Of a stretch of DNA of 39,340 nucleotides, positions 1 to 39,340 are shown in pieces. The position numbers and the translations under genes are program-made. Source of the DNA: Lachnospiraceae bacterium (GTDB lineage: Bacteria; Bacillota; Clostridia; Lachnospirales; Lachnospiraceae). The notes beneath the pieces are model-generated. The model did not search any database. It saw nothing but the letters and a program-made list of their open reading frames with translations, and had not been told where the DNA came from. The stretch spans positions 1 to 39,340 of the forward strand of contig JAETRI010000032.1 in NCBI GenBank assembly GCA_021770245.1, given 5' to 3'. Numbering within the stretch: the stretch's first letter is position 1; every line of letters begins with the position of its first letter.

Positions 1-7
1 GGACCAT

Positions 8-68
8 CCAAAAACGCCGGCACTTAGCGAGCCCGTCCTTGGCGAGCTTAGTACCGCTGCGTTTTTGG
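8..68. repeat. Long imperfect hairpin at the window edge
   Basis: CCAAAAACGC at 8-17 is exactly complementary to GCGTTTTTGG at 59-68. Directly inside it, CGGCACTTAGC (18-28) pairs with GCTTAGTACCG (46-56) with two mismatches, so about 20 base pairs close on a loop near 29-45. Outside it, CCATC at 4-8 can pair with GATGG at 89-93. No convincing reading frame covers it. It could be a palindromic intergenic repeat or a structured RNA; no known family was recognised. The rest of 69-341 shows nothing clear apart from the ribosome site of the next gene. Confidence 0.55.
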
Positions 69-341
69 CTGAGCGAAGGCGTGTCCCCGATGGATCACCA
101 CGCGCCGCGGGGCCGTCAGGGTGGCAGCAAGGGCGCAGGGGCGTTCATGCGTTTGGCCTGGGGATAAGGGGGTTTGCATGGAGCGGCCTGATAGTGTATA
201 ATATCCTCAGATAAAACGGAAAGATGTGTGCGGATTTTTCCTGCGTGCTTTGTATGTATGCAGACGGGAGCGAGATTGGAAATTAGCATTTTCAATCTCC
301 CTGATCTGTATGCGTGCCAAAGCGCGCGGACGGGAGCTAAA

Positions 342-1076
342 ATGGAAAAAGGGGAACGATTGAATAAATATCTGGCAGACTGCGGCCTCGCTTCCCGCAG
401 AGATGCGGACCGGATGATTGCGGCGGGACGCGTAAGCGTAAACGGCAGAGCGGCGGAGCCCGGAATGCGGGTCACACCTGGGGACCGGGTGATGGTGGAC
501 GGACGCGTCCTGGAAAAGAAAAACCGGAAGGTGGTTCTGGCCTATTATAAACCTGTGGGCGTCACCTGTACGGAACGGGACAAGCATGCGGAGATGACGA
601 TTCGGGACGCCGTTTCCTATCCCATCCGAGTCACCTACGCGGGCCGGCTGGACCGGGATTCGGAAGGGCTGCTTTTGCTGAGCAATGACGGAGAACTGAT
701 CAACAGGCTGATGCGCGCTTCGGCCTATCATGAAAAGGAATACCTCGTACGGGTAAATAAGCCCGTTACCGATGCTTTTCTGAAAAAACTGCGGGAGGGC
801 GTTTTCCTGAAGGATTTGAATGTAAAGACCAGGCCCTGCGAGGCGGAGAAGGTGGGGAAATTCGTTTTCCGGATCGTCTTAACCCAGGGGCTGAACCGGC
901 AGATCCGGCGGATGTGCCGGGCAAACGGATATGATGCCCAGGGGATAAAAAGAATACGCGTGGCCAATATTAAGATCGGCCGGCTGAACCCGGGAGGATA
1001 CCGTTTGGTAGAAGGGCAGGAGCTGGAGGAACTCTACCGCATTACGCAGGAGGGACGAAAGACCGGTACTCTTTAA
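342..1076 (+). CDS. rluF: Pseudouridine synthase, RluF-like (RsuA/RluB/E/F family)
   Basis: A 244-residue enzyme expected to isomerise a uridine in 23S rRNA to pseudouridine. The N-terminus (about residues 1-60) is an S4 RNA-binding domain (RLNKYLADCGLASRRDADR). The catalytic domain follows, with the family motif GRLDRDSEGLLLL carrying the presumed catalytic aspartate near residue 107, and a C-terminal LTQGLNRQIRRMC segment typical of RluF-type members. The frame is open upstream to 228, but the ATG at 342 has GGGAG five bases upstream and gives the normal family length with the S4 domain at the start, so that start is chosen. ligA follows in the same direction about 80 bases later. The exact target uridine cannot be read from sequence. 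Confidence 0.85.
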   Translation: MEKGERLNKYLADCGLASRRDADRMIAAGRVSVNGRAAEPGMRVTPGDRVMVDGRVLEKKNRKVVLAYYKPVGVTCTERDKHAEMTIRDAVSYPIRVTYAGRLDRDSEGLLLLSNDGELINRLMRASAYHEKEYLVRVNKPVTDAFLKKLREGVFLKDLNVKTRPCEAEKVGKFVFRIVLTQGLNRQIRRMCRANGYDAQGIKRIRVANIKIGRLNPGGYRLVEGQELEELYRITQEGRKTGTL

Positions 1077-1155
1077 GGACATTTGCGCCGCACAGGAGTG
1101 CAGCAGTTGTGATTAGCCGCGAATGGAGCCCGTCGAAGCGGGCAGGAAGGTTCGG

Positions 1156-3123
1156 ATGGGACAGACAGACAAGACAGATCGGATGAAGGAATTAATAGCC
1201 AGACTCACGGAGGCCTCCCGGGCCTATTATGCCGAAGATCGTGAGATCATGAGCAATTATGAATATGACAAACTATACGATGAACTGGCGGCGCTGGAAG
1301 CGGAAACCGGTACGGTTTTGTCAGGAAGCCCTACCGTGACGGTGGGTTATGAAGCGATGGAGGAGCTTCCCAAGGAGCGCCATGAACAGCCCATGCTTTC
1401 TTTGGGAAAAACCAAGAGCCGGGAGGAACTGCAGGAATGGCTGGGCGGCCAGAAGGGGCTCCTTTCCTGGAAGCTGGACGGGCTGACCATCGTTCTGACA
1501 TATCGGGACGGCGGGTTGTATAAGGCCGTCACCAGGGGAAACGGGGAAATCGGGGAAGTGATAACCCCCAATGCGCGGGTATTTGCCAATATTCCGCTGA
1601 CGATTCCCTTCAGGGGAGAACTGATTCTGCGGGGAGAGGCGGTCATTACCTACGAGGATTTTGAGAGGATTAATGAGAAGATTCAGGATGTGTCCGCCAG
1701 ATATAAGAATCCCAGAAATCTGTGTTCCGGTTCCGTAAGGCAGCTCAACAATGAGATAACGGCACAAAGGAACGTGCGTTTTTATGCCTTTTCCCTGGTA
1801 TCCGCGGAAGGAGTGGACTTTCACAACTCCAGAAAAGAACAGTTTTTCTTCCTTGCGGATATGGGGTTTGAGACGGTGGAATTCCGGGAGGTGGATGCAA
1901 AGAGCATTCAGGATGCGATATCCTATTTTGAAAAAAAAGTGGAAAGCTTCTCCGTCCCTTCGGACGGGCTGGTATTGATTTATGAGGATATCGCTTATGG
2001 GCTTTCTTTAGGGAGAACGGCGAAGTTCCCGAGGGACTCCATCGCGTTCAAGTGGGAGGACGAGACAGCGGAAACCATCCTGCGTGAAATCGAATGGAGC
2101 GCCAGCCGGACCGGCTTGATCAACCCGGTGGCGGTCTTTGATCCCGTGGAACTGGAAGGAACGACGGTGAGCCGCGCCAGCGTCCACAATGTGAGCATTG
2201 TAAAGGGGATGAAACTGGGGATCGGGGATCGGATCAGGGTATATAAGGCGAACATGATCATCCCGCAGATCGCGGAGAATCTGACGGAGAGCGCAAAATT
2301 GGAGATTCCGGAGCGCTGCCCGGTCTGTGGCGGTCCCACCCGGATCGAGCAGGTGGGAGAAGTGCAGTCTCTGTACTGCACCAATCCGGACTGCGATGCC
2401 AAAAAGGTCAAGGCCTTCACCCTTTTTGTGAGCAGGGATGCGTTGAATATAGACGGCCTGTCCGAAGCTACCCTGGAAAAATTCCTGGGCAGAGGATATC
2501 TGCACCGATTCGCCGATCTGTTCGGCCTGGAGCGGTACCGGGAGGAGATCGTGGAGATGGAAGGCTTCGGGGAGAAATCCTTCGGAAACCTCATGGCCAG
2601 TATCGAAAAAGCCAGAGAAACCACTCTTCCCCGGGTAATCTACGGGTTGGGTATCGCCAACATAGGCCTTGCCAATGCCAAGATGCTCTGCAGGGAGTAC
2701 GGGGGCGACCTGGATCGCATGCTCCGCGCGGACGTGGAGGAATTGAGCCTGATCGACGGGATCGGCGAGGTGATCGCCGGCGCCTTTCATGCTTACTGGC
2801 AGTCGGAGGAAAACAGGGAGAATCTGGAACTGCTGCTAAAGGAGCTTACCATTGAGCGGGTGGAAGTGGATGAATCGGCCCAGACGCTGAAGGGGCTGGT
2901 ATTCGTGGTGACGGGCAGCCTGAACCATTTTGACGGACGGAGCGCCCTGAAGGAGGTCATTGAAAGCAAAGGCGGAAAAGTGACCGGAAGCGTTACCGGA
3001 AAGACCACTTGTCTGATTAACAACGACAGCACGTCCAATTCCGCAAAAAACAAAAAGGCGCGGGAGTTGGAGATACCTGTCCTGACGGAAGAGGAATTCA
3101 TGAGCCGGTATCTGGATCTGTAA
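1156..3123 (+). CDS. ligA: NAD-dependent DNA ligase LigA (divergent clade)
   Basis: Seals DNA nicks using NAD+. At 655 residues it has the full LigA architecture: domain Ia with the tyrosine-rich NAD-binding start (residues about 10-60), adenylation domain with KLDG carrying the nucleophilic lysine, OB fold, four-cysteine zinc finger (CPVC...CTNPDC), helix-hairpin-helix repeats and a C-terminal BRCT domain ([11 protein letters not shown]). ATG 1156 has AGGAAGG five bases upstream; the earlier in-frame ATG at 1123 does not. Several usually constant stretches differ: TRGNG replaces TRGDG after the adenylation lysine, and FKWEDE stands where AYKFP is usual. The catalytic lysine and zinc cysteines are kept, so it is probably active. 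It may not be the only ligase in the genome. Confidence 0.93.
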
Positions 3124-3160
3124 TAAAGCGCCGCCGCCGGCGGCAGATTGGGAGGAAGAA

Positions 3161-4075
3161 ATGCCGATCAAAGTACAAAGCGATTTGCCCGCCAGGGACA
3201 TTCTGGATAATGAGAATATATTTGTCATGGATGAATACAGGGCTCTGCACCAGGATATGCGCCCTCTGCAGATCTGTATCCTGAATCTTATGCCGGTAAA
3301 GCAGGATACGGAGCTGCATTTGCTGCGTTCCCTGTCCAACACGCCGTTACAGGTGGATGTGACTTTTATGAAAATGAACAGCCATGTATCCCTGAATACA
3401 TCCATCACCCATCTGAATCAGTTCTACCGGCCCTTCGATGAGCTTAAGGGGAATAAATACGACGGACTGATCATCACCGGCGCCCCCGTGGAACAGATCC
3501 CTTTTGAAGAGGTGGATTACTGGCCGGAGCTGTGTGAAATTATGGAATGGTCCAAGACCCATGTGACCAGTACCTTCCACATCTGCTGGGGGGCCCAGGC
3601 AGGGCTTTATTATCATTTCGGGCTGAACAAGGTGCTGCTGCCGGAAAAATTGTTCGGCGTATTTTCACACAGGGTATTGAACCGCAAGGTTCCGCTGGTC
3701 CGCGGGTTCGACGACATTTTCTATATTCCCCACAGCCGTCATACCGCGGTTTTGGCGGAGGATATCCATCGATGTCCCGAGTTGACCGTAATGGCGGAGT
3801 CACGGGAGGCGGGCGTGCTTCTGTGCATGGCAGGGGAGGGAAAACAGATTTTCGTGATGGGCCATCCGGAATACGACAGATACACCCTGCATCATGAATA
3901 CGTACGCGACCGGGACAAGGGCCTGCCAATTCAAATACCGGTGAATTATTATCCGGAGGACGACGATACTCAAAAGCCGAGACTGCAGTGGAGGTCCCAT
4001 TGCAATAATTTGTATACGAATTGGTTGAATTACTATGTCTATCAAACCACTCCTTACGATATCCGGGAAATATAG
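3161..4075 (+). CDS. metAA: Homoserine O-acetyltransferase (MetA family)
   Basis: Catalyses acylation of L-homoserine, the first committed step of methionine synthesis, in the cytoplasm. The 304-residue product has normal MetA length. The catalytic cysteine is Cys142 in HICWGAQAG, and the GHPEYD motif supplies the His/Glu pair. Residue 111 is glutamate (TGAPVE), which in characterised MetA enzymes selects acetyl-CoA; glycine there selects succinyl-CoA. This is therefore called an acetyltransferase despite the older 'succinyltransferase' name. GGGAGGAAGAA precedes the ATG. A short GC-rich palindrome lies between ligA and this gene (about 3131-3145) without a T-run. No SAM riboswitch or T-box was seen upstream. 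Confidence 0.93.
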
Positions 4076-4156
4076 GGATTTTGCGGGGCTTTTGGCATTT
4101 TCTTAAAACCAGAATTTATTATATTTTATTATAAATTTTTATGGTTTTTAGGAGAA

Positions 4157-4189
4157 ATGGTGTACAAATGGTGTACGATAATGGTGTAC
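4157..4189 (+). repeat. Three direct copies of ATGGTGTAC
   Basis: The 9-mer ATGGTGTAC occurs at 4157-4165, 4168-4176 and 4181-4189, with starts 11 and 13 bases apart. It sits in an AT-rich stretch just after metA and about 40 bases before a long palindrome. Arrays of short repeats like this can bind an integrase or a regulator, but no such gene is left nearby. Confidence 0.6.
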
Positions 4190-4225
4190 GGTGTGTGCGG
4201 ATAAAGAATTCTAAAAACATACTTT

Positions 4226-4275
4226 TTTAAATTTGTTATATGAGTAATGTCGTGTACTGATATAACAAATTTAAA
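4226..4275. repeat. 50-bp AT-rich palindrome
   Basis: TTTAAATTTGTTATAT (4226-4241) is the exact reverse complement of 4260-4275. After one G-G mismatch, AGTA (4243-4246) pairs with TACT (4255-4258), leaving an 8-base loop. There is no T-run after it beyond the arm itself. It may be a recombination or protein-binding site left from a lost element. The rest of 4290-4520 is non-coding as far as can be seen. Confidence 0.7.
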
Positions 4276-4523
4276 GAAATTTATGAGTCGGAGAATCAAA
4301 ACCTAAAGTTTCAAATAATGTGGAATGCTATTTAAATGCAAATTGCAATTAAGTAAAAGTTTCCCAAAGCATCGGACTATAGGATATCCCCGCAAATCCG
4401 ACGTTTTTTCCTATTTTCAGGCCAAATTTCACAGGCTGGAATGGTCAGGCGGTGCGGAAATTTAAGGAGAGTACGGTAAAAACCACACAAGGATAAGAAT
4501 AAAAACCGCTAGGGTGTCCGTAA

Positions 4524-4625
4524 AGGTTGGTGCATTATTATATAAAGAAGTCACAGAAAGCACCGAAAAAAGAAATCAAAAAAGCAATGAGTAATATTAA
4601 AGATTGGATAGAAAGGAATGGTTGA
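4524..4625 (+). pseudogene. C-terminal remnant of a HigB/RelE-type toxin
   Basis: This frame reads RLVHYYIKKSQKAPKKEI, then about fifteen more residues ending in WIERNG and a stop at 4623-4625. It closely resembles the last third of phage-derived Gp49/HigB-like RelE-superfamily toxins, where an aromatic-rich strand leads into 'IKK(S/T)QK(T/A)P..EI..A'. The frame is closed by a stop at 4521 and the N-terminal two thirds are missing. The antitoxin remnant begins two bases after the stop, the usual toxin-then-antitoxin order of this family. The assignment rests on remembered family sequence. Confidence 0.7.
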
Positions 4626-4626
4626 C

Positions 4627-4850
4627 ATGAACAATTATAAAACCTTTGATGAAATGTTCAACGATGATAAAATTGTATCGCCAGAAGAAAGGGAACAGAT
4701 CAATTTTCAAGTTTCCTTAATCGGTAAAATGTTTCAAATCTAGTAAGGATGATTTTAACAGAAAGAGAAGAAACAAAGGCTAACTGAATGTGGAAGCTGT
4801 CAACCACCGCAAATCATAGAACAGCTCCCACGCACCGCCAAACGCTGCAA
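4627..4850 (+). pseudogene. Decayed HigA-like (XRE) antitoxin
   Basis: The ATG at 4627 opens a 38-residue frame (MNNYKTFDEMFNDDKIVSPE...) that stops at 4741. The opening resembles the N-terminal extension of XRE-family antitoxins paired with HigB-like toxins. Beyond the stop, similarity to the helix-turn-helix part can still be traced in another frame: REE near 4763, then LTECG...QPPQIIEQLP to about 4830. The gene is therefore broken by at least one nonsense change and a frameshift. From here to 5027 only a terminator was recognised. Confidence 0.6.
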
Positions 4851-4949
4851 ACGTAGGTTTTAAACCTACTCACGATTGAACAATCTTATTATATCTGTTC
4901 TTTCAAGATTATTCCGGCAGCAGTTATTGTGTAAAGCGAAAAACATATT

Positions 4950-4982
4950 CCGCCCCGGGAGCGTTTCGAGCTCCCGGGGCGG
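4950..4982 (-). terminator. Terminator of the parA-comFB operon
   Basis: Perfect 13-bp stem, CCGCCCCGGGAGC (4950-4962) with its complement at 4970-4982, and a 7-base loop. On the minus strand it is followed by AATATGTTTTT. It lies 46 bases past the end of the ComFB-domain gene. Confidence 0.75.
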
Positions 4983-5027
4983 ATATCCTTTTCTTAATGA
5001 AACAGGCAGCCGGATCTGTCCGGGCCC

Positions 5028-5852
5028 TTATCTTTTATGTCTCGGGCTTTCCCGTACCTTATTGCAGGCTTTGATCAGTTCGGTGAGCATATAAATTTTA
5101 TACCTGCTCTCATAATAGCTGAGCAGGGGAGAGACGGAGTCCTTGTTGACCACCACATACTTGGAGGGCATCCCGGTCAGGGTCAAGGCACAGACGTCGG
5201 TAACGCAGCGTTGGCAGGGGCAGACATTATACTGCTTTATGAAGTCATTGATATCCTGCCTCAGAAGAAGCTGCTCCATCACGTTGACAAAATGGTATTC
5301 CCCGGTCTGCAGTGTATTTCCGAGCTGGCTCTTCGGCACAATGGGAACGGGTGCCGCCTGACTGTCTCCGTTTTCCGGTTCCAGCGAAGGCTCCGTCTGC
5401 GTATCTTCGGAAGTATCCTCTGCCGCCTGTGAAGCCGGTCCCGCAGTATCCTCTGCCGCCTGTGAGGCCGGTTCGGCAGCCGCCTGCGAAACCTCCGGTT
5501 CCGCCGCGGCAGGACTCTCCGGCTGGCCGGCTGTTTCCGTCTGCACGGCAGCAGGCGCTTCGCTCTGCGGGACGGGTTCTTCCTGCGCAGGAGCACCTTG
5601 TGCGAGATCCTCCTGGAGCTCTTCGGAAAGCTTGTTCAGGATTTCCTGGGAAACGCGGTCGTTTATGCTTCCTTCGTCCACCACGGTTACCTTGGAAGGG
5701 GAGACGGTATGGGACTGCACGTCTCCTTTCTTTTCGGCAGAATCCGCGACGGCGTCGGACTGTGCAGCGGCGCCGGTATCCTGTGTTTCGGAAGAAGCTC
5801 CGTTCGTTAAAAGATCCATCACGTGGGATGTCTTATTTGTTTTCTTAGGCAT
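5028..5852 (-). CDS. ComFB-domain protein with long acidic linker
   Basis: A 274-residue protein in two parts. Residues 1 to about 170 are low-complexity, rich in Ala, Glu, Gln and Pro, with a near-repeat PASQAAEDT, and are probably disordered. Residues about 175-270 match the ComFB (late competence development) domain: NVMEQLLL, then a CPCQRCVTDVCALTL cluster whose cysteines could bind metal, then MPSKYVV. The domain is small and its biochemical role is unsettled; relatives occur in competence and motility loci, and some bind cyclic di-nucleotides. Its start overlaps the end of parA by 8 bases, and the AAAGGAGG ribosome site lies inside parA, so the two are co-translated. Divergence from fliD suggests a motility-related role, which is inference. 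Confidence 0.75.
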   Translation of the reverse strand: MPKKTNKTSHVMDLLTNGASSETQDTGAAAQSDAVADSAEKKGDVQSHTVSPSKVTVVDEGSINDRVSQEILNKLSEELQEDLAQGAPAQEEPVPQSEAPAAVQTETAGQPESPAAAEPEVSQAAAEPASQAAEDTAGPASQAAEDTSEDTQTEPSLEPENGDSQAAPVPIVPKSQLGNTLQTGEYHFVNVMEQLLLRQDINDFIKQYNVCPCQRCVTDVCALTLTGMPSKYVVVNKDSVSPLLSYYESRYKIYMLTELIKACNKVRESPRHKR

Positions 5853-6630
5853 TATGTATTACCTCCTTTAAATGGATCTCGGGCGCTATCTCCGTGAGGA
5901 AGGCCAGATAATCCTTGACAGCGGAAGAACGTGGATTATATGAAAAAATGCTTTCGCCGTGGGCCGGCGCTTCCGCAATCGCAACGCCGGTACGGATTTT
6001 CGTCTCAAAAACCTTGGAATGGATCTGGTTCGCAAGCTGCTGGGCCATCTCCAGGACGTCCCGGGACAAAAGGGTACGCGCGTTGAACCGGGTAAGCAGG
6101 ATGCCCAGCACATTCAGCCCCGGATTAAAGCTGTCACGCACGGACTCGATGGTTTCCTTTAACTGGGCAAGGCCAACCAGGCTTAAAATATCGGAGGCCA
6201 TGGGGATGATCAGAAAATCCGACACGGAATAGGCATTGACCGTGAGCAAGTTCAGGGCGGGCGGCGTATCGATTACGATATAGTCATACCGATCTGCCAC
6301 CGGCCGGATCGCATCCCTGAGAATGAATTCGCGGTTGGCGGGGATGGATTCCAGCCCACTGCTGCTGAGCGTGATATCGGAAACCAGCAGGTCGCCATAG
6401 TCCGTCTGGATAAGCGCATCCTGAACCGGGACGGAACCCTTCAGCACATCCAAAACGGTATAGCGGCTATCCATACCCGCGCCCAAACAAAACCCCAGGT
6501 TTCCCTGGGGATCCAGGTCGATTCCCAGGACTTTTTTGCCCGAAAGGGAAATCCCGGAGGCCAGCGCGGCGGAGGTAGTGGTTTTCCCCACGCCGCCCTT
6601 TTGGTTTGATACTGTAATAGTAATTGACAA
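5845..6630 (-). CDS. ParA/Soj-family ATPase
   Basis: A 261-residue Walker-type ATPase of the ParA/MinD superfamily that partitions or positions cargo through ATP-dependent dimerisation. The deviant Walker A KGGVGKTT begins at residue 11 with the signature lysine; DLDPQGN and the VIDTPP strand follow. The start is TTG at 6630, with GGAGG at 6638-6642 seven bases upstream, which fixes it. No ParB gene or parS site was seen next to it, so chromosome segregation is less likely than an orphan ParA role such as positioning a flagellar or chemotaxis complex. The partner is probably the ComFB-domain protein encoded by the overlapping downstream gene. Confidence 0.9.
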   Translation of the reverse strand: MSITITVSNQKGGVGKTTTSAALASGISLSGKKVLGIDLDPQGNLGFCLGAGMDSRYTVLDVLKGSVPVQDALIQTDYGDLLVSDITLSSSGLESIPANREFILRDAIRPVADRYDYIVIDTPPALNLLTVNAYSVSDFLIIPMASDILSLVGLAQLKETIESVRDSFNPGLNVLGILLTRFNARTLLSRDVLEMAQQLANQIHSKVFETKIRTGVAIAEAPAHGESIFSYNPRSSAVKDYLAFLTEIAPEIHLKEVIHNA

Positions 6631-6712
6631 AACGGTACCTCCAAATGTAAAATTAGTAAAAGTATTTTAGAAAAAATGATTTTTCTGAAATGTTATTTTT
6701 ATTATATATCAT

Positions 6713-6720
6713 GTCGATAA
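6713..6720 (+). promoter_or_regulatory. Possible sigma-28 -10 box for fliD
   Basis: GTCGATAA differs at one base from the sigma-28 (SigD) -10 consensus GCCGATAA and lies about 70 bases before fliD in an AT-rich divergent intergenic region. No good TAAA -35 is found 14-16 bases upstream, so support is partial. Confidence 0.35.
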
Positions 6721-6793
6721 ATAAGTATAGTTAAAAAATGTTTTTTTTGATGAATGAAACGTGGAATTTTAAGCAGAGAAAGGAGATAGAAGC

Positions 6794-9313
6794 GTGGCTA
6801 GTTTATCGTCAAGCAGCGGTGTATCCAGTACCCTTGGGAATACAGCCTTGAGAGGGTTTGGCGGTATGGCGACGGGGATTGACCGTGATGCCATTATCGA
6901 GCAGATGACCCTTGGCACCAATACAAAGATCCAGAATCAGGAGAGCGCCATCACCAAACTCGAGTGGAAGCAGGAAGCTTTCCGGAGCATCAGCGACAAG
7001 ATTATCGATCTATCTGATAATTATATCAGCTATTCTTCCGGCGCAAATCTGGGGAATCCCAGTTTCTTTGCCAAGAATATTATCAGCCTGCACGGGAAGG
7101 AGACTTCCACCCGGTTTGTGACGGCTACCGGTTCCTCGGAACTGATCAACAATGTTTCCATCCAGGCAGTGAAGCAGCTTGCTTCTGCCAGCGTCCAGAA
7201 ATCCGGGGCGCGTACGGACAAGGAACTGCAGTTTTCCATGGACGACTTAAACGCCGTCACCTATGAATCCAACCTGCAGGGAAGGAAGCTGGAGTTTGGT
7301 ATCTATGATGATAAAAAAGGCTGGCAGGGGTCGGCTTCCTTTACTTTCCCCAGCAGCTATACGGTGGGCGAAGGCGACGATAAAAAAACAGTTACGATCG
7401 ATTATGCCGTAAAAGATGAAGAGGGGATCAGAAAACTCGTTGCTGATCTGAATGGGGCGCTTAAGCAGTCCGACGTCAAGATCGGCGACAAGGCAATCGG
7501 CGATGCCATCGAGTTTAAATATGAGAACGGTAAATTTGGCATTTCCAGTAAAGGGGACATTGGCAGTTATGAGATAAAGACAAGTTCGTCCGCGCTGTCT
7601 GCACTGGGATACACCGGGGACAAGAAGGATCCGACCATATCTCTGGATGAATTCAATAACGGAATATCGAAGGATTTCCAGGAGAGCGTCGTAACGAAAA
7701 AGACGAATCTCGACTATCTGACCGGGAAAAAGGTGACCTTCAATTACGACGGGAATAAGAAGGATATCGAGTTGATCACCAAGGAAGAAGCCGCTGAACT
7801 CAAGAGAATCATGTCGGATGATTCGATTACTGATAAGAAAGCCGCCCAGATGGAATACTGGCGGGGAAAGCTGCAGGAGCGTCTGGATAAGAATTTCGGC
7901 GCCGTAACGACGAAGGACGACGGGACGATTACCAACGGTATCCAGGTGAAGATCGGTGATAATGGCGGCCTGTCCTTTGCCACCAAGGCGGACTCCAGCG
8001 TGGCGATCAATACCAGCGATACCACCGTACTGAAGACCCTGGGGATCGGAAACGGGGAATCCAACAAGGTCAATATGAACGGGAAGCTGAACCAGTCCGG
8101 CCTGGGTATCGATATCAACAAGGAGGGGGCAGACGGCAAGAAGGTTTATGAGGACGGTCTTGTTATCAATGGCGTCAAGATCGGCGGGATCGACGGGAAT
8201 ACCTCCATCAGTGCCATCCTGTCGAAGATCAATTCCTCCAAGGCCGGTGTGAAAGCCACCTATGTCAGCGCCACGGGACAGTTCATGTTGGTATCCAATG
8301 AAACCGGTGCGGGGAGGAGTATCAGTCTGGATTCCCAGCTGGCAAAGGATCTTTTCGGCAGCAATAATCCGGATGATTTCGTGGAAGGCAAGAATTCCGT
8401 CGTGGATATCAGCTACGGTAACGGCGTAACCGTGCAGATGGAGCGCGCCTCCAATACCTTCGACCTGGAGGGCCTGAATGTGACGGTATCCGGCGTATTC
8501 GGCGGCGAATGGCAGAAGGACGAGAACGGAAATAATGTAAAATGGATAGAGGATTCCTCCGGCAGCGTCACGTTCAGCGCTAAGGCAGATGTGGATAAGG
8601 TAACGGAGACCGTGAAGAAGTTCTTTGAGGACTTCAATGCGCTGGTAACCGAGGTCAACACCCAGATCACCACCCGTCCGGACAGCTCCTACGGGCCGCT
8701 GACGGATGAGCAGATGGAGGAAATGAGCGATAAGTCCATCGAGAACTGGGAGAAGAAAGCGAAATCGGGCCTTTTGTATAATGACTCCACCATGCGCGAG
8801 CTGAGCATGGATATCCAGTCCGTCTTTACCAAGATGATGAGCAACGGCGCCAGCTATGATGACCTGAAGAAGATCGGCATTACATATTCCGAAGATTATC
8901 TGGACGGCGGTAAGCTGGTATTCGATGAGTCGGCCTTTAAGTCGGCCATGGAAAGCGATCCGGAGATGGTGTCCGATATCTTCACCGGCGGTGGAAAGGT
9001 CAATAAGGGGATGATGAAGATCCTGGATGAGACCTTTACCCCTTACGCTACCCGGTATGCATCGAAGAACCAGGTGGGGGATTCCAAGGGATCCTATGGA
9101 CGTCTGATTGAGGAAGCGGGATCGGAAAAAGTTCCCACCTCCATGCTGAAGAATCAGATCTATAACGATATCAAGACGAAAAAGGAATTGATCGAACAGC
9201 TGCAGACAAAGCTGAAGACGGAACAGGATCGTTATATCTCCATGTTTACGACGATGGAGACGATGATCAACCAGATGAATTCCCAGTCGAGCTGGCTGTC
9301 CCAGCTGCAATAA
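6794..9313 (+). CDS. fliD: Flagellar hook-associated protein 2 (filament cap)
   Basis: FliD forms the cap at the filament tip, under which flagellin subunits fold and add. The product is 839 residues, longer than many FliD proteins because of an expanded variable middle. The N-terminal domain has the recognisable GIDRDAIIEQM...KIQNQESAITKLEWKQEAFRSI region (coiled coil, residues about 28-75). The C-terminal D0 part (from about residue 600) includes GITYSEDYLDGGKLVFDE and a terminal coiled coil ending in a Met/Gln/Ser-rich tail. The start is GTG at 6794 with AAAGGAG eight bases upstream. fliS follows, the usual fliD-fliS pair. It should be exported by the flagellar type III system, so no Sec signal is expected or seen. 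Confidence 0.93.
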   Translation: MASLSSSSGVSSTLGNTALRGFGGMATGIDRDAIIEQMTLGTNTKIQNQESAITKLEWKQEAFRSISDKIIDLSDNYISYSSGANLGNPSFFAKNIISLHGKETSTRFVTATGSSELINNVSIQAVKQLASASVQKSGARTDKELQFSMDDLNAVTYESNLQGRKLEFGIYDDKKGWQGSASFTFPSSYTVGEGDDKKTVTIDYAVKDEEGIRKLVADLNGALKQSDVKIGDKAIGDAIEFKYENGKFGISSKGDIGSYEIKTSSSALSALGYTGDKKDPTISLDEFNNGISKDFQESVVTKKTNLDYLTGKKVTFNYDGNKKDIELITKEEAAELKRIMSDDSITDKKAAQMEYWRGKLQERLDKNFGAVTTKDDGTITNGIQVKIGDNGGLSFATKADSSVAINTSDTTVLKTLGIGNGESNKVNMNGKLNQSGLGIDINKEGADGKKVYEDGLVINGVKIGGIDGNTSISAILSKINSSKAGVKATYVSATGQFMLVSNETGAGRSISLDSQLAKDLFGSNNPDDFVEGKNSVVDISYGNGVTVQMERASNTFDLEGLNVTVSGVFGGEWQKDENGNNVKWIEDSSGSVTFSAKADVDKVTETVKKFFEDFNALVTEVNTQITTRPDSSYGPLTDEQMEEMSDKSIENWEKKAKSGLLYNDSTMRELSMDIQSVFTKMMSNGASYDDLKKIGITYSEDYLDGGKLVFDESAFKSAMESDPEMVSDIFTGGGKVNKGMMKILDETFTPYATRYASKNQVGDSKGSYGRLIEEAGSEKVPTSMLKNQIYNDIKTKKELIEQLQTKLKTEQDRYISMFTTMETMINQMNSQSSWLSQLQ

Positions 9314-9325
9314 AAGATTTACAGC

Positions 9326-9349
9326 GCCGCCGGTCGATCGGCCGGCGGC
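9326..9349 (+). terminator. Hairpin between fliD and fliS
   Basis: GCCGCCGG (9326-9333) pairs with CCGGCGGC (9342-9349), with GATC in the loop, followed by AGCTTTTGG. The T-run is short, so it may act as a partial terminator or RNA-stability hairpin that sets fliD and fliS levels apart. Confidence 0.45.
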
Positions 9350-9405
9350 AGCTTTTGGATGTAAGACAGGACTGTATTCGTCGAGTTTATGAAGGAAGGG
9401 ATTAA

Positions 9406-9810
9406 ATGAGCGGATATAATCATTATAAGGAACAGAGCATCTATTCCATGTCAGGGGCGGAGCAGCTATTGCTGCTGTTCGATGAAGCGATCAGGCGGTT
9501 AGCCAGAGCCGAACTTTCCCTGGAGGATAAAAATTATAAGGATTTCGAAGATTGTGTGACAAGGGCGAGCAGGATCGTCCGCTATTTAATCGATATTCTG
9601 GATATGGAACAGCCGATCAGCCATGATTTAAGAAGGATTTATAATTATCTTGTCTATGATCTGAGCCTGGTAAAAGCCGGAAGGGAACGGAGGAAGGACG
9701 AGATAGGGCGGATCAGGCATATCCTTTCGGAATTGCGGGAAGCTTTCTTTGAAGCCAGCAAAAAGGTAAATGATATGCATGTGGTCAAAGAAGCCGTGGT
9801 CAGGGGATAG
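9406..9810 (+). CDS. fliS: Flagellin export chaperone FliS
   Basis: A 134-residue helical protein. FliS binds the C-terminus of flagellin in the cytoplasm, prevents premature polymerisation and delivers it to the export gate. The sequence has the family pattern: a short N-terminal stretch, EQLLLLFDEAIRRL (first helix), an IVRYLIDILDME segment, then RRIYNYLVYDLSLVKAG (later helices). The ATG is preceded by GAAGGAAGGGA. It lies between fliD and a small chaperone-like gene, as in other Firmicutes. In Bacillus, FliS also acts with FliW and CsrA in flagellin homeostasis, and both partners are encoded nearby. Confidence 0.92.
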   Translation: MSGYNHYKEQSIYSMSGAEQLLLLFDEAIRRLARAELSLEDKNYKDFEDCVTRASRIVRYLIDILDMEQPISHDLRRIYNYLVYDLSLVKAGRERRKDEIGRIRHILSELREAFFEASKKVNDMHVVKEAVVRG

Positions 9811-9861
9811 ACGTATGATTTTTCCGGTGCGTTTTCCCGAAGGGATAGGAGTGTGGCACGG

Positions 9862-10293
9862 ATGGAACTGGATTTAACAAAGGTTATGATCCTTCTCCAG
9901 AGAAGATATGGGGCGGTGAGGGAAATTCACAGGCTGACAAAGGAGCTGGGAGAGGCCTTCGAGAGAAACGATGAGGTATCCGCGTCCATGCTTCTTCAGA
10001 TGCGGGCAGACGAGATGGAGAGAGCGGATGTCTGTCTCAATCAGATCTGGGAGATGGGAGAGACGAACCGCGGGTATCAGGAAAAGCTGTGTACTCTTAT
10101 GCGGTCCGATCCGAAGGAAGCGGTCGGAGACAGTCCGGAGGAGAAAAAGATTTATGAGATCCGGCAGAAGATTTGGGAGATGGCAGAGGAGCTGCGCGGT
10201 ATCGATCAGAGGATGAGCCAGAACGTGGCCAGAGAAAAATCCTTTTATAAAACAAAAGCAGAGCAGCAGGAAAATCTTTCGCTACAGGCTTGA
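9862..10293 (+). CDS. Small helical protein after fliS, FliT-like
   Basis: 143 residues, strongly helical and charged, with heptad-like spacing throughout, no membrane segment and no signal peptide. It occupies the fliT position after fliD-fliS; FliT chaperones FliD and is also a small helical protein, but sequence similarity is too weak to name it. The ATG at 9862 is ten bases from an AGGAG, while the in-frame GTG at 9853 is only one base from it, so the ATG is preferred. Best guess is a flagellar export chaperone; a FlgN-like role is the alternative, but a separate FlgN lies at 16071. Confidence 0.65.
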   Translation: MELDLTKVMILLQRRYGAVREIHRLTKELGEAFERNDEVSASMLLQMRADEMERADVCLNQIWEMGETNRGYQEKLCTLMRSDPKEAVGDSPEEKKIYEIRQKIWEMAEELRGIDQRMSQNVAREKSFYKTKAEQQENLSLQA

Positions 10294-10321
10294 AACGATT
10301 GTCGGACAAAGAGAGAGATTT

Positions 10322-11494
10322 ATGAATCAATTATTATTTGAAGGACGTACCCTGGTGGGAATCGTATCATCGATTATCCGCCAGGATTCTGTGCGTGTTG
10401 TATACAATCGCCTTGATTGGGAAAAAATGTACCGCATTGCGGATTACCATAACGTTGCCAATATAGTTTATCTCGGTGTTCTGGGTAAGGGAGATGTCCT
10501 GCCTGAGAAATGGCGGGATCGTTTTTTTGAACGCTATCAGGAGGCGCTGAAGTTTGGTGAGAACTACGAGGAATCCTTCAAAGAAGTATTGACATGGCTG
10601 GATATGAGAAAAATCTCATGCACCGTCTTAACCTCCCCCACTGTCCGGGATTATTATAAGATTTCAGAGGCGGCAGGGAACAGTGTCCTCCAGATCCTTT
10701 TGGACGGGGAGCAGTATTATCTGGCCAGGGGATATTTGATTGATCTGGGATATGAGGTGGATCAGATTTATGAGGGATATGGGGAGCGCCTGACGAAATG
10801 GACAGGGATATCGGTGGCGCTGTACCATAAGCTCCCTTTCCGGACGCTGGCCTATGCCCGCGGCATGACCCGTCTGCTGGAGACGGCGGTCATAAAAGAA
10901 CCCTATCAGAATATACGAGTGCTGCCTTTGGAAAGCGAATTCCTGTTTCGGATGGCCAGGGCAGTATACCGTTATGCGACGGACGAACTGACTCTGAGGG
11001 AAGTGCTGGATCTGTTCCTCTGCCATCAGGCATGGCGTGACGAGATGGATAGGGAGAGGCTGCGGAAACGATTGGCTGATTTTTTTATTGACGGATTGGC
11101 CGGGAAGCTTCTTCGTATTTCCTATATGTGGTTCGGGGATAAAAAGGACGATTATTTCACCGACAGCCCGGAAGATATGGGGGTATACGATGTGTTGGAG
11201 GACCGGCTTTTGACAAAGGGCATCGTGAATAACGAGACGGATCCTCAGGCGCTTCGGCTCCAGAAAATGATCCAGAGGGAAATCGAAAAGGAAAGGCGAA
11301 GGGAAGAGAGAAAGCAGTTTACCAAGCGTCTGGAAGGATGGCAGGAGGAGATAAAGAAAAAATGGAAATGGCTTTTCCCCGACTATCATTATATGGCGTC
11401 CATTTATCCGACAGTGGAAAGAATACCGCTCCTTCTTCCGATTTTTTGGCTGCTGCGATGCGTGAGAATGTTATGGAGAACGGTATTTAGATAA
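10322..11494 (+). CDS. Degenerate nucleotidyltransferase-fold protein
   Basis: 390 residues. The region from about residue 30 to 250 follows the layout of the uncharacterised nucleotidyltransferase family NTP_transf_5: an opening helix region (ADYHNVANIVYLGVL), a long helix pair, a hydrophobic strand (ISCTVLTSPTVRDYY), and the domain that normally carries a GD(I/L)D metal site followed by a 'GY' strand. Here the site reads GNSVLQILLDGE, so the paired catalytic aspartates appear lost. The C-terminus is a basic charged helix (KMIQREIEKERRREERKQ) and a hydrophobic end. It directly follows the fliS operon genes and may serve flagellin modification or be a non-catalytic relative. Family assignment is moderate, function unknown. 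Confidence 0.55.
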   Translation: MNQLLFEGRTLVGIVSSIIRQDSVRVVYNRLDWEKMYRIADYHNVANIVYLGVLGKGDVLPEKWRDRFFERYQEALKFGENYEESFKEVLTWLDMRKISCTVLTSPTVRDYYKISEAAGNSVLQILLDGEQYYLARGYLIDLGYEVDQIYEGYGERLTKWTGISVALYHKLPFRTLAYARGMTRLLETAVIKEPYQNIRVLPLESEFLFRMARAVYRYATDELTLREVLDLFLCHQAWRDEMDRERLRKRLADFFIDGLAGKLLRISYMWFGDKKDDYFTDSPEDMGVYDVLEDRLLTKGIVNNETDPQALRLQKMIQREIEKERRREERKQFTKRLEGWQEEIKKKWKWLFPDYHYMASIYPTVERIPLLLPIFWLLRCVRMLWRTVFR

Positions 11495-11515
11495 AAAGAA
11501 TTCTATAGAATACAT

Positions 11516-11557
11516 AAAAAGCGTTATGCCCCTTTTGACAGGATGCATAACGCTTTT
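11516..11557. terminator. Bidirectional terminator, csrA and nucleotidyltransferase-fold gene
   Basis: AAAAAGCGTTATGC (11516-11529) pairs with GCATAACGCTTTT (11545-11557). It gives a T-run on both strands and lies exactly between the convergent gene ends at 11494 and 11559. Confidence 0.88.
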
Positions 11558-11558
11558 A

Positions 11559-11840
11559 TTATTTTGTTTCTGACGATTCTTCAGCCCGTTTGACAAGAAT
11601 TGATTCATTGCCGGATCTTTGCTTCAGAATGGATTGAAGAAGCATTACGGAATTCACATTGGGAGCCAATGCGGATTTGTTGGTTTGCTCCGCCTCGGAA
11701 AGCTCTTCTCTCAGAATAGAAATCTGCTTTGGAGCATCGATGGCCACTCGGACTCCGTCAGCAGCACACTCTATAATTGTAATACGGATATCGTCTCCTA
11801 TTAAAAGGCTTTCGTTCTTTTTGCGTCGAAGTACCAACAT
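11559..11840 (-). CDS. csrA: Carbon storage regulator CsrA, extended C-terminus
   Basis: CsrA is a small dimeric RNA-binding protein that represses translation by covering ribosome sites, notably of flagellin mRNA in Firmicutes. The N-terminal 60 residues are canonical: MLVLRRKKNESLLIGDDI, then ITI and VRVAIDAPKQISILREEL. The total of 93 residues is about 20-30 longer than typical, with an extra Asn/Ser/Leu-rich tail ending in a charged stretch. It begins two bases after fliW ends, so the antagonist and its target are made together. A terminator follows immediately. Confidence 0.95.
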   Translation of the reverse strand: MLVLRRKKNESLLIGDDIRITIIECAADGVRVAIDAPKQISILREELSEAEQTNKSALAPNVNSVMLLQSILKQRSGNESILVKRAEESSETK

Positions 11841-11842
11841 AA

Positions 11843-12304
11843 TTATTCGTCACTCCCATTCTCTGAATCGACTACAGCGGAAAAGGAACGCATCTCATGG
11901 CGATAATCATAAAGACTGTCCTCCAGTATTACCTGAATGCCATGCCGCGTTTGAGGATTGATCACCAGAGGACATTTCAGATTCACCGTATTTTCCAGAT
12001 AATTTTCCTTTACGACACAAATCGCATAATAAGAAAGTTCCTCTTCCCCGGCAACATCCAAACAGGACAGTTCCTGGGGGGTCAGAATGGGAGAGTAGTC
12101 GGGACAGAGGAGGAAAGGGTTAATCAAAACGAATTCCACCCTGCATTCCTCCACTGACACCATTAAAAGCATAGAATCATCATCTTCGTTTAAGTTCAGG
12201 AGAAGATACTTTGTCAGCTTTGGAAAACCAAAGAGACCGTCTGGAAAAATCACGAGGTCGCTGTTTTCATATTCCACGTCCCCATAATCCGTTTGTATTG
12301 TCAT
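11843..12304 (-). CDS. fliW: Flagellar assembly factor FliW
   Basis: FliW binds flagellin and, when free, binds and antagonises CsrA, coupling flagellin translation to secretion. The 153-residue product shows family features: DLVIFPDGLFGFP near the start, a VEFVLINPFLL core, and the PLVINPQTRHGIQVIL C-terminal segment. Two starts are possible: ATG at 12304, eleven bases from AGGAG, and GTG at 12316, which touches that AGGAG. The ATG is chosen. It sits directly upstream of csrA, as in Bacillus and other Clostridia. Confidence 0.93.
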   Translation of the reverse strand: MTIQTDYGDVEYENSDLVIFPDGLFGFPKLTKYLLLNLNEDDDSMLLMVSVEECRVEFVLINPFLLCPDYSPILTPQELSCLDVAGEEELSYYAICVVKENYLENTVNLKCPLVINPQTRHGIQVILEDSLYDYRHEMRSFSAVVDSENGSDE

Positions 12305-12318
12305 ACGAACTAACACTC

Positions 12319-12900
12319 CTATGTGAATAAATTAACACTGCCACCGGGCTCATCCCGGGGAGGGACATAATTGAAACCACCCAAGTACTCCACATGTACC
12401 TGCGGCCTTTGGGTGATGATGGTCATCACAAGCGGTGGAAGATAAGTCAGATCCCCCCGGGCCACCCGCATTTCAAAAGAGCCCCGCTCCGCCGTATAAG
12501 CGGTACTGTTTTCCACAGAAACATCCTGGACCGTATCGGAAACAGCGGCAGAAACGACCGGAGCTGCCACATCATCGCCCATATTCGAAGAACTCACCGT
12601 CTGAGCGGGAGCCGGAACGGGAGCAGGGCGCTGAGCTGCCTGGCGGTAGGCAATCTTCTGAAAGGAATTCTCCTGGTTCTGCGCCGGTGTGGCAATCGTC
12701 TTTTTGGAAAAAGTCCTGTTAATCCGCCGCACATCATCAATGGAAATGGGGCTCGCCTTTGAGGTGCTGCGCTGCATGGTCTGGCGTGCAATTGCCTTTC
12801 TCCGTTCGATATCCACGGAACCGGAGCTGACCAGTCGTGCATTCTGCGTATAACGCACCATCTGCAGCGGCTCGGTTGTTATCTTAATCAGCGGTTTCAT
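12319..12900 (-). CDS. YviE/DUF6470-like protein between flgL and fliW
   Basis: A 193-residue protein of unknown function. It starts MKPLIKITTEPLQMVRYTQNARL, a short strand-rich opening like proteins in this slot. The middle (about 25-130) is basic then Pro/Ala/Gln-rich and probably flexible. The C-terminus has a compact segment with GDLTYLPPLVMTIITQRPQVHVEYLGGFNYVP. In Bacillus the same place, flgL-yviE-fliW, holds YviE, also of unknown role. The match rests on position and the opening residues, so the family name is tentative. It probably acts with the hook-filament junction proteins or FliW. Confidence 0.65.
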   Translation of the reverse strand: MKPLIKITTEPLQMVRYTQNARLVSSGSVDIERRKAIARQTMQRSTSKASPISIDDVRRINRTFSKKTIATPAQNQENSFQKIAYRQAAQRPAPVPAPAQTVSSSNMGDDVAAPVVSAAVSDTVQDVSVENSTAYTAERGSFEMRVARGDLTYLPPLVMTIITQRPQVHVEYLGGFNYVPPRDEPGGSVNLFT

Positions 12901-12939
12901 AATATGGCCTCCTTTCTTTTCATTTCAGGCCTTATTTAT

Positions 12940-14070
12940 TTAACCCATAAAGTCGAAGAGGGAAGAGCCCATGAGCTTGGAGCCAACCTGCAGCGCGGCA
13001 TTATAGGAATACTGGTTGTTATACATCTCCATAATAGACTCATAGGGATCTGCACCCAATTTCTCCCTGTATTGATCCTGTAAGGAATCGGAGATGGAAT
13101 TGAGCCTATCCATCGTATCGTCCAGAAGGGAGTATTTATTACCCAAGTCGGAGAATACCGTACTGAGGGTATGCTCCGTTTCCGTCATGGAATCAATGGT
13201 ATTGCCCAGAACTTCCACTAATTTGGGCTTGTCGCCTGATGCGACATAATCGTCAATAGCAAGAGCGGCGGCGCCCACCAATGCAACTGGACTTTCATTC
13301 AGACGCTTCTGGATTTCTCCTTTTTTATCGGCAGCGGCTCTCACTGCATCGGAATTGAACCCCGTTAAGAGGTTCAGACCGCCGGTGTAGGTATCCAGAA
13401 GCGTGCCGCGGTCACTGATGTCGCCGTATCCGATATCGACGCGTCCCTGTTCAGACATGGCGGTGATCAGACGATCCCAATCCGCATCGGGCTTTTCATC
13501 AAGCGTAAATTCATACGTACCGTCCTTGGCGTCGGTTTCCTTTAGGATAAAGGTAAACTCCGTAACGGTATCTTCCCCCGGGAAAACATGACTATAGGTC
13601 ATCACCATCTGTCCGTCCTGCTGGGACAGGCTGAAGGGTGAGGTAGAGACATCGTTGCCCCCGAAGATATAGAAATCCTCATACTGCATATTCAGATCAT
13701 TAATCATGCTCTGCTGCTTCTGAAGCAGATCATCCCGGATGGTCTGGATATCGCCGCTTCCGGTGGTAGTAGCCGTCCTGGCATATTGAACCTGTTTTTT
13801 GGACTGTGCGAGAAGGCTGTAGATATCGCGGGCGCCGAGCTCCTGCTGATAGACCCGGTTCTGGACATCCTTGATCAGGGAAGCTTTGCTCGTGACATCC
13901 TGGAATTGGTTATCCATCTTTTTGCCCGCATAATAGCTTAACGGGCTGTCAGCGGCGGTCTCATAGGCCGCTCCGCTAGTGATCTTGTTCATGCTTTTAT
14001 TCAGCCTCACGTGTACGTCGTTTACCGAGGCGGTATAGTTTCTGTATAAAGATACATTTGTTACGCGCAT
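12940..14070 (-). CDS. flgL: Flagellar hook-associated protein 3
   Basis: FlgL is the second hook-filament junction protein, placed between FlgK and flagellin. The 376-residue product has the flagellin-like N-terminus: MRVTNVSLYRNYTASVND, then RLNKSMNKITSGAAYETAADSP, a coiled D0/D1 helix. The C-terminal helix is ENRT-free but typical (YSYNAALQVGSKLMGSSLFDFMG). The middle is the variable exposed domain. It lies in the flgM-flgN-flgK-flgL order conserved in Firmicutes. About 150 bases separate it from flgK; that gap contains short GC-rich inverted repeats but no clear terminator. Confidence 0.93.
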   Translation of the reverse strand: MRVTNVSLYRNYTASVNDVHVRLNKSMNKITSGAAYETAADSPLSYYAGKKMDNQFQDVTSKASLIKDVQNRVYQQELGARDIYSLLAQSKKQVQYARTATTTGSGDIQTIRDDLLQKQQSMINDLNMQYEDFYIFGGNDVSTSPFSLSQQDGQMVMTYSHVFPGEDTVTEFTFILKETDAKDGTYEFTLDEKPDADWDRLITAMSEQGRVDIGYGDISDRGTLLDTYTGGLNLLTGFNSDAVRAAADKKGEIQKRLNESPVALVGAAALAIDDYVASGDKPKLVEVLGNTIDSMTETEHTLSTVFSDLGNKYSLLDDTMDRLNSISDSLQDQYREKLGADPYESIMEMYNNQYSYNAALQVGSKLMGSSLFDFMG

Positions 14071-14217
14071 ATCAGGATACCTCCATCCTTATTATATTCA
14101 ACGGGAAACCGGAAGGTTTTCCCCACGGCCCGACCGGCAGCGGCAGACAGCCCGTTTCCGGTTCTGTGGCCTGAAACACTGCCTGACCGGCCCGGCTTGT
14201 TTTCGCTATGTAAGAGC

Positions 14218-15999
14218 TTAACGTCCCACCAGCCCGGTACCGTTGATCAGGGTGTTCAGGGCGTCGTCAAGGGTGGTCATCAGACGGGATGCCGCGTTAT
14301 AGGCGGACATATACATCATCATATTGGACGCTTCCTCGTTCAGGCTTACGCCGGAAATGGAATCCCGGGAATTCTGGATTCCGTTCAATACGGTTATGTT
14401 GGTTTTCAGCGCATCCGAATTGTTCCTGGAATCGTTGGCCAGTATGGTGGAAACGTGGTTCATATAATCGGCGAAGGAATTGCCGCGCAGATTAATATCG
14501 AACTTGTTTCCGTCTTTATCCGTATACTGGATGTCTTTAAAAAAGTCTTTTTGGGTCGGGAACGTGGTGGTCATAGCTTCCAGGAGGTTTAATACCGTAT
14601 CCGTAGCGCTTTCCCCGTGCTTCCCCACATGGACATCGCCGCTGCTCCATTTGTCGTTGATGCCGATATTGGCGGCAGTGATCCCTTCGTTTGCAGCCGG
14701 ATCACCGGTCTTATTGACCAATAAAAGCGCATCCGGATCCTTGTCATTTCCCTCAATATTGATCGAATTCATTACGGCGGCAAAGGAAGCGGCCAGCTTA
14801 TCGATTTCGTTGCGATAGTACTGATACCCCTTCACGTCGTCTCTGCCGACACTCGTACCGTCCTTCCAAAGCATATCCAGGATGGATTGAACGGAACCGG
14901 AATCGCTGGGAAATTGGTTTGCATTGGGATTAAGATCCTTCTGCATAAATTCCGCCGTTTCTCCCCTGGTCTTGCCGTATTTATCCACAGCGGCGGCAGT
15001 GGCAGTAAGCTTAATCAGACTGGCATCAAAAGGATCGTTTGTTTCCAAAGGAGGTTCTATTTCGAATTGGCCGTAATTCTGATTGCCTGTGCCCGCAGTG
15101 CCCTCCACCAGAAGCAGACGCTGGGTATCTCCGTTGGCATCCTGATAAAGCAGTTCCACCCGCAGATCGTCGGGCCATTCCTTTCTGTCAAGGCGGGTAT
15201 CACCGTTATAATTGTAGACCTCCGAATCAAAAGCTGCATTGGGATTCCCGTCATCATCCAAACCATCATGATATTTATCTTTATAGTAAGTAACTTCGAT
15301 AGGAATATAGCTGGCCAGTTCGTCCAGCAGGAGGTTACGCTCATCCATCAGTTCCAGACTCTGCTGGCCGAGGATCTGATTCTGCTTGATCTGCCGGTTC
15401 AGGGTGCCGATCTGCTGCAGCATGCGGTTAACTTCCTGCACGGCCCCGTTTTCGTTTGTGCCGGTACCGTCCAGCCTGGAAAATTCGGCCTTTTCGGCTT
15501 CCGTGAGCTGCTTGGAGGCATCGTTGAGCAGATTCGTCAAAGCCTGCATCTTGGAACGCAGCTCCGATTCATAGACGGGATCGTTGACTTTGGCCGGATC
15601 CTGCATCCCGTTTAAGGCCTCCTGAATATTATCGAAAGCCTGACGGATTCCGCTGATTTTGGTTTCGTCGAAGATATCTGCCAAACGGTCTAAAGAGGTC
15701 TGCATGGCATCGGTATAGCCCGATTTCTTGATCTGATTCCTGTATTGGGCATCCAGGAAGGGATCGCGGATCTGGCTTACCTTATCCATATGCACACCAA
15801 AGCCCACCACGACCTCCGAACCGTTCATGTAGTGGGAGACCGGGCGGGTATAATTCAGGCTGGATACCTCCAATTGCTGCCGGGTATAACCGGGGGTATT
15901 CATATTGGAAAGATTTTGGCCTGTGACATCCAAACGCTTCTGATTCGCCTGGATCGCGGACAGCGCGGTCGAAAAACCGGCGAAAGTTGCTCTTACCAT
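14218..15999 (-). CDS. flgK: Flagellar hook-associated protein 1
   Basis: FlgK joins the hook to the filament as the first junction protein. The 593-residue product begins MVRATFAGFSTALSAIQANQ and LDVTGQNLSNMNTPGYTRQ, the flagellar rod/hook-type N-terminal helix. It ends in a matching helix (EEASNMMMYMSAYNAASRLMTTLDDALNTL). The start at 15999 has GGAGG eight bases upstream; the frame stays open to 16044, but that would place a long unrelated leader before the conserved helix. The centre (about 230-480) is the variable exposed domain with many Asp/Asn residues. Its chaperone FlgN is encoded directly upstream. Confidence 0.94.
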   Translation of the reverse strand: MVRATFAGFSTALSAIQANQKRLDVTGQNLSNMNTPGYTRQQLEVSSLNYTRPVSHYMNGSEVVVGFGVHMDKVSQIRDPFLDAQYRNQIKKSGYTDAMQTSLDRLADIFDETKISGIRQAFDNIQEALNGMQDPAKVNDPVYESELRSKMQALTNLLNDASKQLTEAEKAEFSRLDGTGTNENGAVQEVNRMLQQIGTLNRQIKQNQILGQQSLELMDERNLLLDELASYIPIEVTYYKDKYHDGLDDDGNPNAAFDSEVYNYNGDTRLDRKEWPDDLRVELLYQDANGDTQRLLLVEGTAGTGNQNYGQFEIEPPLETNDPFDASLIKLTATAAAVDKYGKTRGETAEFMQKDLNPNANQFPSDSGSVQSILDMLWKDGTSVGRDDVKGYQYYRNEIDKLAASFAAVMNSINIEGNDKDPDALLLVNKTGDPAANEGITAANIGINDKWSSGDVHVGKHGESATDTVLNLLEAMTTTFPTQKDFFKDIQYTDKDGNKFDINLRGNSFADYMNHVSTILANDSRNNSDALKTNITVLNGIQNSRDSISGVSLNEEASNMMMYMSAYNAASRLMTTLDDALNTLINGTGLVGR

Positions 16000-16070
16000 A
16001 TTCGTTTTCCTCCAAATTTCAAATGAGAGTTTCCTCGTACTCAATCTATATCAACGATTTGCTGCGGCCC

Positions 16071-16553
16071 TCATACATATTTATTATGCATCTTCGACTG
16101 CAGAGGAGCGTTCGGACTGACGCTTCCCGTATTGTCATAGAAACCGCCCTGCTGTCTGGCGACGGCGACCTGGATCTCATGAAGCTTGGCATTGATGATC
16201 CGTTCCGAAGCACCGCGGGCTTCTTCCAGACGTTTCAGTTCCCTTTCCAGCCCGGTAAACAGCGGGGAGAGCAGTTGTACCTGTTCCTCCCCGGCCGACG
16301 CCAGAATCTGGCGGAAGGTGAGATCCTTCCAGCCAAGCTGCTCCGCCAGGCGTATCCTGTGCTGCTCTTGGCCGCGGAGCTTTAAGATATACGCTTGTTC
16401 CTCCTGGATGAAATCGTCCAGACGCTCATGACGGTTTTCGGATGCCGCTTCGGCCTTTGCCTGCTCGATTCGGGCGATCCGCCCGGCCGTTTCGGTTAAT
16501 TCCTGAAGGATGGCGGCAAATTTTTCCAGGGTATTCTGTGTCTCATGACTCAT
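16071..16553 (-). CDS. flgN: FlgN-family export chaperone for FlgK/FlgL
   Basis: A 160-residue, almost wholly helical cytoplasmic protein. FlgN holds FlgK and FlgL before export. The pattern fits the FlgN family: an N-terminal long helix (LEKFAAILQELTETAGRIARIEQ), a middle segment (FIQEEQAYILKLRGQEQHR), and LGWKDLTFRQIL before the last helices. It ends in a Gly/Asn-rich tail that is likely the substrate-mimicking tail. It lies between flgM and flgK, the standard place. Confidence 0.85.
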   Translation of the reverse strand: MSHETQNTLEKFAAILQELTETAGRIARIEQAKAEAASENRHERLDDFIQEEQAYILKLRGQEQHRIRLAEQLGWKDLTFRQILASAGEEQVQLLSPLFTGLERELKRLEEARGASERIINAKLHEIQVAVARQQGGFYDNTGSVSPNAPLQSKMHNKYV

Positions 16554-16586
16554 ATAATCCAGTAAACCTCCTGTTGTCTGTGGGGA

Positions 16587-16892
16587 TCAGCCCAGGCCAA
16601 GCAACCGTCCGGCAATCCTCTGGGCATCCGGCTGGTAGCTGCCGTCCGCAACCCTCCTGCCGAGTTCCTGTACCTTTTCCTGGCTGGCCCCGTTCCCGAG
16701 GCCGACAGCGGTCCGGCGGGCCAGAAGACGGGCAAAAGATTCGTCGTCCATTTGGGCACTCCGGGTTCTGCTGATATTCACCGTATCATAATCGCCCCTG
16801 GCAGGCCCTGCGACAGCAGTTTTTCTGGGCTGGGCAGGAACCGCAGTACGGTAAGCAGTGGCGTTCTTCGTAGTCTGAAATATAATATTCAT
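16587..16892 (-). CDS. flgM: Anti-sigma-28 factor FlgM
   Basis: FlgM binds and inhibits the flagellar sigma factor (SigD/sigma-28) until the hook is complete, when it is exported. The 101-residue product has the diagnostic C-terminal region: DTVNISR, then EKVQELGRRVADGSYQPDAQRIAGRLLGLG, which matches the sigma-binding helices of FlgM. The start at 16892 has GGGAGG in front; the longer frame to 16955 lacks a site. It is the first gene of the minus-strand operon. A GCCGATAA box lies 140 bases upstream, suggesting control by sigma-28 itself. Confidence 0.88.
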   Translation of the reverse strand: MNIIFQTTKNATAYRTAVPAQPRKTAVAGPARGDYDTVNISRTRSAQMDDESFARLLARRTAVGLGNGASQEKVQELGRRVADGSYQPDAQRIAGRLLGLG

Positions 16893-17029
16893 GACTGCCT
16901 CCCTTCTTAAAAAATATGAATAAGCATGCTTTTTGCGGGCAATGCTGCCTTTCAAAAGACAGGTTTATCCGCGAAGCGTGGCTGCACTTGTTTCGCTGAA
17001 ATTAAAATGAAACATTTATTATATTGTAT

Positions 17030-17037
17030 TTATCGGC
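17030..17037 (-). promoter_or_regulatory. Sigma-28 -10 box upstream of flgM
   Basis: Read on the minus strand this is GCCGATAA, an exact match to the sigma-28 -10 consensus, about 140 bases before flgM. The -35 position is not a good TAAA, so the promoter call is provisional. Confidence 0.5.
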
Positions 17038-17084
17038 ATTTTTTATGCGGGGATAACCTTGCAGTGTAAGTTTTTGTAAATGAG

Positions 17085-17213
17085 GGACGCTGGGGGCAGG
17101 GAAGGATCCTGTCGGAAATCCGAACCGTTGTATCCGTTCAGCCCCCGCAGGCTTCCGGCAGGATCCTTCCTACGCGCCCCGCGTCCGGAAGCCTGCGGAG
17201 GCTGAACGGATAC
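17085..17213. repeat. Interleaved inverted repeats (A-B-A'-B')
   Basis: Two inverted repeats overlap in pseudoknot order. Repeat A: GGAAGGATCCTG (17100-17111) is the exact complement of 17159-17170, extended imperfectly outward to GGACGC (17085-17090) with GCGTCC (17181-17186). Repeat B: 29 bases at 17130-17158 match the reverse complement of 17185-17213 with one mismatch. A' starts at the base after B ends, and B' starts as A' ends. The two hairpins cannot both form as simple stems. It fills the 515-base gap between flgM and the FliK-like gene, together with promoters; no coding potential was seen. No known RNA family was recognised. Confidence 0.8.
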
Positions 17214-17252
17214 GAACCGTTACCGTTTGTCACGAGAATCCTGTTTTTTATC

Positions 17253-17281
17253 TTGTGTAAAAGTGAAAAAAATAATATAAT
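17253..17281 (+). promoter_or_regulatory. Sigma-A promoter for the FliK-like operon
   Basis: TTGTGT (17253-17258) and a perfect TATAAT (17276-17281) are separated by 17 bases. It lies downstream of the interleaved repeats, 127 bases before the ATG at 17408. Confidence 0.65.
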
Positions 17282-17407
17282 GCATGTATGGGTCCGGTGT
17301 GCTGTCTGCCATATGTGGGAGTATGTACCTAATTTAAACGGAAAATACGCCGATATATTAAAGATGATATTTGGCTGGGACGGATTGAAAACCGGGCTGG
17401 AGGATGT

Positions 17408-18844
17408 ATGGCAAACATTTTACAGGTGACAACGCCGAATCTGAATACCGATAACAGGAACATATTGAGCCCGCAGGATCCGAGGAATAACGCAAACAAT
17501 CCTGCGATCCATAATCCGGTGGATCCTACCCGTGTAGTCCGGGCGGACGGCAGAGAAGGGGAGCAGACGGGCAATACGGCTCAGGATCCTTTGTTCAATA
17601 TTATAGATTATGACAGCAATTACGGCGCCTTTGTCAGAAGGATGGAAGAAGACGGGGGAATGGCCGGCCTGCTGGAGCGTCTGTTGTTCACCGATACGGC
17701 CGCGCTTGGAGAAGCCGGCAGGGCAGAAGTGGGGGAGCTGGTGGAGAAGTTCCTCCTGTCCATGAGCCTGGACTCTCCGGAAGAACTGCTGGAATACCTG
17801 CAGGGACAGGGAGATATGCAGGCACGGTTTGGCGGTATGTTTTTCGACAAGCTGCGTTCCCTTCTGTCACAGAACCCGTCGGATGCCCTTCGTGATGCGT
17901 CTTTGGATTTCCTGAAAACTTATAATGACTATGCTTCGGGCGGGCACCTGCTGCAGCAGATGCATACCCTGATGGATGATATCGAACAGCTTTTGCTGCG
18001 TCCTTATCGGAATGAGTTCCGGGAACTGGCGGATTCCATGGATTGGGGTGCTCCAAACGGCGAGACGGCAGCGAATACGGGAATCCTGAACGAACGTCTG
18101 ATTCCGTTCCTTTCCGCGTATATCTCCAGAACCCACGATTACGGGGCCGTTAGGGAAGCGGCGATGCATCTGGTATTCCATGCGGTTCGTTATCAGAACG
18201 GGAACCTGGAGAAGCTGATGAAGCTGTTCGACAGCATGATGGGCGACCGCGCCTTTGTCAAAGCTTTTAAGGGGGAAGGCCAGGCAGCCATGCAAAACCT
18301 GCTGCAGGCGGCTTCCCGGGAAAGTCATCCGGCGCTTGGTGATTTTGCCGACGGCCTGGCGGGCCTTTTGCTGAGAGGAGCCAACGGCCATGCGGGCTTG
18401 GAAAACGTACAGCAGTATTATAATATTATGGACGGCCTGCTTTTGAATGAAAGTGTCTATATGCCGCTGCTCCATTTTATCCTTCCTTTTCAATATGAAG
18501 ACAATAACGTGATGTCCGAGATGTGGGTGGACCCGGATGCGAGGAGGGGAAGCGAAGAAGAAGGGCGGAATATAAAGATTTTTTTGAAATTTAATATCCA
18601 GAACCTGGGAAAGTTTGAAATGGTGATGACATTTCACGACCACGAAACGAAGATGCAGCTTTTCGTCCCTCGTGCCTTGGCGGCGCAGGATAAGAAGATA
18701 CAGTCGGAGGTGGCTGATATCCTGAAGGACAATGGGATACGTTTCAGCCAGCTGATGGTGCGGGAACGTGTTCGGGACAGACGGGTGGATGAGATTTTCC
18801 CGGAGATACGGGAGAAGGAGAGAACGATCAATGTCAGAATTTGA
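17408..18844 (+). CDS. FliK-like protein (YlqG type)
   Basis: A 478-residue protein with an Asn/Pro-rich flexible start (residues 1-60), a helical middle (about 65-350) and a C-terminal domain (about 355-470). That domain resembles the Flg_hook domain of FliK: PLLHFILPFQ, then NIKIFLKFNIQNLGKFEMVMTF, then strand and helix motifs ending IRFSQLMVRE. Bacillus ylqG-ylqH has the same arrangement: a FliK-type protein followed by an FlhB C-terminal homologue, as here. It may therefore influence export-substrate switching or hook length, but it is not necessarily the main FliK. The gene after it overlaps by 14 bases. Confidence 0.65.
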   Translation: MANILQVTTPNLNTDNRNILSPQDPRNNANNPAIHNPVDPTRVVRADGREGEQTGNTAQDPLFNIIDYDSNYGAFVRRMEEDGGMAGLLERLLFTDTAALGEAGRAEVGELVEKFLLSMSLDSPEELLEYLQGQGDMQARFGGMFFDKLRSLLSQNPSDALRDASLDFLKTYNDYASGGHLLQQMHTLMDDIEQLLLRPYRNEFRELADSMDWGAPNGETAANTGILNERLIPFLSAYISRTHDYGAVREAAMHLVFHAVRYQNGNLEKLMKLFDSMMGDRAFVKAFKGEGQAAMQNLLQAASRESHPALGDFADGLAGLLLRGANGHAGLENVQQYYNIMDGLLLNESVYMPLLHFILPFQYEDNNVMSEMWVDPDARRGSEEEGRNIKIFLKFNIQNLGKFEMVMTFHDHETKMQLFVPRALAAQDKKIQSEVADILKDNGIRFSQLMVRERVRDRRVDEIFPEIREKERTINVRI

Positions 18845-19196
18845 TGAATTGATGCGGCAGAAGGCCGTTGCCTTAAAGTATAATCCCGATAAGAACGGCG
18901 CGCCGGTCGTGGTTGCATCAGGCATGGGCTATCTGGCAGAGAGGATTACGGAAGCGGCCATGGAGGCGGGAGTTCCGGTCTATGAGGATGATTCTCTGGC
19001 AACCCTTCTCACCCAGCTGAAGCTGGGTTCCGAGATCCCAAAAGAACTGTATCAGGCGATCGTGGACATCTATATCTATTTCCTGGGATATGTTCCGGGA
19101 CAGGAGGAAAAGAAAGAGGAACAGCCGGGCGGCAGTGAGGAAACGGCTCCGGAGCCGGAGGAGCACGAAGGCGATCCTCTTTTGCGGCAGGAATAA
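18831..19196 (+). CDS. FlhB C-terminal homologue (YlqH/FhlB type)
   Basis: A 121-residue protein corresponding to the cytoplasmic C-terminal domain of FlhB, the export-gate switch. It reads AVALKYNPDKNGAPVVVASGMGYLAERI, with ALKY preceding the place of the FlhB NPTH autocleavage site. Here that site is NPDK, so self-cleavage is not expected. The C-terminal 30 residues are acidic. Known homologues of this type partly substitute for the FlhB C-terminal piece. The ATG at 18831 is inside the end of the FliK-like gene and follows GAGAAGGAGAG, so the two are translationally coupled. Confidence 0.85.
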   Translation: MSEFDELMRQKAVALKYNPDKNGAPVVVASGMGYLAERITEAAMEAGVPVYEDDSLATLLTQLKLGSEIPKELYQAIVDIYIYFLGYVPGQEEKKEEQPGGSEETAPEPEEHEGDPLLRQE

Positions 19197-19295
19197 TGCC
19201 CGCAGGATGCATAAGCGGGCAGAAAAACGGATTAAAGTCAGGAAGGAGCCGTCCGAAAGGGCGAACCGCTCGAAAAGACGGGGTGAAAAGAAAAA

Positions 19296-20390
19296 ATGAG
19301 TGTTGTAACGCCGATAACAGGTTTGAACGAATCGGTAATCCGAAAGGCTTCGTCCATATCGAATACAGGCAGGGCGTCGGAACAAAGAAGTACGAGGATT
19401 TCCGGAACGGAACAGACGGACGACAGCTTCCGGTCCATATTCGAAGGCCTTTACCGTCAGGAAGCCGAAAGCATGGATTCCATTTTTGAGGATGCGGCGG
19501 CGAGATATGATATATCGGTAGATCTGCTGAAGGCCGTGGCGAAGACGGAGTCGAATTTTAACGCGAATGCAGTTTCCAAGGCCGGCGCGATGGGGGTCAT
19601 GCAGCTCATGCCTTCCACGGCCAGATCCCTTGGGGTTACCAATCCCTTTGATGCCAGACAGAACATCATGGGCGGGGCCAAATGCCTGAAAAACAATCTG
19701 GATCAGTTTAACGGAAACGTGAGTCTCGCATTGGCCGCGTACAACGCGGGATCGGGCAGTGTACGCAAATACGGGGGCATCCCTCCCTATAAAGAGACGC
19801 AGGGATTCGTAAGAAAGGTTCTGGGGTATATGAACGGTTCCCCGCTCTATGCGGGAAAGCTGGTATACGGGAATCAGTCGCAGGGGTTGTTTGGCGCCGC
19901 CGCCGGTTCGGGGAATTTTTCCTCCGGAAGCGTATCCGATCTTCTCTTGAGGCTGTACGCGTCTTCCTACGAAAACGGCGGATCGTCGGGTCTGTCTGCC
20001 GTATCCCTGGAGGATTTGGAGAACCAGGCTTCCGGCTTATTGTCCGGGGAGGGGAGCTCCTCAAGCCTGTGGGCGGGACTGTACGGAGGAAGTTCCACAA
20101 ATCTTTTGTCCGGATTGAGCGGAGGTGGCTCCACAAATCTTTTGTCCGGACTGTACGGAGGAAGCTCCGCAAATCTGTTGGCGGGCCTGACGGGAGGGGA
20201 CAGCCTGCTGTCCGGCGGGAGTTCGTACGGTTTTGCACAGGGAGTTTCGGGATCGATGGAAGACACCCTGGGCCTCTTGCTGAATGCGGCGACGGACGGC
20301 TCTATGGACGAAGAGGAATATGCCGGGATGGTACAGGTCCTGCGGATGCAGATGATGATGAATGCCAACAGAAAGCTGGGGTCGGTATAA
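19296..20390 (+). CDS. Lytic transglycosylase (SLT domain) with repeat tail
   Basis: A 364-residue enzyme expected to cleave peptidoglycan, here probably to open the wall for rod and hook assembly. Residues about 60-190 form a Slt-type lysozyme-like domain: LLKAVAKTESNFNANAVS with the catalytic glutamate in KTES, GAMGVMQLMPSTA, and ALAAYNAGSGSV. There is no evident Sec signal, so export may be through the flagellar system, as for some flagellar muramidases; this is inference. The C-terminal part (about 205-330) is Gly/Ser/Leu-rich and includes three 12-residue repeats. It lies between the FlhB-like gene and the PilZ gene. Confidence 0.88.
   Translation: MSVVTPITGLNESVIRKASSISNTGRASEQRSTRISGTEQTDDSFRSIFEGLYRQEAESMDSIFEDAAARYDISVDLLKAVAKTESNFNANAVSKAGAMGVMQLMPSTARSLGVTNPFDARQNIMGGAKCLKNNLDQFNGNVSLALAAYNAGSGSVRKYGGIPPYKETQGFVRKVLGYMNGSPLYAGKLVYGNQSQGLFGAAAGSGNFSSGSVSDLLLRLYASSYENGGSSGLSAVSLEDLENQASGLLSGEGSSSSLWAGLYGGSSTNLLSGLSGGGSTNLLSGLYGGSSANLLAGLTGGDSLLSGGSSYGFAQGVSGSMEDTLGLLLNAATDGSMDEEEYAGMVQVLRMQMMMNANRKLGSV
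20076..20183 (+). repeat. Three 36-bp repeats in the transglycosylase gene
   Basis: Three in-frame 12-codon units at 20076-20111, 20112-20147 and 20148-20183 encode GLYGGSSTNLLS, GLSGGGSTNLLS and GLYGGSSANLLA. Units differ by a few bases, so the array could vary in copy number between strains. Confidence 0.8.
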
Positions 20391-20432
20391 TCCGATTCGC
20401 GGTATGAGCAGGGATAGGAGGGGGCGTGCAAC

Positions 20433-21059
20433 GTGAATTTAAGAAATTGTACGATCTGCCTGGTATACGGGACCGATAACAAGCCGTTGTCCAAAGCCAG
20501 AGTGGAAGTGAGAAGCGAAGGGGAAATGTCCCTTTATTTTGCCAATTATAAACTGCGCAACATCAAGATTCGAACGATTGTGGATTTCTATGACGGGGCT
20601 CAGGGTGTGGTGCGGTGTATCTGTGTGCTGGTAATCAGGAAAAACAACCAGCCGACCAGGCTGAGGGAGCCGTGGATGGCTGACTGTTCGGTGGTCAAGG
20701 TTCGTGAGGTCTTTCAGAGACAGAAGGACCTGCGGGTGAAAACGGAGATACGGGCAGAATTTCAATCCGACCTGGGCCACTTTTTCCCGGGAACGATCCA
20801 GAACATCAGCGCAGGAGGGATCTATGTGAATGCTCCCTGGGCGATGAATAAAGGGGATCGGTTTGCTTTCAGCCATCGGTTTATGGATAAATTGTGTGAT
20901 ATCCGTGCGGAGGTGCTGCGCATAAGCCCGTTAACCGGCGGAGGATACGGATATGGGTGCAAATTTGTGGATCTGTCTCTGGATACGGAAGCGGTAATCA
21001 GGAAATATGTGTATACAAGGCAGATGGAAGCCCAGGCGGAGAGACAGGAACGGCAATAA
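20433..21059 (+). CDS. PilZ-domain protein, YcgR-like flagellar brake candidate
   Basis: A 208-residue protein with an N-terminal YcgR-type domain (about 1-95) and a C-terminal PilZ domain (about 100-195). PilZ domains bind cyclic di-GMP, and YcgR-type proteins slow the motor. The second PilZ motif (D/N)xSxxG is intact as NISAGG. The first arginine motif reads RQKDLR, in which the two arginines are one residue further apart than in RxxxR, so ligand binding is likely but not certain. The start is GTG at 20433, with AGGAGGGGG about eight bases upstream. It sits at the end of the flagellar block. Confidence 0.78.
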   Translation: MNLRNCTICLVYGTDNKPLSKARVEVRSEGEMSLYFANYKLRNIKIRTIVDFYDGAQGVVRCICVLVIRKNNQPTRLREPWMADCSVVKVREVFQRQKDLRVKTEIRAEFQSDLGHFFPGTIQNISAGGIYVNAPWAMNKGDRFAFSHRFMDKLCDIRAEVLRISPLTGGGYGYGCKFVDLSLDTEAVIRKYVYTRQMEAQAERQERQ

Positions 21060-21087
21060 GCAAAGCGTGCGGGAGCGGGCAGTTGAA

Positions 21088-22164
21088 ATGAGAATAAATC
21101 TGGTAATGATCGTAAAAAATGAGGAAAAATCTTTGGAGCGGTGCCTTTGGGCTGCCGCTCCGTTCGTTGACGGGATGATTTTGGTGGATACGGGTTCTGC
21201 GGACAAAACGGTGGAGATCGCGCAAAGGATGGGAGCCGTGGTAAAGACCTTTGCCTGGGTGGATGATTTTTCCGCGGCCCGTAATTATGCCCTGGAGCAG
21301 TCGGATGCGGATTGGAACCTGGTGCTGGACGGGGATGAGATCCTTCGGGCGGGCAGCCGGAGGGAGTTGGAACGCGCCCTTGCGGGCCGGCAGGGGGAAT
21401 GGCTGGGCGGACTCACCAGATATGATTCCTACAGGGATGCGGAGGGGGTAAGCGTGAGCGCATCGGTGCTGCCCAGGGTGCTGCCCAGGGGTGTGCGGTA
21501 TACCGGCCCGATTCACGAACAGCCTGCGGGAAACGCTCCCTGCTACGTTGTTCCGCTCATCGCTGATCATGACGGCTATCTGGATACCGACAAGGGGGAG
21601 AGGAACCTCCCCTATCTGGAAAAGGCGGTAAAGGAGTATCCGGAGGATGCTTACTATCAGTTTCAGTTAGCCTCCACATTGCGGAACCTGAAACGGTTGG
21701 AGGAAAGCCTTCCCTGGTTCCGCGGGTTCTACCGTCTCGCAGGAAAACGGGAGGCATACAGGGAGGGCGGTATCGTTCTCTACCTATACACACTGCTCGA
21801 CCTGGGGACGGCAGCCCATCTGGACGAAGCGGCCGAAATCGTGGAGCGGGAGGAGGGGGAATTGGGCGATTGGCCGGACTTCTGCTTTGTGTGCGGCCTT
21901 TTCTATATGAAGCGTGTCCTCTCGGATGTGGCGCGATATATCGCTCTGCTTCCGAATATCGAAGCCTGTTATCTGAAATGTCTTCGGATCGGGGAAAATC
22001 CGGAACGCGGAGGGGTTGTGGGGACGGGGTCCTTTAAGGCGGCATATAACCTGGGAGCCTGGTATGAGGTTTCGGGCCAGACGGATCTGGCTTTGCAGTA
22101 TTACCGCCTGTCGGCAAAGGAAGGGTATGGACCGGCTGTCGGAAGGCTGAATGAATTAACTTGA
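21088..22164 (+). CDS. Family 2 glycosyltransferase with TPR-like C-terminus
   Basis: A 358-residue enzyme. Residues 1 to about 190 are a GT-A fold family 2 domain: MRINLVMIVKNEEKSLERCL, VDTGSADKTVEIA, FSAARNYALEQ, and a metal-binding DGDE motif. The C-terminal half is helical and TPR/Sel1-like (AAYNLGAWYEVSGQTDLALQYYRLSAKEGYGPA). This type often occurs beside flagellar genes and may glycosylate flagellin; the acceptor is inferred. The ATG at 21088 is chosen because MRINLVMIVKNEE is the normal start; the frame is open upstream inside the PilZ gene. A strong terminator follows. Confidence 0.85.
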   Translation: MRINLVMIVKNEEKSLERCLWAAAPFVDGMILVDTGSADKTVEIAQRMGAVVKTFAWVDDFSAARNYALEQSDADWNLVLDGDEILRAGSRRELERALAGRQGEWLGGLTRYDSYRDAEGVSVSASVLPRVLPRGVRYTGPIHEQPAGNAPCYVVPLIADHDGYLDTDKGERNLPYLEKAVKEYPEDAYYQFQLASTLRNLKRLEESLPWFRGFYRLAGKREAYREGGIVLYLYTLLDLGTAAHLDEAAEIVEREEGELGDWPDFCFVCGLFYMKRVLSDVARYIALLPNIEACYLKCLRIGENPERGGVVGTGSFKAAYNLGAWYEVSGQTDLALQYYRLSAKEGYGPAVGRLNELT

Positions 22165-22187
22165 AAGCTTTAAAAGGCCCCAAAAGG

Positions 22188-22220
22188 GGCCGCCGTTTTA
22201 GGATTCCCAAAACGGCGGCC
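22188..22220. terminator. Strong terminator between convergent genes
   Basis: GGCCGCCGTTTT (22188-22199) pairs exactly with AAAACGGCGGCC (22209-22220). A second short GC stem and TTTTTTT follow to 22240. It separates the glycosyltransferase from the convergent glycoside hydrolase. Confidence 0.85.
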
Positions 22221-22241
22221 CGCTTGTCCGGGCTTTTTTTA

Positions 22242-23978
22242 TTACAGTCTGGTATCCCACTTTCCGCAGAAAACGGTGTCGCTGGGTGTGGCGGTGAATT
22301 CGCTCTTGCCGCAGATCTTATCAATGGCCGTGCGGATGGCGGTCCTGGTGCAGCCATAGGCATTCACGAAGGCATGTACCTGGGGAACGTCGATGAGGTG
22401 CGTGGTATAGTTCAGGCTGATTCCCACGGTGGGGACTTCCGTGGCATACCAGGGAAGTTCGCTGGAATGATTGCAGCTCCAGCGCAGGCGGACGTTATTT
22501 TCCTGGGCATAGCCCTTGACGTTGATCACGAGGAAGACCACATCGTAGGAGGCCGCAAAATCCTTCATGGTACCGCAGTCCATCATGGTCATCATGTGGG
22601 CGGGGCTGGGGCCCTGCTCCGCTTCCAGATCGTGGAAATTGGGAGCCACGTCAACCGTAAAACCGGCCCGCTCCAGCTCCTCCACTACCACCTGCTTGAC
22701 CGGATCACCCTTATAGGCTTTGGTGGTGGGAGTGGACTGGATGTATACCAGCCGGGCGCGTTTCTGTGTGGCCGGGTTGAAGGGAAGCTGATGCTTTGTG
22801 TCTTTTACCAGGGTGATACAGCGCTCGGCGGCCTCCTCTGCCAGCTTCAGATGTTCCGCACAGCCTACGACCTCCTCCTTCCGCGCGGGATCGGGGATGC
22901 GGTTTTCCTCCTTATACAGCTTCAGCCTGGCCTTCAGGCCCAGGATTCTATGGAGAGCATCGTCCAGGCGCTCCGCAGTGACGGTACCGTTTTGCACGCC
23001 GGCCATCATATATCCGAAATCCTCCGCCGTGTCATTGGAGAACAGGAACATGTCGCAGCCGCTGGCGATCGCCTTGGGCACCGCGATCTCCCGCTTTTCC
23101 ATACAGGCGATGCCTGCCATGTGGGAAGCGTCCGTGATCACCACGCCGTTGAAGCCCATCTGATCCCGCAGAAGGTCGGTGAGCAGTTCGGGGGCAAGGG
23201 TGGCGGGCATAATTTCCTCGTCCTTGATGCCGGGGCGAAGCTTACGGCTCATCTCGGGAAGGGCGATATGCCCCACCATGATGCTTTCCAGACCTTCGTC
23301 GATCATGGTTTGGTATACTTTGCGGAAGGAGCGATCCCAATCCTCCACGGACAGGTCGTTGACGCCCAGCACCAGATGCTGATCACGCTCCTCCACTCCG
23401 TCCCCGGGGAAATGCTTACAGCAGCAAGCCACGTTGCTGCGGTGGATGCCCTCGATAAAGGCGCGGATGTTTTCGATGACCTGATCCGCATTGTCGCCGA
23501 AGCTGCGGGTATTGACGATGGTATTGCGCCAATTCATGAAAATATCCGCGCAGGGATTGAACATCCAGTTGACCCCCACGCTGGAGGCCTCCCGTCCGGC
23601 CACATAGCCCATGTCATAGGCGGTCTGGGTGCCGCCTCCGGCCGCAGCCGCGGCTGCGGTGGCCACGTAGGTTCCGTCGGAAAGACAGCCGTCCCCGCCG
23701 TTGTCACAGTTCGCAGCGATCAACAGAGGGATTTTGGAGTTCTCCTGATAGGTTTTATTCTGCTCATAGACCTGGCTGCGGTCGCCGCCCTGCCAGCGCA
23801 GCCCGCCCTGGTGCCAAGAGTTCAGGGTGTTTTTGATCTGCTCCGGATCCAGGCTCTTCCTCATCTGGACAAAGAGCTGTCCCACCTTTTCTTCCAGGGT
23901 CATGGAGGCGATGGTATCTTCCACCCACCGGATCCCCTCATCGTCCAGATAAAAGGGTTTTTCGCGTAAATTAACCAT
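22242..23978 (-). CDS. Glycoside hydrolase family 3, beta-N-acetylhexosaminidase-like
   Basis: A 578-residue family 3 hydrolase, most like beta-N-acetylglucosaminidases (NagZ type) acting on muropeptides or chitooligosaccharides. The N-terminal barrel (about 20-370) has EKVGQLFVQM, the KHFPGDGVEERDQH loop where NagZ enzymes carry the Asp-His catalytic pair, and VVITDASHM with the presumed nucleophile Asp. A C-terminal alpha/beta domain (about 400-560) follows. No signal peptide was seen, so it is probably cytoplasmic. A TATAAT -10 lies on the minus strand at 24027-24032. The next gene upstream is the 3' remnant of an ABC permease. Confidence 0.88.
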   Translation of the reverse strand: MVNLREKPFYLDDEGIRWVEDTIASMTLEEKVGQLFVQMRKSLDPEQIKNTLNSWHQGGLRWQGGDRSQVYEQNKTYQENSKIPLLIAANCDNGGDGCLSDGTYVATAAAAAAGGGTQTAYDMGYVAGREASSVGVNWMFNPCADIFMNWRNTIVNTRSFGDNADQVIENIRAFIEGIHRSNVACCCKHFPGDGVEERDQHLVLGVNDLSVEDWDRSFRKVYQTMIDEGLESIMVGHIALPEMSRKLRPGIKDEEIMPATLAPELLTDLLRDQMGFNGVVITDASHMAGIACMEKREIAVPKAIASGCDMFLFSNDTAEDFGYMMAGVQNGTVTAERLDDALHRILGLKARLKLYKEENRIPDPARKEEVVGCAEHLKLAEEAAERCITLVKDTKHQLPFNPATQKRARLVYIQSTPTTKAYKGDPVKQVVVEELERAGFTVDVAPNFHDLEAEQGPSPAHMMTMMDCGTMKDFAASYDVVFLVINVKGYAQENNVRLRWSCNHSSELPWYATEVPTVGISLNYTTHLIDVPQVHAFVNAYGCTRTAIRTAIDKICGKSEFTATPSDTVFCGKWDTRL

Positions 23979-24149
23979 GTGTCCTCTCTTTCTGCCGCTT
24001 TGGCGGCCCTGATTTTGGTATCCTTAATTATACACGAAATTCAGGAAAAGAGTAGCATAGACTGTAAATAATACCCAAAATCCTGTAAATTGTACTCCCA
24101 AAACAGGGGAAATTGCCGGGTAATATGCGGCTTGCCGTGTAAAAACGCA

Positions 24150-24255
24150 CTATAGCCTTTTCTTATAGGAATGTTCCAGCATCTGGATAACCTGGTAAAG
24201 TGCCATGGCGATGACGCACAGGATCAGAATGGAGGTAATTACCATGTTCAGCTGG
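24150..24255 (-). pseudogene. 3' fragment of the split ABC permease
   Basis: On the minus strand, from the junction at 24255, the frame reads QLNMVITSILILCVIAMALY and then a short charged end to the stop at 24150-24152. This is the last transmembrane segment and cytoplasmic tail expected of an SsuC/TauC-type permease. The 5' part at 33441-34147 ends exactly where this segment is missing. Joined at the AA core, the parts give 813 bases in frame, a 270-residue permease. A start and ribosome site of its own are absent. Confidence 0.82.
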
Positions 24256-24279
24256 AAGAGATGGGCGGCGTGAATGATA
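24256..24279. other. Left attachment site (core AA plus element arm)
   Basis: Core AA at 24256-24257, then a 22-base element arm 24258-24279 (GAGATGGGCGGCG followed by TGAATGATA). Its reverse complement agrees with the right-hand arm 33419-33440 at 16 of 22 positions. Left of the core is permease sequence. Confidence 0.75.
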
Positions 24280-24375
24280 AAAGGGCATATCCCTTGATTT
24301 GAGAGCGGAAAGAAGATATATTATCACTAAAGGGAAGACTTGTATTGGGACAGGTGGCGGGAGGAGAGGCGGATT

Positions 24376-25374
24376 ATGGCGAGGTCTGTAAGCATAGGAC
24401 GTCAGGACTTTGAAAAGATCAGGCTCAACGACAATTTTTATATAGATAAAACGGACTTCATCAGGCAGTGGTGGGAAGAGGGGGATGATGTAACATTGAT
24501 CACCCATATGATACGCCCATGCAGGAGGCTTATGTGGGCGAGTACTGGGAGGAATTGGCGGCGTTTACAAGGAACTTATTTGGCGCAGCCTTCAAGACAA
24601 ACCTGTATATGGAGCGTGCGTTAATGACCGGTATCACCAGAGTAAGCAAAGAATCCATGTTTTCCGACCTGAATAATCTGGAAGTGGTGACAACGACTTC
24701 GGAAAAATATGCGGACAGTTTTGGGTTCACGGAAAAGGAGGTATTTGCGGCACTGGAGGAATATGGACTGACAGGGCAAAAACAGCAGGTCAAGTACTGG
24801 TATGATGGTTTCACTTTCGGCAGCAGGACGGATATTTATAATCCCTGGTCTATCATTAACTTCCTGGACAAGGGATATGGTGCGCAGTTGGTTTGAAGGT
24901 CCCTCTTCCAACTATAATGATTTTATCAAGGCGTTGCCGGTGGGGGATGTGGAGGCGATGAATACCTATATGAACCGGGTGGCACGGGAGATGTTTAGCT
25001 ATTTCGACACAGGTACGAATCCATACAGGGAACCGGAGCGGTTCTACCATGGTTTCGTACTGGGGCTGATGGTGGAATTGTCCGACCGGTATACGGTCAC
25101 TTCCAACCGGAAAAGCGGCTTTTGCAGATACGATGTCATGTTAGAACCAAGGGAGGCATCCAGGGATGATGCCGTTATTCTGGAATTTAAGGTACAGGGT
25201 ACAAAAGAAAAGGAGCTGTCGGATACGGTATCCGCTGCCCTGCGGCAGATTAAGGAGAAGGATTATCAGGCATCTCTGGCGGCAAAGGGGAGCCCTGAAG
25301 AACGGATACGGAAATATGGGTTCGCGTTTTGTGGGAAAGAGGTGTTGATCGCGCGGAGGAGACGTGCATCATAA
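24376..25374 (+). pseudogene. AAA-ATPase-like/PD-(D/E)XK nuclease gene with two internal deletions
   Basis: The start (MARSVSIGRQDFEKIRLNDN, then FYIDKTDFIRQWW and DDVTLIT) and later parts (MQEAYVGEYWEELAAF; WYDGFTFG...YNPWSIINFLDKG; SWFEG...YNDFIKALPVGD; RFYHGFVLGLMVEL; RYDVMLEPRE; ILEFKVQG) belong to the AAA-ATPase-like/DUF1703 family, normally about 550 residues. The P-loop region that should follow TLIT is gone: reading jumps at about 24500 into another frame at YDTPMQEA. A second deletion and frameshift occurs near 24878, after FLDKG. The final nuclease-like domain, including ILEF.V, is otherwise well kept. The gene is dead as a full protein. The 283 bases after it hold a hairpin described separately. 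Confidence 0.85.
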
Positions 25375-25519
25375 AGGAAAACGATAAAACGCCAATGGAC
25401 ACTTGGCACATCAGATGTCGAGTCGGAGGCTGCTGCCGCGAAAATTGGGATAAATGGCATGGAACCCCAAAACAGCTTGCCCTGTTCCACGGGTTCGATG
25501 CATCAAAATTGCGAGTCTT

Positions 25520-25560
25520 CTTATTGACCGAGTTATTTTAAATTTAATCAGGTCAATAAG
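25520..25560 (+). terminator. Hairpin after the nuclease pseudogene
   Basis: CTTATTGACC (25520-25529) is the exact complement of GGTCAATAAG (25551-25560). GAGGCATTTTTT follows, so the T-run is five bases from the stem. It may be a weak terminator; the arm contains TATTGACCG, which recurs near merR. Confidence 0.45.
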
Positions 25561-25657
25561 GAGGCATTTTTTATTGGAATTTTGAAAGTGCCTATTGACC
25601 GGGCAGGTAGACTTTCCTGATGAAAGCGGAAGAACCCCTGCCGTAAAATGATCCTGC

Positions 25658-26482
25658 TTACCCGGTAATGGGGATTTCAATCTGCACAATATAATCCTCA
25701 ATCCGGTCAATGACATTTTCATTAATGCCCATTTCATAGGAAAATCCATGGAGATTCAATTTATGCTCTTTTGCATAACCAAGAATTTCCTGATACCGCT
25801 TTGGGATTCCATCCCATTCCCCTTTGTGGAAGGCTCGCAGATATTTTCCGCTAGGCATGATATGCAGGCCGGCCTGATAGGGGAGGAAAGGGATTTCAAT
25901 GAAAAGTTTGGAATAATTTTCAAAATTGCCGTTTAGCAGGCTGTTAACGGAGATCATGGAACCATAGGAAGCTTTATGCAGGCGTCCAAGCCGGTATTTT
26001 TCGGTCTCAGCGGTGATCAGCTCCACTTCCTGTTCAAAGGAGGTATTTTGGTCTACATCCACGGTGACCAGGCAGTGTTCCTCTTTTTCAACGATACTGA
26101 TTTCTGATAAGTCCATGGTCAGTAGAGTGTCCATATTCTGGTAATGCGTACATAAAGTTGTCCGGACTGCCTGCAGATGGGTGATCTGCATGTCAAGGGC
26201 TGTTATCTTTTTCTCCAGAAGGCCCTTTAAACTGGAAGCGGATCGGTTTTTCATGAAGTCCTGTATTTCATTGATGGACACATCCAGTTCCCGCAGCAGC
26301 AGGATGGTTTCGAGGACAGGGCTTTGGTAGTAATTATAACAGCGGTATCCGTTTTCGGGGTTGATGGCAGCCGGTTTGAACAGCCCGATCTCATCATACC
26401 ACATAAGAGTCTTTTTATTGATGCCGTGCATGGCTGCGAACTGGCCGATTGTGAGAAGCTTGTCTTTCTTATTCATAGTCAT
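25658..26482 (-). CDS. MerR-family regulator with GyrI-like effector domain
   Basis: 274 residues. The N-terminal winged helix matches MerR proteins: LLTIGQFAAMHGINKKTLMWYDEIGLFKPA and NGYRCYNYYQ. A linking helix dimer segment (about 75-120) follows, then a GyrI/BmrR-like ligand-binding domain (about 125-274), as in multidrug-sensing MerR activators. It is divergent from a MATE exporter and shares a promoter with a 19-base spacer and central dyad, so it most likely senses a toxic compound and activates the exporter. The ATG at 26482 is used; ATG 26476 is also possible, and neither has a strong ribosome site. Confidence 0.88.
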   Translation of the reverse strand: MTMNKKDKLLTIGQFAAMHGINKKTLMWYDEIGLFKPAAINPENGYRCYNYYQSPVLETILLLRELDVSINEIQDFMKNRSASSLKGLLEKKITALDMQITHLQAVRTTLCTHYQNMDTLLTMDLSEISIVEKEEHCLVTVDVDQNTSFEQEVELITAETEKYRLGRLHKASYGSMISVNSLLNGNFENYSKLFIEIPFLPYQAGLHIMPSGKYLRAFHKGEWDGIPKRYQEILGYAKEHKLNLHGFSYEMGINENVIDRIEDYIVQIEIPITG

Positions 26483-26507
26483 CTCATCAAATATTTTATA
26501 AATTGTA

Positions 26508-26538
26508 TTGACCGAACAGTTACTGTATGGTTTATGCT
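26508..26538 (+). promoter_or_regulatory. MerR-type promoter and operator for the MATE exporter
   Basis: TTGACC (26508-26513) and TATGCT (26533-26538) are 19 bases apart, the overlong spacing typical of MerR-activated promoters. The spacer carries a dyad centred on T26521: ACC-GA-ACAGT-T-ACTGT-AT-GGT (26511-26531). It should be the binding site of the divergent MerR protein. Confidence 0.8.
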
Positions 26539-26582
26539 ATCATACACAGGAAATAAATACAAGATGAATGGAGAAAAAATTT

Positions 26583-27914
26583 ATGGAAAACTCGAATGTA
26601 TATGAAAAGCCTGTAACGCTAAAAAACATCCTGAAATTTGCCATACCTACCATTGCGATGACAGTGTTTATGTCTTTTTACACAATGGTAGACGGTCTGT
26701 TTGTGTCGAACCTGATCGGGACAGACGCTCTCTCGGCAATCAATCTGACGGCACCGATTATTCAGCTCGTGACGGCTATCTCTACCATGCTTGCCACTGG
26801 AGGAAGCGCAGTCATCATGAAAAAGATGGGTGAGCAGAAAACGGATGAGGCAAAGGAAGATTTTACGTTTCTGATTTTGGTAAATGTCATTGTGGGGATT
26901 GTCATGTGCGTGGTTGGGTATCTGGCAATGGATCATATTTTTGCCGGTATGAACCTTTCCGCTGATGTGGGAGGGTATTGTGTGGAATATTTAAGCCATT
27001 ATCTGGTGTTCACGGTGCCGATCCTTCTGATGAATAATTTCACGCTTTATATGATTGCCAGTGAAAAGGCCAACCTTTCCCTGGTCTGCTCTGTGACAGG
27101 CGGTGTCCTTAATATGGTGCTTGACTATGTGTTTATTGCCGGATTCGATATGGGGATCAGCGGGGCGGCGATTGCGACAGGGATGGGATATTCCGTGACA
27201 GCGGTTGTTGGATTGTTTGTTTTCAGCCGGAAAAGGAGCCTGCTTCATTTCAAAAAGCCCGTGTTCCGATTCAAGGTTCTTGCGAGTGCGGCTGCAAACG
27301 GATGCTCGGAGATGGCGACTGCGCTTGTTACCGGAATCATTACAATGATGTTTAACTGGACGATACTTACGTATGTCGGGGAAGATGGGGTTGCGGCTGT
27401 TACCATTATCATGTATGTGCTGATGTTTGCAAGCTCTTTATATACAGGGTATTCTTACGGGGTTGCTCCCATGCTGAGTTTTTATTATGGGGAGCAGAAC
27501 CATGTAAAATTAAAAAAGCTCATTGCGTTGAGCATGAGGGTGATTGCAGTGATCTCTGTGGTAACGGTTGCGGCTTCTTTTATGCTGACAAGGCCGCTGG
27601 TATCCGTATTTGCCCGGCCGGATAATCCGGTGTATAATTTGGCAGTAACAGGAAACAGGATATGCACGGCAGCATTGTTCTTTATCGGATTCAATATTTT
27701 TGCCAGCGGGATGTTTACCGCATTATCCAACGGGATTGTTTCGGCTGTCCTTGCATTTTCCAGATCGTTTGTATTTATGCTGATCACGATGATCGTGCTT
27801 CCGATTATTTTAGGTGTGAATGGAATCTGGCTGGCAACGCCTGCAGCGGAACTGATGGCGCTTGTATTGTCCGTGTTTATGTTCTTAAAATATAGGAAGA
27901 GGTACGGCTACTAA
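26583..27914 (+). CDS. MATE-family multidrug exporter
   Basis: A 443-residue membrane protein with about 12 hydrophobic segments and the MATE pattern: NILKFAIPTIAMTVFMSFYTMVDGLFVS at the start, NLTAPIIQL, and a second half beginning near residue 225. It should export cationic drugs or metabolites using a Na+ or H+ gradient. The ATG at 26583 is preceded by GGAG nine bases upstream; ATG 26568, five codons earlier in frame, is an alternative. It is divergent from the MerR gene and overlaps the ribosome site of the next gene, which starts 11 bases after its stop. Confidence 0.9.
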   Translation: MENSNVYEKPVTLKNILKFAIPTIAMTVFMSFYTMVDGLFVSNLIGTDALSAINLTAPIIQLVTAISTMLATGGSAVIMKKMGEQKTDEAKEDFTFLILVNVIVGIVMCVVGYLAMDHIFAGMNLSADVGGYCVEYLSHYLVFTVPILLMNNFTLYMIASEKANLSLVCSVTGGVLNMVLDYVFIAGFDMGISGAAIATGMGYSVTAVVGLFVFSRKRSLLHFKKPVFRFKVLASAAANGCSEMATALVTGIITMMFNWTILTYVGEDGVAAVTIIMYVLMFASSLYTGYSYGVAPMLSFYYGEQNHVKLKKLIALSMRVIAVISVVTVAASFMLTRPLVSVFARPDNPVYNLAVTGNRICTAALFFIGFNIFASGMFTALSNGIVSAVLAFSRSFVFMLITMIVLPIILGVNGIWLATPAAELMALVLSVFMFLKYRKRYGY

Positions 27915-27924
27915 GGAGGATGGA

Positions 27925-29214
27925 ATGAACTACACATTTTATGAACTTGCTATGCTCTTTTTTACCTATTCTTTTTTGGCGTGGCTTGCTGAGACAGCAG
28001 TTGCGACGGTAAAAGTAAGGAATTTCAGGAACCGTGGCTTTGCATCGGGGCCGTTTTGCTTCCTTTATGGGTTTACCGGGGTGATTTTGACTGTATTCCT
28101 GCAGGAGTTGAAAGGCGATGTGCTGTTCCTCTTTCTGGGAAGTATGGCGGTGGCTACTGCCGTGGAGTGGTTTGCAGGGAAAATACTGGAAAGGATGAAG
28201 CAGAAAAAGTGGTGGGATTATTCTGATAAAAGATGGAATTTTGACGGATATATCTGCTTACAGTATTCTGCGCTTTGGGGGCTGCTTGGATTCCTGGCTG
28301 TCCAATATGGGAACGGGATTATTTTAGGAGTTTACCACAGCCTGCCGGGCATTGTGGGAAAGGCAGCAATCTGGGGGCTTACGGCGGTGGGAGTGGCAGA
28401 TTTTATGGGTTCCCTCCTGTTTATCTGCCATATGGAGGAAAAACTGCCGCGGCTGCTTGGCTGGAACCATAAGCTGCAGAGATGGACATTCCGGTTTGCC
28501 ACAAAGGTTTCAGGACATATTGAAAAAAGAATAGGCAGGTCATACCCTGCTATCCTGCGGGAGAAGGAAGAAACGGTAAAGGATCGGGAACGGTGCGGTT
28601 TTGCACAGGTGTTCTGGCTGTTCCTGATCGGGGCTCTCGCGGGTGATATTGTGGAGACAATATTCTGCCGGGTTACGTCAGGTATTTGGATGAGCAGGAG
28701 CAGCCTTGTATGGGGGCCGTTCAGCGTGGTATGGGGGCTTGCGATTGCACTTGTGACGGTGCTGCTTTATAAAGACAGGGATAAACAGGAACACCATATC
28801 TTTTGGGTGGGCACTTTCCTTGGAGGGGCTTATGAATATATCTGCAGCGTTTTTACGGAGATGCTGTTTGGTAAAGTTTTCTGGGACTACAGCGCCATGC
28901 CCTTCAACCTTGGAGGAAGGATCAATCTGCTTTACTGTTTTTTCTGGGGGATTGCGGCAGTTGTATGGATCAAGGGGATTTATCCCAAAGCGGAACGGCT
29001 GATCGATATCATTTTAAAGAAAACCGGAGGGGTATTGACGGGAATACTGGTGGTGTTTATGGTGTTTAATATTCTCGTATCTGTACTTGCACTTGTCCGG
29101 TACGATACGCGGGCAGATGGAAAGGCCGCAGTATACAAATGGGAGCAGGCCATGGATGAACATTTTGATGATGTAAAAATGGAACGGATCTATCCAAACG
29201 CAATACGGCAGTAA
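27925..29214 (+). CDS. CmpB-like membrane protein with duplicated domain
   Basis: A 429-residue membrane protein annotated in relatives as 'putative ABC transporter permease' (ABC_trans_CmpB family). The domain occurs twice: residues about 1-160 (FFTYSFLAWLAETA; GFASGPFCFLYGFTG; DFDGYICLQYS-type loop, here NFDGYICLQYS) and about 210-360 (FWLFLIGALAGDIVETIF; SSLVWGPFSVVWGL; MPFNLGGRINLLYCFFWG). A further transmembrane segment lies near residue 380. No ATPase partner is adjacent. AAGGAGGA overlaps the MATE stop codon, so it is translationally coupled to the exporter and probably shares its regulation. Function unproven. Confidence 0.8.
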   Translation: MNYTFYELAMLFFTYSFLAWLAETAVATVKVRNFRNRGFASGPFCFLYGFTGVILTVFLQELKGDVLFLFLGSMAVATAVEWFAGKILERMKQKKWWDYSDKRWNFDGYICLQYSALWGLLGFLAVQYGNGIILGVYHSLPGIVGKAAIWGLTAVGVADFMGSLLFICHMEEKLPRLLGWNHKLQRWTFRFATKVSGHIEKRIGRSYPAILREKEETVKDRERCGFAQVFWLFLIGALAGDIVETIFCRVTSGIWMSRSSLVWGPFSVVWGLAIALVTVLLYKDRDKQEHHIFWVGTFLGGAYEYICSVFTEMLFGKVFWDYSAMPFNLGGRINLLYCFFWGIAAVVWIKGIYPKAERLIDIILKKTGGVLTGILVVFMVFNILVSVLALVRYDTRADGKAAVYKWEQAMDEHFDDVKMERIYPNAIRQ

Positions 29215-29244
29215 ATGAGGCCAGGCAAAGGGCAGGGAAAAGAA

Positions 29245-29430
29245 ATGGGGGCACAGCTTATTAGATTGGAGTTAACCGGTAGAATGCCTAATGCAGAATC
29301 AGATAGTTATTATGTCGTGCTTACGGACAATGAGAATTTAACTTTTGAAGATGTATCAAAAAGTCTGTATGGCAGTTTGCTTGAGGACAGTAAGATAATG
29401 GAAGGCTCTATTATTGTGGAAATGAAATAG
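29245..29430 (+). CDS. Small protein of unknown family
   Basis: 61 residues: MGAQLIRLELTGRMPNAESD, then YYVVLTDNENLTFEDVSKSL and a short end MEGSIIVEMK before TAG at 29428. It is mixed charge, without membrane segment. ATG 29245 follows GCAGGGAAAAGAA; the in-frame ATG at 29215 directly after the previous gene is less well placed. The same frame stays open after the TAG to 29934, so this could be the first part of a longer interrupted gene. Confidence 0.5.
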   Translation: MGAQLIRLELTGRMPNAESDSYYVVLTDNENLTFEDVSKSLYGSLLEDSKIMEGSIIVEMK

Positions 29431-29493
29431 CATCCATTTATCACCGAGTTAAATAAAACGATAAATTCAAATTTTTCTGCGGGTAAAAAGATT

Positions 29494-29934
29494 TTGATTT
29501 CCGGCTATCCTATGGTCAGACAGATGACCACGGGGGCCGGAAATTTTTTTAACCCACAAAAAATAATACGGCAAAATTTAAATAGCGTTTTCTGCGGCCT
29601 CCCTACACCCGATCATGATGTGATCCTTTATAGGGAATGTTTTGGCGAGGGCATCAGGGGCAGGCTTCCAATCAAGATTCTCCGTGTATTATTACTTAGG
29701 CACGAAAACGAAACGGGGAGAGATGTGCTTTTTGTCCAAGTAAAAAAAGTAACGGGAAAAAGACGTTTTTATATTGGGATACCGGTAAAAGTGAAAACCG
29801 CTGGATCAGAAGCGTATTTGAAAAAGCAGGTATATCGTTCGGATTTGGTGAGAAGAAAGAAACTGAAATTCAAAATTGAGGACCTTAAAGGTGAGCTTTC
29901 GGGAAAGGCAATGAATCTTCAAAGCAAAATATAA
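29494..29934 (+). CDS. Unknown basic protein, possible 3' part of an interrupted gene
   Basis: 146 residues if started at TTG 29494, or 140 from ATG 29512. It has GYPMVRQMTTGAGNFFNPQK and CGLPTPDHDVILYRECFGEG near the start and a lysine-rich end. No family was recognised. Neither start has a good ribosome site, and the frame continues upstream without a stop to the TAG at 29428 and on to 29245. The simplest reading is one gene of about 229 codons broken by an amber codon. Confidence 0.45.
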   Translation: MISGYPMVRQMTTGAGNFFNPQKIIRQNLNSVFCGLPTPDHDVILYRECFGEGIRGRLPIKILRVLLLRHENETGRDVLFVQVKKVTGKRRFYIGIPVKVKTAGSEAYLKKQVYRSDLVRRKKLKFKIEDLKGELSGKAMNLQSKI

Positions 29935-29994
29935 AAAAACGAGCATAAAATTTTGTTAAGAGGAATGCCCCGTATAAAAGAAAGGAACGGAAAT

Positions 29995-30120
29995 ATGTCA
30001 AAAGAAGATCAAAAAATCATGGAGCAAATTTCGAATATCCTGGTTCGTGAAAACGAAATTTCTTCGGAAGAGCAGTTGCGTATGCTGGATTTAATCAGGA
30101 AAGAGCGGCAAAGCAGATGA
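29995..30120 (+). CDS. Small charged protein before the recombinase
   Basis: 41 residues, MSKEDQKIMEQISNILVREN then EISSEEQLRMLDLIRKERQSR. It is helical and highly charged. The ATG has AAAGGAACGGAAAT upstream, a fair ribosome site. It lies 122 bases before the serine recombinase gene. Small proteins in this place can be recombination directionality factors or regulators, but no match was recognised. Confidence 0.5.
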   Translation: MSKEDQKIMEQISNILVRENEISSEEQLRMLDLIRKERQSR

Positions 30121-30242
30121 ACCGTTTCCCGGCCTGCTGTCTGCCGGATGGGGACGAATCAAAGGGAAACCACTTTGGCAGATAGCAGCCGCATGATTTA
30201 CAACGTACATATCCACAAGGCAGGGAGAAAGGAGGTGAAACC

Positions 30243-32117
30243 ATGGAAAAGCTGCGTGCAGTCATCTATAACCGCTGCAGTACGGAAGAAGAATCACAGA
30301 AGGATGCCCTTGTTAAGCAGATACAGGAATCAAAGAACTGTGTTTTCGAGCAGGGGTGGGAGCTGGTCGATGCTTATGTAGAGGCAAAGAGCGGAACTAC
30401 GGTGAAAGGGCGGAATGAATATAACCGGCTTTATCAGGATCTCGGGAGTGATAAATTCGACATTATCGTCATCAAAAGCCAGGACCGGCTTATGCGGAAC
30501 ACGAAGGACTGGTATCTGTTCCTTGACCGGATGCAGAAAAACCGGAAACGGCTGTTCATGTACCTTGAACATAAGTTTTATACGCCGGACGATGCGCTTA
30601 TCACCGGGATCAAGGCTATCCTCGCGGAAGAATACAGCCGGGAACTGAGCAAAAAGATCAACAATGCCCATAAAAACCGGCAGAGGGAAGGAAAACGGTT
30701 TGTGTTCACAAACCAGACATACGGTTATAAGAAGCTTCCGGATAAGAGTATTGCGATAGACGAAAGGGAAGCGGAGATGATCCGGATGATTTTTAACCTT
30801 TCGGCGAACGGCTATGGAACGCACTGCAGCGCGGAAATCCTATACCGGAACGGATACAGAAACCATAACGGGAAAAAGCTCAGTCCTTCCCTGATCAGGA
30901 ATATCATCAGGAATCCGATCTATAAAGGAACCATTGTCCAGAATCGGCAGCACTACGATTTTGAGAGCAAACAGGTCTGCAAAAATCCGCCCTCGGAATG
31001 GCTTTTCCATGAAAATGCCGTCCCCCCGATTGTGGACGACGAACTGTTTGAGGAGGCTAACCGGGGGCTGGACATAAGGAAACAGGACGGAAGCCGGGGA
31101 GGTAAATATCCAAAGGGGAGCAGTCCCGGGAAATATGACCTTTCGGGTAAACTATACTGCGGGCTGTGCGGAAGCCCTTTTTACCGCACCGTCAGGCAGA
31201 ACAAGGATGGGAAGGTAACGGAATGGAAATGCAGTAATTATCTCCAAAATGGCCGGAAGGAAGCGCAGCTGCGCAGAGATCGGGTTAGGAAGGTAGAGAA
31301 GGAGGAGGGTACCGGCTGCGATAACGTACATCTTGATGAAAAGAAGCTCTATGAGGCGCTGGAACAGCTTTGCCGCCGGAAATATCAGGGGCTTGGAATG
31401 CGGAAGGATGACCTGCTTAGGGAAACATTGGCAATATTGCGCAAAGCCTTAAACGGAAATGATATATCCGCAAAAAAGGCAGGGCTGGAAAATACGCTGG
31501 ATAAAATCAACAGACAAAAGGATACACTGCTGGAGAAATTGTTGGAAGGGGTTATTTCCGATGGGGATTTTAAATTAAAAAGGGAGGAACTGGAAAGCAG
31601 GAAAGCGGAGATAGAAGGGGAACTCAGGCTTATGGAGGATAACCTTGTACAAAATGCAAGGCTGGAAGCCAGGATAGAATCCATCCGTGAAAAGCTGGAG
31701 GGCGGCGTTATAGAACAGGCACAGATAGCGGATATGGTGGGCAGCATCTCTAAGGTCGGAGTTTTCCCGGATCACATGGATGTGTATTTTGATTCATGGA
31801 CATTGATGGGGCTTCCGGCAGAAAGCGTTTCTTCTATTATAAGAAGTGAGACTGACAAACTTACGGTGATCCGTATCCCACAGGTGTGCAGCACTTCCCA
31901 CCGACCCATGGTTGAGGCGGAAAAGGAAAGGATATTGAGTATCATGGCCGGAAATCCCAGAACCACGGCTAAGGCGATTGCAGAGGAAATGGGAATCCAT
32001 CTTTCCCTTGTACACAGAAGGATACGGGAACTGAAAAGGGAAGGGAAGATCAGATACAGTCCCCCCAACGGAAAGGGAAAGTGGCAGATACTGGTTTCCT
32101 TACCGGATCACTCTTGA
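30243..32117 (+). CDS. Large serine recombinase (integrase of the element)
   Basis: 624 residues. The N-terminal resolvase domain begins with AVIYNRCSTEEES, with Ser13 as the catalytic nucleophile, and has QDRLMRN. A recombinase domain (about 150-260: QTYGYKKLPD, IFNLSANGYG, IRNPIYKGT) follows, then a zinc ribbon (LYCGLCGSPF...WKCSNY...GCDNVHL) and a long coiled coil (about 400-490). The far C-terminus carries a winged-helix-like segment (TAKAIAEEMGIHLSLVHRRIRELKREG) not always found in this family. It catalyses site-specific integration and excision of DNA between short att sites with a 2-bp core, which fits the element ends seen here. AAAGGAGGTG precedes the ATG. Confidence 0.93.
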   Translation: MEKLRAVIYNRCSTEEESQKDALVKQIQESKNCVFEQGWELVDAYVEAKSGTTVKGRNEYNRLYQDLGSDKFDIIVIKSQDRLMRNTKDWYLFLDRMQKNRKRLFMYLEHKFYTPDDALITGIKAILAEEYSRELSKKINNAHKNRQREGKRFVFTNQTYGYKKLPDKSIAIDEREAEMIRMIFNLSANGYGTHCSAEILYRNGYRNHNGKKLSPSLIRNIIRNPIYKGTIVQNRQHYDFESKQVCKNPPSEWLFHENAVPPIVDDELFEEANRGLDIRKQDGSRGGKYPKGSSPGKYDLSGKLYCGLCGSPFYRTVRQNKDGKVTEWKCSNYLQNGRKEAQLRRDRVRKVEKEEGTGCDNVHLDEKKLYEALEQLCRRKYQGLGMRKDDLLRETLAILRKALNGNDISAKKAGLENTLDKINRQKDTLLEKLLEGVISDGDFKLKREELESRKAEIEGELRLMEDNLVQNARLEARIESIREKLEGGVIEQAQIADMVGSISKVGVFPDHMDVYFDSWTLMGLPAESVSSIIRSETDKLTVIRIPQVCSTSHRPMVEAEKERILSIMAGNPRTTAKAIAEEMGIHLSLVHRRIRELKREGKIRYSPPNGKGKWQILVSLPDHS

Positions 32118-32296
32118 TATTGTGAGTAGTTATAAGATATAATTAAGTCAATCCAATGTCCGGCATTTGTTTGGCGGGCTTTTGGATTGATGAAGTGCTT
32201 TATGCCGACGGATGTCTAGGGAAAGGCAGCTTATGGCAAGGACGGACAGTGCATCGCTTAAGTCCCAATCATCCGGTATAGAGAAGCGGTGAATAT

Positions 32297-32550
32297 ATGA
32301 TTAGAAGATTACAAAATACAGATACTAAACAGGTCATGCAAATATGGCTGAATGGAAATAGGGAAGCGCACCCCTTTGTTCCGAAAGAGTTTTGGGAATC
32401 AAATTTTGAGATGGTTCAGCTGCCGCATTTTATTTTAGAGAGGGCTTTTCGGTACTATCAGAAGGACATGATGAAGCTACGGGGGAAAGCGAATATACGA
32501 TGATTTGGAAAGCAGACAATGTGGCTGAAGTATCGGAGAAAGATGGATGA
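32297..32550 (+). pseudogene. GNAT acetyltransferase with internal deletion
   Basis: The N-terminus MIRRLQNTDTKQVMQIWLNG, then EAHPFVPKEFWESNFEMVQ is the start of a GNAT-family acetyltransferase. At about 32430 the sequence jumps to the family's end in another frame: FREGFSVLSEGHDEATGESE then YTMIWK, stopping at 32548-32550. About 70 residues, including the acetyl-CoA binding motif, are missing. The original frame stops at 32503. This gene is inactive. The 180 bases between the recombinase and this gene hold a loose inverted repeat (32148-32156 with 32182-32190) and nothing else recognised. Confidence 0.82.
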
Positions 32551-32565
32551 CTGGGAAGGAAAAAG

Positions 32566-33399
32566 GTGGACATGGAAGAACAGATAATGGTTAATACCTC
32601 ATGGGAAGAGATTGGGATATCCAATGACTTCCTTTTTGGAAAAATCATGCAGCAGCCGGATCTCTGCGAAGAGCTGCTGCACAGGATCCTTCCGGATCTG
32701 GAGATAGACCATATAGAGTATCCGGAAGCACAAAAGGGGATAAAGCCTGATGTGGATGCAAAAAGTGTCAGGCTGGATGTATATGTTAAGGATGAAAAAG
32801 GAACAGTTTACGATATTGAGATGCAGGTGGCAGATACAAAAGAATTGCCGAAAAGGGCCAGGTATTATCAGAGTCTCATTGACCTGCAGCTCATAGATAG
32901 GGGGCAGGCCTATAAGAGGCTGAAGCCGGGTTACATTATATTTATCTGCCCGTTTGATATGTTCGACAGGGGGAGACATATTTATACCTTTGAAAATACC
33001 TGTCGTGAAGACAGGAGTCTTTTACTGGGAGACGGGATGACAAAAATTTTCCTGAATACGGACAGCGATATGAATGATGTCAGTAAAGAGCTGAAAGCAT
33101 TTCTGGATTATGTGTCAGGGAAAAAGTCAGATGACGATTTTGTGAAGAAATTAGAGGACGCCGTAAAAGAGGCGAAAAAGAACAGGGAATGGAGGCATGA
33201 ATATATGACATTATTAATGCGGGATCAGGAGAATATGGAAAAGGGAATGGAAAAGGGAATGGAGAAGGGAATGGAAAAGGGCATTTCGGGAATGGTGTCC
33301 ACGTTGAAAGATTTGGGAATCCCGGATGCAACCATTGTGCAGAAGCTTCAGGAAAAATTCAGCTTTAGCAGGGAAAAGGCGGAAAAGTATGTCAAATAA
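32566..33399 (+). CDS. Rpn-family PD-(D/E)XK nuclease
   Basis: 277 residues, similar to Rpn/YhgA-type recombination-promoting nucleases ('PD-(D/E)XK nuclease family transposase'). The core reads NDFLFGKIMQQPDLCEELL, then RLDVYVKDEKGTVYDIEMQV, where D and ExQ form the nuclease site, then RARYYQSLIDLQLIDRGQAY and IIFICPFDMFDRGRHIYTFE. The C-terminus has four EKGM repeats and a helical end. It starts with GTG at 32566, seven bases after GGGAAGG; ATG 32572 is an alternative. It is the last gene inside the element, ending 42 bases from the right core. Role in the element is unknown. Confidence 0.85.
   Translation: MDMEEQIMVNTSWEEIGISNDFLFGKIMQQPDLCEELLHRILPDLEIDHIEYPEAQKGIKPDVDAKSVRLDVYVKDEKGTVYDIEMQVADTKELPKRARYYQSLIDLQLIDRGQAYKRLKPGYIIFICPFDMFDRGRHIYTFENTCREDRSLLLGDGMTKIFLNTDSDMNDVSKELKAFLDYVSGKKSDDDFVKKLEDAVKEAKKNREWRHEYMTLLMRDQENMEKGMEKGMEKGMEKGISGMVSTLKDLGIPDATIVQKLQEKFSFSREKAEKYVK
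33235..33282 (+). repeat. Four 12-bp tandem repeats in the nuclease gene
   Basis: ATGGAAAAGGGA is repeated four times in frame with small changes (33235-33246, 33247-33258, 33259-33270, 33271-33282), encoding MEKG units. Such a run may gain or lose copies by slippage. Confidence 0.8.
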
Positions 33400-33418
33400 C
33401 TATTTTGATGCCTATTTC

Positions 33419-33442
33419 TATCATTGACGCCCATCAGCTAAA
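33419..33442. other. Right attachment site (element arm plus core AA)
   Basis: The 22-base arm at 33419-33440 (TATCATTGACGCC followed by CATCAGCTA) faces the core AA at 33441-33442. Right of the core is permease sequence TACCTGG. It mirrors the left arm around the core. Confidence 0.75.
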
Positions 33443-34147
33443 TACCTGGCTTCCATAGATGATCAGATAGCCCAGCCCCTTTCTGGCCGCCAGAAATTCG
33501 CCGATGATTACGCCCACCAGGGCCAGACCGATATTCACCTTCATGGTGCTTAAGATGATGGGCACACAGGAGGGCAGGACCACCTTGAACAGGGTATCTC
33601 TCCGGCTGCCGCCCAGGGTATAGATGAGCTTGATCTTCTCCGCATCCACCTGTTGAAACCCGGTGTAAAGATTAATGATGGCGCCGAAAAGCGCCACGGA
33701 AATACCTGCCACGATAATGGTATTCATACCGGTTCCCAGCCACACGATGAGAAGGGGGGCCAGGGCGGATTTGGGCAGGCTGTTGAGAACCACCAGATAG
33801 GGTTCCAGAACTTCGGAAAGCTTGGTGGAATACCATAGCAGGGTGGCGCATATCATGCTGATAAGAAAGACCAGCAGGAAGCTGGCGATGGTCTCGGCCA
33901 GGGTAACGCCGATATGGACGGCCAGGTCGTTTTTCTGCCAGAGAGTGAGCAGGCAGGCTGCTACCCTGGAGGGGCTGGAAAAGAAAAACGAGTCGATGAT
34001 TTTCCAATCCGCACAGAACTCCCACACCGCCAGAAAGGCGATGAGAAGGAACAGGCGCAGAAAGGCGATCATTCGGTGATGTCTGTGATGGGAAGCTTCA
34101 AACCGAAGCTGGGCGGCGGATAGGTTTTCTTTTTTATCACTCATCAT
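33434..34147 (-). pseudogene. 5' part of ABC permease, truncated by the element
   Basis: 237 codons of an SsuC/TauC/ThiX-type permease (nitrate/sulfonate/pyrimidine-precursor class) with several transmembrane segments. The class EAA loop region reads LGGSRRDTLFKVVLPSCVPI. It ends GLGYLIIYGSQVF and then Ser-stop, the last residues lying in element DNA (33434-33440). The normal last membrane helix is found at 24150-24255. GGAGG lies before the ATG; the start overlaps the ATPase stop. A permease lacking its last helix is probably non-functional, although a short truncated form may be made. No substrate-binding protein gene is present in the window. Confidence 0.88.
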
Positions 34148-34904
34148 TTAGTTCCTCCCATAGCATATTGAAATAATTCTGAAATTCCGGCGCGTTGCGT
34201 GCGGCGAGCACGGAGTCGTCCGGCAGGGTGAGGCGGATGGGAATTTCCCGCTTGACCCTGGCGGGTCTTTGCCCCAGGACGATTACCCGTTCCGCCAGGC
34301 TGATGGCCTCCGAGAGATCGTGGGTGATCAGAATGGCCGTTTTTCCGGCAGCCCGTATAATACGGCAGATATCGGAAGAAACATGCAGGCGTGTCTGATA
34401 GTCCAGGGCGGAAAAAGGTTCATCCAGAAGGAGGATATCCGGCTCCAAAGCCATGGTGCGCACCAGGGCGGCGCGTTGCTTCAGGCCGCCAGACAATTCG
34501 CTGGGCTTCTTATGCAGAAACGGAGTGAGTCCGTAATCCTCCACCATGTTAAGAACCCGTTCCTTCTTTTGGGCCGTAAGCTGGCCGTTGATTTCCAGAC
34601 CCAGTGTGACGTTGCGGTAGATATCGCGCCATTCGAAGAGATGGTCGTGCTGCAGCATGTAGCCGATGCCGGGTTTTGCGTCCTGGGGATCGTCGGTATA
34701 AAAGGTGATATCGCCGGATTCGGGACGCAGAAGGCCGGCAATGAGGGAGAGGATGGTGGATTTGCCGCAGCCGCTGGGGCCTACGATCGCCAGGAATTCT
34801 CCCGTCCGGACGCTGAAGGACACATTATCGAGCGCCTTTACTTCGCCGTTCAGGCTGTGATAGGAATAGGATATATTCTTCAGAGTCAGTATGGTATCAG
34901 CCAT
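34137..34904 (-). CDS. ABC transporter ATPase, nitrate/sulfonate class
   Basis: 255 residues with every ABC motif in order: Walker A GPSGCGKST, Q-loop region MLQHDHLFEW, signature LSGGLKQR, Walker B ILLLDEPFSALD and switch histidine ITHDLS. It matches the SsuB/TauB/ThiZ group that energises uptake of sulfonates, nitrate or thiamine precursors. ATG 34904 has GGAGG seven bases upstream; an open frame reaching 35090 has no ribosome site and no similarity. The permease gene begins inside its last codons, so they form an operon. With the permease split, this ATPase lacks its usual partner. Confidence 0.92.
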   Translation of the reverse strand: MADTILTLKNISYSYHSLNGEVKALDNVSFSVRTGEFLAIVGPSGCGKSTILSLIAGLLRPESGDITFYTDDPQDAKPGIGYMLQHDHLFEWRDIYRNVTLGLEINGQLTAQKKERVLNMVEDYGLTPFLHKKPSELSGGLKQRAALVRTMALEPDILLLDEPFSALDYQTRLHVSSDICRIIRAAGKTAILITHDLSEAISLAERVIVLGQRPARVKREIPIRLTLPDDSVLAARNAPEFQNYFNMLWEELNDE

Positions 34905-35002
34905 ATCAGTCCTCCATTCTGCTTCTGATGGGATGCAGATAACAGATAGCATGTGATATAAGATATCATATGAAAAAGAAGAAAATCCGTGCCTGATTCT
35001 GT

Positions 35003-35079
35003 CGGAACGAAAAGGGCCTGTCCGGCCTGTATGTGAATGAGGTCTGCTCCTGTTCCGATGAGAGAAGGTTCTGCAGACC
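35003..35079. repeat. Two short interleaved inverted repeats before the ABC operon
   Basis: CGGAAC (35003-35008) with GTTCCG (35052-35057), and GGTCTGC (35041-35047) with GCAGACC (35073-35079), overlap in A-B-A'-B' order. They lie in the 257-base leader region between azlD and the ABC ATPase. The arms are short and may be chance; no TPP or other known riboswitch was recognised in either direction. Confidence 0.35.
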
Positions 35080-35161
35080 CCGTCCGCCACTCCGTTTGGA
35101 ACGTCGGCCTGCGGGAACCATCGGGGACTGCTTAAGGAAGGATCCTTTTAGAAAGGTTGTT

Positions 35162-35464
35162 TTATAGGAACAGCTCCAGCAGGAAGACCGCGAGGCAGGA
35201 AAAGACGGCCACCTGGAAGAGACTGCGTCCGAACCAGGCGAGCAGGATGCCTATTATAAGCGCGAAGAGTCCCGACCATCTGCTGGCGGTCGCATCCAGG
35301 ATGGCCGGGAAGGTCATAACGGCCAGAGTCACGTAGGGAACATAAAATAAGAAGGAACGGATCGTTTGGTTCCTGATTTCTTTCCGTATCAGAGTGAGCG
35401 GAAGGACGCGGATCAGATAGCTGACGGCGGCCATGATGAGGATATAAAGATATACGTTATGCAT
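35162..35464 (-). CDS. azlD: AzlD-family branched-chain amino acid exporter subunit
   Basis: A 100-residue membrane protein with about four hydrophobic segments: MHNVYLYILIMAAVSYLIRV, then SFLFYVPYVTLAVMTFPAIL, a family hallmark. AzlD is the small partner of AzlC in export of branched-chain amino acids such as leucine and analogues. Its ATG shares one base with the azlC stop (TAATG), so the two are translationally coupled. Confidence 0.9.
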   Translation of the reverse strand: MHNVYLYILIMAAVSYLIRVLPLTLIRKEIRNQTIRSFLFYVPYVTLAVMTFPAILDATASRWSGLFALIIGILLAWFGRSLFQVAVFSCLAVFLLELFL

Positions 35465-36195
35465 TAGGTTTCTCCGTTCTGGTTTTGGGGTTCGTCGGGT
35501 ACGGGAAAAAGGACGGCTGCTGCTGCGGAAAGTGCTACCGTGAGTACGATAATCCGCATGCCGGACGTGAGAAAACGAAACGCCGGAAGCCGTGCGAAAA
35601 GATAGCTGATGAGCATGGAAGTTACCACCAGGGCGGCTATGATTTTATTTCTCCTGGCAGGTGGTATGATGATGGCCAGGAACATGCCGTAGAGGCCCAC
35701 GCTCAGGGCGCTGACCACATTTGCGGGAAGGACGTTCCCGCTCAGTACGCCGAGGCAGGTGCCCAGCGCCCAGCCGGGCACCGATACCAGGATGGCGCCG
35801 TAGGTATAAAAAGGGTTCAGTTTTCCCGGGAACGTCATGGAGATGCCGAAAATCTCGTCGGTCACATCGAAACCGATCAAAAGCCTGTGCAAAAACGGTG
35901 TGTCGGAAGAAAGTTTCTGGCTCAGGGAGCAGGACATCAAAAGATAGCGGGCATTTGCCACCAATATCATGGCCGCCATTTCCAGATAGCTTCCCTGGGC
36001 GGCGATGACGGTGAAACCCGCCGCCTGTCCTGCGGAGGCGTTGACGAGCAGGCTGGTAACGGTCGCCTGGAATGCGGTCATGCCTGCGTTTTTTGCGGCA
36101 ATCCCCAGCGTGAACGAAACGGCCAGGTAGCCCAATCCGATCGGTATGCCATGCTGCAGGCCCTTTTTAAAGCAGAGCCGGTTTTCTTTTTTCAT
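35464..36195 (-). CDS. azlC: AzlC-family branched-chain amino acid exporter subunit
   Basis: A 243-residue membrane protein of the AzlC family: GLQHGIPIGLGYLAVSFTLGI at the start, LVNASAGQAAGF, ILVANARYLLMSCSLSQKL and a second set of hydrophobic segments after residue 130. Together with AzlD it should export branched-chain amino acids. A promoter-like pair lies 127 bases upstream. The ribosome site is weak (AAGAG). No leucine T-box was seen in the leader. Confidence 0.9.
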   Translation of the reverse strand: MKKENRLCFKKGLQHGIPIGLGYLAVSFTLGIAAKNAGMTAFQATVTSLLVNASAGQAAGFTVIAAQGSYLEMAAMILVANARYLLMSCSLSQKLSSDTPFLHRLLIGFDVTDEIFGISMTFPGKLNPFYTYGAILVSVPGWALGTCLGVLSGNVLPANVVSALSVGLYGMFLAIIIPPARRNKIIAALVVTSMLISYLFARLPAFRFLTSGMRIIVLTVALSAAAAVLFPVPDEPQNQNGET

Positions 36196-36321
36196 AAGTA
36201 CTCTTTTCCCCTTTACGGATCATTCGCGGCGGGATGTTCTTCCTTGGCCGGAAAGGAAACGGGGAGCCATGGGCCGTTCGTTTTCTTCCCGGCCGGGGCC
36301 CGGTAAGCATATGTCTGTTAT

Positions 36322-36350
36322 AGTATAATACGTTTACATGAATTAGTCTA
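36322..36350 (-). promoter_or_regulatory. Probable promoter of azlC-azlD
   Basis: On the minus strand TAGACT (36345-36350) and TATACT (36322-36327) are 17 bases apart. The 412-base gap 36196-36608 otherwise holds GC-rich leader sequence near azlC and, on the plus side, a TATAAT at 36550-36555 with a poor -35 that may serve the peptide gene. An 8-bp AT-rich inverted repeat lies at 36492-36520. Confidence 0.5.
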
Positions 36351-36608
36351 ATGAAAAGATTTTATTTGTTCTCAAAACCGGCAGAGAATTTTTTGAATAA
36401 AGGGGTTGATTTCATTTGAGAAATTTACCGCTATTTAAAAATGACAGGGGTATGGCGTACTTATCTAATATCAGAGCATGATGGATGGGTTACTTTTTTG
36501 TGACTGGGTTATAAAAAAGTGCCTTCTTTTTTTCTGAAAAATAACCCGATATAATAAAATTGCGAACAGGAAAAAAGGAACGCAAAATAAAAGATGGAGG
36601 TAAAAACT

Positions 36609-36836
36609 ATGGCGCTTTCAAATTTATCCAGATGGAGCAAGGCGGCGGCACCTGCTTCCGCATGTGGAGCCGGAGACAAGCCGGAAGAGAAACCTGCGGC
36701 GTGCGGTTCCGCCTGCGGAGCCGGAGACAAGCCGGAAGAGAAGCCTGCGGCATGCGGTTCTGCCTGCGGAGCCGGGGATAAGCCGGAAGAGAAGCCTGCG
36801 GCATGCGGTTCTGCCTGCGGAGCCGGGGATAAGTAG
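36609..36836 (+). CDS. Cys-rich ACG-repeat peptide, candidate modified-peptide precursor
   Basis: 75 residues: a leader-like start MALSNLSRWSKAAAPAS, then three 17-residue units (CGAGDKPEEKPAACGSA) and a final CGAGDK. Each unit carries two CG pairs, giving seven cysteines. It resembles ACG-repeat peptide precursors known from Clostridia that are thought to be modified by radical SAM enzymes; the family name is from memory and unverified. No maturase, protease or exporter of such a system was seen next to it. GGAGG lies eight bases before the ATG, which settles the start, and a strong terminator follows, so it is a free-standing and probably highly expressed gene. A cysteine-rich metal-binding role is the alternative. 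Confidence 0.75.
   Translation: MALSNLSRWSKAAAPASACGAGDKPEEKPAACGSACGAGDKPEEKPAACGSACGAGDKPEEKPAACGSACGAGDK
36663..36815 (+). repeat. Three 51-bp tandem repeats in the peptide gene
   Basis: Units at 36663-36713, 36714-36764 and 36765-36815, plus a partial fourth to 36833. Units 2 and 3 are almost identical, while unit 1 differs at a few third positions, suggesting that a recent duplication made the last copies. Confidence 0.85.
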
Positions 36837-36858
36837 TCAGGATACCGGCTTCGGAGTA

Positions 36859-36901
36859 TTCCCCGGCGGTCTGTGATCTGACGGATCGCCGGGGAATTTT
36901 T
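36859..36901 (+). terminator. Terminator of the ACG-repeat peptide gene
   Basis: TTCCCCGGCG (36859-36868) pairs with CGCCGGGGAA (36887-36896), followed by TTTTT. It starts 23 bases after the stop codon. Confidence 0.88.
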
Positions 36902-36940
36902 ATGATGCTGATCCACAGCACTGGAAGGAGGTTCCGGGAT

Positions 36941-37894
36941 ATGAAGGCGGTCGTTCTTAATGGCGTGACACCTGCCAAGCAGGTTATATTATCAGAGGCA
37001 GAGATCCCGAAAGTAAGGCCGGGATGGGTGCTTGTAAAGGTCAGGGCTTTTGGCATGAACCATTCCGAACAGATATTGCGCCTGCATGAGATTGAAGCGG
37101 ATTATATCGAAAAGCCTATCATTCCGGGTATTGAGTGTGTAGGTGAAATTGCAGATGCGTCAGACAGCAGTTTTTCTATGGGACAGAAGGTGGCAGCCCT
37201 GATGGGCGGCATGGGGAGGAGCTTTAACGGCAGCTATGCGGAGTATGCCCTGCTCCCGGCCCATCATGTGTTTCCGGTACAGACAGGACTTTCCTGGAAA
37301 GAGTTTGCCGCAGTGCCGGAGACTTATTTCACGGCATGGGGTTCTCTGTTTGAATGCCTGGGCTTAAAGCCTTCGGATACACTTCTGGTCAGGGGCGGCA
37401 CATGTGCGTTAGGATATGCTGCCATCCAGATCGCAAAGGCTTTGGGGTGCAGGGTGATCGCTACCACCCACAGGCAGGAAAAACTCCCTCTGCTGGCCGG
37501 CGTGGATGAGGCGGTACTGGATAACGGGAAGCTGGAGGGGGAGCTGCACGGAGCGACAAAGGCTCTGGAACTGGTGGGGCCGAAGACTCTTGCTGATACA
37601 CTCCGGTGCATGGAGAAGGGCGGCATTGTATGTAATACGGGAATCCTTGGCGGGGTCTATACCCTGAATGGTTTTGACCCGATCAAATTTATCCCCAACG
37701 GGGTATACCTTACCGGGTTTAACAGCAACTGGCCCACGCAGCAGGTGATGGATGATATTTTTGCGTTTATTGACAGAAATAAACTGAAACCCTGTATTGG
37801 AGCATCCTATGGGTTCGGAGATATCCGGGAGGCGTGTTTGGCCCTGGATGGAGGGAAAGTCAACGGGAAAATCGTAGTGGAGGTGGTAGGTTGA
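36941..37894 (+). CDS. Zinc-type/quinone-oxidoreductase-like dehydrogenase (MDR superfamily)
   Basis: 317 residues. The N-terminal catalytic domain has MKAVVLNG, GMNHSEQILRL and PGIECVGEI, where quinone oxidoreductases keep a GxxxxG rather than zinc ligands; the usual catalytic-zinc cysteine and histidine are not evident. The Rossmann domain begins RGGTCALGYAAIQIAKALGC, with an altered GG(T)CALG dinucleotide loop, most likely binding NADPH. It should reduce an enone or quinone substrate, unidentified. The ATG at 36941 has GGAAGGAGG nine bases upstream; the open frame to 36902 overlaps the terminator and is rejected. A compact terminator begins at its stop codon. Confidence 0.85.
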   Translation: MKAVVLNGVTPAKQVILSEAEIPKVRPGWVLVKVRAFGMNHSEQILRLHEIEADYIEKPIIPGIECVGEIADASDSSFSMGQKVAALMGGMGRSFNGSYAEYALLPAHHVFPVQTGLSWKEFAAVPETYFTAWGSLFECLGLKPSDTLLVRGGTCALGYAAIQIAKALGCRVIATTHRQEKLPLLAGVDEAVLDNGKLEGELHGATKALELVGPKTLADTLRCMEKGGIVCNTGILGGVYTLNGFDPIKFIPNGVYLTGFNSNWPTQQVMDDIFAFIDRNKLKPCIGASYGFGDIREACLALDGGKVNGKIVVEVVG

Positions 37895-37917
37895 AAAAAG
37901 GCCATTAGGCCTTTTTT
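37894..37917 (+). terminator. Terminator after the dehydrogenase gene
   Basis: AAAAAAGGCC (37894-37903), loop ATTA, GGCCTTTTTT (37908-37917), with one more T. It overlaps the stop codon and works in both directions. Confidence 0.88.
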
Positions 37918-37942
37918 TCAACATTTTTGGAGGAATTTGATA

Positions 37943-38225
37943 ATGGCAAAGGAGGGAACCACTGCGTATATGTATGCAGGCGGCTTTTTATCCCCAGGGG
38001 GATTACGGCCTGTTCCAGTGCAGTGGATCCTGCCGTCAGGAAACTTTCAAAAATGAAGAGGCGGTCCGTAAGATGATGGAGTGCCAGAAAGATATGCGGA
38101 TACTTTTGGAGCTGGGCGTGGGATATCACACCCCCGGGATTATCAAGTATCCGTTCTGGCAGATGACGGCGGTGAACCCGAAGGCGACGTATGCCTGCGA
38201 TATAATCGAATTATATCCATATTGA
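37943..38225 (+). pseudogene. Sir2-family deacetylase remnant with deletions
   Basis: From about 37983 the frame reads FYPQGDYGLFQCSGSC, then ETFKNEEAVRKMMECQKDMR, then ILLELGVGYHTPGIIKYPFW and QMTAVNPKATYAC, stopping at 38223-38225. These match two separate parts of Sir2-like NAD-dependent deacetylases of Clostridia. The NAD-binding N-terminus is absent, and roughly 80 residues, including the CPxCG zinc pair, are missing between MMECQ and ILLELG. A ribosome site and ATG remain at 37943 in a different frame (MAKEGTTAYMYAGGF), so there is also a frameshift. The protein cannot be active. Family match is from memory. Confidence 0.78.
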
Positions 38226-38350
38226 TGCCGCACTCAAAAAGATCGGTAGTCCCTTGGATACGTTTTGTTCGCAGGGATGGGTGGGAAGAATTTTCAACCA
38301 AGATAAATTACATAAAAATGTGCGAATACACATAAAATAGGAATGAAGGC

Positions 38351-38379
38351 TTGAAAGAATTTTATTTCTGTTGTAGAAT
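38351..38379 (+). promoter_or_regulatory. Sigma-A promoter for the AAA ATPase gene
   Basis: TTGAAA (38351-38356) and TAGAAT (38374-38379) are 17 bases apart, 48 bases before the ATG at 38427, in an AT-rich stretch. Confidence 0.7.
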
Positions 38380-38426
38380 AGTATTACTAAAATATTTGCA
38401 TATGCACAAAAATTAGGAGTTAACAA

Positions 38427-39340
38427 ATGGAAATTGAAAGGAATATTTATCTTGAGCAGCTCATTCTGCGAAAAAATAACGGGATGATAAAGGTTATTAC
38501 AGGTATACGAAGATGTGGTAAATCATTCTTGTTGTTTAACATATTTAAAAAGTATTTGATGGTAAATGGGGTAAATGAAGATCATATCATTGAGATAGCG
38601 TTGGACGGCATTGAAAATGAGGAATTAAGAAATCCCAAAACGTGCTGCCAGTACGTGAAAGCTGCTGTCAGGGACAAAGAAAATTATTATTTGCTTTTAG
38701 ATGAAATACAATTTATGCCAAGATTTGAAGAGGTGCTGAACGGTCTGCTTCGTATGGACAATATTGATATCTATGTGACCGGGAGCAATTCCAGATTCCT
38801 TTCCAGTGACATTATAACGGAGTTTCGGGGCAGAGGAGATGAAATAAGGGTTTATCCGCTTTCTTTTGCAGAATTTTATTCCGTTTATCATGGAGAATAT
38901 GATGATGCATGGAATGATTATATGATTTACGGAGGACTGCCCCAGGTCGCTGGCTTTCAAACGGAGCGACAGAAAGCAGAATATCTAAAAAATATTTTCA
39001 CGAATGTATATTTAAAGGATGTAGTTGAAAGAAACGACATTCAAAGTCCGGATGGGCTTGGAACGCTGGTTGATATTCTTGCTTCTGCAATCGGGGCACC
39101 CACAAATCCAACCAGAATTTCTAATACCTTTGCAAGTGAACGTCAGATCAGCTATACGAATAAAACAATATCCAGGCATATTGATTATCTTGAGGAGGCA
39201 TTTTTGATTTCGAAAGCCAGTCGTTATGATATAAAAGGAAGAAAATATATTGGCGCTAATTTAAAGTATTATTTTACTGATCTGGGCCTTAGAAATGCGA
39301 GATTGAATTTCCGACAACAGGAGCCGACCCATATTATGGA
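38427..39340 (+). CDS. AAA ATPase with DUF4143 domain (partial, runs off the window)
   Basis: At least 304 residues; the gene continues past the window end. The N-terminal AAA_14 domain has Walker A GIRRCGKS (residues about 27-34), Walker B YYLLLDEIQ and the sensor-type VTGSNSRFL. The GLPQV region and VYLKDVVERNDI lead into a DUF4143 domain (from about residue 190), with NKTISRHIDYLEEAFLI and YYFTDLGLRNARL. These proteins are common in gut Clostridia and Bacteroidia; their role is unknown, with links to mobile DNA suspected. AGGAG lies seven bases before the ATG. Base use is more AT-rich than the flagellar genes, which hints at acquisition. Confidence 0.9.
   Translation, partial: MEIERNIYLEQLILRKNNGMIKVITGIRRCGKSFLLFNIFKKYLMVNGVNEDHIIEIALDGIENEELRNPKTCCQYVKAAVRDKENYYLLLDEIQFMPRFEEVLNGLLRMDNIDIYVTGSNSRFLSSDIITEFRGRGDEIRVYPLSFAEFYSVYHGEYDDAWNDYMIYGGLPQVAGFQTERQKAEYLKNIFTNVYLKDVVERNDIQSPDGLGTLVDILASAIGAPTNPTRISNTFASERQISYTNKTISRHIDYLEEAFLISKASRYDIKGRKYIGANLKYYFTDLGLRNARLNFRQQEPTHIM

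Follow-up and report, generated by a model that had tools for sequence, protein, structure and literature searches.

Serine integrases perform a conservative crossover at a 2-bp core, and the Ccr-encoding SCC cassette chromosomes are islands of cargo borne by large serine recombinases (LSRs) at one chromosomal site, rlmH. LSR families sharing one target gene have already been published, including LSRs of distant relationship, from several 50% identity clusters, that use one conserved coding site, for example in a prolyl isomerase gene (PMC10083194). The dusA-associated integrases are described as one family that inserts diverse islands at a conserved site of a protein-coding gene, with the integrase as the sole universal feature and with excised circles detected by PCR; they are tyrosine recombinases of Proteobacteria that act at the 5′ end of dusA (PMC4482086). 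In the rumA IMEs of streptococci, related serine integrases use one site and disrupt a dispensable gene, and IMEs carry mobilisation functions by definition (PMC5704250). Two further cases of recombinase-borne DNA whose excision restores the host gene are the skin element, which splits sigK (PMC5025042), and SP-beta, which splits spsM (PMC4191935).

The locus described here lies in a 39,340-nucleotide stretch (contig JAETRI010000032.1, the window) of an Eisenbergiella-like draft genome of 237 contigs. It very probably contains an integrated mobile element whose LSR joins its attP to an attB in a permease gene, one site that receives varied cargo across Lachnospiraceae. In the use of a single gene site by divergent LSRs, the locus resembles the families of PMC10083194; the words permease and transporter are absent from the main text of that study, though this permease may still be among the targets in its supplements, and a literature search did not return this permease as a named LSR target and gave nothing specific. 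An integrase as the only universal feature of diverse islands recalls the dusA system, from which this locus differs in its serine recombinases, its Lachnospiraceae hosts, and a target close to the 3′ end of a permease gene. Unlike in the rumA IMEs, a mobilisation function was not recognised in the window's element. LSR-borne cargo at one chromosomal site is shared with SCC, but the LSR reaches 94 bits against the CcrB cut-off of 900 (NCBIfam), and the site is a permease gene rather than rlmH. Recombinase-borne DNA splits a gene as in skin and SP-beta (the XisF profile scores 84 bits against the LSR, cut-off 375); the differences are that the nearest relative, G011, lacks the element and that a programmed excision of the skin or fdxN type is hypothetical here.

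The split permease gene

As read, the interrupted permease is an ORF of 237 aa whose C-terminal end is GSQVFS followed by a stop. Its N-terminal part (33441–34147, minus strand) comprises codons 1–235 plus TT and contains the BPD_transp_1 domain, while the C-terminal part, with one base of the split codon, the last 34 codons, the stop, and the lost hydrophobic segment, lies in the same orientation at 24150–24255 (minus strand). Joined at the common TT (plus-strand AA), 34147–33441 and 24255–24150 yield 813 bases and 270 residues with a single stop, at the end, just as the first-pass annotation of this DNA had proposed. The joined protein aligns gap-free over 269 residues, at 91.8% identity, with the uninterrupted permease of a related species (G011/L033; 269 residues). 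When both flanks are compared with relatives by BLASTN, the matches abut at 33441 and 24257 and overlap by two T's only, for example in L003, so that the unbroken gene anticipated for related genomes is present there. The ATPase gene upstream of the permease (34137–35090, minus strand) is an open reading frame, intact as annotated.

An assembly error, or descent of the 24150 fragment from another permease, would also produce such a split, and the genome is a draft. The same break, however, is found again in the records of cultured isolates, among them E. tayi DSM 26961 and the complete chromosome AP025573.1, a recurrence that rules out an assembly artefact; origin from a different permease is contradicted by the gap-free full-length alignment to the G011 protein and by the genome itself, which at E ≤ 1e-40 contains one permease match only. 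The probability left to either explanation is negligible.

The permease matches models of NitT/TauT-type permeases, below every curated NCBIfam cut-off listed, and the NCBIfam matches of the ATPase are likewise all below cut-off among those listed. No substrate-binding-protein gene was seen by eye among the neighbor clusters common to at least 8 of 60 loci. The earlier label of an uptake system thus keeps the backing of the model matches but not that of curated cut-offs or of a binding-protein gene among the shared neighbors, and we use it as a putative assignment. Rfam, at gathering thresholds, recognized nothing in the window, and its matches in seven relatives are limited to three tRNAs plus a group II intron; hence there is no riboswitch to name the permease substrate. 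Because integration would remove the last hydrophobic segment, the transporter is probably inactive, and transport lost, while the element is in place.

The element and its attachment sites

The element between the two cores (24258–33440) has a GC content of 45.6%, against 51.2% in the rest of the window, and measures 9,185 bases from TT core to TT core. It encodes a full-length, open LSR of 624 aa (30243–32117, plus strand), with Pfam matches above cut-off to Resolvase, Recombinase, and the zinc ribbon (residues 6–151, 175–277, and 300–375) that establish membership in the LSRs, followed by a C-terminal winged HTH (HTH_24). An LSR gene inside a segment with TT at both ends bears out the attribution of the split to a serine-recombinase element, and this LSR is the presumptive catalyst of the insertion. 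The cargo comprises an Rpn-family PD-(D/E)XK nuclease/putative transposase (32566–33399, plus strand; PDDEXK_2, TIGR01784 above cut-off), a membrane protein with PF06541 (ABC_trans_CmpB; 27925–29214, plus strand), a MATE-family transporter (26568–27914, plus strand; Pfam MatE, below the NCBIfam cut-offs listed), a MerR-type regulator assigned by Pfam (25658–26482, minus strand), and an AAA-ATPase_like/PDDEXK_9 gene in two overlapping pieces of 125 and 190 aa (24519–25374, plus strand), which is unbroken, at 546–572 aa, in L062, L113, L144, and L145. The LSR and its like aside, seven element proteins were scanned with Pfam, and no transfer gene (relaxase or conjugation) was found among them, nor a phage structural gene among the Pfam-scanned proteins of this element.

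In the mechanism that we propose, the 9.2-kb segment would be an integrated mobile element whose own LSR recombines attP, two roughly mirror-image arms around TT, with attB, the TT of the codon after GSQV in a conserved NitT/TauT-type ABC permease gene; the permease would be split by this integration. The attL and attR centers would be the TT dinucleotides at 33441–33442 (plus-strand AA) and 24256–24257, with element-side arms at 33411–33440 and 24258–24287, all on the minus strand. Since the crossover is conservative at a 2-bp core, excision would be expected to restore the permease exactly. That earlier claim holds insofar as the excision product is in frame and relatives carry the exact joined gene, but excision itself was not observed.

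The attP reconstructed from these two arms has 18 mirror matches of 30, equal to the shuffled maximum. Across 13 elements the mean is 19.4 of 30, compared with 11.5 for shuffled arms (sd 1.9, maximum 18) and 13.5 for arms taken from different elements (maximum 23); six of the 13 lie above the shuffled maximum and nine at or above it, and symmetry is weak in L141 (14 of 30), L173 (15), and L139 and L144 (16). TT is present at both ends in 13/13 elements, a count partly forced because the ends were located by the permease Phe codon.

Recurrence at one codon across Lachnospiraceae

The permease is cut at the same codon in 26 records, with element sizes of 2.3–40 kb where both ends were located. 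Among the best 80 permease relatives, 74 are uninterrupted at the site and six are cut exactly there. The LSR is matched at E ≤ 1e-100 in 24 of 397 sampled Lachnospiraceae genomes (own included) and resides at the permease site in 19 of the 23 that could be placed (18/22 without the own genome): LSR and N-terminal permease part share a contig in 16, the LSR adjoins the C-terminal fragment in two (G096, G313), and in G147 the permease is cut with the LSR on a separate short contig. LSRs at this site diverge down to about 42% identity. The other four, at 37–38% identity (tblastn), are located elsewhere in genomes with uncut permeases, and the permease is likewise uncut for the one further match in a class-level sample (G052); the site preference is therefore not universal among relatives of the LSR.

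Thirteen elements were compared in full (111 ORFs), and the LSR cluster alone is common to all of them. Cargo across the elements of the site includes metabolic operons, transporters, and toxin-like or nuclease genes, with conjugation genes in one; the G148 element (about 40 kb) encodes a T4SS coupling protein along with a TraG P-loop protein. The LSR tree conflicts with the host tree, a single clade of the three Eisenbergiella LSRs being rejected (p-AU 0.00018), and close hosts differ in both cargo and recombinases. Tree conflict and differing cargo therefore indicate mobile elements with one common attachment site, which related recombinases would use across Lachnospiraceae. Along the 2,441 bases that lead to the junction, the cut G007:C120 and the uncut G008 have a DNA identity of 94.3%. 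G007 has two permease copies that resemble alleles of one strain, but their identity of only 86.9% across 2.5 kb contradicts this, and one copy probably comes from another organism in the bin.

IMG/VR contains five loci with relatives of the LSR (36–44% identity), and a permease piece (E < 0.01) was absent from the DNA examined around them. Plasmid matches reach at most 36% identity among the 12 listed of 264 records. The LSR matches 370 phage records, all below 60% identity; MT836003.1, the one followed up among the 12 listed, is a cut permease locus with a similar insert in which the LSR is matched over residues 2–279 only. This limited match would suit a one-way, fixed knockout, with an island that no longer moves lodged in a dispensable gene, as would the broken cargo gene and the lack of a recognized transfer gene in the window's element. 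Against such a knockout, which we regard as unlikely, the element in the window keeps an open LSR gene of full length together with both att halves, and the two permease parts show no decay.

Integration and the proposed phase switch

The first-pass annotation read the locus as a candidate phase switch. The split and its exact joinability stand, but the own assembly lacks an empty site (at up to three mismatches), and the genome data gave no sign of excision, a circle, or a mixed population. Ordinary site-specific integration fits the varied cargo and the conflict between LSR and host trees better than a dedicated phase switch, which is possible. The permease gene looks like a common docking site for related elements, restorable in principle when an element leaves. 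A transporter gene of these bacteria is repeatedly, and potentially reversibly, interrupted by mobile DNA, where annotation would show a truncated permease only. Reconstructed attP sites for divergent LSRs, together with a single attB that has many natural alleles, cut and uncut, should be of use in studying how LSR specificity is determined and in delivering genes to gut Lachnospiraceae.

A regulated or stochastic switch appears improbable; in it the element would depart in some cells or conditions and later come back, much as in active lysogeny or with the skin element, and the host would gain from losing the transporter reversibly. Such a switch would draw on the exactness of the restored gene, on C-terminal fragments that are open to the stop in 16/16 read, on a permease tree (21 cut loci, nine chosen uncut ones) with at least six changes between cut and uncut states, and on dN/dS: comparisons with a cut locus give 0.016–0.088 for the N part and 0.018–0.106 for the C part (where computable), and uncut pairs 0.00–0.084 and 0.036–0.33, respectively. 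Recent insertions, however, predict the same pattern, because most substitutions may predate insertion. The differing cargo and recombinases of close hosts and the lack of a mixed state in the own assembly also count against a switch, as does G235, where the permease parts are inverted and an ATPase match was not found in the locus, which points to a lasting break. Similarly doubtful is an off-switch reversible throughout Lachnospiraceae, in which the gene would serve as the docking site of an LSR clade, recurrent docking and exact excision would toggle the transporter within gut populations, and the gene would be kept under selection because its off state is temporary. Under that reading, the C-terminal winged-helix domain of the LSR, present in 8 of the 11 LSRs scanned, could tie recombination to a cellular signal.

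Split permease and its interrupting element

On the minus strand of the window, contig C23 of the draft genome, an ABC ATPase gene (34137–35090) directly precedes a permease gene (34147–33441) whose frame stops early, at GSQVFS-stop. The absent permease end, FQLNMVITSILILCVIAMALYQVIQMLEHSYKKRL, lies in unchanged orientation at 24255–24150, beyond an element of 9,185 bases (GC content 45.6% versus 51.2% in the remaining window). The split proposed in the first-pass annotation, including its coordinates and arithmetic, proved correct upon recomputation: uniting the two parts at the common TT yields 813 bases and 270 residues. The unbroken permease that it had sought in a related genome was located in the related species G011, whose 269-residue permease aligns without gaps to the united window permease at 91.8% identity. 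BLAST matches to both flanks adjoin in relatives, overlapping by 2 bases. Relatives from the same genus that the searches covered were, among others, E. tayi DSM 26961, E. porci, and Candidatus Eisenbergiella MAGs.

The permease matches the SaoP, TauC, SsuC, and NtrB models with scores far under the cut-offs, and weak matches to solved CmpB and nitrate permeases extend into the lost segment. Among 60 permease neighborhoods, the ATPase gene is present in 58; of two further genes, the one that we take to be argH occurs in 51 and the putative asd in 43. No binding-protein gene was seen in clusters common to at least eight of the 60. Elsewhere in the window, a small cysteine-rich ORF (36594–36836) with repeats of SACGAGDKPEEKPAACG, lying over a tandem array (36656–36833) that holds 3.5 copies of a 51-base unit, resembles a repeat peptide.

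Recurrent insertion at one permease codon

The permease codon is an insertion hotspot. In a species-level scan that found 119 permease relatives and kept the 80 best, the permease is uninterrupted across the site in 74, and in six the match ends just past the SQ(V/T)F codon. These six are E. tayi, Ca. E. merdipullorum (DWYY01000024.1, a contig that may be foreign to its bin), Lachnospiraceae MAG L062, isolate B91_16_CH_BP, CE91-St61 (a complete chromosome), and Dorea sp. D27. An insert with a large serine recombinase (LSR) lies downstream in five, and the contig of the sixth stops within the insert.

Counting the window's genome, an LSR was retrieved at E ≤ 1e-100 from 24 of 397 family genomes. 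The permease N-terminal part shares a contig with the LSR in 16 of these; in two (G096 and G313) the C-terminal part adjoins the LSR, with the cut N-terminal part on a different contig in G313 and not found in G096. G147 has a cut permease and its LSR on a separate 3-kb contig, and G383, with its LSR on a 4-kb contig and no permease found, was not placeable. The other four (G106, G163, G314, and G305) carry LSRs of 37–38% identity (tblastn) at other sites, their permeases being uncut. In a class sample of 391 genomes, the sole match at E ≤ 1e-95 beyond the window's own genome was G052, from another family, with an uncut permease. Across all sources, the permease is interrupted at this codon in 26 records (the window, G001, G004, G007:C120, G061, G062, G063, G064, G322, G235, G294, G152, G203, G216, G099, G303, G154, G148, G146, G414, G387, G242, G096, G313, G147, and MT836003.1), with G064 and G425, identical in coordinates, counted once.

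Systems of this kind are already known, with precedents in reports on LSR sets dedicated to a single gene (PMC10083194), dusA islands (PMC4482086), and rumA IMEs (PMC5704250). This permease was not found named as an LSR target in searches of the open-licence literature, exclusive of supplements.

Attachment sites and possible reversibility

In each of the 13 elements for which a single locus contains both ends, TT occurs at the identical place on the two sides, an agreement that is partly forced because the ends were located via the permease Phe codon. Signs of the core independent of that codon come from L003, where the homology of the two flanks overlaps by 2 bases, and from L150 and L173, where the left-side base following TT is the element's (A and G, respectively). 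A further independent sign is the symmetry of the reconstructed attP arms about TT, which averages 19.4 of 30 matches over the 13 elements; shuffling the arms gives 11.5 (sd 1.9, maximum 18), and pairing arms from different elements gives 13.5 (maximum 23). The shuffled maximum is exceeded in six of the 13 and equaled or exceeded in nine; the window scores 18/30, at that maximum, L145 reaches 26, and symmetry is weak (14–16) in L141, L173, L139, and L144. A TT core flanked by symmetric attP arms is the anatomy expected for serine integrases, from which we infer that the element's own LSR would have placed it in the permease and could take it out. At the same site, L173 (G387) holds a 2.5-kb minimal element (8265–10812) whose 504-residue LSR lacks an HTH match, so that the C-terminal winged helix is dispensable for site choice.

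Reversal of the insertion is a possibility. All 16 C-terminal permease fragments read are open to the stop, and N-part dN/dS is about equally low in comparisons with a cut locus (0.016–0.088) and in uncut pairs (0.00–0.084), with pre- and post-insertion time inseparable in these values. The cut contig G007:C120 and the uncut genome G008 are 94.3% identical in DNA as far as the junction. Against reversal, no empty site was found in the window's own assembly, and G235 (L143, 13260–15372) carries permease N- and C-terminal parts inverted relative to each other, adjoining an LSR of the set. No ATPase match was found within this locus, which is rearranged and probably dead.

Mobility and cargo

Elements at the permease site are mobile and not vertically inherited. 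In the LSR tree, the window groups with L062 (100/97) and L139 (99/97), and monophyly of the three Eisenbergiella LSRs, a group picked after identities had been seen, is rejected (p-AU 0.00018); in the permease tree, the window falls within Eisenbergiella with G011 as its partner. Permease-site LSRs do not constitute one clade, being interspersed with other-site or viral LSRs. Between L140 and L141, the permease N-terminal part differs by 1% (176 residues) and the LSR by 23%.

Among 111 ORFs from the 13 elements, the LSR cluster is the only one common to all. In the window, this enzyme is 624 residues long and combines Resolvase, Recombinase, and zinc-ribbon domains with a winged HTH at the C terminus. 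The rest of the element encodes a nuclease of the Rpn family, a PF06541 membrane protein, a MATE-family transporter, and a regulator of the MerR type, and it also contains an AAA-ATPase/PDDEXK_9 gene, present as two overlapping pieces (24519–25374). The last is cargo that recurs among elements: it is the second most frequent cluster (six of 13 elements, counting fragments) and is whole in L062 (two copies), L113, L144, and L145.

Pfam analysis of 40 of the 89 non-LSR ORFs from the 12 other elements identified, among others, a 2-oxoacid:ferredoxin oxidoreductase, AMP-binding enzymes, and an SSF symporter in L139, a PTS permease and dehydrogenases in L141 (with homologues in L140), FtsX proteins and a histidine kinase in L152, and ParE (L144) and Fic (L145); no relaxase, conjugation, or phage structural families were detected in these 40. 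Bigger elements occupy the permease site in G414 (~36 kb), G148 (~40 kb), and G216 (28–30 kb). That of G148 encodes a T4SS coupling protein and a TraG P-loop protein and thus looks like a putative ICE. At the end of the large G216 element (L217), two attR-like permease C-terminal fragments lie ~2 kb apart (G216:C73:188645 and 190680), perhaps through tandem accretion. A human fecal record titled Bacteriophage sp. (MT836003.1, 7749–10898) also has the permease cut at the identical codon, by a 2.3-kb insert whose LSR match is restricted to residues 2–279.
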